Assembly: GCF_963576615.1 (NCBI RefSeq)
Contig: NC_088710.1
Span: forward strand, 806,001-870,000
Source: Watersipora subatra
Taxonomy: Eukaryota > Bryozoa > Gymnolaemata > Cheilostomatida > Watersiporidae
Reading direction: 5' to 3'
DNA: 64,000 nucleotides
The position numbers and the translations under genes were made by a program. Position 1 is the stretch's first letter; every line of letters begins with the position of its first letter. Below, piece after piece: positions 1-64,000 of the stretch. Below the pieces are notes generated by a model. It was not told where the DNA came from and did no database searches. It worked only from the letters and a program-made list of their open reading frames with translations.

Positions 1-413
1 CTGTGTTCCAACAGATTTAATCAACTGATTAGTACCTAATTTACACTAGTAGCTCTCATGTATCTCGTAAGAGTCATAATATCTCTGTTCATATATAACT
101 GTGTGTGAAGCCATGTCGACATCATCATTGAAAAGACCTTAGATAAAAACATATTGTAGGAAATTATTAACATTGAATTGAGAATAAACTATTAAACCAA
201 TGATACGCCGGTTGCATCATAACTAACACAAACCGATGTAGATTTTCGACACGACGCATCGACGATGTGTTGCGAGCACTATTGACTATGCAAAAGACAC
301 ATCTCACCGGTGCGTTAAGACAAGCCGTCAGCCTAATGTTTATGCAATGACAGATATAACGATACGATATGAGTATAAACGTACACTAATCAGTTTTTAA
401 TACTCGTATTTAC

Positions 414-631
414 CTTGGCATCGCCGGAGGAGAGACGGAACATCTTTTTAATAACAGTTGTGAAGACGATGAGAGACAGAACGAAGGAGATGAGGAGGCT
501 GACACCTCCAGCAATAGTTATGGCAAGGCCTGCACCATATTTGTGTGTATCCTTCTTCGTCCCAAAGAACTTACTTGTTCGCTCTTCATAGTTCTTTATG
601 AAAATGAAGGGGCCCTATATCAGAAGCGCAC
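414..631 (-). pseudogene. Dead copy of membrane-gene exon 3
   Basis: This 218-nt segment is the counterpart of the functional exon 3 at 42727-42944 and keeps both splice sites (acceptor ending CAG at 632, donor GTAAAT below 414). With the phase fixed by exon 2, the reading frame hits a TAG six codons in, because a CG in the functional copy reads TA here, in the ATATAGGGCC context on the minus strand. The remaining codons, encoding the fourth membrane helix, are otherwise intact. No other exon of the gene is seen to the left within the window. Confidence 0.85.
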
Positions 632-1141
632 CTGCAAGTGACAGTTGTATTCAATAAGAGCACCTATAAGTGACAGTTGTATATCATAAGAGCACATGTA
701 AGTGACAGTTGTATATCATAAGAGCACATGTAAGTGACAGTTGTATATCAGAAGAGCACCTGTAAGTGACAGTTGTATATCATAAGAGCACATGTAAGTG
801 ACAGTTGTATATAATAAGAGCACCTGTAAGTGACAGTTGTATATCATAAGAGCACATGTAAGTGACAGTTGTATAACATAAGAGCACCTGTAAGTGACAG
901 TTGTATATCAGAAGAGCCCCTGTAAGTGACAGTTGTATATCATAAGAGCACATGTAAGTGACAGCTGTATATCATAAGAGCACCTGTAAGTGACAGTTGT
1001 ATATCATAAGAGCACATGTAAGTGACAGTTGTATATCATAAGAGCACTTGTAAATGACAGTTGTATATAATAAGAGCACCTGCAAGTGACAGTTGTATAT
1101 CAGAAGAGCACCTGTAAGTGACAGTTGTATATCAGAAGAGC
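632..1141. repeat. 32-bp minisatellite, about 16 copies
   Basis: The unit reads approximately GTAAGTGACAGTTGTATATC then ATAAGAGCACCT on the plus strand. On the minus strand each unit carries a polypyrimidine-poor 3' splice site ending CACTTACAG followed by GTGCTCTT, the same bases that begin the adjoining exon. Units vary mainly at the ATA/CAG and C/A positions. The related array is at 42945-43705. Confidence 0.97.
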
Positions 1142-1435
1142 AATCGAACAATAATAGAACAATCTTTGGACATAAAACTGATTTGTATTTAATTTATAAC
1201 AACATTTGCCAGTCTAACTTTTAAACTACTGTAAATATCATGAGAAAAGTGTTTTGGCTTATAAACAATGAGAAGTAGTGAGAGCTGCTCGCTATTAGCC
1301 TGCGTTCTATTAGCCAGTACGTTTAATAATGTGAGCAACAGCTTCTCGTAACATTATGCGATGAGCGGGTCATACGCAAAGCCGTTAGGTATTTGTTCTC
1401 ATTTAGTGACTTATATTGATTAGCTAGCAATTCGA
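1142..1435. other. Intergenic, nothing recognised
   Basis: AT-rich single-copy-looking sequence between the minisatellite and the tRNA-like target. No open frame, repeat or RNA gene could be supported. Confidence 0.5.
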
Positions 1436-1476
1436 TTTCTGTAGTCTAGTGGGCAGGGCGTCCGACTGGTGAACAG
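1436..1476 (+). other. Left half of split tRNA-like sequence
   Basis: Contains a good RNA polymerase III A box (TAGTCTAGTGG) followed by GGGCGTCCGACT, as in tRNA genes and tRNA-derived SINE heads. It stops at GGTGAACAG, where the large TIR element begins. The same nine bases reappear at 11045-11053 and run on into the missing half, which has a B box. The excised sequence would read as a continuous tRNA-like unit. Whether it was a real tRNA gene or a SINE cannot be decided by eye. Confidence 0.7.
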
Positions 1477-1580
1477 GGTCAGATCTAAAAAAGATAACGA
1501 TTTGTGAGTTTCTAGCCGCAATTCCTAACTCGGTTGCGGAATGTACACAGAAAAAATTTTGGCGCTTACAATATAACTGC
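1477..1580 (+). repeat. Left terminal inverted repeat
   Basis: Begins GGTCAGATCT at the edge of the 9-bp target duplication. It is nearly identical for about 60 bp to the reverse complement of 10908-10967, and a TTTTGGCG block near 1557 also has a partner at the other end. Confidence 0.88.
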
Positions 1581-1769
1581 ACGTTGACAAGGTCGTTTCT
1601 ACGGAACTACAAAACTGCTAATGCTAATTGTACTGCGTAGTTGTAGTAGGCTGTTGTTGTAAATGGTTTTTAGTATACTCTTGAATACGACTTGTACATT
1701 GATACTATTATTATTACAAACCATTACGTGTGTACTACATTGCAAAGCAGTTATTTTATATGACTACAG

Positions 1770-2050
1770 CAGGTTTTGGCTTGCCCACAAAACAGTTATA
1801 CTTTTTCTTCTAATTACAATACGAATTAGAACCTGACTTTTCCACAATTATTAGCCTAGCTGCAAAACAGTTATATTTCTATTAAATACATATTGGAACC
1901 TAACTTTTCAGCAATTATTAGCCTAGCTACAAAACAGTTATTTTATTTCAACTTCATGGACTTGAACAGCAAATATTAGCCTAGCTACAAAACAGTTATC
2001 TTATTTCAACTTCATGGACTTGAACAGCAAGTGTTAGCCTGGCTACATAA
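1770..2050. repeat. Subterminal tandem repeat, unit about 60 bp
   Basis: Four to five degenerate units share TTAGCCTAGCTACAAAACAG followed by TTATNTTATTTCAACTTCATG. The last two full units are about 58 bp and nearly identical. A single related block (CTACAAAACAGTTATCTTATT-like) lies at about 5203 inside the protease gene, so the motif belongs to the TIR element. Subterminal repeats of this kind are typical transposase-binding regions; that role here is inference. Confidence 0.75.
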
Positions 2051-2512
2051 AAGTTTTATGACTTCATACAAACTAAAGCTTAGAGTTATGAGAAGGTATT
2101 ATCATTGTATGTTGTATGTAAAAGTTATATATTATTTAGATTTACATAGCATCTCTCAACGAAATATAATATGTACCAAATAGAAAAACCCGTTGAAAAT
2201 GTTGAATAAACCAAGTTGTAAAATTGTATAAAGAAAAAGTACACACTGAGTACAGCTGAGTACACACTGCCTTGATGCATATTCCACTAATGCAAACAAA
2301 CTGACTAGAAATACAGGATGGCTAAACTATATAAATGTATGCAACATAAAAGTTAAACAGTAGTTACTACTGGATCAGGGAATCAAATAACAGGTAATAC
2401 ACTATAATAGTCCGGTGTGAACAAACAATAAAATTTTGTATTAAAACATATTGAAGATATGCCAGTTATCCGCATACATGTGTACATTGGAAAGCATAAC
2501 AGGAAAACATGT
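2051..2512. other. Untranslated part of the TIR element
   Basis: AT-rich sequence downstream of the protease stop codon (minus strand). It may contain the 3' untranslated region and polyadenylation signal of that gene; nothing specific could be assigned. Confidence 0.4.
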
Positions 2513-3046
2513 TTAGCTATGCGTAATGGATTTTTCCATACTATAATATGCTGGAGATGGCCTACTATTGTCATGTTCTGGAGTCAACTTCTTACACCAT
2601 GACTCATAAGCTGCTAGTACAGCTGGACTCAATCTAATAAGTTGCCGACTAATGACCTGATAGTCAGAGCTATTCTTTTCAAGATAATATAAAATGGTCT
2701 CATTTACCATCTGAATACCATCATACATTCCAGATATATGCTCCTGTCGACAATGTTCATAATCTTCGGCTGGAACTACATTAAATACACCATAAATAGC
2801 ATGGTGTGTTTTATAGCGCTTCAGGTACTTGATTTTATAATACTTAAGCTGAGCATCTAGTGAGACAGCAGGAAATTCCACAGGATTTTCTGTAAGCTCC
2901 TTGCCATTCCAGTTGGTAGCTTCATGATTTTCTGTTGTCGCGAAACAGTTCACTGCTCCTTCTCTGGTGGATTCTTCCTTGGCTATTACACAAATAAATA
3001 AATAGAAAACGTTACAGACTACTTCACAAAGTTTTGATCTAATTAA

Positions 3047-3980
3047 CCCTTTGCTTACGAAATCCGTAAAAGCCCGGAATGCGAGCATTGTCTCAGCGTA
3101 CGGATCCCGAAATAATTCGGCCTTCGATAGACCTTTTTTAAAATATATTTATTAAAAAAACAGCATTAAAATTTAAAATAGTAATTTGATCAATTTCCGT
3201 TGGCTTTGTAATACTGTTTTGAGGCTATAAATAATCCCTAATACGCGTGTGCAAGCAATACACTTTGCAAAGATGTGATCTTTTATGGAGATCTATTCAT
3301 CATGAACGCACGCGGTTGTTCAAGCTCTGCTAAAAAAGCTTGTTTAGAGGAAGACATCGACTGGTTTGGAAGTGAAGAAGAGGATATCAGGTCGGAAGAA
3401 TGTGGGGAAGACGATGAAAGTGAAAAATAAGATCAACAGGGTGAATTGGATTGCGAAAATGAGAGTGAAACGGCCGGCGATGAAAAAAGTTATAGTGAAG
3501 TTTAGGCGACATTGTCAGGCCTCCATTTTTCGCTGGTCTTTTGGGTCATGCACTGAGAATTTCGAGTGGCGCTCCCGCAATGCATCGGAGCTCATAAATC
3601 CACATTCAATGCTCTTTGACGACCAATTTCTTTTAAAAATTGTTGAGAACCTATGAATCTGTGCAAGTATTATTTATACAGCATTGTCAATTACCTTTAT
3701 CAATTAGGAAAATACAATTGAAAATGGCGGATAAAAAAAATTAATAGCTTCAACAAATTTAAACTTGCTGGAAAGCATTTGCAAGCTATCTGCATAGAAA
3801 AAATATCAGCTTGTAGAGAAATTTCTCAGCTTTCCTATGCATATTAATTTATGTAACTACCAGAATTGTGATGTAAGTTACTGCAGTTTTTATGCAGTCA
3901 TGTCGAAGGCTCAAATCGCCTTAGTAATTGACTCTGTACGCTGGTATTTTCCCAGCCGTAAGCACGCCGTAGCCAAAGGG
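3047..3980 (+). mobile_element. piggyBac-like relic in a protease-gene intron
   Basis: The element is flanked by TTAA (3043-3046 and 3981-3984). Its ends are CCCTTTGCTTACG and the complement CCCTTTGGCTACG, typical piggyBac-style termini. Inside, an ATG at 3303 opens a short acidic frame (DWFGSEEEDIRSEECGEDDE), like the N-terminus of piggyBac transposases. A further broken piece reads DDQFLLKIVEN, resembling the start of the transposase core. The rest of the transposase is gone, so this is a deleted, non-autonomous copy. It sits in the intron between 2982 and 4169 of the C48 gene. Confidence 0.8.
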
Positions 3981-4780
3981 TTAAGAACATGCATTAGATA
4001 TATATAAAGCAGGTAATATTTGTAGATACCAACACTATACTATTTAAAGATATCAGAATAGTATTCTCATGCTCTAGATTGGTGAACACAGTAAAATAAG
4101 TTTTATGTATTAACATGATACAAATATAAAACTTGTTAGCCTGTATGTGGCTTACATCTTCAACCTACCCGCTTCAATAGAGAGCTTGATATCCGCCAAT
4201 GCTTGACTATCTTCCTATCATAAATAAAGACAAATGGTTAAAAACGAAATTCAATGCAAAAATGTTAAAAAGTTGTTAGTTCAGCTTGAAAAAATTAAAA
4301 CAAATAAGTGAAGAAGTATCTTAACATATATTAACATACAAGATATACAGATGTGCTAAATCTGCTGGGAATAGTTGTTTCACATACCTTTATACTTGCC
4401 AATAATTCTTTACGGTATGTGGAAGGATTTAAAGACATATCACCATCTTTTCTATTTTCTAGCTCAAACGATTCAACATATCGTTGCGCATGCTGAAAAT
4501 ATTAATAACATTATAAAAATAGAGATTCTTAGAATTATTTTTTAATAAGTTTACAAAAAAAATTTGCCAAATATCTAGAAAGTTCAAGATTATTGCATAA
4601 CACCCTACAAGGAATCACACTAATTTTGCTGAAAAAAAATTGTGGTTAACAGTGAAAATTGACAGAATAGGACTAGGTTCCCTAGTAATAGTTAATGTGT
4701 AGATAAATAATCCAACCAGACGTTTCCTACTGATAGTTGTTGAAGTCTTGAGACCTCTACGAATGAGAGTGTCACTCACC

Positions 4781-4836
4781 TTGATAACATACAGCCCACA
4801 GCTTCACCTTGATAACATACAGTCCACAGCTTACAC
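4781..4836 (-). repeat. 28-bp tandem duplication doubling a splice donor
   Basis: Two copies of a 28-bp unit (4781-4808 and 4809-4836) cover the end of the catalytic-Cys exon. Each ends ATCAAG followed by GTGA on the minus strand. Use of the inner donor (exon end 4808) keeps the frame with the next exon; use of the outer donor (exon end 4780) adds 28 nt and shifts it. Confidence 0.88.
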
Positions 4837-5736
4837 AATCTTTCTGTTGCATAGCCGCCATCTCACTATCTGTCACAGCATAATCAGCAAACCTCTCAAC
4901 AGAAACAAGCTTCCTGCAAATATTGTTGCTAACAGTGAGTTTTTGGATTAAACAATTTATGCTAGAATGCAAAGGCAATAACTTGCTTTTTTGTAAGATT
5001 TACCGACAAACCTAGTGAAGTATTTCATGCTCACCTTTTTTCAATGGTCTGTTGTCCTTTGTAAGAAAGAGAGTCCATTAAATGAATTTTCCTAAGTTTC
5101 CTATCTACCAGCTGCAAACAGAATACCATATACAACTTGTACATAAAGCTATGCAAGTTGCATGTTATAGATACACGCAGAGCAAGTATTCCGGTGCCTA
5201 CAAAACAGTTATCTTATTCAAGTTACACGCTATATAAAAGATGTGCTGTTTTAAATTTTCAAAACAATTATAACTATGCACAGCCATGCAACACTAATTG
5301 TTCTCAAAAATAATATCTTGACATAGTCTTTTAGTATAAAAGTGCAGCATAAGAATACTAACCATTAGGGAGTAGTGACTTCGCTCAGAATCATGTCTTG
5401 GTACTATAACAATGTCAGCAGGCTGGTCTAATGCGTTAGTGAGACTATCATGGATTAGTAGAGCATGAAACTGAAAATAAACATTTGATAAAGATAAAAA
5501 AAGTTAACGAATAATACAATATGGCAAGATCTTTTCTGCTTCGTTAAGCGTTGCATAATGAGTTTATAAAATATATATTTTGTGGATGTAACAAAAATTA
5601 TGATAAAATTAATCCCATGATGAACTTTAACCGCTGATTAAATGAAATAGAGATATTTTGGCAGCATCACGTCACATCAACTTTAGATCACAACCTCAGA
5701 AAGACATACCTTGATTGTTGATTTCGACTTAGAAAT

Positions 5737-5925
5737 TGTTACGTTATTGAATCATTGGCTTTGCCGTTTCCGGTTAGTGCATGCGCACGCAGTTCTGTTT
5801 TTATCCTCGAGGATGCGTTACACGTTTTTCTAATGCTCTTGTATTGTATTCCTTATTCACTTATGTACTATTGTTCGTTATTCATAATATACGTTCTACA
5901 GCATTAACTACACACATATTCAACA
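5737..5925 (+). repeat. 5' LTR of gypsy element 1
   Basis: 189 bp beginning TGTTACGTTATTG and ending CACACATATTCAACA. It is identical to 10138-10326. Short for a gypsy LTR, but the termini, target duplication and internal signals agree. Confidence 0.97.
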
Positions 5926-5926
5926 A

Positions 5927-5944
5927 TGGCAACAAGGATGGGAT
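5927..5944 (+). promoter_or_regulatory. tRNA primer-binding site
   Basis: TGGCAACAAGGATGGGAT starts one base after the 5' LTR, where minus-strand DNA synthesis is primed from a tRNA 3' end. The exact tRNA was not assigned. Confidence 0.75.
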
Positions 5945-6101
5945 TCGTAATTATCTCAATGTCCCCTATCGTTTTACTGTATTAGTTACCTGTATTTTTG
6001 TACTAGAACTGTTGCCTTTTTCTTGCGCAAGACACACGTTGTTGTGCATCTTTTTCTTAACAGAAATTCTCTCATAAAGCTCAACAAGCATTAATTTTGC
6101 A

Positions 6102-9100
6102 ATGGCAGCTCAAAATTCCATTGGACGCATGGAACCATTTGATGAGTCAATTGAGTCATTCACATGTTATTTAGAGCGTTTTGATTTCTACACGGAAGCT
6201 AATAGCATTGATGATAGCAAGAAAAAGGCAACTTTTCTGAGCCTCATAGGTCCCAAGTTATATAAACTATTACGTGGTCTCGCAGCACCAGATAGACCAA
6301 CAGCTAAGTCATTCGAAGAATTAACCACGCTGCTAAGTAATCATATCTCACCACCTCCACTCGAAATTGCGGAAACATATCGCTTTCATCAACGAAACCA
6401 GCTACCTGGTGAAAGCATCCATGAGTATGTTGCACAACTCAAGTTACTTGCTGAGCATTGCAATTTTGAAGGTGCGTACCGTGAACGGGTACTACGTGAT
6501 AGACTGGTCTGTGGAATTTACTGCGAAAATGCTCGCCGCAAACTGTTAACTGTAGCAGACTTAAATCTTTCACGTGCCATAGAGATTGCTCGAGGTATGG
6601 AGCAGGCTGGGAAAGATGCCGAAGTCATGACACAACGACAGCCAACAGAATCTAAAGTCTGTCACATCTCTAACATGCATTCGCCTACTACCAGTGGCAA
6701 ACCTTGGCCTTGTCGTTCCTGCGGGAGCACCCTTCATCCAAGAAAGCAATGCCCACACCTTCAAGCTGAATGTTTTAAATGTGGTCGGAAAGGCCATCTT
6801 CAATCTGTTTGTGAACAGAAAACTCCAAGTAAAAGACCTCAACTCCAGAAGCCTCATAGACGAGCACAAAACACACACAGTGTAATGTCAGATGCAATTA
6901 CAGAGGAGCATGAAGATATAGCTCATATAAACACACTGTCTAAGGAGCACAGCCACCCACCAATCATGCTAGATACACTCATCAATGGTATCCCAGTGAA
7001 AATGGAACTTGATACAGGTGCAGGAGTGTCCACAATGCCATATCATATCTACAAAAAGATTAAAGGCTCATCGGAACTCCAACCTACATCTACTACTTTG
7101 AAACCATACGGCGCAACGCAGTCAATTAAGCCGAAAGGAGTCATCTACCCAACTGTGCATTTCAGCAAGCAAGAAAGTAAAGCAAGGATGTTTGTGCTAG
7201 ATAAATCCGAGGGTGAGCAGGTCCCATTGTTTGGAAGGGAATGGTTAAACCACTTTAAATTAAACTGGTCAGAGATCAAGGCTAATCGGGTCGAGGCAAC
7301 GGCACAACTGATGGACACTCTAGTTGCAAAGTACCCGTCCTTATTCAAGCAAACTTTAGGAGAAATGAAAAAGGTTGAAGCAACGCTCCGTACGCGCCCA
7401 AGTGCTATTCCTATTCGGCAAAAGCACCGAGTTGTACCATTCGCATTGCGGGCAAAAGTAGAACAAGAACTTGAATCTCTCCTAAATGAAAATGTTATCT
7501 CTCCAGTAGAACATAGTGAATGGGCAACACCTGTAGTTCCCGTCATAAAACCCAATGGTTCCATTAGGCTGTGTGGAGACTTTAAAGTTACCCTAAATCC
7601 TCAGCTAGTTGTTGACTCATATCCTATGCCATCTATAGATGACCTTCAAGAAAAAATGAGTGGCGGAAAGTTATTCTCCAAATTAGATTTGTCAAAGGCC
7701 TTTGCTCAGATCAAACTAGATGCAGCTTCAAAGCCTTTAGTTACTATCACTACACATAAAGGACTGTTCCAGTACAACCGACTCCCATACGGGGTGGCCT
7801 CAGCGCCTGCCATCCACCAGAGAGCAATGGATGACATACTGGGTAGCCTACCAAATGTCTTATGTTATCAAGACGACATATTTATTACTGGTCAGAACTA
7901 TGAATCACATCTATCTACTTTGCATAGCGTTTTAGACCGTCTACAGAATTATGGGCTAAAGGTCAATAAAGAAAAGTGCTGCCTCCTACAATCATCAATT
8001 ATTTATTTAGGACATCGCATAGATCAACACGGCCTGCACCCTATGGAAAGCAAGGTTAAGGCTATCAAAGAGGCTCCAACACCTACAAATATTGGTGAGC
8101 TTCGATCTTTCATAGGCTTAGTGAACTACTATCAAAAGTTTTTACCAAACTTAGCAACAGTCATGCACCCATTGCATCAACAGTTACGCAAAAATGCTCA
8201 CTGGAACTGGTCTTCACAATGTCAAGAAGCCTTTGTTCAGTTAAAGCAGCTGTTGTCTACAGACTGCGTGTTGACACCATACGATGTTAACTCTCCTCTG
8301 ATACTGGCCTGTGATGCCTCAGCATACGGGGTAGGGGCAGTCTTATCGCACAAACTTTCAAATGGTGAAGAAAAGCCCATAGCATTTGCTTCTCGAACAT
8401 TAAGCCCAAGTGAGCGAAACTATGCCCAAATCGAACGAGAGGCACTATCAATTATCTTTGGGGTAACAAAATTCCACCTCTACTTGTATGGCCGCTCATT
8501 TACCTTGCTCACTGACCATAAGCCATTGGTTACAATTTTAGGCCCAAAAACCGGTGTTCCTCCTATTGCTGCGATGAGAATGCAAAGATGGGCCGCTATT
8601 CTAACAGCGTATACATACGACATAGAATACAAGTCATCACTCGCTCATGCGAATGCTGATGCTATGTCACGGCTTCCGCAGCCATGCAGAAGACTTCATT
8701 GTGAACAAACAAGACTATTTCACATTGAACAATATGCCCAACTACCCGTGACATTTGAGACAGTATCCATAAAAACTCAGGAGGACAAAACATTGAGCAA
8801 TGTCTACAACTCAACCATACATGGTTGGCCTCCATACAGTGCCGCAAACATAGATCCATACTTTAGATGTCGACAAGAGCTCTCGACGCTAAATGGTTGC
8901 TTGATGAGAGGCATACGCCTTGTTATACCCTCTAGTTTGCGAGCCACAATACTCACCGAACTCCACCAAAGTCACTTGGGGATGGTCAAAATGAAAACAA
9001 CAGCACGCAATTATGTATGGTGGCCACAAATTGATGAGGACATTGAAGCCATTGCAAGGTCTTGTCCGCAGTGCAATGCGGTTAAACACAATCCTCCATC

Positions 9101-10085
9101 AGATCCCCACCATTGGGCCCCTGCTGATAGTCCATGGCAGCGAATACATTTGGATTATGCCGGTCCTCTAGACAATACAATGTTCCTAATTATAGTAGAT
9201 GCCTATTCCAAATGGCCGGAAGTTTTTCCCATTCGGACGTCTACTTCAGCAATCACCATAGCAACACTACGAAGAGTCTTTGCTACACATGGGTTGCCCT
9301 ATACAGTGGTCACTGACAATGGACCTCAGTTCACATCAGGGGAGTTCATGCACTTCATGAAGAGCAATGGTATACGACATTTAACAACGGCACCATACCA
9401 CCCACAAAGTAATGGTCAAGCCGAACGATTTGTGCAGACATTCAAACAAGCTTACAAGGCTTCGACAGAAGCAGTAAACACGAAAGTTGATAAGTTTCTC
9501 CTCAAATATCGTACATCGATTAGCATGGTAACAGGCAAGACGCCAGCAGAATTACTGATGGGCAGATGTCTGCGAACAAGACTAGATCTTCTGAAGCCAT
9601 CAATTCAGGCTGCACCACTCACAAACTTCTCGCAGAAGCGTCACTTTCAGGAGGGTGATTTAGTGTGGTACAAGACGTTTCAGAGACCAGCCGTTCAGTG
9701 GCTGCAAGGGTCAGTCATGCATCTTCTGGGAAATTCCATGTATGAGATTTTAGATGCTTCCACCTCAGGTATTGTAAGGCGTCACGTTGATCAGCTACGC
9801 AAAAGAGAAACCTCTCCGTACTTGGCTGACACCTCCAATGAAATGAACAGTGAACGCGAGGTGACAAAACCCAATCACTTGCCGATGGGTCAGGAGACAG
9901 GTGTCAATATTGAAGCGGAGACGTGTCCACACGAGCAGCCCTCTTCAGGCACCGTTGACTCGATTCCATGCACCCCCATGGCACAAGAAATACTACAATC
10001 ACCACAATCAACACCTACGCAAATCAGACGATCAGCGCGTGCGAAAACTGTTCCATCATATTTGTCAGATTATGAACTGTCCTAA
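6102..10085 (+). CDS. Gag-Pol polyprotein of gypsy element 1
   Basis: One uninterrupted frame of 1327 codons, ATG in a GCAATGGCAG context. Domains in order: Gag capsid-like region (1-220); CCHC zinc knuckle CFKCGRKGHLQSVC (about 224); aspartic protease with LDTGAG (about 303); reverse transcriptase with YQDD (about 588); RNase H with ACDASAYGVGAV (about 735); integrase zinc domain H-x-H...C-x2-C (954-990); and the D,D,E core at about 1016, 1070 and 1106 (LDYAGP, VTDNGPQF, GQAERF). The order protease-RT-RNase H-integrase is that of Ty3/gypsy. Gag and Pol are fused in one frame with no shift signal. No envelope gene was seen. All catalytic motifs look intact, so the copy may be active. Confidence 0.97.
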   Translation: MAAQNSIGRMEPFDESIESFTCYLERFDFYTEANSIDDSKKKATFLSLIGPKLYKLLRGLAAPDRPTAKSFEELTTLLSNHISPPPLEIAETYRFHQRNQLPGESIHEYVAQLKLLAEHCNFEGAYRERVLRDRLVCGIYCENARRKLLTVADLNLSRAIEIARGMEQAGKDAEVMTQRQPTESKVCHISNMHSPTTSGKPWPCRSCGSTLHPRKQCPHLQAECFKCGRKGHLQSVCEQKTPSKRPQLQKPHRRAQNTHSVMSDAITEEHEDIAHINTLSKEHSHPPIMLDTLINGIPVKMELDTGAGVSTMPYHIYKKIKGSSELQPTSTTLKPYGATQSIKPKGVIYPTVHFSKQESKARMFVLDKSEGEQVPLFGREWLNHFKLNWSEIKANRVEATAQLMDTLVAKYPSLFKQTLGEMKKVEATLRTRPSAIPIRQKHRVVPFALRAKVEQELESLLNENVISPVEHSEWATPVVPVIKPNGSIRLCGDFKVTLNPQLVVDSYPMPSIDDLQEKMSGGKLFSKLDLSKAFAQIKLDAASKPLVTITTHKGLFQYNRLPYGVASAPAIHQRAMDDILGSLPNVLCYQDDIFITGQNYESHLSTLHSVLDRLQNYGLKVNKEKCCLLQSSIIYLGHRIDQHGLHPMESKVKAIKEAPTPTNIGELRSFIGLVNYYQKFLPNLATVMHPLHQQLRKNAHWNWSSQCQEAFVQLKQLLSTDCVLTPYDVNSPLILACDASAYGVGAVLSHKLSNGEEKPIAFASRTLSPSERNYAQIEREALSIIFGVTKFHLYLYGRSFTLLTDHKPLVTILGPKTGVPPIAAMRMQRWAAILTAYTYDIEYKSSLAHANADAMSRLPQPCRRLHCEQTRLFHIEQYAQLPVTFETVSIKTQEDKTLSNVYNSTIHGWPPYSAANIDPYFRCRQELSTLNGCLMRGIRLVIPSSLRATILTELHQSHLGMVKMKTTARNYVWWPQIDEDIEAIARSCPQCNAVKHNPPSDPHHWAPADSPWQRIHLDYAGPLDNTMFLIIVDAYSKWPEVFPIRTSTSAITIATLRRVFATHGLPYTVVTDNGPQFTSGEFMHFMKSNGIRHLTTAPYHPQSNGQAERFVQTFKQAYKASTEAVNTKVDKFLLKYRTSISMVTGKTPAELLMGRCLRTRLDLLKPSIQAAPLTNFSQKRHFQEGDLVWYKTFQRPAVQWLQGSVMHLLGNSMYEILDASTSGIVRRHVDQLRKRETSPYLADTSNEMNSEREVTKPNHLPMGQETGVNIEAETCPHEQPSSGTVDSIPCTPMAQEILQSPQSTPTQIRRSARAKTVPSYLSDYELS

Positions 10086-10123
10086 AAAGGGGATTACAAT
10101 TAGTGATGACATGTTTCTTCCCT

Positions 10124-10137
10124 AGGGGAAGGAGAGA
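10124..10137 (+). promoter_or_regulatory. Polypurine tract
   Basis: AGGGGAAGGAGAGA lies directly before the 3' LTR and is the expected plus-strand primer for reverse transcription. Confidence 0.85.
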
Positions 10138-10326
10138 TGTTACGTTATTGAATCATTGGCTTTGCCGTTTCCGGTTAGTGCATGCGCACGCAGTTCTGTT
10201 TTTATCCTCGAGGATGCGTTACACGTTTTTCTAATGCTCTTGTATTGTATTCCTTATTCACTTATGTACTATTGTTCGTTATTCATAATATACGTTCTAC
10301 AGCATTAACTACACACATATTCAACA
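10138..10326 (+). repeat. 3' LTR of gypsy element 1
   Basis: Identical to 5737-5925 and followed by the second GAAAT of the target duplication. Confidence 0.97.
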
Positions 10327-10358
10327 GAAATCGCCAGTTTTATGCCAACATTTACCAC

Positions 10359-10867
10359 CTAAATTAAGTAAAATAAAATCTAAAACTTAGTCCAATATTT
10401 CGAAGGAAAATAACAATTATAAATTTAACAGACTGCACTAGAAGACACTGTTGCAACACAAACTGTCATCAAGAACATAGTTGCTTATAAAACATCTGTC
10501 TAGGATCTATTTTTAGCAGCGTAACATTTTATTAAGAGCAGTAAACCTTTTTGGTATTTTTTCAATGTATTATGTTTTTATCACTCTTTTATATATATAC
10601 CTTATATTTCTAGTATCTAGAATAAATCTAGGCATTTCCAGCACCAGCAAAACACCAGTAACCATTCTTTAATGTCAGTAATCATTCTTAATTTTCAAGA
10701 AGACTTTTGACTGCAAGCATGCAGCACGATGCTGGGCCCAGGATGCCGCTTGCGCTAGAAATGCAAAAAAGAAACAAATATTGCCCGCTAGAGCAGGACG
10801 TTTAACACTGACGTCAAAGGTTTCTTTTAAAAGTTTTACAAAACTGTTTTCGTACGTCCATGGTACT
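10359..10867. other. Upstream part of the TIR element, no clear exon
   Basis: On the minus strand this should contain earlier exons or the promoter of the protease gene. A few short open stretches next to AG dinucleotides exist (for example around 10690-10760), but none keeps phase with the exon at 10358 convincingly. The N-terminal part of the C48 fold was not found here. Confidence 0.4.
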
Positions 10868-10967
10868 ACTGATTACATATAATCGCCAAAACAGCTACAC
10901 AGTTTTCAAACCGAGTTAGGAACTACGGGCTAGAAACTCACAAATCGTTATTTTTTTAGATCTGACC
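10868..10967 (-). repeat. Right terminal inverted repeat
   Basis: The reverse complement of 10908-10967 matches the left end of the element in 54 of 60 aligned columns. The outer edge is GATCTGACC followed by GGTGA. Confidence 0.88.
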
Positions 10968-11044
10968 GGTGAGGTCAGATCTAAAAAAGATAACGATCTG
11001 ACCGGTGAGGTCAGATCTAAAAAAGATAACGATCTGATCTGACC
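10968..11044. repeat. Two miniature end-only copies of the TIR element
   Basis: Next to the right TIR lie a 31-bp (10973-11003) and a 36-bp (11009-11044) unit. Each begins GGTCAGATCTAAAAAAGATA and ends CTGACC, so each looks like the left tip of the big element joined directly to the right tip. They are separated from it and from each other by GGTGA (10968-10972, 11004-11008). The last is followed by the full GGTGAACAG. The block is strongly palindromic. Confidence 0.8.
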
Positions 11045-11078
11045 GGTGAACAGCGGAGTCCGAGATCGAATCTTTTTT
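11045..11078 (+). other. Right half of split tRNA-like sequence
   Basis: Starts with the duplicated GGTGAACAG and continues CGGAGTCCGAGATCGAATC, whose GAGATCGAATC fits a polymerase III B box. A T run (TTTTTT) follows. Together with 1436-1476 it would form one tRNA-like unit. Confidence 0.7.
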
Positions 11079-11283
11079 GGTATGAAACCTTTATTCCAAG
11101 ATTTTAAGTTCTATAGCCGGAATGCGTACCAACATATCCACAGACATACTTCGAGAAATATCTATATAGATACGTATTACTCTTTATTCTTCCAGCTCTA
11201 TAAGCATGATAAGATGGAACATTTATGTACAATTCAATGCAATCAAGTGTATCGCTGAAATGAGTTTGCAAATAATAAACATC
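11079..11283. other. Unassigned spacer
   Basis: About 200 bp of AT-rich DNA between the tRNA-like half and the older gypsy element. No feature was recognised. Confidence 0.4.
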
Positions 11284-11787
11284 TGTGTTGGTTCCTGCGA
11301 CCAACACGTAGAGGCGACTAGGTCGGCTTACTCTACCGGTCTGCATTCACCCTTCACAGAGGCTGTGTACTGGTTTCCCGTGACCAACACGCAGAGGCGA
11401 CTAGGTCGGCTTACTCCACCGGTCAACATTAACCACCTCACACAAGGGATTGCACCAAAGAGATTTTATACTAGGTCGACAGGGATCGACAGTGTTTTTA
11501 TGAGTCTATCCCCACAGCACAGTCCATAGACTAGGTCTTTGGATATAGCTATATGCCGGGGTGGTTCTGGTATCGCTTAATGTAGCAGAAAAAGTATGAT
11601 TCAATTGCACTGCATGTATTGAACAACTACAAAGGGCCGAGACCCTGCCTTAAGTACATGAAATTATGCAAATTAGATGATAAGACCAGCCTCTCTTAGG
11701 GGCGTGGCTAACAAAAGAAAGAAAGGGAACATAACTCCGGATAGAAACTGTACAAGAGGGGATGGAAATCTTGTGTTCCACCACACA
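11284..11787 (-). repeat. 3' LTR of gypsy element 2
   Basis: 504 bp with TG..CA ends. It contains an internal imperfect duplication of about 85 bp: the block CCAACACG(T/C)AGAGGCGACT with ACTAGGTCGGCTTACT occurs twice (about 11300 and 11383). Confidence 0.93.
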
Positions 11788-11965
11788 CGCCGCCCCTATA
11801 GACGGCAATCGGCTATAACAACAACAACAAAAAACAAACAAAAAGATAAAACAAAATAATAAAAAAAGAACACAAACGAGCTAGAATATACTACAAGATA
11901 AAAGATGTGTAAATAATGGTTTCTAGGAATAGTCAATGTTTTAACGGAATCTGTATCGTAAGCTT

Positions 11966-12253
11966 TCACTTAGTCGACATCTGGTTAGCCAGCTCCTCCA
12001 GGCGGCGGGCCGTTCGTCTGAGGCTGGATGCCTCCTCTCGGAGGGCGTCTACCGTGGCACGGGGTCGGACGTCTCCCAGTCGACTTTGGATGCTTCCCAC
12101 CGTCGTTAGCGACTTCCTGGGAGCAGGTATGGGCTTCCCTTTCTTGAGCGGACTCCACTTCCGATTCACCCGCTTTTCCTTCGGGGGAGAGGAAAAAAGT
12201 GCCTGTGGTCCTCTCCTCACAGGGGGCTTTATCTTAACCGGACCATGAGGCAT
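11966..12253 (-). CDS. Terminal basic/coiled-coil segment of gypsy element 2
   Basis: A 95-codon open frame overlaps the end of the integrase frame by a few codons in another register. It begins with a basic, proline-rich part (KIKPPVRRGPQALFSSPPKE) and ends with a heptad-like leucine/alanine stretch (REEASSLRRTARRLEELANQ). It could be the tail of Pol after a frameshift or a small separate frame; no known family was recognised. It lies just inside the 3' LTR. Confidence 0.45.
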   Translation of the reverse strand: MPHGPVKIKPPVRRGPQALFSSPPKEKRVNRKWSPLKKGKPIPAPRKSLTTVGSIQSRLGDVRPRATVDALREEASSLRRTARRLEELANQMSTK

Positions 12254-14549
12254 AGGCTTCTCGAAGGCCGGTGGATTGATTAATTCGACCCTCCTTATCC
12301 ATGCGGGGTAACTGGCGCGGTCGACCTCGTAGATCCTGATACCCCCCTCCGCCGTGATTTTTCCGGTTCTCCAGGCCCTTCATTCTCGATTGGTGTTTGG
12401 CTATCGTATCTCTTGAAGTAGAATTTCTTCCACATTTGCAGAAGAACCTCGTGAAGTGTTGTGAGAAATGGATCCGACACCTTCGGGGGGGGGAAAAAGA
12501 CTGATGGCATAAAGGGCAGTGGGCACCGTCTTCCTCACACAGCGTCATTATATTTCCTGTCGTCTCCTCCGAGACCCACTTGGTCGGTATTCGAGAACTC
12601 GGAGAAAAATCCTCCTTTGTCGTGTCGGAGTCTATACCGTCCAACGTCTCATTGGGAGCAGGGTGCAGCTCTAACGGAATTACCAGCTCTGACAGCAAGG
12701 GTAGAGCTCCGGTAATTGGGGAAGCTTCCTTGATGGTTTCTCTAATCACTTCCATGGCTGGAGGGTGTAAGTGTGCGTGCGTGTCGAGCTGGTAACAAAC
12801 AGTGAGAGGGCTTTCTTTACTTTCCAAAATGGTTGCCCTTCGGCCTTGACCCCTTCTGGCCTCTCCTGATTGGACAGTACTTGTGTCGTAATCTGCTAGA
12901 TACGCAGGGGGCTTTCTTATTCGTTGGGGCCGCGTGGTGTTTCCGGTCCCAGTGGTACTAGCCTGGGCTCCTTCATTCCCCGTAGCTCTTGCTTCTTCGG
13001 TCGCCAATTCGCAGCCGGTGTCGAGGCCAGAGTCAGAGTTGTGTTCACTTGGAGAGACCAAAAATTCTTCGCTGGGGAGCCAAGGTGGTTCCAATCTTCC
13101 TGGCGATTGTGGTATTAGTAAATCTATTAATCGACTAGGCAGAAGTGATTCGGAAATAACAGCATCTGGATTACCGTTTTTCTGTGATACTCGTCTCCGG
13201 GAATAACCTCTCATGTTGGGACGTCGGGCAGGTTCGACTTCAGTTGGGGCTCGACCTTGTTGCACAGGGCTAGGGCGACAGAGCCTTAATCTTCCTTCGG
13301 CCTGAGTGGATCGCTGTCCATATCTTTCTACTTCGTACGTATGATTTTTGTGACTCTTTAGTACGCAATAGGGCCTCACATACTTGGCCGCTAATTTCGG
13401 ATTTTCCCCTTTTCTTCGCCGCTTGCTTAGCAACCATACGAGGTCACCCTCATTGAACAGCGGAGACTCCCTCACATCGGTTGATACAATTTCCTTCTGT
13501 CTATCTCGGAGGAGAGTATGAGCTTGTATCAACCGGTCGTGAACAGTCTGGACATACTCGTGTGTGCTCGTAAATGACTCCAACCTATTTCCATGCAGCA
13601 ATTGGTCAGGAAGATGAAGCTCTCGACCCAACATCAAATAATTGGGTGTTTCCTTAGTGGCGGAGTGCGGTAGCCCTCGCAGCGTCCGCATGATCTGTGG
13701 CAATAGTTGATCCCAATCCTCTTGTCCTCTGCCCAGTAAAAGTGCTCGTAGGGAGTCACCCAATACTCGGTTGTTTCGTTCAACCACACCATTTCCTTCG
13801 GGGTGGTACGGAGTGGTCCTAGATTTGTCGACTCCCCACAAGTCACATAGCTCTTGAAGCAAAGAGGACTCGAATTGGCTCCCCTGGTCGGTGTGGATAA
13901 TTTCGGGCAGACCGAAGTAACTGAATACTCTTTCATCCAAGACTTGGGCCACCGTTGGAGCTGTAGCGTCAGGGATAGCCAAGGCATTCGACCACCGAGT
14001 GAAATGGTCAGTGAGTACCAACACCCAACTATTTCCTCGAGGTGTCTGAGGTAGGGGTCCCACTAAATCTACTGCTAGACGCTGCCATGGCCTCCCAGCG
14101 TACAACCGTTGTCGATTTCCGGAGGTCCGGGCCTTTCCCGTCTTAGCCCGCTGGCAAACTTCACAGGAGAGAACTGCCCTCCTGATATCTCCAGTCATGC
14201 CCGGCCAGTACCAATCCAACTGGACGCGCTTCAGGGTCCTTTCCACACCGCAGTGAGTTTGTTCGTGGGCCTTCCACAGGATCTCCTGTCGCAGAGTTTT
14301 GGGGCATACCACCACCACCCTTTCTCGCCCATTCTGAATGAGATGAAGGGTCAATACACCTGATTCGTCAATCTGGAGCTGATGGAACATCCGGGCCAAC
14401 CGCTGCAACTCGGAGCTGCCTACTTGCAATACTGCCTCTTCGACTCTTTTCCGGTTCCTGACGGCCTGGTAAATTATCCCTAGGTCGGTAGCGGGTCTCT
14501 GTTGCAATGCTCGTACTTCATCTAGTGAGGTTTGTACTACTGTCAACAA
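12234..14549 (-). CDS. Integrase region of Pol, gypsy element 2
   Basis: 771 open codons. The zinc-binding HHCC part (HEQTHCGVERTLKR ... CEVCQRAK) comes first, then the integrase core with VDLVGPL, HTDQGSQF and GNGVVERNN supplying the D,D,E residues. A GPY/chromo-like basic region follows (GDLVWLLSKRRRKG). The long C-terminal part is unusual: after a Ser/Pro-rich linker it carries a C2H2-like finger pair (CPLCHQSFSPPRRCRIHFSQH and CKCGR...). Earlier parts of Pol are in other frames upstream, so the frame starts within a broken polyprotein. Confidence 0.88.
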   Translation of the reverse strand: MLTVVQTSLDEVRALQQRPATDLGIIYQAVRNRKRVEEAVLQVGSSELQRLARMFHQLQIDESGVLTLHLIQNGRERVVVVCPKTLRQEILWKAHEQTHCGVERTLKRVQLDWYWPGMTGDIRRAVLSCEVCQRAKTGKARTSGNRQRLYAGRPWQRLAVDLVGPLPQTPRGNSWVLVLTDHFTRWSNALAIPDATAPTVAQVLDERVFSYFGLPEIIHTDQGSQFESSLLQELCDLWGVDKSRTTPYHPEGNGVVERNNRVLGDSLRALLLGRGQEDWDQLLPQIMRTLRGLPHSATKETPNYLMLGRELHLPDQLLHGNRLESFTSTHEYVQTVHDRLIQAHTLLRDRQKEIVSTDVRESPLFNEGDLVWLLSKRRRKGENPKLAAKYVRPYCVLKSHKNHTYEVERYGQRSTQAEGRLRLCRPSPVQQGRAPTEVEPARRPNMRGYSRRRVSQKNGNPDAVISESLLPSRLIDLLIPQSPGRLEPPWLPSEEFLVSPSEHNSDSGLDTGCELATEEARATGNEGAQASTTGTGNTTRPQRIRKPPAYLADYDTSTVQSGEARRGQGRRATILESKESPLTVCYQLDTHAHLHPPAMEVIRETIKEASPITGALPLLSELVIPLELHPAPNETLDGIDSDTTKEDFSPSSRIPTKWVSEETTGNIMTLCEEDGAHCPLCHQSFSPPRRCRIHFSQHFTRFFCKCGRNSTSRDTIAKHQSRMKGLENRKNHGGGGYQDLRGRPRQLPRMDKEGRINQSTGLREAYASWSG

Positions 14550-14882
14550 TTCTGGGACCTTTGGGGCAGCTGGCGGTGAGAAATCTAAACTCGTGGCCCT
14601 AGCGTCTGATCATACTGGAACTAGGCAGGCTGGTGTGGGAGTCGAGAAGCTGGGCCCTGATGTATGTCTGCTGCTGGGTAGTCGAGGCCATTCGTCTTCG
14701 TCCAACTGGTGGGCGCTAGGACTGGGTCCTCCTGTACCTCTTGGTGGCTGTACTGGAACTTGGTCCACTGGTACGGTAGTTTCCCAATTAGTTCCTGGGG
14801 TTACTAGAGAGTCACACACTTGTGACCTAGTTGGCCCCCGATCCCGCTTCTCAATGGCAGCACACTGTCGGCAGTCGATGCA

Positions 14883-15335
14883 CTATTGTCGACTCAACCC
14901 ATCGGCGTTACCGTGCTTAACGCCTTTTCGATGGATGATTCGATACTTGTGCTCGGCTAGGCTCTCCAGCCACCGGGCCACCTGGCAAGAGGGTTCCTTT
15001 CTCCGGTGCAGCCAAACCAAGGAGGCATGATCTGTCCGGATGGTAAACTCTCTGCCATATAGGTATGGCCGGAAATGTCGGACAGCTAGCACGACTGCCA
15101 GCAGCTCTCTTCTCGTCACGCAGTAGTTGCGTTTGGCGGGGGAGAGGGTCTTGCTATAGTAGGCTATAGGTCGCTCCTTGCCTTGCTGGACCTGGGATAA
15201 CACAGCTCCGGTCCCTACGTTACTAGCATCAGTATCGAGTACGTAGGGTAAAGAGGGATCAGGATATGCCATTACTGGAGCGTGCGTCAGTGACCACTTG
15301 AGCTTAAGGAAAGCTTCCTGTTCATCTTCTCCCAC
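14883..15335 (-). pseudogene. RNase H region of Pol, gypsy element 2
   Basis: 150 open codons with VLDTDASNVGTGAVL and FTIRTDHASLVWL, the usual gypsy RNase H motifs, ending NADGLSRQ. It overlaps the RT frame by some 50 bp in another register, so one indel near 15300-15340 separates them. Between 14550 and 14883 the frame towards the integrase is interrupted. Confidence 0.88.
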
Positions 15336-16297
15336 TTCCAGGGGACCCCCTCGCTTGTCAACAGGGTGAGAGGTTTGGCGATCGAGGCGTAGTCAGGTAC
15401 GTATCGGTGGTAGTACCCAGTGGTACCCAAGTACGATCTTAATTGAGTCACATCCTGTGGTGCTGCCCATTCACTTATGGCCTGAATCTTCTCAGGGTCG
15501 GTAGCCACTCCAGTGTCGCTGACTCTGTGGCCCAGGTACTTGACTTGGGTCTGGAACAGACTGCATTTAGAGGGCTTCAATTTTAATCCTGCTTGCCTCA
15601 ATCGTTCCAACACCTCTGCCAGCCTAATTACATGACTAGAGAAGTCTGCCGACATGACGATGATGTCGTCTAGGTATAGCAGCAAAGTTTTCCAGTGTAG
15701 CCCTTGGAGGACGCGTTCCATTAGCCGCTGGAAGGTAGCCGGAGCGGAGGTCAGCCCAAAGGGGAGCACCTTCCATCTCCATAATCCACTGCGTGTGGTG
15801 AATGCTGACCGTTCCTGGGCCTCAGCAGAGAGAGGTACCTGCCAATACCCGCTCATCATATCCAGGGTACTGAAAAACTTGCTGCCGGACAAGGCATCTA
15901 AGCTCTCGTCGATCCGGGGAAGGGGGTAGGCGTCCTGGCAAGTGACACTATTGAGCTTTCTATAGTCCACACATAATCGCCACGCCCCGTCCTTCTTCCT
16001 CACCAAGACCACCGGAGAGCTCCAGGCCCTGTGAGCGGGCTCAATCATGCCTTGTTTCTCAAGAGCCGAAACCTGTCGCTCAATTTCGGCTTCTTTCTCA
16101 TGTCCTACTCGATATGGGGGTTGACGGATGGGTTGTGCCTCTGGGAGAAGGGGGATTTCATGTTGTACCAGGGTGGTACGCCCCACGTCTTCGCTTCCTT
16201 GGCTGAACATATCCGCATAACGAACCAAAAGGTCTTCCATCCTGTGCTCGGTAGGGGACGAGCAATGCGGCGCCGCTTGTTGGAGCAAGTCCTGCAT
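15287..16297 (-). pseudogene. Reverse transcriptase region of Pol, gypsy element 2
   Basis: 336 open codons with the RT signature LLYLDDIIVMS and the preceding LPFGLTSAPATFQRLM block. The N-terminal edge abuts the twelve-G run at 16300-16311, where the protease frame is lost; slippage in this run is the likely cause of the frameshift. Confidence 0.92.
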
Positions 16298-17403
16298 GTG
16301 GGGGGGGGGGGCACGCCTGAAGGAGAAGGGGGATGTTCCTTAGGAGTCTCGACATCCTCCTTTGCTGTCCAGGGAACCCCTATTTCGTCCGGCCCTACTC
16401 CAGTGTATTGTCCCACAATCGTCCCTGCCGTCACGCGGACTGGATGGTCGGTAGGATTCATACAGCGGATGGCCACTCTCCCCTTTTTACCGGGTTGATG
16501 TAGGCTGGCGGCCACCATATAACTGCTTCTTACTCCTTCGATTAGCCCTACTAGCTGATAGGATGAGGACGTGAGACGCCCAGCGACTAAGACCTCGGCT
16601 CGAGGGGGAAGCGTTGTGGCTCGCATTATCTGAACTCCACTTGTCAGAGGTCGACCCTCTCTGTCAGTGCAAGTCAATTTCTGCCCATTTAACACCAACG
16701 TGGGTTGCTGAAAATTCATCTCACAGTGGTGGTCGACCAAGAATGGCATGCCCAGGATGGCATCCTCCTTCAGGGCACACACCACTAGAGATACAGTGAC
16801 TTGGACACTCCTGACTCTGACTGGGAGAGTGATGAGTCCGTGAAATTGCAGCCGTGTACCATCTGCCATCCGCCCATAGTCTTCTCGAACCTCTAATCGG
16901 CTCTTGACATCCTTGGGTAAGCGCTCAAAAACATGCCGTCCCAACAGATTAGACGTGCATCCGGTGTCCACGAGAATCTGGACGGGCTGCCCTCCGATGC
17001 GACCTGGCAAGAAATAGCTGCTATTATGTGGCTTCCACAATTCATCTCCATTAGTTCGTCCGGCTTCGCTCATTCTCTGGGGGCCTTTTTTGGAAGGCCG
17101 AGACGGCTTTGGCCAGACGTATGTTTCTTCCTTGGTTTCTGAGGGTGGGAGACCTGCACACTCAGGTAAGGGCTGATACTGGTTATGCAAGGGGACCGGT
17201 GGCGACCAGGGGGGGAGCCTGTGTCGCCTAGTCCGTCGTGGCCGTTGCCACTGGTGTTGCATTGGTATAGTAGATCCACAGTCAGCACTTCCCCCTACTG
17301 CTGTGGATGGGAACCGTTTCCCGACCTCGTGGCTTGAGGTGGTTGTCTTTGGATAGCTTGAGGGCACCGGCGCTGTACATGCCCTGTCTGGCCGCAGCCC
17401 CAA
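16105..17403 (-). pseudogene. Gag end and aspartic protease region, gypsy element 2
   Basis: 432 open codons. The protease active site is QILVDTGCTSNLLG, followed by a flap-like region and the AILGMPFL motif. The frame overlaps the end of gag (17295-17403) in another register, compatible with programmed frameshifting between gag and pol, and ends in the shift region near the G run. Confidence 0.85.
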
Positions 17404-18191
17404 CAGTTAGGTTCCTTTTTCTCCGCTCCTCGTCGCCCCAATTGGTTTCCTTCTTTTAGTCCATCTGTTAACCCTTTTATAGCCAGTAGGACGTCATTCA
17501 GGGTGGCTGATGGGGGATCCGAGTGGATGGGGGCGACTGTAGCAGGGGTAGTCTCCTCCTTCTCCACTGTCATTACTAGGGGTTGAGCACCAGGCCGAGG
17601 AAGAGTGGGCTGAATTTGCAGGAACTCATTCCCTGACTGCACCGCTTCCTCTAAGCTCTGGGCTCTTACTGCCAAAAGATGGCGTTGGAGGTGCGTGTTT
17701 CCTAGAGTCAGGGAAAACGCATCCATGGCCATGTTAGCTTGGTAGGAGTCCGGAAGGTCAGCATATGCTATCTTCACTAGACGCTCCATCTCCGTTGCGT
17801 GTTCTTGGAGGCTAGTCTTTGGCTCCCTCTTGAGGTGGAGCCTACTCTTAGCCTCTCTCGGGGAGAGCCCGTACTTTGTGCGTAAGGCCGAGAAGATGGA
17901 GGCAGGTGAATCTCCTCGACTGCAACCTCTGGCCCCCTCTTTCAATGTCTCACGCAGGTGGAGGAGAGTGGCCTTCTCATTCCACTCATTAGCTTCTGCA
18001 ACCTCTTCGAACTGGGAGATGAATAGTTCCACATCTTCACTCCCATCGAATTTCGGTGGCTTGAAGCTAGCCTCCCTCCTAGGCATTTGTAAGGCTCTAG
18101 TAATAGCCTCTGTCATCTGACCAATCTGGTCGACCTGTTGTAGCTCTGCCTCAGCCAGATGTCTGGTAGCATTCCGTCGGCTGCTTGGCAT
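17295..18191 (-). CDS. Gag of gypsy element 2
   Basis: 298 codons from ATG at 18191, 43 bp inside the primer-binding site. The middle part has the retrotransposon Gag pattern (FDGSEDVELFISQFEEVAE ... LKEGARG). Near the C-terminus a CCHC knuckle CWGCGQTGHVQRRC is complete. The frame is intact, unlike pol. Confidence 0.9.
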   Translation of the reverse strand: MPSSRRNATRHLAEAELQQVDQIGQMTEAITRALQMPRREASFKPPKFDGSEDVELFISQFEEVAEANEWNEKATLLHLRETLKEGARGCSRGDSPASIFSALRTKYGLSPREAKSRLHLKREPKTSLQEHATEMERLVKIAYADLPDSYQANMAMDAFSLTLGNTHLQRHLLAVRAQSLEEAVQSGNEFLQIQPTLPRPGAQPLVMTVEKEETTPATVAPIHSDPPSATLNDVLLAIKGLTDGLKEGNQLGRRGAEKKEPNCWGCGQTGHVQRRCPQAIQRQPPQATRSGNGSHPQQ

Positions 18192-18233
18192 GGTTACAAA
18201 GGTTGTCTTAGAAGTCCGTGTTACAGCAGTCTA

Positions 18234-18252
18234 ATCCCACTGCTGCCACCAG
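18234..18252 (-). promoter_or_regulatory. Primer-binding site of gypsy element 2
   Basis: On the minus strand TGGTGGCAGCAGTGGGAT follows directly after the 5' LTR edge. The cognate tRNA was not assigned. Confidence 0.7.
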
Positions 18253-18765
18253 TGTGTTGGTTCCTGCGACCAACACGTAGAGGCGACTAGGTCGGCTTAC
18301 TCTACCGGTCTGCATTCACCCTTCACAGGGGCTGTGTACTGGTTTCCCGTGACCAACACGCAGAGGCGACTAGGTCGGCTTACTCCACCGGTCAACATTA
18401 ACCACCTCACACAAGGGATTGCACCAAAGAGGTTTTATACTAGGTCGACAAGGTCGACAGGGGTCGACAGTGTTTTTATGAGTCTATCCCCACAGCACAG
18501 TCCATAGACTAGGTCTTTGGAAATAGCTATATGCCGGGGTGGTTCTGGTATCGCTTAAGGTAGCAGAAAGAGTATGATTCAATTGCACTGCATGTATTGA
18601 ACAACTACAAAGGGCCGAGACCCTGCCTTAAGTACATGAAATTATGCAAATTAGATGATAAGACCAGCCTCTCTTAGGGGCATGGCTAACAAAAGAAAGA
18701 AAGGGAACATAACTCCGGATAGAAACTGTACAAGAGGGGATGGAAATCTTGTGTTCCACCACACA
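18253..18765 (-). repeat. 5' LTR of gypsy element 2
   Basis: 513 bp, about 98 percent alike to 11284-11787 by eye. It has an extra 9-bp GTCGACA-type repeat near 18447 and substitutions near 18329, 18522, 18560 and 18680. Confidence 0.93.
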
Positions 18766-20179
18766 TCCAAATAGTTACACATGTAAATGCAAAAATGTCA
18801 AAAAAATAAACATGCCCAAAGCTGAGCAGAGGTTCATTAAAGTTATTACATTGTTCTATACGGTGATATGGAAAGTGGTGCCTTTGCCTTTTAGTTTTTG
18901 GCTTTGTAGTTTGCAGTTTCTTGCTTTATGCTATTTAAGCACAGTTGCTAGTATAGCAAGTGCTGAGTGTAAGTCCATCGGCTTTTTATGCAAGCTGGCT
19001 TCTGCATTACATGGCTAATCCGAGGATAGTTGGACGCATGCATACTTGCCAACTCTCGCACATTGGTCGTGAGACTCACGCAATCACCCCAAAGAAAAAA
19101 TGACATTGCGTGAGATGTTTGCCCCACTTTTTCCTCAATTTTATATATGCTATTATTGATACATCAATTCCCCAAAATCAAATCTCAAGCATTTTCCCAT
19201 TCTTGGGTTGGCAGGCCTGGGCGCATGCAGTGATTAGGAGAGCTAGGCTTAACGACTCCATCACACATCTATAAACATACTAATTAGCCAGATGTGCAAC
19301 ACTAGAGATTTCTAATAAAACAAACTTTGTAATTAAATATTCAATGTAGTATTTTGCCTCTAACGGCACACCCAACGGGCTGCTATAAATGGGATCAACA
19401 ATAGTCGCTAATTTTGACCGCTATTTAGACGATAAGACGGGACGACCCCCTTGTTGTCCTTATTGTCGGGAGCAAGAGAGTAAAGATTTGGTCGTTCTAT
19501 TTCGGGTTCCGATGGATATAATTGATTGTATTACGTTCGTTAATAGAGGTGGTTGGTTATTTTTATACCATGCTATCGAATAATGTGGCATTTTCGTGTA
19601 TAAACGCAAGATACTTAGTTTAAAGTCATTACAGCTCAATTAATGAAACTTAGTTGCTGCTAGAGTAGCAAGCTGCTAAGGGATATCATTGTCTTGGCTG
19701 AATATGGAGAAAATATGTTATGTATGGCTAATCCGAACCCACACACAATATCAGTGTTGAATTTGCTTTTTTATTTTATTCTAATTCTAATGTGCGCTTT
19801 TGCTCTGTGGGAACTAATTCGGTTATTACTGGTTCAGGTATTAGTGAAGGTGTTAAGCTATCAAGCAATTCTGATATTTACCAGTAAATGTTACATTTTT
19901 TTAAGTCTACCAATTAAAATACACAACGAACAGAATTCTAAATAGTAGTGACAAGAGGTTAAAATAGCCAATAAAAGTGTAAGCAAAAGTATGCACTACC
20001 AGACTGCTACTGGGCCAACTCCGCATGCGGGTGGCGGGAGTGGCGCCGTCGTCGGGCGGTGATCTGGTATCACTGCGAGTCAATGACCGTGATTTCATTC
20101 CCACTTTTGCCCGAAACCGGTGGACCGTTAGCTGATGGTGGTCTGGGGAATCTCCGAAAGGATTGCAGACCTAGATCGC
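18766..20179. other. Intergenic with one MITE-like repeat
   Basis: At 19037-19218 the sequence starts CATACTTGCCAACTCTCGCA and ends TTGGGTTGGCAGGCCTG, a decayed inverted pair resembling a common short DNA transposon with GGCAAGTATG ends. The remaining DNA has only short open frames without recognisable motifs (for example 19389-19583 and 19694-19945). Confidence 0.5.
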
Positions 20180-21995
20180 TTAGTACAAGTGTAGTCGAGC
20201 ACCTAATCTGCATGAGCGGTATTGTGCTGAGATTGAGAGCTGGATGTCAAAATACAACGAACTTGGGGTAGTCGACCTTAAGTCCGTAGACCTACAGATC
20301 CATGTTTTGGAGGACCTGTAGAAATACCAGGTCGGGAAGTAGAAGATCTTGCCCTGCATGTACTCCACAGCATCCATTCGGATAGGGTTTCCCCACCTGA
20401 TGAAATACTTTGCATCACTTCCTCTATGGACAGCAACGTCTCCCATGTAGTCAATGACGTCACCACCCAGCAAGCAGTCAACTCCAAAGTTGCACAACTT
20501 GTCCTTCACAAGTGCTATAACACCATAACAGTGTCCCTGCACACCAATGACCGTTTGACACTGCCCCTTCACGTGAGATGCCTTCTGCTGTCAACAATGG
20601 CTGGCTCGGCTTGAGCCTGGTCGAACCTGCCAGCACCTGCGGACTTATCAGGGTCCGCTCACTCCCAGTGTCAACTAGACACTAAAAACTGCAGCCATTC
20701 AAAATTGCTCAAACAAACGGCATACGACCGCTTGTTGTAGCCTCGCCGGCCACCCCGGACAGCCAAGGACTGTCCCGCAGTACACTCTTACTGCTTGCAT
20801 GTGACCTCCAGTCTCCCCCTGTCCCACCAATGCCACTTCAGGTCCCCATGATGTTATGAGACTCCGTGTAAGCCTGGCTTACATGGTATCCATATGGGAA
20901 GACGCGGTGCCCTCATCTTCAGTGAGCATTCCCGCCGGTCCAGGCGGTGGCCGCACAGGACAGTCCCGTACAAAGTAGTCCGTGTGACTGCACTGGAAAC
21001 ACCCAACCCTCTTACCAGAAGAGGTTTTTGCCGTCCCCGTACCAGACAAAGGTCGTTTAACTCGTGTGCAATCCTTCACTCTGTATGAGCCCCCACATCG
21101 AATTCAACCCTCCTTGCTTTCCGGCTGCTTGCTAGAAGCAGCCCCCAACTGCTTGCCAGAAGCAGTTTCTGATCGGTTACCAGAACTGGCCACTAAGCTA
21201 TTCGTTGAGGGGCGACCCTCAACAGCTCTCCGAGAAACCTATTTCCCCTCGCTCTGTTCAGCACAGAACCAAAGTTGGCAGTGTACACTCTGTCATGTGT
21301 CACTCCCCATTTGTAGACTAACTCAGCCGGTCTCTCATAGAACTTGGTTCTGAAAATCATGTCCTGGAGCGCCACCCCCAGTCTACCGCTGAGCTGCTGC
21401 GGGCGGTCCAGGTATATATCAACTGTCTCTTCGGCCTCAAGCCGGCAGCTGACGAAACGACACCATGCCCCCTGTCAAGGCATGGTGGGTGTCCCTGGCA
21501 GTCAGCTCCACCTTGACGACATCCCACTGAAAGGCCTTGCCAACCCTCATGCGTCCATGCACTCTGGCAGCAGTGCCAGAAAGCATGTACGCAATCAGTA
21601 TGCATGGAGCAATCTATTCCAGCTGTTAGCCACTCATACTAGGAAAGCCATGTGGTTACCCCAACTGCACCATCACCTGTAAATGGCTGCATCTGCCGGC
21701 TCAGCCTTTTCAGTATAGGCCATCGTGTCTGTTTGACCAGATTCACCAAAAAGGCAGCATCGAGCACCAAAGGCACTTGTCCAGCAACCTCAGCCGCCCA
21801 TGCGCCCTCGAGTGGCTGAACCCCTCTGCCATTCTGAGATGGCTCAGCCTTCTGGCTGCTCTCAGGCTTACTCATTGCCCTTTCCAGCTTGCCCCAGCCC
21901 ACCTGAGTAGCACCACTTAACCAACAAAAGAAAACAATAAAGCCGAAATAGCTTGTAAGCAAATATACGCAGTACCAGACTGTTAGCGGTGACAC
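20180..21995 (-). pseudogene. Gag-protease relic of a third gypsy-like element
   Basis: Minus-strand fragments in shifting frames. They comprise a Gag-like N-terminal part around 21640-21870 (LVKQTRWPILKRLS), a middle part (21193-21375), a knuckle with its His replaced (CFQCSHTDYFVRDC at about 20960), and an aspartic protease piece with LVDTGSERTLIS (about 20640-20680) followed by FGVDCLLGGDVI (about 20480). An in-frame TAG stands just before the protease. No reverse transcriptase or LTRs could be identified, though a similar block of about 45 bp (GCA.TACCAGACTG) occurs at both ends (about 19965 and 21940). Confidence 0.7.
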
Positions 21996-24059
21996 TTCAA
22001 ACCTCCCCTTATGTCACTCCTACTCTACCTGCGCGTTTTCCCAAAAAACACCGTAGTGCCAGACTATACTCTAAAAAATAATAAAACCACGAGTCACCAA
22101 GACCCAAACAGGCAAGAAAAGATAGTTGATCTGTAATATAGCCAAAACACAGCGAAGATCCCAACTAGAGCTATCCGAACGGAGCCCTCTACCAGAAAAC
22201 AACATGGCCAATTTTCCGCGTACTGTGGCGCATGCCCACACACTCTTACATGCTTCTCTTGAGCACCACGTGACTATTAACTCACAAGAAGTTACACCCG
22301 TACTCGAACAGTTGTCCATGTTTGCTTGCTCTGTTTTGAGGTTCGACAGTCAAACAATAGTTATGATGGTTTTTAGATATAGAGGCTCAGTGGTTAAAAT
22401 AGTGAACTAGAAGATGATCAGCTGGTGATGGAGGAGGAGGCGCCATAGACAGGGAAAAATAGAGGGAGGTTCCTCGGTAGGCAGGCTAGTTCATAGAATG
22501 CTGTGTTCATAGCAGTTAGGCGTGCTTAAAGGCGGGGAGCCTCAACAGGTCCTTGAGAAAGAGAGATAGATAGATGCTGAGTCGTTGAAACTTCTCTTTT
22601 ATAAATGTCTCTGTTAGCTTATGAGAAGGTGCTTAGGCGCTCAGGTTCTGATCTTCATGTTGCAGTGGGTTAGCAATTGAGTGAACTTGTCTTAAGTACA
22701 TCATGGGAGTGATGAAATGATAACCAACTCCAGTTGTCTTGGTCATGTCTGGTACAGGTCTGATATCTTTTTATGGTTTTCTAGCATGTCGTTTGATGTC
22801 TCTTTTTTCATGGGTTACTTCTACAAAAGGTTGCTAAGCTGCTTGTAGATGAGTATATGACGACCGTCTTTATTGCTGGTCCTCTAATGTATTAGGTGTC
22901 ATGTTCATTGTAATATTGTGTATATCTCCGGTGTTAAGGCATTTCTCCATGATGCTCTCTGCTTTTGCTAATACTTCTATACAACAGTGTAATTCAACTA
23001 CATAATTTACTTGCCGAGCTGTTCTAATGGTTGGTTGTCTGACCACTTCTATGTAAGCAAAATAAGTGTTTGGCGAAGTGTTGGTGATGTTTGGTTGGCG
23101 TCTCTCTTATTTTAAACAAAGTTATAATAAGGTCGGATTTCAGTAGCGAATAATTGCTAGTTTTACTCACTTCGTGTCGATAATCCACTGAATGAAAGTT
23201 CTACTTATGTCTTGCTTCAAGATGAATGGATTTTTCATAGAGAAAAATACCTGCATGGCTCTTATGAGATCGTCTCGTTTGGTTCAGAGGTTTTAAGGTT
23301 ATTAGGCGCAAGGGCTATGTTGTTCTATGGAGATAGTAACAAAACTGGACACCGATAAAGAAGAGAATCTGGACAATGTTTATAATTCATTTGAGCGCCG
23401 AAACCTGGCAAAACAAGATTATTCATTCAGAAGGAATATATTAACAAGCAGGTCAAGGAATCCTTAAAGACATTCTGAGCAGTCAAGAGGAAAATCAATC
23501 AAATAGATACATTAATCAGCAAGTCAGAGAACTGCCAAAAGACATGTTCTAGATACTAATAGTTAATCATCACCTTCAACCATTACACCAATGTCGCTGT
23601 AGAATTGTGTAACCAATCATCAGGCTTTTTATGGATTTTAGTAGTAAGCTCTTGCAGCAGAGCTGGGAAAAGACGTAATTGCTATTTGATTGTCTTCTGG
23701 GTTTTTATTCATATAAAAAGGCAAGTTGTGGCACAGCAATGACTATAAAAATGCTCTACTCTGGCATGTTTTGGTAAAGCAATGCATGTTATCACCATCG
23801 TTAAAACAGCAAAACTGCGACTAAACTGAGATAACATGTAACCCTGGTACTTAATTTATAATCACTATTTTATTCGTCTCTACCTAGGCTTTGATTGGCT
23901 GCTCAGACAGGCGATGCCTTGATAATATAGCGGCATGAGGTTGTACTACTACACCCTAGTGTATCTTTGGATCTAATGTCTGTGACACAGTTACATTACG
24001 TCTGTCGTCTGTCTCAACGAGTATTAATAGCGAATAATGCTGCTTATATAGCATTGCTG
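21996..24059. other. Intergenic, nothing recognised
   Basis: About 2 kb without a supported gene. A small open frame at 22204-22410 (begins MANFPRTVAHAHTL) has no recognised features. No clear repeats were noted. Confidence 0.4.
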
Positions 24060-24713
24060 GTTTGGTGTCTATTCCGCTTACGCAGATGGTCAAAAAGCAT
24101 GTCATCCCTAAATTAACTGCTAGCCTTTTACTTTGCAATTGTCTAAGCTGGCACACTTCTACCAATTTTGGTAGTTGAGCACTGATATAGCTCTCTACCA
24201 TTTTCATCTGTATCTGTTCAGTAAGTGTTCATCATCTGTGCTAAATGTGATTTCAAAATCTATCTATTTTCAGCATCAGTCTCCACCAAGAAACTCTCGG
24301 TCTATAATTTATAGACAGAGGTCAAGGTTGCATCAGAAATAATGCATATTGTATGTCCCTCGAGCATTGTGATGGTAAACACGCTTTGCTTACTGGTTTT
24401 ATCTGTTGTGATAAAGTCACACACTTGTGTATTTCAGCACTTTTCTTGGCGACTGCTCACTAAATATTGTATCCATATTTAGACAATCATTTTAGTGTCC
24501 AATGTTTTTGTAGCAGTATTTCACCCGAAGCTACAATCCGTAATGGTAATGTAGTCTACCATTATATACCTCGCTAATGTTAATTTGATCTGTATCAGCA
24601 GGTAGTTTCTATGATGATGCAAGTTAGTTTATGCCATCCATTTTAGCTAATATCTGATGTGTTTATGTCTCTTTAGAAGCAGGCATTTAGAGGAGTAGAA
24701 GGGGTTACCAAAG

Positions 24714-25916
24714 ATGGCTGCGAGCAATATTCTAGAGTTCCAATGGTATCCTGACAGCATGCGTCGTAAGTGCTTTCAAAATATGCACATTCACTAGATG
24801 TAACAAAATTTATTTCCCCATTCTTTCAGACTGCTTGCTGACTCTGTCATGTGATGAAACAACCAAACATTGAAGAATATCGAAAATTGACAGCCAGGTT
24901 ATTCTCCTATTTTGGCCCGACTTACTCTGTTCCTACAATCGTTTGTTATCACCGTCTATCTTATGGTTCTGTCAGGTGATCTTGTCAGGGGAGATCAGGG
25001 GAAAGAGTATGTTTTTGATTTTAAAATCAAAGAGTTGAAGAAGAAAGAGGCGCAAGGGAACTTTGAAATACAATCAACTACTCGGTATGAACCATTAGTA
25101 CACTAGTTAATAGGTTTTTCGTGTTTAGTTCTGATTGTTAGTTCTCACGAGTTCGTATCAAAAACGTCGAGTGCGTCTGTGATCCTTGTCAATGCGATTA
25201 CACAGTCATAGCTACCGATTAATAAGTCAGCATTGAGACTGACATCATATTAGTAATCTTCCCTTCTGGATAAGCAACTCCAAAGCAGTGTCTCCCTCTT
25301 TGCTAGATAACAGTAGCTAAAGGCTGTTTCATAGAGTAAGGTTCAACAAATGGCTCGACACTCTTGTGAGTGAATGGAGGTAACCCGCTGCTTAGTGTCG
25401 TTTGCTTTCATGAATGCAGTAGTCTTTATTACTACCCTGGAAGTTTGTGCAAAGGTCACTAACATTGCCACAATCATTGCTGATGAGAGTTTCCTTAATG
25501 GTTTATCAAGGTCCTTCATTTTCCTGGTGAATGCCGGAGACAAGCCAATGCTTAAATGCAAAGTCAGCAACTTGCCAGAAGATATCGAGACTAAAAAACT
25601 TCCAGAGACCAAGGTGAGATCTTTGTGTCGCATTGTTTCTTGTCAACGTATCTCCCTTACTCATAGCTAACTCGTCGGTCTATTGTCAATTTTTTTCATC
25701 CGATATTCCTTGTCAACATTCATATATAACCAGGATGGCCTTTGTAGCAGGTCACATTTGTGTAGGACACTCTTGCATATTCTATGTACATCTGTTCTAC
25801 AGATAGATGATGACCGCATACAGGTGTCTTTAAAAAAGACAACCAAGAACAATTGGGACAATTTGATCAGCCATGATGAGTCCTGGGAGTTCCTTCCACC
25901 TTCCGAAATACAGTAG
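24714..25916 (+). CDS. Small gene with CS/p23-like C-terminal part, copy A
   Basis: The best-supported parts are two exons that join in phase 0: one ending at 25613 (KCKVSNLPEDIETKKLPETK, then GTGAGA) and one at 25803-25916 (IDDDRIQVSLKKTTKNNW to TAG). The pattern beta-strand, then (R)IQVSLKK...W, resembles the end of CS/p23 chaperone-like domains. Upstream candidates are an ATG at 24963 giving MVLSGDLVRGDQGKEYVFDF up to a donor after 25084, and an exon-like block ending at 24765. Their splice phases to the CS exon do not fit cleanly, so the 5' structure is uncertain. The copy at 35211-36168 is very similar. Family assignment is tentative. Confidence 0.5.
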
Positions 25917-26329
25917 TCAATCGCCAGCTTCTATGGATGATTTTACACAATCATTACAGAACTATATTGTCTAATCCTTCATTAAGACTACCTGGTGTTG
26001 GGAGTAATTATTTCGATTCTTGTTTTTATTTACTGGTGCTTTTTGGGTTTACAAACAAAAGCCTCGAGGTTGCGGAGCTTTGGGCTTATGCAATGTTTTT
26101 GATATTTGTTTTTAATTAAGTTTTGTATGTCAACATATGAACAAAATCTTTTTATAATTCTGTAAACTAGGTTTTTGTATCAGCTCTTTTGCTCATGCTG
26201 CCAATAGACAGTTTGTCACTCCCCGGTTAATTTGAGGGTGGGTGCCGCTTTATCTTTAATCTCTAAATGCAATCATGCTTTTTAATCTCTGCACGCAACA
26301 GCTATAATAGTAAATATATCACATGTTTA

Positions 26330-26640
26330 TAGGATGAGATGTGAAGATGACTCCGTGTTACATCAACTCGTATTAGAAACTAGACACAATCAATTTAGTA
26401 AAAGAGAGCTTCAGCATTTATGATGCCGTTTTCTTCCTCTTTTGAGGTATGGAAAAGTTTTATCATCTGAACTACATGCTATGAAGTCTAGCCAGACTAT
26501 GTATCAGGTAGCCTTGCTAAACATGGCTGTATCTAAAATGAGATTACCACAGCTATGGCAATCGACTACATCGCTCCATATGAAATTATCCTCTCACGAC
26601 CTGCTACACCTAATGTATAGATGAAGTATAATATTCACAT
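26330..26640 (+). other. Conserved block downstream of CS-like gene, copy A
   Basis: This block matches 36610-36920 and includes an open stretch ending PATPNV-stop in copy B (TPDYIAPYEIILSRPATPNV). In copy A the frame is altered (38 bp missing after GGTATGGAAAAG, and other indels). Conservation hints at a last exon of the CS-like gene or of an overlapping transcript, but no splice link was established. Confidence 0.35.
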
Positions 26641-26696
26641 AGAGTTATCAACACCACCTTCTCCATATAACTGCATAGCTTTAATTATTTTTTCAT

Positions 26697-28070
26697 AGGC
26701 CTTCATAGACCTTACCAAGGCTTTCGACACTGTTGACAGACAATCTCTCTACAAAGTACTTGAGAAAATCGGCTGCCCTCCCAAATTTGTGGCTATTGTG
26801 CAGCTTCTGCATGATGAGATGAACGCATCAGTTTTGGTGGATGACCAACAAACGGATCCTTTTGGAGTAAAAACTGGGGTGAAACAAGGCTGCGTGATTG
26901 CGCCAACGCTGTTTTCTATCTACTTATGTGCTGTACTGCACCTTGTGAAACAAGAACTCTCTGAAGGTATCACATTGAACTACCGAATAGGCGATCTGTT
27001 CAACCTGCAGAGACTTCGGGCTAAAACTCTAACGTCGAAACAAAGTGTTCTTGAGCTCCAATATGCTGATGACAATGCTCTCGTGGCTCATACAGAAGAA
27101 CATCTTCAAGAAGTCATGACAACTTTTGAAAATGCTTACAGGGCTCTTGGACTCAAGCTGAATGCAAAGAAAACTCAAGTATTGTACCAGCCGAAACATG
27201 GAAAAAACAGTCACTCCACGCATTGTTGCCGGAGGCGAACCACTTTGCCCTGTAGATGACTTTGTATACCTAGGTAGTAATCTCTCCTCCAAGGCCGACC
27301 TAGGGAAGGAGATAGAGAGAAGACTGCAAGGAGCTAGCATAGCATACAGCAAACTGAGACAAAGAGTGTTTGAAAATCCAGTCTTGCAAGTCGACACCAA
27401 GCTAAAAGTGTACAAGGCAGTAATTGTCCCCACACTACTGTATGCCTCAGAAATGTGTGCTACTTACAGCACTGACGTCAAGGTTCTGGAGAACTATCAC
27501 ATGAGGAAAATGAGAGAACTACTAATGATCAAATGGTCTGACAAACGCACTAACAATAGTGTGTATCAACAAGCTAAGATGTCCAGCCTCGAAAGTATGA
27601 TCGTTAAGAACAGACTTCGTTGGGCTGGACACTTGGTTAGAATGCCAAACTACAGACTACCAAAACAGATTCTGTATGTCGAACTAGAAAATGGGAAGAG
27701 GTCACAGGGGGGGACAAAGAAAGCGCTATAAAGACTGTCTCAAAGATAGCTTGAAGCGTTGTCATATCAGATGTGAAACCTGGGAATGGAATGCCACGAG
27801 AAGAACTGGATGGAGAACTCTAACTCATAAAGGGGTGAAGATACTTAAAAATGAAAAAATGCGTCACAGAGAAGAGCTCAAAGCAGCACGAAAAGTGCGG
27901 CTTAGCTCACCTGATACTTTGATGAATGATGACTACCAATGTCCACATTGCAATCGTCAATGCAGAGCAATGATCAGACTACGGAGCCATCTTAAAACAC
28001 ACCAAACACATCAATAAAGCAAGCAGACATCTTACTCTAAAGAGAGGGATTGCATAGAGAGAGAGATGGT
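26697..28070 (+). mobile_element. 5'-truncated LINE (non-LTR retrotransposon)
   Basis: The insertion begins in the reverse transcriptase (FIDLTKAFDTVDRQSLYKVL) and contains the catalytic YADDNALV and the later LGLKLNAKKTQVL motif. The C-terminal part follows in a second frame after an A run near 27200 and a third after the G run near 27705. It ends with a C2H2 finger (CPHCNRQCRAMIRLRSHLKTH) and a stop at 28015. Two frameshifts make it inactive. In copy B the corresponding site is occupied instead by about 790 bp (36990-37778). Clade was not assigned. Confidence 0.92.
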
Positions 28071-28568
28071 ATCTTAAATACTTTGAATTTAAAATACATT
28101 GGAATGTACATTTTTGGTGTCAAGAAAACATACATATGAGTGGAATAAGATAAATGCTAAAAAATAAAACACCTAAATACAATAGATGCATAGCAATGAG
28201 ACGACTAGAAAACATTCACTACATATCTAGGTTCATAAAGAAGAGTAATATGGACATGAAAAGTGAGCAGAAAACTCCAACACAGACGTGTAACTACAAC
28301 TATTCCATTACTATAAGCACTTATTTTTGCATAGAGATATTTAAAAGAATATAAGTGTGTTTGCTGATGGTATGGATTTGGCAGCATTCCAACATCATAT
28401 GGAGCCTGAGTTTCTATTTTCAGCATTGCCAGTTTTTGATCAAGCGCTTAATCTATGGTATTAACAAGGTATACATCATAGAACAAGCCTCCAACAACCA
28501 GCAGGGGCACACAACTACATGAATGTTCACCGAATCAAAATTAATATCAACTTGATGCCAGAACATAA

Positions 28569-28892
28569 CTAGAATGCACCAGCGTATCTGCTATGTTTTA
28601 CATCGCCCCGAGAACTGCGTGATTCAACCACAGAAGGCTGAAGTATATTACTGCTAGCGTTAGACATGGTATCACCAGCTGGGCCTGACCTAGCGACAGA
28701 CCTGTTCCTACCAGCCAGGCTAGACTCGGTATCACTGTGGTTATGCCGCGGCTGCATGAATGGGGAGTAGCTGGAGTATGGAATCGAAGGAGGGTAAGCC
28801 CTGGATGCCATCAATTTCCCCGCCACGCTCCTAGGTCCAAGAGCTTAACTCACAGAATAATCTACCTTGTATCCTGGTTCTTCAGCAAACTT
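28569..28892 (-). pseudogene. Dead copy of membrane-gene last exon (copy A)
   Basis: 324 nt, the same length as the functional exon 38281-38604, and keeps the final peptide (SSRGDVKHSRYAGAF). A TAA stop occurs about 16 codons after the acceptor (complement of 28845-28847), where the functional copy has a Ser codon. The upstream exons 1-4 are absent from copy A. Confidence 0.85.
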
Positions 28893-29612
28893 CTACGTGT
28901 CAGACATCAAATGTTACTTTAAGAATTCATGATAAGCAACAGCAATTTGTAAGTGTCAAGACATCTCTCAGTATCTGTCTCTCTGTCTGTTTAGTTCACA
29001 GAAATGAGTTTAAGTTGGGCAGCTAAAAAGGATAGGCGAGCAAACAAGTTATTAACAAGCTTATTCTTTGAAGGCAGTATGTTAAATGTGTAAACTGGGT
29101 TGGTAGTCATAGAAACCATCTATAATAACATAATATAACAGTTCGTAGTTGAACTACTTCATCTATATATATATATATTTCACAAAATTGATCGTATGTG
29201 TATTCGTGTCGAATCATTTTCATTGTCCAGCTATAGCTATTATTTTAGTATTGCGGCACACGTTACGATGCCCCTGATAAGAAATTTTGATCTAAGGTGT
29301 TATCATATTTGATATACCGTAACCACACGCTAATTATTTTAGCAATGCGCCCACACGTTACGATGCCCTTGTTAAAAAAATTTATATATGGGTCAAGGCC
29401 AATTTTTCTCACGTCGACATTTATGGGGAGAACTACATTCTCTCGCCGTTCGGTCAGACAAAAGCAGTACGAAATCTCTTTTTACATTTGCACCAATACC
29501 GATTGCGTAGTTGTTTTGGTAGTGTTTTGTGTAGTTCAAATAAATTAAGAGAAAAAAGTAATAGCTAAATGAAGTCTGTTTTGCTACGGGTACAATAAAA
29601 GATGATTCGGAA

Positions 29613-29838
29613 ATGATAACATTAATACGAACTGAGAAAACGAAATAAAAATGCTGAATATGTTGAATTAATAATAACAATTCTTACATAGAAGCGTGTA
29701 TAAAAAAGGTTACTGTTCCATCAGAAGCTATCCATCAAAACTTTTCTTATGATATGCAGTTTGAAAGTTAGAATGTTGTTATATGTTAAATACAAATCAA
29801 TTTTCTAACCAAAAACTTTTTTATTACCCAGGCAGCGC
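29613..29838 (+). repeat. Internal copy of 226-bp terminal repeat
   Basis: Same length as and almost identical to 31974-32199; differences include ATACG/ATACA and GCGTG/GTGTG. It ends at GGCAGCGC, half way through the hairpin, and is followed by CATAGTACTGACACACCTG repeats. Confidence 0.93.
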
Positions 29839-29971
29839 ATAGTACTGACACACCTGCATAGTACTGACACACCTGCATAGTACAGACACAACTGCAGTCT
29901 TAAAACACCTGCACATATCTTTCTCCCCAGCACATGCAGCCCTATAGCAACATGAATAAAGAAATACTTAC

Positions 29972-30214
29972 GTGCATGAAGAGGTTTATGAACCAGTTAA
30001 GAGAGTATTGGTACATGGGATCTATATTGCCGAGGTCAGATATTGTGAAGAAAAGAATGCTACCATGTTTAGCCACTGGCTTGTACACAGACCGCGTGTC
30101 ATCAATCTCTTTCTCTGTGCGCGATGTAATTTCTTGCTTGCGAGAAATCTCCTCAGATAAAACTTTGGATGAGGACAGAATATCGATGGCCGCTTCATCT
30201 TCCAGTATATTCCT
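29972..30214 (-). pseudogene. Captured exon of axonemal dynein heavy chain (downstream exon)
   Basis: 243 nt, 81 open codons, acceptor GATTAG and donor GTAAGT intact. The peptide contains NILEDEAAIDILSSSKVL, then SILFFTISDLGNIDPMYQYS and LNWFINLF, matching the conserved segment between AAA5 and AAA6 in inner-arm axonemal dynein heavy chains of the DNAH3/7/12 type. It is only two exons of a protein over 4000 residues long, enclosed between repeats of a transposon, so it is a captured fragment rather than a gene. Confidence 0.85.
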
Positions 30215-30403
30215 CTAATCAACAGGCAAGTTTCGTGAGACACTTTATTTTTGTACCAAGTTGCAGAATATATCCTGGTCGAACTTCTATTCCTGCACTT
30301 GGTCTTTCTAAGTAACTCACAGCTAACAGTCTGCATGAATCAGTTTGTACTCTATTCATACACACTAGTAACTTTCCCTGACCAAATAGTCAACTTTTTG
30401 CTT

Positions 30404-30597
30404 CAAGGAGGGCGTATGATATAGAAAGAACAACCAACAGTCAAGGAGGGGTGTATGATATAGAAAGAACAACCAACAGTCAAAGAGGGGCGTATGATAT
30501 AGAAAGAACAACCAACAGTCAAGGAGGGGCGTATGATATAGAAAGAACAACCAACAGTCAAGGAGGGGCGTATGATATAGAGAGAACAACCATTAGT
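30404..30597. repeat. 39-bp minisatellite, 5 copies
   Basis: The unit begins AAGGAGGGGCGTATGATATA and ends AACAACCAACAGTC. As 39 is a multiple of 3 it leaves an open frame of 13-residue repeats on the minus strand; this is not evidence of coding. It lies in the intron between the captured dynein exons. Confidence 0.95.
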
Positions 30598-31365
30598 ATA
30601 TGATCAATCATCCAATGTTCATCAAACATGCTCAACTCATAAATAACTAGGGAATGCGTAACAAATTTAATACAAATTATTACCAATCTGCTAAATCAAT
30701 TATTTTATTTCAAGGAAGTTCTGTGTAACCCCTGAAAGCGCAGCAGTATTCAAACAAACAATGAAGGATTATATACCATGAAAATTTTAATGAACGCAGC
30801 CAACATTAATTTTTAAACAGCACAACTGTGTTTTATGAAATTGAGATATTTATTTTCTTTCATATATAGTAAAATTAAGCGCTCGTAGTAGTTTTTAAAA
30901 AGGTAGAAAACAACATTTGGATTACTGTGCTGATCGTTTAGTTTTGGCTATAATTAGTTTTATGAAGGTGAGTTTTACTTAAAATGTATCTTTATACTGA
31001 GTGGATGTCTGTGAATAAATCACATCCATTGACTCGCTTTCTTAACAATTCTTTTCTTCATCATAAACAAAACAAATTTACCGTTTACAACCAGCTAGCT
31101 TATTTCCTGAATATAACCTTTGTTATAAAATCCGCAATAACAGTGTAATTGTCATTACAAAATTTCTACATGAACCATAATAAACTTTAAACCAGTTCTA
31201 GAATAATTATGTAAGATTATTATGAATGACCTTTTTATAAGGTTTATTACATAAATATGTTTGGGTGCCATAAGATAGATTTTATGCATTTGGAAGATGT
31301 AATTATTCTGCTATGGACTTTAATAAAATGATGCTTTACTAAAGATGAATTTACACAAAAAATTA

Positions 31366-31757
31366 CTATATTTTATCAGAAAGCATCGGCATTTTTTATC
31401 ATTGACGATTGTTTTTGATGTTTGAGGTGATCTGACTACCAGGACGTTTCAAGATTAAAATCGACGATATCTGATCGCAGTTAACACGCAATGAATGCAC
31501 TAGTTGCTATTGTTGCTATAGTTGAGATCGGCTATTACAATCAAGTTGCAGCATTACATATCGCTATTTTACCAGTCTCTTTGCGAGTAAAGACATCATA
31601 ATCACATTTTCGCTTGATCTGAGCATTTTAACTCTGACCAAGTTTTGTCAATTTTACACTTGAACTATCCTGGCAGTCAGATCACCTCAAACATCAAAAA
31701 CAATCACCAATGATAGGAAAATACAATGTACCAACACTTTCCAATAAAATCTACTGA
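31366..31757. mobile_element. MITE-like inverted-repeat element
   Basis: Arms of about 75 bp match in opposite orientation. The inner edges are GATTGTTTTTGATGTTTGAG on the left and its complement near 31685-31705 on the right. A related block (CATCACCTCAAAC) occurs at 40747-40760 inside the pogo-like element. It has no coding capacity. Confidence 0.6.
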
Positions 31758-31870
31758 ATTTCACATAAGTTCATCTTCAAGCCATAAGTGCTGAAATCTT
31801 TAGTGGATGTTTAGCGAAGTTGTAGTAACCTACCCTCTGGCAACAAGAGAACTAAACATAGCAAACCAAC

Positions 31871-31973
31871 CTGGGAGGCAAAGAGAACCTCCAAAATCTT
31901 ATCTTCAATTTCTTTGAGATTGCGTTTGTTGGTAGCGCCTTCTAAAATCAGTTCATTTTTCTTTTCCCCCAAC
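31871..31973 (-). pseudogene. Captured exon of axonemal dynein heavy chain (upstream exon, truncated)
   Basis: About 34 codons reading GEKKNELILEGATNKRNLKE then IEDKILEVL, the dynein segment that directly precedes the NILEDE block in the exon at 29972-30214. The donor CAG/GTTGGT is intact and joins the next exon in phase 0. The 5' side is cut where the 226-bp repeat begins (31974), marking the capture junction. Confidence 0.82.
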
Positions 31974-32199
31974 ATGATAACATTGATACAAACTGAGAAA
32001 ACGAAATAAAAATGCTGAATATGTTGAATTAATAATAACAATTCTTACATAGAAGTGTGTATAAAAAAGGTTACTGTTCCATCAGAAGCTATCCATCAAA
32101 ACTTTTCTTATGATATGCAGTTTGAAAGTTAGAATGTTGTTATATGTTAAATACAAATCAATTTTCTAACCAAAAACTTTTTTATTACCCAGGCAGCGC
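31974..32199 (+). repeat. Terminal copy of 226-bp repeat
   Basis: Partner of 29613-29838; continues into the complete 3' hairpin and CTAG. Confidence 0.93.
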
Positions 32200-33047
32200 C
32201 GGGTAGCACAGCTAGCTTTTACACATCTGTAACATACAAACATCAAACTATTTATAATAACTGCTGTCCACAGTTTTTAATGATCCAAATATAGACTATC
32301 GACAGACTCTACCTGACTCTGTACTAAAGAAGATACTTTAATAGATAGCTATTAACTTCACTATCCCCAGTCATTGCTGTTCAAAGTAAATTATACCATG
32401 AGACACAAAATAATAAATAACAGTAAAGTAAAATAATGGATAATATAGCAAAAAGCTCTCTTTTACATAATGTTGTTCCATAATGTGGCTTGGTAAGTGT
32501 TGGTATCTGGTATAAGGTGTAGAGGATATTCTAGGGAAGTAGGATTGTAGTGGATGGTCAGGCAGATTGGAGGTGGGATCTGAGTGCTTTAGATACCAAA
32601 TATCTAATACCACAGGTTCATCAGCATTAAGAGTATATAGTAATCCTTATCATAATAACTATATACTTGTATACTTCTTTATGAGGAGATTTTCTATAGC
32701 TAGAAATTGGCAAAATAATTCATTTTTAATTCCCGAAAAGCAATACTTATCCGTGTTCAAATGCGTGTTATTAGAAGTGTACATCCTTTGTATATGTGTT
32801 TTTCCGAGACAACACCAGTTGAATCCTTCAGAGATGTGTTTCACAACTGAAGGCAATTGACACGAACGGAAGTTGTTTACCACGTAAAATAAATGAATAT
32901 TTACAGACATGCCAAAAACAAGAAACTCTATGAATCGAGGACAAACTGTTCTTTTCTTTCAGGAAAACTCAGCAACATTTGAGGAGATAATAGACTAAAC
33001 TATTGAACAGGTTATGAAAGTTTTTTAACGTTTTAATTGGAAATGTG

Positions 33048-33204
33048 ATCAACTAGCCTGTCAGAGGAACCATGCGCGGAGAGACACTTTGCTGGTTGGA
33101 GAGCGACACTAGACTTGGGCGTCGAGGGTGGGTTACCCTGATTTGGTGCCCCTTCTTTATTTCTTCCACTCTTTGGAATGTTCATGTAGGACACACCCTC
33201 ATCT
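33048..33204 (-). pseudogene. Dead copy of membrane-gene exon 5 (copy A)
   Basis: Encodes GVSYMNIPKSGRNKEG and KSSVALQPAKCLSAHGSSD, parallel to exon 5 at 39075-39234. The donor GT is changed to GC (GACAGGCTAG) and the 5' end of the exon is lost at the duplication junction near 33205, so it cannot be spliced normally. Confidence 0.85.
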
Positions 33205-34944
33205 TGGGTCTCTAATTCGCTTACGCGGATGGTCAAAAAGCATGTCATACATAAACAAAGCGCTAACCTTTTGGTTTGCAGCTGTCTAAGCTGTCACACT
33301 TCTAAAAATTTAGTAGCTGAGCACTGGTATAGTCCCAGTTATCTGTTGAGTCAAATAGTCACCAAGAAGTACCTACTACCTACTACTGCGCATCTACCCG
33401 TTCACTACCTCTTCATTATCTGTGTTAAACTCGATTTGATCATCTGTTTATTTTTAGCACCAGCCTCTACCTACTGCTTTTCATAATTTATAGACAGAGG
33501 TCAAGGTTGCATCAGAAATGATGTATATGGTGTGTCGCTATAGTGATTGTAAACAAGCTCAGCTTACTGGTTCTTATCTATTAAGATAAAATCACAAACT
33601 TCCTTGCTTGTGCTTTATCACTTTCCTGTTTGTTGAAGACTTTGTTAATTAAACACCCTAGTAACCATATTTAGGTCATCTGCTACCATCATGTGACCAG
33701 CTATGAGGCTAAAAGGCTACACTCCCTAATCTTGTTCCTTTTATCCACACCTTTATCGGTGTTAAGCGCTTAGTATAAGTATCAGCGTTGGGCCTCTAGC
33801 AGTCCAGGTAGGTGGAAAGGTTTGTCTATGAGTAGTTAACAGCTCTGTACTTTTTCTTAGTAAACTTGCTTTTCAATAGACTGACAGAAGCCAGTCGTTT
33901 CACATGATAAACATTGAGACAAGCTGACTGAGGTATGTCTGACCTCTAAGGCTGACCTCTCTTCGTTTCCTTTTTGCTCATTAATGACAGCTTCGCAAAA
34001 GATCTATTATTCGATTATGTTTTACTAAAAAAGCTATATATAGTGTTGCACTTGGCATGATCAAACCATTAGATCAACGATTTCACTTGACTCCTTAATA
34101 AGCCTCTATTTGCGCAATCTTGTGAAATGTTTATGGAATACCTACTCCTTGATTATTTCTGTATAGGATTGTGGTAGCTCTTTATAGAAATAATATTTGA
34201 ATAAAGACACCTAGCTTCACACACACGCGAGCAGTGTCAAGGGAAGACATTTTCTTTCAACATTGGCTCTTGACCTTATAATGACATCTGAGAGTATTAT
34301 TTAAACCTAAACTTAAAATGATTTGGGTTCAACTTTGGAAAAATTATACTTCAATAAAAACATTGTACAGGGTAACAGGACCTGAGGCTTGATTTAGTTT
34401 GGGCATTTCTCTATACGCCTACAGTTCACTCGGAATGTAAAAAGCGTTTATGAAAGTTACCTCTTGAATAGTCCAGTGGTATTGCGGCAGAGTTCTGACA
34501 CCATATTGTCTCAATTCACAAGTCATGTAGGATAATTTATGGTAACTTACAAAGAAGTACAGCTATATCTATGAGCTTAAGTGAACTTCTGTAGTTGTTC
34601 TCCTTGCTGTTAGGAACAGGATGATTCTACTAGAAGAACAATATCTGGTATGATCAGAATCTGAAAATTATGTTTTAACTTTTTGTGTTGTTTCTTGGAA
34701 AGTAAGTAGTAGAAATATAATTTTAGTGTCTAATGTTTTTGTAACAGTATTTCATCTAAAGCTAGAATCCCTTATTATACTGTAGCCTACCATTATGTAC
34801 CTCGCTAACGTTTATTTGATCTGTATTAGCAGGTACTTTCTACGCCCATATAAGTTAGTTTGTACCATCCATTTTAGCTAATATCTGATGTGTTTATATC
34901 TCTTTAGAAACAGGCATCTAGAGGAGTAGAAGGGGTCACCAAAG

Positions 34945-36168
34945 ATGGCTGCAAGCAATATTCTAGAGTTCCAATGGTATCCTGACAGCATGCGTTGTAA
35001 GTGCTGTCAAAATATACACATTCACTAGATGACTTCAATTATGTCAAAATCTTTTTGCTTTTTCTATTCTTTTTTAGACTGTTTCCTGAATTTTTCATGA
35101 GATGAAACAACCAAACAATTAATAATAGCAAAAATTGAAAGCCAGGTTATTCTCCTATTTTGGCCCGACTTACTCTGTTCCTATAATCGTTTCTTCTCAC
35201 CGTCTATCTTATGGTTCTGTCAGGTGATGTTGTCAGGGAAGATCAGGAGAAAGAGTATGTTTTTGATTTTAAACTCGAAAAGTTGAAAAAGAAGGAAGTG
35301 GAAGAGGGCTTTGAAATACAATCAACTGCTCGGTATGAACCATTAGTACACTAGTTAATAGGTTTTTCGTGTTTAGTTCTGATTGTTAGTTCTCACGAGT
35401 TCATACCGAAAACGCCGAGTGTTTTGCTGTGAATTTACTTGTCAATGCGATTTCACGGTCATAGCTACCGATTAATAAGTCAGCATGGAGACTGACATCA
35501 TATTAGTAATCTTCCCTTCTGGATAAGCAACTCCAAAGCAGTGTCTCCCTCTGCTAGATAACAGTAGCTAGAGGCTGTTTCATAGAGTAAGGTTCAACTA
35601 ATGGCTCGACATTCTTGTGAATGAATGGAAGTAACCCGCTGCTTAGTGCCGTTTGCTCTCATGAATGCAGTAGTCTTTATTACTACCCTGGGAGTTTGTG
35701 CAGAGGTCAATCATTGCCACAATCATTGCTGATGAGAGTTTCCTTAATGGTTTATCAAGGTCCTTCACTTTCCTGGTGAATGCCGGAGACAAGCCAATGC
35801 TTAAATGCAAAGTCAGCAACTTGCCAGAAGATATCGAGACTAAAAAACTTCCAGAGACCAAGGTGAGATCTTGGTGTCGCATTGTTTCTTGTCAACGTAT
35901 CTCCCTTACTCATAGCTAACTCGTCGGTCTATTGTCAAATTTTTTCATCCGATATGCCTTGTCAACATTCATATATAACCAGGATGGCCTTTGTAGCAGG
36001 TCACATTTGTGTAGGACACTCTTGCATATTCTATGTACATCTGTTCTACAGATAGATGATGGCCGCATACAGGTGTTTTTAAAAAAGACAACCAAGAACA
36101 ATTGGAACAATTTGATCAGCCGTGTTGAGCCCTCCTGGAAGTTCCCTCCACTTTCCGAAATACAGTAG
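34945..36168 (+). CDS. Small gene with CS/p23-like C-terminal part, copy B
   Basis: Counterpart of 24714-25916. An ATG at 35211 opens MVLSGDVVREDQEKEYVFDF to a donor after 35332. The CS-like exon ends at 35862 (LPETK, then GTGAGA). The terminal exon 36052-36168 encodes IDDGRIQVFLKKTTKNNW and ends SEIQ-stop. Compared with copy A, a few codons near 35698-35715 differ (the VCAKVTNIA block is altered) and an upstream frame has a stop. It converges with the membrane-protein gene, whose stop is 2.1 kb away. I cannot say which copy is expressed. Confidence 0.5.
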
Positions 36169-36609
36169 TCAACCGCCAGCTTCTATGGATCATTTTACAC
36201 AATCATTACAGAACTCTATTGTCTAATCCTTCATTTAGACTACCTGGTGTTGGGAGTTGTCTAATCCTTCTATTAAGACTACCTGGTGTTGGGTGTAATT
36301 ATTTCAACTCTTGTATTTATTTATTGGTGCTTTTTGGGTTTACAAACAATATTCTCGAGGTTGCGGAGCTTTGGGCTTACGCAATGTTTTTGATATTTGT
36401 TTTTAATTAAGCCTTGTATGTCAACATATGAACAAAATCTTTTTATAATTCTGTAAACTAGGTTTTTGTATAAGCTCTTTTACTCATGCTGCCGATAGAC
36501 AGTTTGTCACCCCCTGGTTAATCTGAGGGTGGGTGCTGCTTTATCTCTAATTGCAATCATGCTTTTTAATCTCTGAACACATCAGCTATAATAGTAAATA
36601 TATTACATG

Positions 36610-36920
36610 ATTACAACAGGAGATGTGAAGATGACTCCGTGTTACACCAAGTCGTGCTAAAGACTAGACACAATCAATTTAGTCAAAGAGAGTTTTCCTC
36701 TTTAAAGGTATGGAAAAGTTGAATATAACAAGGAATACAATGTGCATAAATGGGACTTTATCATCTGAACTACCGGCTAAGTCTAGGCAGATTATGTATG
36801 AGGTAGCCTTGCTAAACATGGATGGCTGTATTAAAAATGACACTACAATAGCTATGACACCCGACTACATCGCTCCATATGAAATTATCCTCTCACGACC
36901 TGCTACACCTAATGTATAGA
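36610..36920 (+). other. Conserved block downstream of CS-like gene, copy B
   Basis: Open from 36708 to a TAG at 36919, including MYEVALLNMDGCIKNDTT and TPDYIAPYEIILSRPATPNV. It is preceded by CTTTAAAG/GTATGG, which could be an acceptor. No family was recognised. Confidence 0.35.
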
Positions 36921-38280
36921 TGAAGTATAATATTCACATAGAATTATCAACACCAACTTCTCCATATAACTGCATAGCTCTAATTATTATTTAGCTGTCC
37001 AACTTGGAGTCTCCGTGCAGGTCTATAATTCAATATAATAATGCTGTGACACGTGCTCAATACGATGAATAATCTATTTATAGACTGTTATTCTCTTCAC
37101 ATTACTTAACTGAAAACCGCACATTTATTGTCCAATAAAGTTACCAGCTCTGTGTTCTCCATGTGGTTCCTCCACAAGCTTACTCGTTTTCTCAAACATG
37201 CAAGTAATTAATCTGCTAGCAGGGTTATAATCAATAGCAACACCTACTCTTGTCTACTCATCCTGTTTTAGTTGAGACTGCTGAAGACTGTTCTATATAA
37301 AATGACTAGTCATTTTAACAGGTGAAGGGAGAGTCTACAGCAAATATTATTCTGTCTAATCTATGAAAGATTGCCAGCACACCACAAACTGTCTCACTCT
37401 CATGACTGCTGTACCGTGTTTACAACCATGTTTTATTGTAATAGTGCGTCAGTGGTACCAAAAACATACAGAACAAAGTCCACTAAAAATCGTCTACTCT
37501 TACATTTAACACTGGCTTTAAATTATTATCTTCTATGTTATAGATGTGTAACTTTACATGGTAACTCTATGAGACACTCTTGTAAATGAAATAGACTCAC
37601 TCTTCTACTAAGGTGGTCATCTGGTCATCAACTCAGGTATTCAGGTCATCTTGTACTCTACCTTACCCTGAATAAGCCTTGCCTCTCCAAGCCCTGAATA
37701 TCCCTTGTTTCAACATTTACTATCAAAACTACATTTAGCAGAAAACATGGTCATTACACATTTTATTATATTATTATGATATCTTAAATAATTGGAATGT
37801 AAAATACATTGGAATGTACATTTTTTGTGTCAAGAAAACATACGTATGAGTGGAATAAGATAAATGCTAAAAAGCAAAACAATTAAATACAATAGATGCA
37901 TAGCAATGAAAAGACTAGAAAACATTTACTACATATCTAGGTTCATGGAATGTAAAGAAGAGTAATATGGGCATGAAAAGTAAGCAGAAAACTCCAACAT
38001 AGGAATGTAACTACAACTATCCCATTTACTATAAGCGCTTATTTTTACAGAGATATTCAAAAGAATGAAAGTGTTTACTCATGGTATGGATTTGGCAGCA
38101 TTCCAACATCATATGGAGCCCGAGTTTCCATTTTCAGCATTGCCAGTTTTTGATGAAGTAAATCTATGGTATTAACAAGGTATATATCATAGAACAAGCC
38201 TCCAACAACCAGCAGGGGCACACAACTACATGAATGTTCACCGATACCAAAAGTGATATCAACTTGATGCCAGAACATAA

Positions 38281-41200
38281 CTAGAATGCACCAGCGTATC
38301 TGCTATGTTTTACATCGCCCCGAGAACTGCGTGGTTCAACCACAGAAGGCTGAGGTATATTACTGCTAGCGTTAGACATGGTGTCACCAGCTGGGCCTGA
38401 CCTAGCGACAGACCTGTTCCTACCAGCCAGGCTAGACTCCGTATCGCTGTGGTTATGCCGCGGCTGCATGAATGGGGAGTAGCTGGAGTACCGAGTCGAA
38501 GGAGGGTAAGCTGTGGACGCCATCGACTCCCCCGCCACGCTCCTAGGTCCAGGAGCTGAACTCCCAGAATAATCTATTTTGTATCCTGGTTCTTCAGCAG
38601 ACTTCTGTGTAAGATAACAAACGTAACTTTTCAATTTCATGATAAGCAACAGCTATCTGTAAGTGTCAATATATCTCTCAGTGTCTGTCTGTTCAGTTCA
38701 CAGAAATGAGTTTAGTGGGCAGCTAAAAAGGCTAGGAGAGTGGAGTTATGAACAAGCGCTTTCTATAATTTAGGCAGCATGATAAATGGATAAAATCGAC
38801 TGGTTGTCATAGAAACTACTTATAATATCAGTGTTTCCATGCTTCAAATAGTTCAGAGTTGCCTTGCTAATTACAAGTGGAGATAACAACAGTAGTAGGT
38901 ATCATTACCTACAAACAACAAACTATTTATAACAACTGTACTTGTCCGCTATCAACAGACTCTACTCGACACGTTACCTGACAATACTGAATTATCATAT
39001 ACCCGCAATATTGGACTAAATACTTAAACAGGTTAAGAAGGTTTTCCGACAGTCCAGCTGGAAATTTAACGAACCTGCTTGTCAGAGGAACCATGCATAG
39101 AAAGACGCTTTGCTGGTTGAGGGGCAACACTAGACTTGGGCCTCGGGGTTGGGTTACCCTGATTTGGTGTTCCTTCTTTATCTCGTCCACTCTTTGGAAT
39201 ATTCATATAAGACAAACCCTCTCCTTGATCAACGCTGCAAAAAGAATGTGACTTCTCCGTGGTTCCATACAGCGGTAGAAAAAAAGGAGTGACAAGAGAA
39301 AAATAGTCTTTCCAGATAAATTTCTGCAAACAGTTACATAACCTGACACAAGTCACTATCAGGGTGGTAATTACCTGCTAGGAGGGTTCTGACGAGGGGC
39401 AGCGACAGGGGGAGCCTTTTTGTGAGTTATTTCAGAACTGGAGTCAGGTTGATCTCTATCTAACTCATTATTTGACAGCCTCTCCAGCTCTGTGTCATCT
39501 CCTAGATTGGCAAACTCATCCTAAGAAAGGTACCTCCACAATAGAGCTACTTCCAGAATACATACAATAGAGCTACCTCCAGAATACATACAATAGAGCT
39601 ACCTTCGGAATACATACAATAGAGCTACCCCCAAAATACATACAATAGAGCTACCTCCAGAATACATACAATAGAGCTACCTCCAGAATACATACCGCAA
39701 ACACCATCTACAAAAAAGAAAAGTACAAGTCAGAGCGAAGTTACAAAATAAGGAAATAGCGATAACAGAGAACTCTGGGAGATCTAAGACCATTTTGTTT
39801 TCCCGACGATCAAATAATCTACTGCTGCACAGTATTTTACGTTTATCTTGCAGTTTGCTAATATACAGTCAAACATGGATAACCCGTCCACGGATAGCTC
39901 GAACACATGGTTAATTCAAACGGTTTCTTTGGTCCGTTCCCACGTAATGATAAATTGCTATAGATAACTCGAACTCAACACTGTTAATTCGAACTGTTTT
40001 TTTGCCCAACAACCTACCGAAATGGTTGTTATCGCTTTAGAAAATCACTTTATTCAAAGCCATAGAGGTAAACCTCATCTTTTCGTAATTCATAAGCGTT
40101 GTTATTACCACCATCGGCAAAATAATTTTGTCAACGACTTTTCTAAAGGTTTGGTCAAATTTGATTTATACTGCTATACGATTAATAGCACGGGCTTGCC
40201 GGGTCACGCGCGCAAGGATTTTCGCCACGCACATACAAAACAAAAACAGCATGTTGTTGTGTATGTGCGTGGCGAAAATCCTTGAGTGCGTGACCCGGCT
40301 AGCCCGTGACGAATAGTTTTCCGACGTTGATTCCGTGTTGAATCAACGTCGGAATGTTGAATGTTTAAAACGTCTTAAAAAATGTTTTTATTAAACGTAT
40401 ACGTTGTCTTAGCTAAAAAAACTATTCATCGTTTGACCTAAACATAGAATACGTGTGTACATTCAATAAGTATCCATTCAAAAAGCGTGAGTGATATACA
40501 ATGTACCGTTAAACCTCGTAAAACTTTTAATTGAACTGCCTCGGAGTGTTGCTCTTAACGAATCCCAGGTAAAGTAAGGGATTTTTCTTTGGTAACTTTT
40601 TCTTGAAGTTGCATAAACTTCAAGAAAAATCGGCAAAATTGATCGTGGGTAAAACGCTCAAAAGAAAAAGATGTCTTTTCTTTTGAGCATTTCAACAACG
40701 ATCAAGTTTTGCCAATGTCAATCTAAAAAAACGTCCTGGCAATAACATCACCTCAAACAACAAACCAATCTCAAGTGATAGAAAAATCTCTATACTTTTT
40801 GATAAAAACGTTTTAAACTTTACATTAGAAGCATTTAATTTGAAACAAGCCATTTGTGCTTTTGATTTATATTATAGTTTGCATATGTACATGTATCTAC
40901 TAATAAATAAGTAAATACATGGACTTGTGACAGTGCTCTGATAACTTGAACGCTCTGATAATTCGAACACTTTTGCTCGGTCCCGTGAAGTTCGAGTTAT
41001 CCATGTTTGACTGTATTTACAAACTTCTAAAACATTAATTGTCAGTAACGATGCCAACAACCTGGTTGAAAAACATATTTTACCTTTGCAAGTAATTTAC
41101 AAATACTGGTGTAACACAAGTGTACATTTATAGTCTTCTAAATTATCCTCCAAAAACATCTTAAACAATCTACCAACTCTTAGAATATAATTGAAGTCCA

Positions 41201-44200
41201 ACCAAATATGATGTTCAGGAAAAGCAGCAACAGTATTCAAATGGCTTCCAATAATGGTAACTCGCTGTATCACTTTATTAACTGATATAATTGCAAAGCA
41301 ATTAACTAAAAACATCCTTAGGCATTATTCTACAAACATATTATATTAAGAATATATTATATTACAAATATATTATATTACAAATGTAATATATTACAAA
41401 TGTAATATATTACAAATATAATATATTACAAATATATTATATTACAAATTTATATATTATATTACAACCGCTTTTTTGACACAACGAAAAAAAATTCAAC
41501 CAAGACTGAATGATCGACATACAGATCTACGAATCAATTTTCCTCACAGAATATTATCTAACCTAAAAACCCTTTGTTAAGTAAGGAAAAGAGTCTCAAT
41601 TTTCATGACACTCGTTTGCCGAGGTTCTCGGGTGTTTTCACAAAGTTTATTATTGTTGTAAATTTAACCTCGATGGAGTTGAGGGAAAAATTTTTAAAAG
41701 CTATTTCAGTAAACAGAGGACAAATACATCATCAATCTAAAGGAAGGTCATTAACTAAGAGTTTCTAAATTTTGATTCAACTAAGGCTAGGAGTCAGTGT
41801 GTAACTGGAGTAGCAACCATTATTCAGTTGTGCTATAAGCAACTTACAGCCGTGTGAAAGACAAATATTAATTTCACTAAATTTGTTCATTAAAATTTTA
41901 TTAATTGTGATGTGGGGTGTTAACTGGCAGACTTTGACGAAGGTACACTCTTAAGGTCTGGCTACACACATCGAGAAAATGCTTCGCCGATGCATAGTGT
42001 AGATATTTGTTGCCACTGCGCATACTGACGCTACCGAACGATGCACCGTGGCAACAAATAGATTGACCAATGATAATTAACCTAAGTCGTGTCAAGGCCA
42101 TGACATACTTGCCAGATTTTTCAGTACCATGATTGACGTCTCGACAGTGTTATTATCTGATCATCAAAATGTATGATTATGATGACATTGTGCTGTGCAT
42201 TGGTATTTTTTCGTACAACGAAAGAAATGTTCGAGTGTAACAGGAGAAACAGCCAAGTAAACTAGATTTTGGGTTCACAGCAACTAAAGCCAAGACAAAA
42301 GTGTGTTCCAACAGATTTAATCAACTAATTAGTACCTAATTTACACTAGTAGCTCTCATGTATCTCGTAAGAGTCATAATATCTCTGTTCATATATAACT
42401 GTGTGTGAAGCCATGTCGACATCATCATTGAAAAGACCTTAGATAAAAACATATTGTAGGAAATTATTAACATTGAATTGAGAATAAACTATTAAACCAA
42501 TGATACGCCGGTTGCATCATAACTAACACAAACCGATGTAGATTTTCGACACGACGCATCGACGATGTGTTGCCAGCACTATTGGCTATGCAAAAGACAC
42601 ATCTCACCGGTGCGTAAAGACAAGCCGTCAGCCTAATGTTTATGCAATGACAGATGATGTCAAGATGAAGAGCGATACGATATGAGTATAAACGTACACT
42701 AATCAGTTTTTAATACTCGTATTTACCTTGGCATCGCCGGAAGAGAGACGGAACATCTTTTTAATAACAGTTGTGAAGACGATGAGAGACAGAACGAAGG
42801 AGATGAGGAGGCTGACACCTCCAGCAATAGTTATGGCAAGGCCTGCACCATATTTGTGTGTATCCTTCTTCGTCCCAAAGAACTTACTTGTTCGCTCTTC
42901 GTAGTTCTTTATGAAAATGAAGGGGCCCGATATCAGAAGAGCACCTGTAAGTGACAGTTGTATATAATAAGAGCACCTGTAAGTGACAGTTGTATATAAT
43001 AAGAGCACCTGTAAATGACAGTTGTATATCAGAAGAGCACCTGTAAGTGACAGTTGTATATCATAAGAGCACCTGTAAGTGACAGTTGTATATCATAAGA
43101 GCACCTGTAAGTGACAGTTGTATATCAGAAGAGCACCTGTAAGTGACAGTTGTATATATCAGAAGAGCATCTGTAAGTGACAGTTGTATATAATAAGAGC
43201 ACCTGTAAGTGACAGTTGTATATCAGAAAAGCACCTGTAAGTGACAGTTGTATATCAGAAGAGCACCTGTAAGTGACAGTTGTATATAATAAGAGCACCT
43301 GTAAATGACAGTTGTATATCAGAAGAGCACCTGTAAGTGACAGTCGTATATAATAAGAGCACCTGTAAGTGACAGTTGTATATCAGAAGAGCACCTGTAA
43401 GTGACAGTCGTATATCAGAAGAGCACCTGTAAGTGACAATTGTATATTATAAGAGCACCTGTAAGTGACAGTTGTATATCATAAGAGCACATGTAAGTGA
43501 CAGTTGTATATCATAAGAGCACCTGTAAATGACAGTTGTATATAATGAGAGCACCTGCAAGTGACAGTTGTATATCAGAAGAGCACCTGTAAGTGACAGT
43601 TGTATATAATAAGAGCACCTGTAAGTGACAGTCGTATATCAGAAGAGCACCTGTAAATGACAGTTGGATATAATTAGAGCACCTGTAAGTGACAGTTGTA
43701 TAACAGAATTTAGAAATAAGTTATCTCTTCACTTTGACAGCTTGAAGATGTCAAACAAGAACTTTATTAACTTACAGTAAGAACTTCTTCATGCTTGACT
43801 TCATGACAACCCATCAAACTGATGACTACGCCCTTTTATTACTGACTACATAGTACATACTTCATATATGCATCTATAGTGATTAATTGAACAATTTCTA
43901 TTTACTATAAACCCTCTATTTAAATGCCATGGCGCTGTATTTTTCAACCCTTCCCTATAGTTGCGTTTTACTAGAGGTGGGGTTCGAATAAAAAGTGGGG
44001 CTTAATTTTTCAACCAACTCGCCAGAATTTTGGGAAGATAAATTTAACCCTTTTACGGGCTAAGCGAGCCTATATTTTACACTCTCCTTCGAGCTGATCA
44101 ACATTAATGCCGTCAGCCTCAGTATTTTCGCTAAACTGTTTTTATATACCTCGTGTTATCAAACTGAGTTAGGCAAGGAACTACTTTGATTATAAAATAT

Positions 44201-46121
44201 TAGCGGGATACAGTTATTAATATTTTAATGCTGTCGCTTTTAAAGTTTTAAAGAAAAAATCCTCAAGCGTTAGAGTTTGAAAGCGGACTTTTAATGTTTG
44301 AATATTAAAATACTCCATAATAATGGCTGCTATTACATATGATGTTTCTGAAGAATATTCTCATCGTTCATCAAAACGCTTTAGTCTTCGGGTAAGATTG
44401 TAAACCACATTATGGACGAATCTAAAAACAATGGATAGGATTTAGACCTTAATGACTTCGAATCCGAATGTAGTTCTGATGATTGTAACAATCAATCTTC
44501 TCAGGTACGCCATCACTAAAACCACTACAGCAACAACAAAAGAATTATTGTTATTGATGTAACCGAGACATTATTAGTACTATTTTGTAGACAATTTTCT
44601 ACTGATGACTTTCTATTACAGGTTCATGAAGATCAAAGATTGTCCAAGTAGCAGGCAAATAGAGATGGCGTCCAATTAAAGGGTGACGCTGTATTTTTCA
44701 ACCCTTCGTCTATAGTGGCGTTCTATTAGAGGTGGCGTTCAAATAGAAGTTTTATGGTATTTTGCATTGCTAGAAATAAAATATTTGTGTTTTTGTAGTA
44801 TTTAAATAAGTTAAATAAAAAAAAGTCTGCAAGTCTGATACATTAGCCATTTTAATTAGTCATTGTCACACCTTGTTGAACTACCTGCTCTAAAAGCAGC
44901 ATTGATGGAAAAGCTTGCCGCTGAGCCGTGGAAGCTTGGTGAAAACAAGCAATCCACAATCTAATCTACACGACTTGGAGGGAAACAAAAACAGACCAAT
45001 AGCAATCTCACTTACAGTTATGTCAACATAAACCTTTTCTTACAATGATTTCCAAAATAACCTTTTAGAGCTTTCAGGATAACGCCGGCAGATACCATGA
45101 ACTATATTTTGTACGCTTCTTGCCTCTTGATCAAATCATTCTTCAGAATATTTTTATTCAGGATTTTAAACTGAGTTAAAGCTTGGGTCAGCCAAATAAC
45201 AAGTATTTTTATGAAACTGGTGGAGAATTGGATAAAGGAATTGAATAATTGAATACCTGTAATTGAATAAAGGCTCAATTGTAACTGGAGCGCATGGAAA
45301 TCAAAGGTGCATACGTGGCAGTCGCCATATTCTAAAGCTTACCTGCTACAGCAGCAAGCACAAACCACAGTCCCAGCGCAGCCTTTGATAGCAATAGGGT
45401 GCTGGAGGGCCTGCGACGCTTTTTCAACTGTTGCTTCAGAGTGCAATAAGAGATGAGAAAGCCGAGTACCAACAGGAGGGTGAGGAAGATGAGTATCAAA
45501 GCAGCCAGATGCATATCCTGAACCTTACGGTACCAAGCTACAAACAGCAAGTATCGCGGTCGGAAACACAAAGTTTGTCAATTGATAGCAACCGTGAACT
45601 AAGTACAAAATATTAGCTTCCATTTCGCTAAAAAAACATAGATAATAGTTTAAAAATAGGAGAAAAAATAAAAATAACCCGACAAAAACATTAGCGCGAA
45701 AACTAGCAAGGTGAAAAGTTCTTGTGAACCTAGCATACATGAATGCCCATTCGGTCGAAAACAGTTTGATTTGATCAAAATATGTAAAATTTAGGATAAT
45801 CTGAACGGAGGCTAAATGGGACGAATCATTGAACTCACCAGGACTCACATATTCGTCAGGAATCTGGTCAAACACTGCACTAGTCTTTGTTGTATCCTTG
45901 CAGCCGTTTAAGACATCCTCATCTGGTCGCTCGGAGTACAATGATGATAATGGGAATTCCACAAAACAGGCTGTGCTAACACCCACACTAGTAACACTTT
46001 TATCTGATGATGGTCTAGGTTCCAACCAAGCACCAATATATCCCACTACTCCAAATATAAGACCTAAACAGTAAAAAAACACGGATGCACTGAAAACAGC
46101 ACTGCCGAGGAAGGCACCCAT
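38281..46121 (-). CDS. Four-helix membrane protein with long cytoplasmic tail
   Basis: Six exons: 46121-about 45700, 45537-45343, 42944-42727, 39520-39375, 39234-39075, 38604-38281. Exons 2-6 join in consistent phases with GT..AG introns; the exon 1 donor is uncertain (the needed phase 1 fits only a weak site, A/GTTTTC). Helix 1 is in FYCLGLIFGVVGYIGAW. An extracellular loop follows with NDSS and NFTY glycosylation motifs. Helix 2 is ALILIFLTLLLVLGFLIS, helix 3 runs across the exon 2/3 border (WFVLAAVAGALLISGPFIF) and helix 4 is ITIAGGVSLLISFVLSLIVF. The tail of about 210 residues is rich in Ser, Pro and charges. The topology recalls claudin/clarin-like proteins, but no family was recognised. 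Parts of this gene are copied at 414-631, 28569-28892 and 33048-33204. Confidence 0.75.
39530..39705. repeat. 26-bp minisatellite next to exon 4
   Basis: About 6.5 units of TACATACAATAGAGCTACCT plus CCAGAA. It lies about 10 bp upstream (in gene direction) of the exon 4 acceptor at 39521. Confidence 0.93.
39866..41013. mobile_element. Pogo/mariner-like MITE with internal hairpins
   Basis: TIRs start CAGTCAAACATGGATAAC and are flanked by TA (39864-39865 and 41014-41015), the target duplication of Tc1/mariner-type elements; the tip resembles pogo/Tigger ends. No transposase is seen. Inside are several hairpins: 40189-40308 (48-bp arms), 40319-40354, 40597-40629 and 40654-40691. It sits in the intron between exons 3 and 4 of the membrane-protein gene. 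Confidence 0.85.
40189..40308. repeat. Long hairpin
   Basis: Arms 40189-40236 and 40261-40308 pair over 48 bp with about three mismatches around a 24-nt loop. The arms contain AAGGATTTTCGCCACGCACA and its complement. Confidence 0.95.
41339..41467. repeat. AT-rich tandem repeat
   Basis: Degenerate units of about 14-16 bp built from ATTACAAATATAATAT, in an intron of the membrane-protein gene. Confidence 0.9.
41905..42062. repeat. MITE-like fold-back fragment
   Basis: Begins TAAGGTCTGGCTACACACAT, a common end of short DNA transposons, and contains inverted TATTTGTTGCCAC / GTGGCAACAAATA arms (about 42004 and 42048). The far end was not identified. Confidence 0.45.
42945..43705. repeat. 32-bp minisatellite at the exon 3 acceptor, about 24 copies
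   Basis: Same unit as at 632-1141. On the minus strand the last unit provides the acceptor of exon 3 (CACTTACAG/GTGCTCTTCTGATAT), and the first about 15 bases of the exon belong to the repeat. The array therefore consists of repeated intron-exon junctions. Confidence 0.95.
43926..44752. repeat. Pair of 68-bp direct repeats
   Basis: GCTGTATTTTTCAACCCTTC plus the following block ending TTCGAATAAAAAGT (43930-43998) recurs at 44686-44750 with a few changes. They may mark the ends of a transposon whose remaining inverted structure is not clear. They lie in the intron between exons 2 and 3. Confidence 0.6.
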
Positions 46122-48508
46122 GTTTCGTAGCGACTTCGAATCTGCGTTAAACTAGACCATAATCTTCCCAAGTTTCATTTAAGGAAGGAAGACCGTGCTA
46201 AGTTTGGCGTGACCTATAAAGAAACTATTTTGAAAAATACGTCTCTGCGCTTGCGTAACTTATAATCTACATTCACTTCGTACACAAGTTTTGCTTAAGA
46301 TTGTAACAATGCAATACTTGGTTCATGTATTAACTGCATTGCATCAATTTGTGTATTAAATGTAATAAAATAAATTAAATTATTATTAAAAAATTAAACA
46401 AAATTATTTTGCAAATTAACAACAAACGATAATAGTTTGTATCAGGGGAAGATAATATCTGATCAAAGCATTAATCCCACTGATAAAAGCATCACTGGTA
46501 AACCTGCTGAATCATAAAAACCTCACTGATAAAAGCATTAAAAGCTGATATCAGGAAGATAATCTCCAAAAATGTTGAAGTTGTTAATATTGACTATAAA
46601 GAACTCAGTAAAACAAACATTAACATCTTACAAAATCAGAATGGCTGAGAAGATGGAAGACGCAACTAATTAATGGGAATTGCTCACTAGGCCTAATTGC
46701 AACTCTCCCAGTAGATCATTTATTCAATAACCCAATAACCTCTAGAGACAGAAAGGAAAGCACTCGCTGCACTGTGCGATCTGCTAACTGATTATAGCAT
46801 ACTGCAACTATTCCAATATACCATTGGAGCAACCTATACACCTACATATACTCATGAAATAATATATACATATATGTGTGTGTAAATATAAATGTATTTT
46901 ATGAATCAAAAGCAATATCAGACCTGCAAATAGAGACAATTTATTTTTGGTTTCTTGTTTATTGTTTAAAATAAAGAATTAACTAACTAAGATAATATCT
47001 TATATAGTGTTTGTGTTTGCCGACCCATTTCAAACAGCATGTCTTAACTGGTTAGTGGTTACCTCATGGAAAAGGTATTAACAAGCCCAACATATGGCCA
47101 AGCTTTTTTTTACATTTAAACATAGCATTGTTCAGAAAAAGTTAAATATCTATAAGAACGTGCCTCTGGCTTTGTTAACTCATAGCATAATGGCTGGCCA
47201 AAGGCTGTAAGATAAATCTGCACCAAGTAAAGTTTCACCATTAACTCTGTACTTGGTTAGTGAGGGTTTACTTGGTCAGTTTTGGTTTACCAAAAGTTTT
47301 TAGCTTTTAAAATTGCTCCATTTGTTTGGAGTTTATGTCCACTCTGCTTCCTTGCGTAACAGCCGACCAAAATGATTAGTACTGCCAAACTAAGAGCGAA
47401 GAACTTGGCAAAATAATGGATAACATCAAAAAATTGTTGAAGGTTTCCCTGTTTGAAGGTGCAGGAAACTCCAAAGCATCTTTAGTCTATTTAAGATCAG
47501 CTCTAATTCCTATGCTGCCAATGACATGACCTAAAAAGTGCTCTTGGACACACCGCATCAACATTTTCTCAAGGACATTCCTAAGTGGTCAATGTGTACG
47601 ATTAGTACTATCAACCAATATCATCCATGTGGCACATCACTGCCTTCCAACCAACTGGAAATCTCAAGTGCACCAATTATTCCAAATCAGATTCATAATT
47701 CCAAACTTTTAACAATAAAATCTGTAATTGCATTTGACCATAATCACAGTTGGAAATTAACAGGGTAAACATTTTACAGATACAGTATTTTATGTATTGT
47801 CAATACATACATGTACATACATATACAAGGTTTACTTTTGGTCATTGCAATGCATGAAAAGCCATTCCGTAAGCTCTTTGATTATTTTTGTCTCACTGAG
47901 CTTTTCCTACGGTTTAACTGATCTACTCTCAACTGTTCGACAGGAGAGCCAATTGCTCTGTCCTGTCAAACAGTTGACAGTAGAAAGCGGTTATTCTCCT
48001 GTCGAGGAACCGTTCTTGGGTTACAAATGGAGTAGCATGTTGATCAACCTTGATTCAAATTTGGGCGTTGAAGGACTCAAAACCTTTTTATATCTCTGGA
48101 AAGGCCAATACTTAATCTGAAGTGGGACTAGTGGTAACACCATCTATAATTGACCTGATTACCTAGTCAGCAGAGGGACTAGATTTGCAACAAAGTATAT
48201 TGTTTCTGTTTTATCAGTTGACAACATTGTCTTTGTCTGACCAGCCACATGCAATTTGTGGTTTCTTGCACTTTCAAAACCTTGTTTGTAGTGTTCAATA
48301 AAGCAACCTTTTTATATGTTGGAGTTATCTTCTTGTTATAGCCGTGTAACCTTGTTTGATACCTACAATGATACCTACATGTATATCTCAGACAAAAAAG
48401 CATTTTTCCTGGTTTTGGCCTTCGAGTGAGACTCAAATAAACTAAACACTAAGATTTCTATATACATGTATATATAGAGCAGAGATGTACACACATATAG
48501 TATATACA

Positions 48509-48553
<45 letters not shown>

Positions 48554-49874
48554 CACCAAGTATTCAGTTCTAGTCTATCTGACATTCATGTGTCCAGTTA
48601 TCCGTTGAGAAAAATCCACTTTGCACTGGATTTGAACTCAGAACCTCCAGGTTTTCAGACAGGCAAGTCTATAAACGAAGTCCAGCGACTACATACATTG
48701 CTTTACAATGGAATAATTGTAGTCATACTTATTACAACTGCCAATCTTTACTGTCAATTGGTTAAAATAGCAGCTTCACGCTTCAGCTAACACGCTTGAA
48801 GATAGTGATTGCAAAGAGAGAGCATGATGCTGGCTCTAAGTTTTAATAACGGCTCTTATTATAGTAAAGAGTTAGACTAGCTTAAGTTACTCAAACTCAT
48901 TGGGGAAACGAACTTAGTCAATTAAAAATAACATTCACCTAGTTTATATGTGTGTGCAGTTCGTATCTCTGTATATATATCTACACAGTTAATATTACTT
49001 AGCTAACTAGTTTGTGAATATAAATGAAGTTTCTGCCAATTAGAATACTTATCGTTACCAGTTTGACCAATGAACACACACGTATCTGTAGTGAGAGCCT
49101 ATAGATACCTTTAGCAATGCTCACATGTGGTTTATGTTAAGCAATAAATGCTGGAGCCAATACTTTAGAATATTAAGACGATTTTTTAAAAACAGTTTGA
49201 AATAACTATCTAGTACTTGTAGGACCAATATTTTTCTCTCAACATTCAGGAAGAGAATATTTCATGTCTACACAATAATTCGGAAACGCACAAAAACGGC
49301 CTCAAGCCTTCAGCGGGTCCAATAAGTTATGAAGGAAAGACTGGTCCTCAGACGGTTACTCGATTGTTTTATTTGTGCAAAAAGTATGGATCTAATGCTA
49401 GAGAAATTGTCTTCTCCTGCACCATCACCCAAACATTTGAAATTAGAAATCTTCCGGTAAAAGAAAGCACAGATTTATTGAATGAGTGAAAAGACAACTC
49501 CGGGCAAACTGTCACTAATTAACGTAGAATAAAATCTAAAACCTTATTTGCAAAAGAGCGCTATAAACATATCATGAGATGGCCAGGCCGACTAACCCAA
49601 TAAACAAATTAAATTATAACATGACAAATAGAGAGAAAAAACTCAAAGTCAACTCAGTGTTTGTCTCCTTAACCTTGGAGCTCCTTCTACGTTCCCTCAT
49701 TCTATAGTAATTAGAGTCGAGATTGACTTTATATATCTCTTCTTGCTGCCCGTGTTCAGTCTTACAGCAAAAGTTGAACTGTGTGAGGTTTGCCCTCGTT
49801 TCCAACACTGACACAAGCAAGAAGATTCAATGTAATGCAAAATTTGTTAGCTCAGTCGAAGAGTTGTTTTCTCT
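46122..49874. other. Intergenic between membrane gene and ARIH1
   Basis: Should include the membrane-gene promoter (just above 46121) and the ARIH1 3' untranslated region (below 49875). A hairpin (47930-47949 with 47955-47976, CAACTGTTCGACAGGAGAGC) and a TA microsatellite (about 48515-48550) are present. The short open frames here lack recognisable motifs. Confidence 0.5.
48511..48551. repeat. TA microsatellite
   Basis: About twenty TA repeats. Confidence 0.97.
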
Positions 49875-52800
49875 TCACAAACCAGATTGGTATTCCCATA
49901 GTTCTTTTTCATATCCTTCATGAACATGCCCTAGCAATACCGTGCGTCTGCTTTCACAGTACCTAAAATATCCACATGGTATTGGATAATTTGAGCCAGT
50001 CTATCCACGTTAGTTAGCATCGCGTGTCAAAGGGTGATATGAGACACAGAGATGAGACAGATTCAACTGCTGACATCAAATTTAACATATAAAATCAAAA
50101 AACAAAAAGGGAGTGCTCAATGAGTGCAAATGCTGGGCAGATTTTAGAGTAGGTCAAGGTCAAATATAAGCCTCAGCTGATCGGAGAAAGATCTATCTAG
50201 TTGTCTATCCTAAAACAAAGAGCTTAGCATTTTAGAGTTCTTAAAGAATAGAGAAAGCATAATATTATTATGCTTTATTAGTTATCTTGAGGTGTTGACT
50301 GATGTTCTAAAAAAAGAATCAAGGAGATTGACCAACTAGAAGCTTAGATATAGCCAGCCAAACACAGGTCTACCTAATAAAGAATCAGAGGAAAACCCTT
50401 CGAAAATCCCGAAAACTGTGACGTATAAAATCGACTTAATGTTCATGTGCCGGAGTTGTGCACCCTTACCGCCGTTACGTATAATGATTGTTTTGGCTAC
50501 GAGATGTGAAAAGCTACTCGCGATAATAAATAATTTACAGACTAGCTCTGGTTTCTCAGGAAAATCAAGCAAACATTATGTGGTAAAGGCATTTGCCCAC
50601 AACCCCTCGACGTGATTTGTCAAAACAGAAGAGCATATTTTGACTATTGTGCTTCAAATTTTAACTCGATCTCCACGGATATGCTCCGAAGATCCTTTGT
50701 TCAACGAACGGCGCGTGTATAGTCTATATGCGACATCCGCGATTGCAAGTCGTTTCGAATAAGAAATGAGAATGTGAATTTTTGTTCATTCATCATTTTT
50801 CTATTGTGTATCTACCGCAGCATTTAGTTGATTTTCATGATTATCGTCACTATTAACATACTGTAAGTTCACTACAGCCATAATCTTAAAAAGAATAACT
50901 TGACCGTGCTGTTCTTGCTGTAAAAAAAGAAAACGATAACTTTTGATTTGATTTTTCTATTGATCTATTATTTTATCTATGATTATTTTTTATGATTAAT
51001 ATTATAATCATAATGCATATTATACAAAATAATAATATAACTGCATATAGAATAAATGATGTAACTAATATAATTTGTAGAAATTGATAGCAGAATGTTG
51101 CGAAATAATAGATGCGTGTAATTATTTTATTCTAAAACTAATCTACACGTCAGAGGGACTGGTTCGGAATTCTGAGAGCAATGATTGTTAGGCCCAATTT
51201 GATTGTTCTATACTTCCAAGGATTAAACCAATTAAAACGCCGTGATTGTTATAAGAGAGCGCATTAGTTGGCTTAATTGACCAATGGCACACGAGTCGAT
51301 TTCATACGTCATATAATGATGACTACCAAAAAACTTATGTTTTTTGGTAGACCTGTGTTTGGCTGGCTATATCTCAGCTTCTGGTTGGTCAATCTCCTTG
51401 ATTCTTTTTTTAGAACATCAGTCAACACCTCAAGATAAATAATAAAGCATAAAAATATTATGCTTTCTCTATTCTTTAAAGAATAGAGAAAGCATAATAT
51501 TATTATGCTTTATTAGTTATCTTGAGGTGTTGACTGATGTTCTGAAAAAAGAATCAAGGAGATTGACCCACTAGAAACTGAGATATAGCCAGCCAAACAC
51601 AGGTCTACCTAATAAAGAATCAGAGGAAAACCCTTCGAAAATCCCGAAAACTGTGACGTATAAAATCGACTTAATGTTCATGTGCCGGAGTTGTGCACCC
51701 TTACCGCCGTTACGTATGATTGTTTTGGCTACGAGATGTGAAAAGCTACTCGCGATAGTAAATAATTTACAGACTAGCTCTGGTTTCTCAGGAAAATCAA
51801 GCAAACATTGTGTGGTAAAGGCATTTGCCCACAACCCCTCGCCGTGATTTGTCAAAACAGAAGAGCATATTTTGACTATTGTGCTTCAAATTTTAACTCG
51901 ATCTCCACGGATATGCTCCGAAGATCCTCTGTTCAACGAACGGCGCGTGTATAGTCTATATGCGACATCCGCGATTGCAAGTCGTTTAGAATAAAAAATG
52001 AGGATGTGAATTTTTGTTCATTCATCATTTTTCTATTGTGTATCTACTGCAGCATTTAGTTGATTTTCATGATTATCGTCACTATTAACAGACTGTAAGT
52101 TCACTACAGCCATAATCTTAAAAAGAATAACTTGACCGTGCTGTTCTTGCTGTAAAAAAAGAAAACGATAACTTTTGATTTGATTTTTCTATTGATCTAT
52201 TATCTTATCTATGATTATTTTTTATGATTAATATTACAATCATAATGCATATTATACAAAATAATAATATAACTGCGTATAGAATAAATGATGTAACTAA
52301 TATAATTTGTAGAAAGTGATAGCAGAATGTTGCGAACTAATAGATGCGTGTAATTATTTTATTCTAAAACTAATCTACACGTCAGAGGGACTGGTTCTGA
52401 ATTCTTAGAGCAATGATTGTTAGGCCCAATTTGATTGTTCTATACTTCCAGGGATTAAACCAATTAAAACGCCGTGATTGTTATAGGAGAGCGCATTAGT
52501 TGGCTTAATTGACCAATGGCACACAAGTCGATTTCATACGTCATATATTGATGACTACCAAAAAACTTATGTTTTTTTGGTAGACCTGTGTTTGGCTGGC
52601 TATATCTCAGCTTCTGGTTGGTCAATCTCCTTGATTCTTTTTTAGAACATCAGTCAACACCTCAAGATAAATAATAAAGCATAAAAATATTATGCTTTCT
52701 CTATTCTTTAAGTTCAAAGAAATGTGATGATACTGTACTTGGCAGAGAGAGGAGAGAGAGAGGAGAGAGAGGAAAGAGAGAGGAAAGAGAGAGGAGAGAG

Positions 52801-55800
52801 AGAGGAGAGAGAGAGAATAGTCAATGAATCAGAATAAAGCAAGCTGAACAAATAATAACAAATAATAATAACAATATATATATATAACAAATAATAACAT
52901 GCACAAAAACTGAGCAGATCAAATGGAGGGTTTTATTTGGTTTTGGGTGGTTTTAAAAAGCCTTCAAGTACCGTAACGTATCCGGAATTTTGTGTTCTGC
53001 CCTTTTATTTACTGAGTTTACAGTTTTAAAATGAATTATAATTAATAATCAAAAAAAAGGTAAAACTTGGTGCAAATGTTTCTCTTATATCTTTCCGCTC
53101 CCGATTACATGAACAATGATACTGTGCTTGTTTAATGCTTGAAATAAGATGGTTTTTCAACACTTAAAGTTGTGTGTGTAAAAACGAAGCAAAAAAAGGA
53201 AAAATATAACAAACCAAATCAATTATAGACAATTATAGACACATGCAATGCGATAAATCTCGTTTCTTAACTCTTTATACTTCCAACAGCAAACAGCTGT
53301 GCAGACTTCTGAAGCAGTGCAAAACTCAGAGAGACAAGACCGATGTACATAGACCGGGCATTATTAAATGTTTGACGCAACAAAAAGGCGAGTGCTAACC
53401 TGAACTTATCCTGGACCTTCTGTTTAATGTCAACAAGCATGTCAGAAGTTATGTCCCTCTCGAGGTACTCTGAGAGCTGTTCCGTTGCCTGCTCCAAGTC
53501 CCTCTGATTATCCTGTAACATGGTCGGCAGCGTATCTTATGTCATCACAAGAATAGAGTGCATAGCGAACTGATGGAACATATTTGAGGTCAATCAAACA
53601 AAAGAATTGTAAAACGGAGTCAGCTCTGACAATGTCAGTTGGACTCACCAACCTCAAATATAATGGACTGATTGTTTTTCTTGAGATAGAAGGCAAAGAC
53701 ATAAGTAAACATGAGAGTCTGTCTGCACAGGCAGAGAATGTCTACAGCTTTCTTGAGGAACTGAACTTCTATCCACGACATATTATGTCGCTGCATCTCC
53801 TCCATCTTTTCCTTCACTTTCGCGTATAGCTGTAACATTACGAGTTTTTATGACACTCAGTTGCAATGAATGAGCCTTTACAATGTCTGACAGCGGCATA
53901 AGGTCCATGCATATCATTTAACTGCTACAAACCTTGTTCTCAAACTTGAGGCTTTGCATATGGTTCATGTAGCGGTTGCAGTAATGAAGGTAACGCTGTA
54001 GAGCGGCACGGGAAACTTCTTGCGCAGTGCGCGCTTTCACGGCGGCATCTTCATCAAACCTATTACAGTTGTACCTGCAATGGACACACATGGTCTACAG
54101 ACATACAGTGAACCAACTCAGCAAGAAGGCAGCAGAGAAGGTATGTGAGAAGACCGGAGTTTGCTCCAACCATTACCCATAGACGAGCCATCTTCAAATA
54201 TCCTCATCCATGAGACTAGAAGGATTTTGCAATAAACAAGTTCAAACCGAAGGCAGTCATAACGGCGAGCAATAATTTTAATTCTAAAGGAGACAATTTT
54301 TATAATTTTCAGGCTGGGAATCACTGCCTAATTGACCAAAAGGCAGCAGTATAAAAGAGCCTGCATCTAGCAATAACTATAAGTTCTCTAGCTGAAGAAA
54401 TGAAGAGAATAGACAGCGTGTCATCACGATTCAAACCTTTACATTGACTTGATAACAGCTTATTTTAATTCTAATTTCATCTCATTTGCGATTTGAAATA
54501 ATTTGGGTGAATTAAAAACCGTTAAAAGGAAACACACAAAAACAAGAAACATTGCAAACTGAATAACAGTAGAAAAGGAGGAAAATAAGAATAAAACATA
54601 AACAAGAAAAAATATAGAGTAAGTAAATTTAAACTGTAAGTCAGTGTAAGTGAGGGTAAGAATACAGTGGATGGCGCTACAACGTAAGTAATCCGTTTTA
54701 GGAAAGTTTCCATTAATTATAGGCAATATAAAATAAATATTTGTTTATTTATAGGGATTTTATGTTATAGAGTAACGTGTATACAGTAAAACACATGTAT
54801 ATTGCATAATTCATTCTAAGATTTTCCCAAACTCACCCTTTGGTCCTTCAAAAAAGAAAAAAACTAGGCAGCTTTATAATTTAATGACTAGTATTATTGA
54901 TTTATATTGACAACTTTTCTCCTTTGTCTTATCACATTCATTCGGTTTATGGGCCATGACTACGATAGTTTTACAATAAGTTAAGGAGAGCGCACAACTT
55001 CAACATCATTCACATCAATCTTTTCATTTTTTTCTATAAATCAAGGTCCATTCTGCCAAGAAAAATAAAAAATATTTTGTATAAAAAAAAGTTTTGCTAT
55101 ACATATTAAGAGTGATGTCTGTCTGTTCATTGCCAGGGTTCAAGGTTGCGATACAAGATAGCTTTCGACAAAAATACAACTTGTGACATTCGGGTTGCTA
55201 TACGACACTCTAACACCTGCACCAATCGACCGCCTTAAGTATGTTTGAAGAATTGCGCAACCACTTGTTTTTTGTGTTTCATCGACACGCCTGACGATCC
55301 TCTCGCAGCGAACTCAACTGCCAGGGCCACCCAGGGTACTCGTATATATAATAGAGATAATCCTATATGTTGTTTTTCTTTAAATTGCGGCAAAAAATTG
55401 ATATTTTTAAAGCTAACTACGTTATTCTCATCATGCAAATCGAATTATGAGAATTTGAACTTGCACTGACTTGACACTTTCTGCTATATGAAAATTGTTA
55501 CGTATTACGGAGCAAAAACTTTTACCTTATTTGGAATTTGCATTATCGGAGCATCTAGTGTATTTCTATCACCCACTCTACCAAGAAATCTGTACATTAC
55601 TGAGTCTAACGTATGTTTCCTGACTCCAAGATAAATTAACAATTTGATAATCAAGTGTTTACATATCACTTTAGTGTTTTTGTTAAGACTAAAATGCATT
55701 TGTTTTAATCCAAATATGAAATTACTAGACAATTTATCATTTGTGTTTAGCTATGCGACAAGTTAACAAAGTATAGTGAATTCTAGAGAATTATTTGTTC

Positions 55801-58800
55801 CTAAACCCGATAGCCTCTATATACATAAAGTAAATCTGAGAATGGACGAACTTCGTACGCTAAGGGTTGACTGTATATCTAATAATTATTAAGAAGTGAT
55901 TGCGACTAGACAGTAGTCAGTAGTACCAAGAGATGCAATACCATGTCTCACAACTCACTGGTAATGGTATACAAAGATTCTGGTAAACTGTCGATAGCAA
56001 TAAAATGCTGTATCTTTTGTATGATATTCATCATCAATGATGCACATGATGCAAACTAAATAGCTGAATATGATAGCAAACAGAAAAGCTACCAAGACAG
56101 AAAGGTAAAGGGCAATAAAAGAGGGGGGTAATAATAGGGGAGGGTAATAAGAGGGGAGGGGGCAATCAGAGGGGAGGGGGATAATACGAGGGGAAGGGCA
56201 ATAAGAGGGGGGTGATTATAGGAGAGGGGGCAATTAGAGGGGAGGGGGCAATAAGAGGGGAGGAGGGCAATAAGAGGGGAGGGGGATAATAAGAGGGAAA
56301 GGGGCAATAAGAGGAGGGGGTGATTATAGGAGAGGAGACAATTAAAGGAGAGGGAGGCAATAAGAGGGGAGGTGTGCAATAAAAGGGGAGGTGTGCAATA
56401 AAAGGGGAGGTGTGCAATAAAAGGGGAGGGGGCAATAAGAGGGGAGGGGGCAATAAGAGGGGAGGGGGCAATAAGAGGGGGGGGGCAATAAGAGGGGAGA
56501 GGCAATGAGAGGAGGGGGGCAATGAAGGAGTAGGAAGAGGCTAGACAGCAACTCTAACTTGAGATTAGAGGAGAGAAAGCAATGCTAATATGATATCTTA
56601 CCAAGAAGAACCATGTGGATCCCATGGTCCCAGACAAACCCAACAAAAGTCTGTTTTACAGCTTTGGTTTCTGCAGACCATGTGATTACAACCTCCATCT
56701 TTCTCTATTGTCACTTGACATTTGGGACATTCCTAAAGCAGAGAAAAGTAAGTATGTGTAAAAGAATGACAGGTGTTGCAGGTGACCCAACAACTACTGT
56801 CAGTAAGAGAATGACAGGTGTTGCAGGTGATCCAACAACTACAGTAAAGGAACTAGCCAAGCAGAAAATAGAAAACCTCTGGAAACGTGAGAGGATAAGT
56901 GGTGGCATACAACAATACGGTCAAACCTAGAAAAGAAAAACTCCAGAAACTGCACCATAAGAAGAAAAATCTCTGGAGTGCAACTGGAGAAACCAAAGAT
57001 AGTAAATGGTTACTCCCCTGCTAATCAAGAGTGCTAACCGGGGTATTAGTTCTGAAAACTTTGAACAGCGAACACTGAGAGAAATCATAGAAATACGAAC
57101 CTTTGTGTTTGCTGCTATCCAATTAGAGGTTTCACTGTCGTCATCACATTTTTTCACCCACTTTTTAAGCCAATAACATTTGACAGGATCATGCCACACC
57201 TCTCCACACCGAAAACTAAAAAGATCATCTATTGAATACTGAGGAACAGTACTCATCGGTATAACTATACTAGTACTCATCTGTATAACTATACTAGTAC
57301 TCATCAGAATAACTATACTAGTACTCATCGGTATAACTATGCTAGTACTCATAGGTATAACTATACTAGTACTCATCTGTATAACTATACTAGTACTCAT
57401 CAGTATAACTATACTAGTACTCATCTGTATAACTATACTAGTACTCATCGGTATAACTATACTAGTACTCATCGGTATAACTATACTAGTACTCATCTGT
57501 ATAACTATACTAGTACTCATCGGTATAACTATACTAGTACTCATCGGTATAACTATACTAGTACTCATCGGTATAACTATACTAGTACTCATCGGTATAA
57601 CTATACTAGTACTCATCGGTATAACTATACTAGTACTCATCGGTATAACTATACCAGTACTCATCGGTATAACTATACTAGTACTCATCAGTATAACTAT
57701 ACTAGTACTCATCGGTATAACTATATTAGTACTCATCGGTATAACTATACTAGTAGTCATCGGTATAACTATACTAGTACTCATCGATATAACTATACTC
57801 ATCGGTATAACTATACTAGTACTCATCGGTATAACTATACTAGTACTCATAGGTATAACTATATTAGTACTCATCGGTATAACTATACTAGTACTCATCG
57901 GTATAACTATACTAGTACTCATCGGTATAACTATACTAGTACTCATCGGTATAACTATACTAGTACTCATCGGTATAACTATACTAGTACTCATCGGTAT
58001 AACTATACCAGTACTCATCGGTATAACTATACTAGTACTCATCAGTATAACTATACTAGTACTCATCGGTATAACTATATTAGTACTCATCGGTATAACT
58101 ATACTAGTAGTCATCGGTATAACTATACTAGTACTCATCGATATAACTATACTCATCGGTATAACTATACTAGTACTCATCGGTATAACTATACTAGTAC
58201 TCATAGGTATAACTATATTAGTACTCATCGGTATAACTATACTAGTACTCATCGGTATAACTATACTAGTACTCATCGGTATATCTATACTAGTACTCAA
58301 CGGTATAACTATATTAGTACTCATCGGTATAACTATACTAGTAGTCATCGGTATAACTATACTAGTACTCATCGGTATAACTATATTAGTACTCATCGGT
58401 ATAACTATACTAGTAGTCATCGGTATAACTATACTAGTACTCATCGATATAACTATACTCATACTCATCGGTATAACTATACTAGTACTCATCGGTATAA
58501 CTATACTAGTACTCATAGGTATAACTATATTAGTACTCATCGGTATAACTATACTAGTACTCATCGGTATAACTATACTAGTACTCATCGGTATATCTAT
58601 ACTAGTACTCAACGGTATAACTATATTAGTACTCATCGGTATAACTATACTAGTAGTCATCGGTATAACTATACTAGTACTCATCGGTATATCTATACTA
58701 GTACTCAACGGTATAACTATATTAGTACTCATCGGTATAACTATACTAGTACTCATCGGTATAACTATACTAGTACTCATCAATATAACTATACTAGTAC

Positions 58801-61800
58801 TCATCGGTATAACTATACTAGTACTCATCGGTATAACTATACTAGTACTCATCGGTATAACTATACTAGTACTCACCGGTATAACTATACTAGTACTCAT
58901 AGGTATAACTATACTAGTACTCATCGGTATAACTATACTAGTACTCATCGGTATAACTATACTAGTACTCATAGGTATAACTATACTAGTACTCATCGGT
59001 ATAACTATACTAGTACTCATCGATATAACTATACTCATACTCATCGGTATAACTATACTAGTACTCATCGGTATAACTATACTAGTACTCATAGGTATAA
59101 CTATACTAGTACTCATCGGTATAACTATACTAGTACTCATCGGTATAACTATACTAGTACTCATCGGTATATCTATACTAGTACTCAACGGTATAACTAT
59201 ATTAGTACTCATCGGTATAACTATACTAGTAGTCATCGGTATAACTATACTAGTACTCATCGGTATAACTATACTAGTACTCATAGGTATAACTATACTA
59301 GTAGTCATCGGTATAACTATACTAGTACTCATCGGTATAACTATACTAGTACTCATAGGTATAACTATACTAGTAGTCATCGGTATAACTATACTAGTAC
59401 TCATCCGTATAACTATACTAGTACCCACCGATAGATATAATAAACCTTTATTATATCTATTTATTTATATCAATGTACTCACGACAATAACTAGACAAGA
59501 ACTCACCAGAACCTGTGGCCACAAGAGCAAGTGACAGGCTTGCAGTCTACATAAGTCACTTTAACGGCGCAGCCGCAATCAGCAGCTGGGCACCAGCGGA
59601 GTAGTCTGTTGCACTATAATAGACAGTGATAGAAACATAAGTTTAAACTAACATAATGGTTGCAGCAAATACGGGAGGTGATAACTCTGAAGCACTAGCA
59701 TACCTCCACAAAGCTGTTGGTGATCAGGTGTTGATATTTGAGTCTTACTGTTGGCTCTCTGACGAGGCGCCTGCAAGCACATAAGTCTAAATTAAAACAA
59801 TAGACAACTCTTAAACGCGACGTGTGCTCTGATACTAATTTTAAAATAGCTCAGCCAGTTGAACTCCAAACAGCAGCAGATATTTGATTTACAATGATTT
59901 ACTACATACAGTAGTTGCATAGCAACCGATCGCTAATGATTGTCGCTGCGTCGTATTTCACTTCTAGAGAAACTTGAAAACGGTTCTAACCTAATATACG
60001 AATAACATGAGACAGAAATGAATGTAAGACAAAGATATTTCCATCGGTTGGTGACAGGAAAATTTCCATTCATACTCTATTGCCAATGAAAACCGACGCT
60101 AAAAAAAGAATCTGATTGCTGGCTAACTTTTGCAAGGCTTTAGAACTCAAGAACAAGGGCTATATTAGTATAATATTCTTATAAACTTTGGTCGAGCACC
60201 GTTCAAGGTCAGTTTAAGGCCAGTAGCAGCTTGGCCAGCATCTCAGGTAAGAGTTTTGTTTAATAGTCAATTAATTGATCAGATCTATCCACAGCATAAA
60301 CCGAAGTTGTCAGTACAAAATAACAGACATCTGTTTCAAGGCAACTTGTTTCAAGGCAACTTAATCACGGATGCCGTGAAACAAGAGGCTACAATTAAAC
60401 TAAAAGCTAGCCTTCTGTGAGACAGACGACAGCGGTGACTTACATCACTGTGACATCATCGACTAAAATGTGGCAGGCGTGGGCGGGGCAAGATATGGTC
60501 TGACCCATACCCTCATGAAGTATTTTGGTAGATAAATAGTCATTCCAGCATTGCTCACAGAAAAGATGGCCGCACTCGAGACCCGTCATGTTCTACAAGA
60601 GTAAATGGCCTACTAAGGCATTTGACATTTGAGCTTGTGGTGCACACACGTGCGTCACCTGATCAGCTCTGTGACAGTCACAGACTTTAATAGTAACAGG
60701 GAAGATAACTCAGCATTAAGAGTAATTTCCTCGTGAAACAATTATTAACCATCTAGCGCGCTTGATCGGGTCAATACTGAATACTGAGTCTAGCGGGCTA
60801 CCTAATCCACTTACTGCTCTGCGCAGCACATCGTTATCGTGGCATTTGCTTTTGCACAAATATTTTAAAAAAGAATTTTGTTCAAGATAGCCTGATATTT
60901 GTCAGAAAGACTAATATAATTGAGTGGGTGTTGTCTTTCTTTTAGTTTTAGCTACACTCAAAATATAAACACAGCCCAGTTTTTTACTTTTGCGTGAGAT
61001 ACGGATATATAAAGTTTCATATAGTCAGTCGTTAATTAAAATGCTATCATTACTTTAACAGCCCCTCCTATAAAAGGTCGACTTAAGGATGCAAAGTTGT
61101 GACTTGCTTTACAATTCACAACGAAGTGGTTATTACCACACACGCTGTTAATACACCCATGTCACACCTCCTTTAAGCTGCCAGTAAAAATGAGAATGCA
61201 ATTTGACTTGACACAAAAAAGCCTGAATTACCACAAGAACTCAGGGACACTTATGGATACAGGGTGCTCTTTGTAGGAGCAACAGAGCCATGCAAATAAT
61301 CTGATGCAACACCATCATCATTTTAAAGACGGTTAAAGGGCATTTGAAGACTAAGAAGGCCCATCTTACGACTTTCGCCGAAATGTTACAAATGTCTTAG
61401 TGTAAAAACAGTTGTCACAAAAACTAAAATAAATAGTTTTATATTATTGCAATTAATTTCAGACTTTGCAAAAATTAACTCATCAGTTTGGCTTAGCGTC
61501 AGGAGTGGCCGATTAGAATCAAGCGATTTAAATCATCCCAAAAAATCATGTTTGATGATTTTTTTATTTTTCCATGTCAAAAATGGGACTTATAGAAGGT
61601 CTACTGTGAATATGAACTGCACAACTTGGTCAAAATTGAAATAAAACAACTTTTAATAAATTGAAGTGATGCAAAGCTGTTTAGTTATGTTGCTAATGTT
61701 TTTGTGTCGCAAACTTCAACAAAATAAAATAATACTATGTTAGTGGTTATGAAAAAAAGCTGGTAAGTGATGTTTTCAAAAATCCAATTTAAATCAAAAA

Positions 61801-63330
61801 GATCTGATTTAAATCACAAAAATCCAGATTTTTTTTAAAAATCATGATTTTTTCCAACCTTGCTTAGCAACATTAAAAGATATCAGGTAGTGTACTTGAT
61901 GGGAGCAGCTGTCTGTGTGACTAAGCATTAGGAACACAACTCTAACATGCTTAGTATTCTGAAGCAAGAGCAAACAACTTCCGATGAGTGTGCCTGTCCA
62001 GCCAGTTTGGCCAGCGTTAGTCATGACTAATCAACTTGAAATTCACTCTTCTGATCGAATGAAAAGCTGATCGATGAAAAAACTTTGAACGCCACACAAA
62101 CAGTGTATCATCCCGAAATCGTACAGCGTTACGATCTTGTGCGACCGAAAGCTAGTCATCAATGATACGCTAGAATGTCCCTACCTGTGCAGGCATGCCT
62201 GAGAAGCAAATTTCGCAGTCAAAATTCTTAGCCACTGCTGCCGATCTAGTGCGACAGCTCTTGGTGCTGCTGCTTGGGGTCGTCGAAGTTACGGCATTGC
62301 GACTAGTAGATGCTGCAATATTTCATATTTTCAGTTTATGTGAATCTCTAGTCGGCATGTAGAGATGTATCAACACTATGTATCTATGTGATTCATATGA
62401 AACTGTATCTATGTGATTCATATTACACTGTATTTTGTGTCTTCCTTTTGAGCTGAGTGAGCAAAAAAAAAATAAAATTGTTTCCTTAAAACGCAAGCAA
62501 AAAACTACAGAGCAAACATTTCAGATAACTTCATTTGAAAATCGGCGATGTTATCTAGTAGTTATTGCAAGCAAAAGCCATGAAAAACATGGCTTTGAGT
62601 TTTTAAAAATAGGGAAGCTCTCATTAAACTTACAGCCATGACAATTTAAAATACAATTCAAAAAAACAAATGCCGAGAAAATATATCTAGAATAATTCTG
62701 AGTTCATTCAAATTTTGAGCAGTCGCAAGCTCTACAACTCTATCTGTGGTCTCTACCTGCGGCCACCATCTGTGCGAGCTCCATTTTCTGTATCGCTAAG
62801 GCTACACCTCCATTTGCTCATCTTTAATATGTCAGCAATAAATATGAGCCACATAAATAACATATTTCTATTGATGAATATTTTATTTAATTTTTACATA
62901 TAATTTTATAAATAGTTTAATATGTATTTGTTTAATGTTACATGTAATTGCCTGAAGTATTTGTTATCAAGTTCTTGTGTTGCGGAACGAATTGAATAAA
63001 ACACAGTGCATGTTCATAAGAACAGTTGCTACCACACACCACAGTTTTGAGATAGGAAGTAAATAATGAAACAGAATAATCTTATATACCAAGGTTTGGC
63101 TGTATACAGGATTTTTACGCAAGCTCACAAGTCTTACAGCTAATGGAACTAACATTAAGGTAGAGTAATTGTGACTCACCAACACTTGACGAGGCCCTCG
63201 ACAAGCCTGGATTCACTATATGTGCCTCATCAAAAAGTCTTGCTTGGTCTCCATCGTAATATCTTTCTATGAGTTTTTCCTTGTCCCAACGAAAATGATT
63301 CAATAAAATTCTTGTAATGGTTGCTGGCAA
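49875..63330 (-). CDS. ARIH1: Ariadne-1 RBR E3 ubiquitin ligase (5' exons outside window)
   Basis: Eleven exons: 63330-63180, 62312-62185, 60592-60444, 59770-59704, 59613-59507, 57215-57101, 56732-56602, 54074-53933, 53829-53653, 53512-53400, 49962-49875. Phases agree throughout and give 455 residues; vertebrate ARIH1 has about 557, so roughly 100 N-terminal residues lie beyond 63330. In order: UBA-like region ([19 protein letters not shown]), RING1 (CEICFSGM ... [10 protein letters not shown]), in-between RING ([13 protein letters not shown] ... [11 protein letters not shown]), RING2/Rcat ([20 protein letters not shown] with the active-site Cys in GGC), and the Ariadne domain ([27 protein letters not shown]). 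The family transfers ubiquitin through a thioester on that Cys and is activated by neddylated cullins. The terminus ELWEYQSGL differs slightly from the usual ending. The last intron (3.4 kb) holds two TTAA elements. Confidence 0.97.
50245..51475. mobile_element. TTAA-flanked TIR element, first of two
   Basis: 1231 bp with inverted repeats of about 130 bp beginning AGAATAGAGAAAGCATAATA, flanked by TTAA at 50241-50244 and 51476-51479. Its interior has no transposase-like frame; the short minus-strand frame ending [20 protein letters not shown] is shared with the second copy but has no known motif. TTAA target use suggests mobilisation by a piggyBac-type enzyme. The tips do not resemble those of the piggyBac relic at 3047-3980. 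Confidence 0.88.
51480..52707. mobile_element. TTAA-flanked TIR element, second of two
   Basis: 1228 bp, same orientation as and nearly identical to the first. It shares the central TTAA (51476-51479) with it and is closed by TTAA at 52708-52711. The junction is a perfect palindrome of the two tips around TTAA. Confidence 0.88.
52740..52815. repeat. GA-rich microsatellite
   Basis: (GAGAGG)n/(GA)n tract in the last ARIH1 intron. Confidence 0.95.
54075..56104 (-). other. ARIH1 intron, no other feature
   Basis: Part of the 2.5-kb intron between exons 56732-56602 and 54074-53933. AT-rich with only short open frames; nothing else was recognised. Confidence 0.5.
56105..56525. repeat. Purine-rich minisatellite, unit 17-20 bp
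   Basis: Over 20 degenerate units of GCAATAAGAGGGGAGGGG. The plus strand is almost purely purine apart from short CAAT/TAAT blocks. Proline/leucine/serine-rich open frames on the minus strand are a by-product. Confidence 0.95.
57249..59430. repeat. 24-bp minisatellite, about 90 copies
   Basis: The unit is TACTCATCGGTATAACTATA followed by CTAG. It lies in the ARIH1 intron between 57215 and 59507. Variants include CTGTAT, AGTAT, ATATTAG, AGTAGTCAT and truncated units (CATCGATATAACTATACTCAT). Blocks of variants recur, for example ATACCAGTAC at 57651 and 58005 (354 bp apart), showing higher-order duplication. As 24 is divisible by 3 and the unit lacks stops in the relevant frames, it leaves open frames of 833 codons (minus) and 731 codons (plus). 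Confidence 0.98.
60593..62184 (-). other. ARIH1 intron with a MITE-like repeat
   Basis: At about 61505-61860, AT-rich blocks with GATTTAAATCA and AAAATCATGATTTTT motifs occur in opposite orientations, suggesting a decayed fold-back element of about 350 bp. Nothing else was recognised. Confidence 0.45.
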
Positions 63331-64000
63331 CTAAAACACGTATTAAACATTTACGTATGTCATCAAGCAAGTTATATAGCAAGCTATATTATAGCGCTCT
63401 TCAAATTATCAGAAAAAGCTAAAACAGGTACATTTTGATGGCAATATCTGTTGAACTGCGGCACTCACCCACTATCATACATTCATGCACTGGCTAATGG
63501 TTGGCCAGCCTTATGACCTTCGGCACATGCCACCATACTACCTTCTGTTTCTTATTCTAATGCATTCTCAATGTATTCCCTAGCATAAGATCTAAATAAC
63601 AGCGCATCAAAAAACAAAATGAGGTCAGAAGCTTTTAGTTTACTAATGTCTTTTCACATAGCATATGCATCTAAGTTTAAATAGTCGCACAAATTATTCC
63701 ATTATTTAAATTTTACATACTAGAATTAAGATATTCACTTGCTGATCTTTTCTTAAATGGCTAGATTGATTGTTAGTCCATCTGCTTTCCTTTTTTCCAG
63801 AGAATTCAAGGAACCTTACCTCTAACTAACAATATAACTAGTTTTGTAGCTTATGAGCTGATCTAAGCCAAACTACGCAAACAAAAACCTAATATAAGCA
63901 AACCAGATTACCAAAACCAATATGGCCTTCTCTAGCCGTACCACTAAGAATAGATTGGCGTTAGCTAATATTCTCAAGATACCTTGCGTTGGCAAATAAA
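63331..64000 (-). other. ARIH1 upstream intron, no exon seen
   Basis: The acceptor TTTTAG precedes the exon at 63330. The expected preceding coding part of ARIH1 could not be found up to the window end, so it probably lies beyond 64000. Confidence 0.5.

Follow-up and report, generated by a model that had tools for sequence, protein, structure and literature searches.

A probable non-autonomous copy of a Ulp1-bearing Mutator-like transposon family in the bryozoan Watersipora subatra

An element with inverted ends and a Ulp1-like protease gene lies in a 64,000-nucleotide stretch (the window) of the chromosome-scale genome assembly of Watersipora subatra. To which kind of transposon does such an element belong, and is it directed to tRNA-like sequences, as its own insertion site had suggested? 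Mutator-like elements encode a DDE transposase of the MULE type, in many cases together with a zinc finger (SWIM, for example), and duplicate about 9 bp (range 8-11) on insertion; TIR-MULEs in addition have terminal inverted repeats. We assign a probability of about 0.94 to the reading that the element in the window belongs, as a non-autonomous copy, to a Mutator-like (MULE) family carrying Ulp1. Its features are listed in Table 1.

The original prediction, made from the sequence alone, placed inverted ends at 1477 and 10967, and these form a terminal inverted repeat (TIR) pair of 59-60 bp with 93% identity over 60 columns. It also placed a 9-bp duplication on the two sides. GGTGAACAG does occur at 1468 and 11045, its only two sites on the plus strand of the whole window; the right copy is set apart from the TIR end at 10967 because two extra tip units intervene. 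Each of these miniature units follows a GGTGA, the letters with which the target duplication opens; the units may have originated by abortive repair after excision. The subterminal minisatellite near the left end is strongly expanded in some other family copies.

Table 1. Features of the element in the window (positions are those of the whole stretch)
Feature	Position	Strand	Remarks
Target site duplication, left copy	1468..1476		9 bp, GGTGAACAG
Left TIR	1477..1535	+	
Subterminal minisatellite	1808..2055		58/67-bp units
Ulp1-like gene, last coding exon	2513..2983	-	156 aa, stop 2513-2515
Nested degenerate piggyBac element	3043..3984	+	element 3047-3980, TTAA on both sides
Ulp1-like gene, exon 5	4170..4214	-	
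Ulp1-like gene, exon 4	4388..4492	-	HAQRYVESF...
Ulp1-like gene, exon 3	4808..4912	-	presumed catalytic Cys (DCVSCGLYV)
Ulp1-like gene, exon 2	5034..5111	-	presumed catalytic Asp (LMDSL)
Ulp1-like gene, exon 1	5363..5470	-	presumed catalytic His (RSHYSLM)
Ulp1-like gene, exon 0, remainder	5710..5736	-	exon 0 split by LTR element
Nested Ty3/gypsy-like LTR retrotransposon	5737..10326	+	189-bp LTRs, 100% identical
Ulp1-like gene, exon 0, first part	10332..10358	-	VVNVGIKLA...
Putative founder-deletion junction (transposase removed)	10643..10646		4 bases between two matched parts
Right TIR	10909..10967	-	
Two extra tandem miniature units	10968..11044		31 and 36 bp, left tip joined to right tip
Target site duplication, right copy	11045..11053		9 bp, GGTGAACAG

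A Ulp1-like C48 protease gene had been predicted between the ends, and we find it there as a minus-strand gene with a match to PF02902 (Peptidase_C48). The match was obtained with a public protein, P0006 (E = 2.6e-5; 24.6 bits against a cut-off of 20.7), and since it spans positions 82-192 of the 217 in the profile, the N-terminal part of PF02902 is unmatched. P0006 has zero differences from six exons of the window within the exons, the listed exon identities of 88-100% taking in intron letters at exon edges; its first 35 residues derive from inside the nested LTR element. The motifs SHYSL, MDSL, QQKD, and SCG are all present in the gene, and we take them to hold the His-Asp-Gln/Cys catalytic residues of Ulp1/C48. 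The last coding exon has no Pfam match of its own. Searches against PDB sequences gave zero matches, and an AlphaFold model of P0006 (mean pLDDT 36) was left unused.

Two nested elements, both missed by the original prediction, lie within the copy. The Ty3/gypsy-like LTR retrotransposon accounts for 4.6 kb of its 9.6 kb, has its own 5-bp duplication (GAAAT at 5732-5736 and 10327-10331), and is young; it is missing from the segmental duplicate of the window copy (L031). The piggyBac remnant occupies part of the final intron of the protease gene and is without approximately 0.8 kb of its middle, near position 3485; other copies have that part, and there it carries DDE_Tnp_1_7 remnants.

Family members are numerous: an exact 31-bp tip pattern has 251 matches in the genome, and a reversed-pattern control has none. 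Duplications were scored in 22 copies (the window copy, 20 regions numbered L031-L050, and a copy at 26.19 Mb on C1), mostly the best-scoring matches rather than a random draw, and both ends were located in 17. Ten of these 17 have an exact 9-bp duplication, amounting to nine independent cases because the window copy and L031 are one insertion; five more are near-exact (one mismatch in three, recognizable with extra bases in two), and in the remaining two, L038 and L043, no duplication was found. In the part of the family checked, copies bound a common element and show 9-bp duplications, the two points by which the original prediction was to be judged.

That prediction regarded the lack of a transposase as a gap. 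The window copy indeed encodes no MULE transposase; one is found in C1:26189789-26204694, a copy of 14.9 kb that has these tips and is flanked by an exact 9-bp duplication. Approximately 6.6 kb of this copy was read, and its transposase is known from the exons therein: MULE/ZSWIM-type exons and a SWIM finger, followed by Ulp1 exons in the same direction. Successive exons match PF21056 (ZSWIM1-3_RNaseH-like; 2.1e-5 over profile positions 21-66 and 1.5e-4 over 73-124), and matches to PF10551 (MULE) were also recorded (0.027 over 3-27 and 0.014 over 32-87), each of the four falling below its curated cut-off when taken singly; the SWIM match (PF04434, 5.7e-6) exceeds its cut-off. The MULE assignment is based on two consecutive exons that follow the order of the profile, together with SWIM and the 9-bp duplication. 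DATYKT and MTDCSQAE, presumably DDE transposase motifs, also fall in successive exons. No transposase other than the MULE type occurs in the read part of this element. The first transposase exon has 86 matches, three at 94% identity or more and the others at 59% or less; two of the close matches lie inside same-tip pairs, 3.74 and 3.72 kb from the tip 5' of them, and for the third the tip is 7.6 kb away, its partner being absent among the tips listed.

As a separate candidate partner, a FLYWCH finger and pieces judged MULE-like by eye beside the L042 copy were set aside, because the right tip of that copy is truncated at the border and because none of the six relatives of a 101-amino-acid piece (on C1-C4, at least 90% identity) has a tip nearer than 15 kb among the 100 places listed of the 251.

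It had also been proposed that the element might be a deleted family member, and both the transposase in the longer same-tip copy and a shared junction agree with this. The junction was compared in 18 of 21 short copies (L035, L041, and L044 were left out); it is identical in 15, within 5 bases in two (L042 and L049), and masked by an insertion in L050. Judged from these alignments, the short copies descend from a single founder that had lost the transposase by deletion. On this reading full-length members of 13-15 kb, with C1:26189789-26204694 and C3:32494548-32507583 as the same-tip examples, carry the MULE-type transposase exons with SWIM and, downstream in the same direction, the Ulp1/C48-like gene; a deletion of approximately 7.6 kb would have cost the founder its transposase and spared the tips and the protease gene, and its descendants probably spread by means of transposase supplied in trans. 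Insertions of the family duplicate 9 bp and show no evident preference for a target sequence. Present in the window copy are a piggyBac remnant common to other copies, an internal deletion and, at the right end, the tandem tip miniatures; the copy was segmentally duplicated (L031), and the LTR retrotransposon would have entered last. The role of the protease is perhaps removal of SUMO from the transposase or from silencing factors.

The insertion site invites a different reading, that of an undescribed transposon family with Dada-like behavior that targets tRNA genes or tRNA-derived repeats, which we consider extremely unlikely. The joined site does resemble a weak tRNA-like unit, and ARAGORN at very relaxed settings returns a tRNA-Thr candidate with a 3-base intron; at default it reports no tRNA there or at any of the 14 joined sites in all, very relaxed candidates also appear at six of the 13 other joined sites (mostly with longer introns), and neither Rfam nor ARAGORN gave any match over the window. 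The original prediction expected tRNA or SINE targets to recur among copies. Thirty TIR loci were read, and the flank is shared by the window and L002, a segmental duplicate of the window locus, and by none of the other 28; these flanks speak against tRNA or SINE targeting, and against the defining trait of Dada, a fixed choice of multicopy small RNA genes as insertion sites. The sole bias among 13 duplications is an A or T at the center. The tRNA-like site of the window copy thus looks like a coincidence. Dada, the original comparison, has a fixed target and 6-7 bp duplications, and its U6 and U1 groups are described without TIRs in the part of PMC3706591 available to us; the bryozoan family has no evident target preference. 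Nor is the element likely to be a piggyBac, a reading close to excluded: three copies hold remnant pieces matching DDE_Tnp_1_7 (2.5e-5, above the cut-off; 3.4e-4 and 6.9e-4, below it), but the remnant has its own TTAA-flanked inverted ends and lies in an intron of the protease gene, reading it in the four copies displayed requires moves between several frames, and the 9-bp duplications at the outer ends vary in sequence, with TTAA bordering the nested remnant alone. KDZ elements with Ulp1 are known, as are Merlin elements with 8-9 bp duplications, and membership of KDZ/Zisupton, Ginger, or Merlin is a very unlikely alternative to the Mutator-like reading, given that the transposase exons in the read part of the same-tip copy have their matches in MULE/ZSWIM and SWIM models. 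In some Ginger1 elements, as in the bryozoan family, Ulp1 is present, and it can be carried by the Ginger1 transposase; according to the available portion of PMC2836005, Ginger duplications are 4-5 bp (4-bp CCGG/CCGT in Ginger1), against 9 bp here, and the Ginger1 transposase is Gypsy-integrase-like.

Whether the short, Ulp1-only copies of the Mutator-like family retain the protease for help in trans, through deSUMOylation or anti-silencing, is a related question, and we think this unlikely. Exon 4 has a pN of 0.011 against a pS of 0.030, exons 0 and 3 are free of stops in every copy, and the Ulp1-bearing VANC group of Arabidopsis is reported, in the accessible part of PMC13317346, to induce demethylation of related elements. 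Against retention, 18 copies together give a pN/pS of 0.76 (pairs simply averaged without regard to their relatedness, and frameshifts left uncounted), and 10 in-frame stops are spread over eight of the 18. The presumed catalytic Cys is Phe in L036, L040, L046, and L047, which form the youngest group (0.1-0.7% apart), and L040 has a stop codon besides. That four very young copies have Phe at this position implies that copies without the presumed catalytic residue can still be mobilized. The transposase-less protease copies might be a helper class rather than wreckage, and the Cys-to-Phe subgroup a later cheater exploiting it, an idea we hold to be quite improbable; equally doubtful is its corollary that Ulp1 was kept through amplification and acts in trans to counter SUMO-dependent silencing or to free the transposase.

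The original prediction could name no known family with these features combined. At the level of kind this does not hold, since Ulp1-bearing Mutator elements are reported from hydra, lancelet, and plants (PMC2836005, in the part available): the family is new, yet the combination is not. The hydra and lancelet elements are likewise animal Mutator-type elements with a Ulp1/C48 domain; going by that partial description, the family here differs in its bryozoan host, its own tip sequence, and its retention of Ulp1 on abundant transposase-less copies. Plant MULEs with Ulp1 (KAONASHI/KI-MULE, melon, rice, and grapevine) share the domain, and those of grapevine share the 9-nucleotide duplications (excerpts of PMC2528002 and PMC13317346), which are typical of plant MULEs (PMC2528002). 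KI-MULEs, as described in those excerpts, have no TIRs and a reversed ULP domain, whereas the bryozoan family has TIRs and its Ulp1 in the direction of the transposase.

These observations extend Ulp1-bearing Mutator elements to a bryozoan, where a single chromosome-scale genome holds a full-length form alongside numerous deleted copies. The family also shows that target specificity can be mimicked by a single chance insertion. Very recent copies that moved with Phe in place of the presumed active-site Cys provide a natural test of whether the protease matters.

The window element belongs to a MULE family whose insertions duplicate 9 bp of target. The family has a full-length form, which carries transposase exons, and a deleted class, which keeps the protease and has amplified. 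The inverted ends of the window element, the 9-bp duplication around it and the Ulp1 gene inside it all lie where the original prediction had placed them, and the transposase lacking from the window element was found as MULE-type exons between the same tips in a 14.9-kb full-length copy (C1:26189789-26204694; sampled, 6,701 letters read). This copy has both tips and the exact duplication CAACACCGA and carries, on one strand and in this order, PF21056/PF10551 exons, a SWIM-finger exon, and Ulp1 exons. Its exons match PF21056 (ZSWIM1-3_RNaseH-like) over two successive stretches of the profile, and the same exons match PF10551 (MULE) weakly. The first transposase exon has 86 matches in the genome, three of them close copies (94% or more) and the remainder at 59% or less. 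Same-tip pairs enclose two of the three close copies, at 3.74 and 3.72 kb from the 5'-side tip; the third is 7.6 kb from a tip, with no partner among the tip places listed (100 of 251).

In the short copies, which bear Ulp1 and have lost the transposase, the terminal 328 bp of the 14.9-kb copy meets its pre-Ulp1-exon sequence at one junction. The matched parts are separated by four bases in 15 of the 18 comparable copies (L035, L041, and L044 were left out as not comparable); the spacing is 5 bases in L042 and 9 in L049, and an insertion interrupts the junction in L050. Because this junction is common to the comparable copies, it is very likely that a single loss of about 7.6 kb gave rise to the short class. 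The suggestion that the window element is a deleted member of a family holds good. The deleted class would move by transposase produced elsewhere.

In the genome the 31-bp tip pattern has 251 exact matches, against none for the reversed pattern used as a control. A 111-bp left-end query gave at least 41 genome matches (40 of 568 first-look candidates scored), which start at the tip or up to 5 bases outside it, the exceptions being the window copy and its duplicate, whose flanks match too. Among the 100 of 251 tip places listed (C1 to C4), inspection by eye gives at least 17 cases in which opposite tips are separated by 553-667 bp, a spacing that by itself suggests a probable short, MITE-like derivative class of about 600 bp; other opposite pairs in this list are 5-15 kb apart.

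Target duplications were surveyed in 22 copies: the window copy, those in twenty 10-kb stretches (mostly top-ranked matches of the 111-bp query), and the C1:26.19-Mb copy. Both ends are in view in 17, of which 10 have an exact 9-bp duplication, three a 9-bp duplication with one mismatch (L033, L037, L045), two a recognisable duplication with extra bases (L046, L050), and two none (L038, L043). For the other five (L035, L041, L042, L044, L049), the stretch read showed no complete right end. Thirteen duplications vary in sequence, and their only common feature is A or T at the centre. In L035 (the C4:298678-329449 copy) a subterminal 67-bp minisatellite reaches the end of the stretch; exact opposite tips are 30.8 kb apart at this locus, and the array may fill much of the interval. 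Adjoining the truncated right end of L042, positions 5779-9991 hold a FLYWCH finger (PF04500, 1.4e-7) and, by eye, MULE-like pieces, perhaps of a second MULE family; a 101-aa piece from this region has 64 genome matches, 15 at 90% or more.

Insertion into a tRNA-like unit, originally predicted from the window, did not prove to be a trait of the family. Of the 30 loci of the 111-bp query, C3:760069 (L002) is the only other one with the tRNA-like flank, and there flank and element were duplicated together; the window copy and L002/L031 are one insertion, segmentally copied. The window itself spans C3:806001-870000. ARAGORN was run on 14 joined insertion sites, the window site among them: its default settings gave no tRNA, and relaxed ones gave candidates for the window and for 6 of the 13 others. 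With a candidate intron of only 3 bases (none in L039, 18-56 bases at the remaining candidate sites), the window site resembles a tRNA somewhat more closely than most, yet a tRNA-like target is not general in the family.

The Ulp1-like gene of the window element is on the minus strand and has at least seven coding exons, six of them matched by the public model P0006. That model is chimeric: residues 1-35 match antisense sequence (window 6091-5987, 97%) inside a young Ty3/gypsy-like element. This element sits in an exon of the gene, and its RT, RNase H, and integrase domains are encoded by one open frame of 1335 codons. L031 is without this element, which therefore reached the window copy after the duplication. 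A piggyBac remnant (PF13843) in the Ulp1 copies is a passenger, since TTAA and its own inverted tips bound it within the last intron. Beyond the right ends of the window copy and L031 are miniature units whose spacers, GGTGA or GGCGA, equal or closely resemble the first bases of the target duplication; these units may be products of incomplete post-excision repair, multiplied later.

Features of the family and other repeats, in window coordinates unless marked
Feature	Position	Remarks
Nested Ty3/gypsy-like LTR retrotransposon	5737-10326	identical 189-bp LTRs; own duplication GAAAT; half of window element interval
Tandem miniature units, left tip fused to right tip	10968-11044	2 units, after window right TIR
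Tandem miniature units, left tip fused to right tip	L031, about 5054-5190	3 units
Example short tip pair	C1:28178239-28178838	
32-bp tandem repeat, in two arrays	616-1142; 42930-43702	preceding stretch also duplicated (L002 1-1172 vs 41983-43169, 96%)
Second LTR-type element	12234-18230	minus strand; integrase 12234-14609 and reverse transcriptase 15287-16339 in separate frames
Reverse transcriptase fragment	26699-27731	overlapping frames; non-LTR-like by eye
24-bp minisatellite	57248-59424	91 copies; hence long open frames on both strands

Over 1.2 kb, four copies (L036, L040, L046, L047) are 0.1-0.7% apart, and their flanks are different, with exact duplications at L036, L040, and L047 and one extra base in that of L046. 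In all four, SFG replaces SCG at the presumed active site, which indicates that a copy can transpose without itself encoding the Cys form of the protease. They may come from a single mutant ancestor, and the mobility of the SFG form would therefore be one event seen four times. Evidence for constraint on the Ulp1-like gene is weak, because pN/pS is 0.76 overall (18 copies) and 10 in-frame stops are spread over 8 of the 18 copies; exon 4 is lower (pN 0.011 vs pS 0.030). It is improbable that the Ulp1-only copies are a helper class, keeping the protease because its product aids the family in trans, and the in-frame stops lower the odds slightly. That the Ulp1 gene of such a class was kept through amplification for this reason, with the Cys-to-Phe subgroup a later cheater, is a little less probable still.

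Ulp1 has been reported in Mutator elements of hydra, lancelet, Arabidopsis, maize, rice, and melon (PMC2836005), the same association as in W. subatra, and Arabidopsis has a VANC group bearing Ulp1 (PMC13317346). Grapevine MULEs share the 9-nt duplications (PMC2528002). Judged by title, none of the 8 papers listed, out of 225 from a literature search, deals with a bryozoan element. Ulp1-bearing Mutator elements are already known, and the W. subatra family is a further member.
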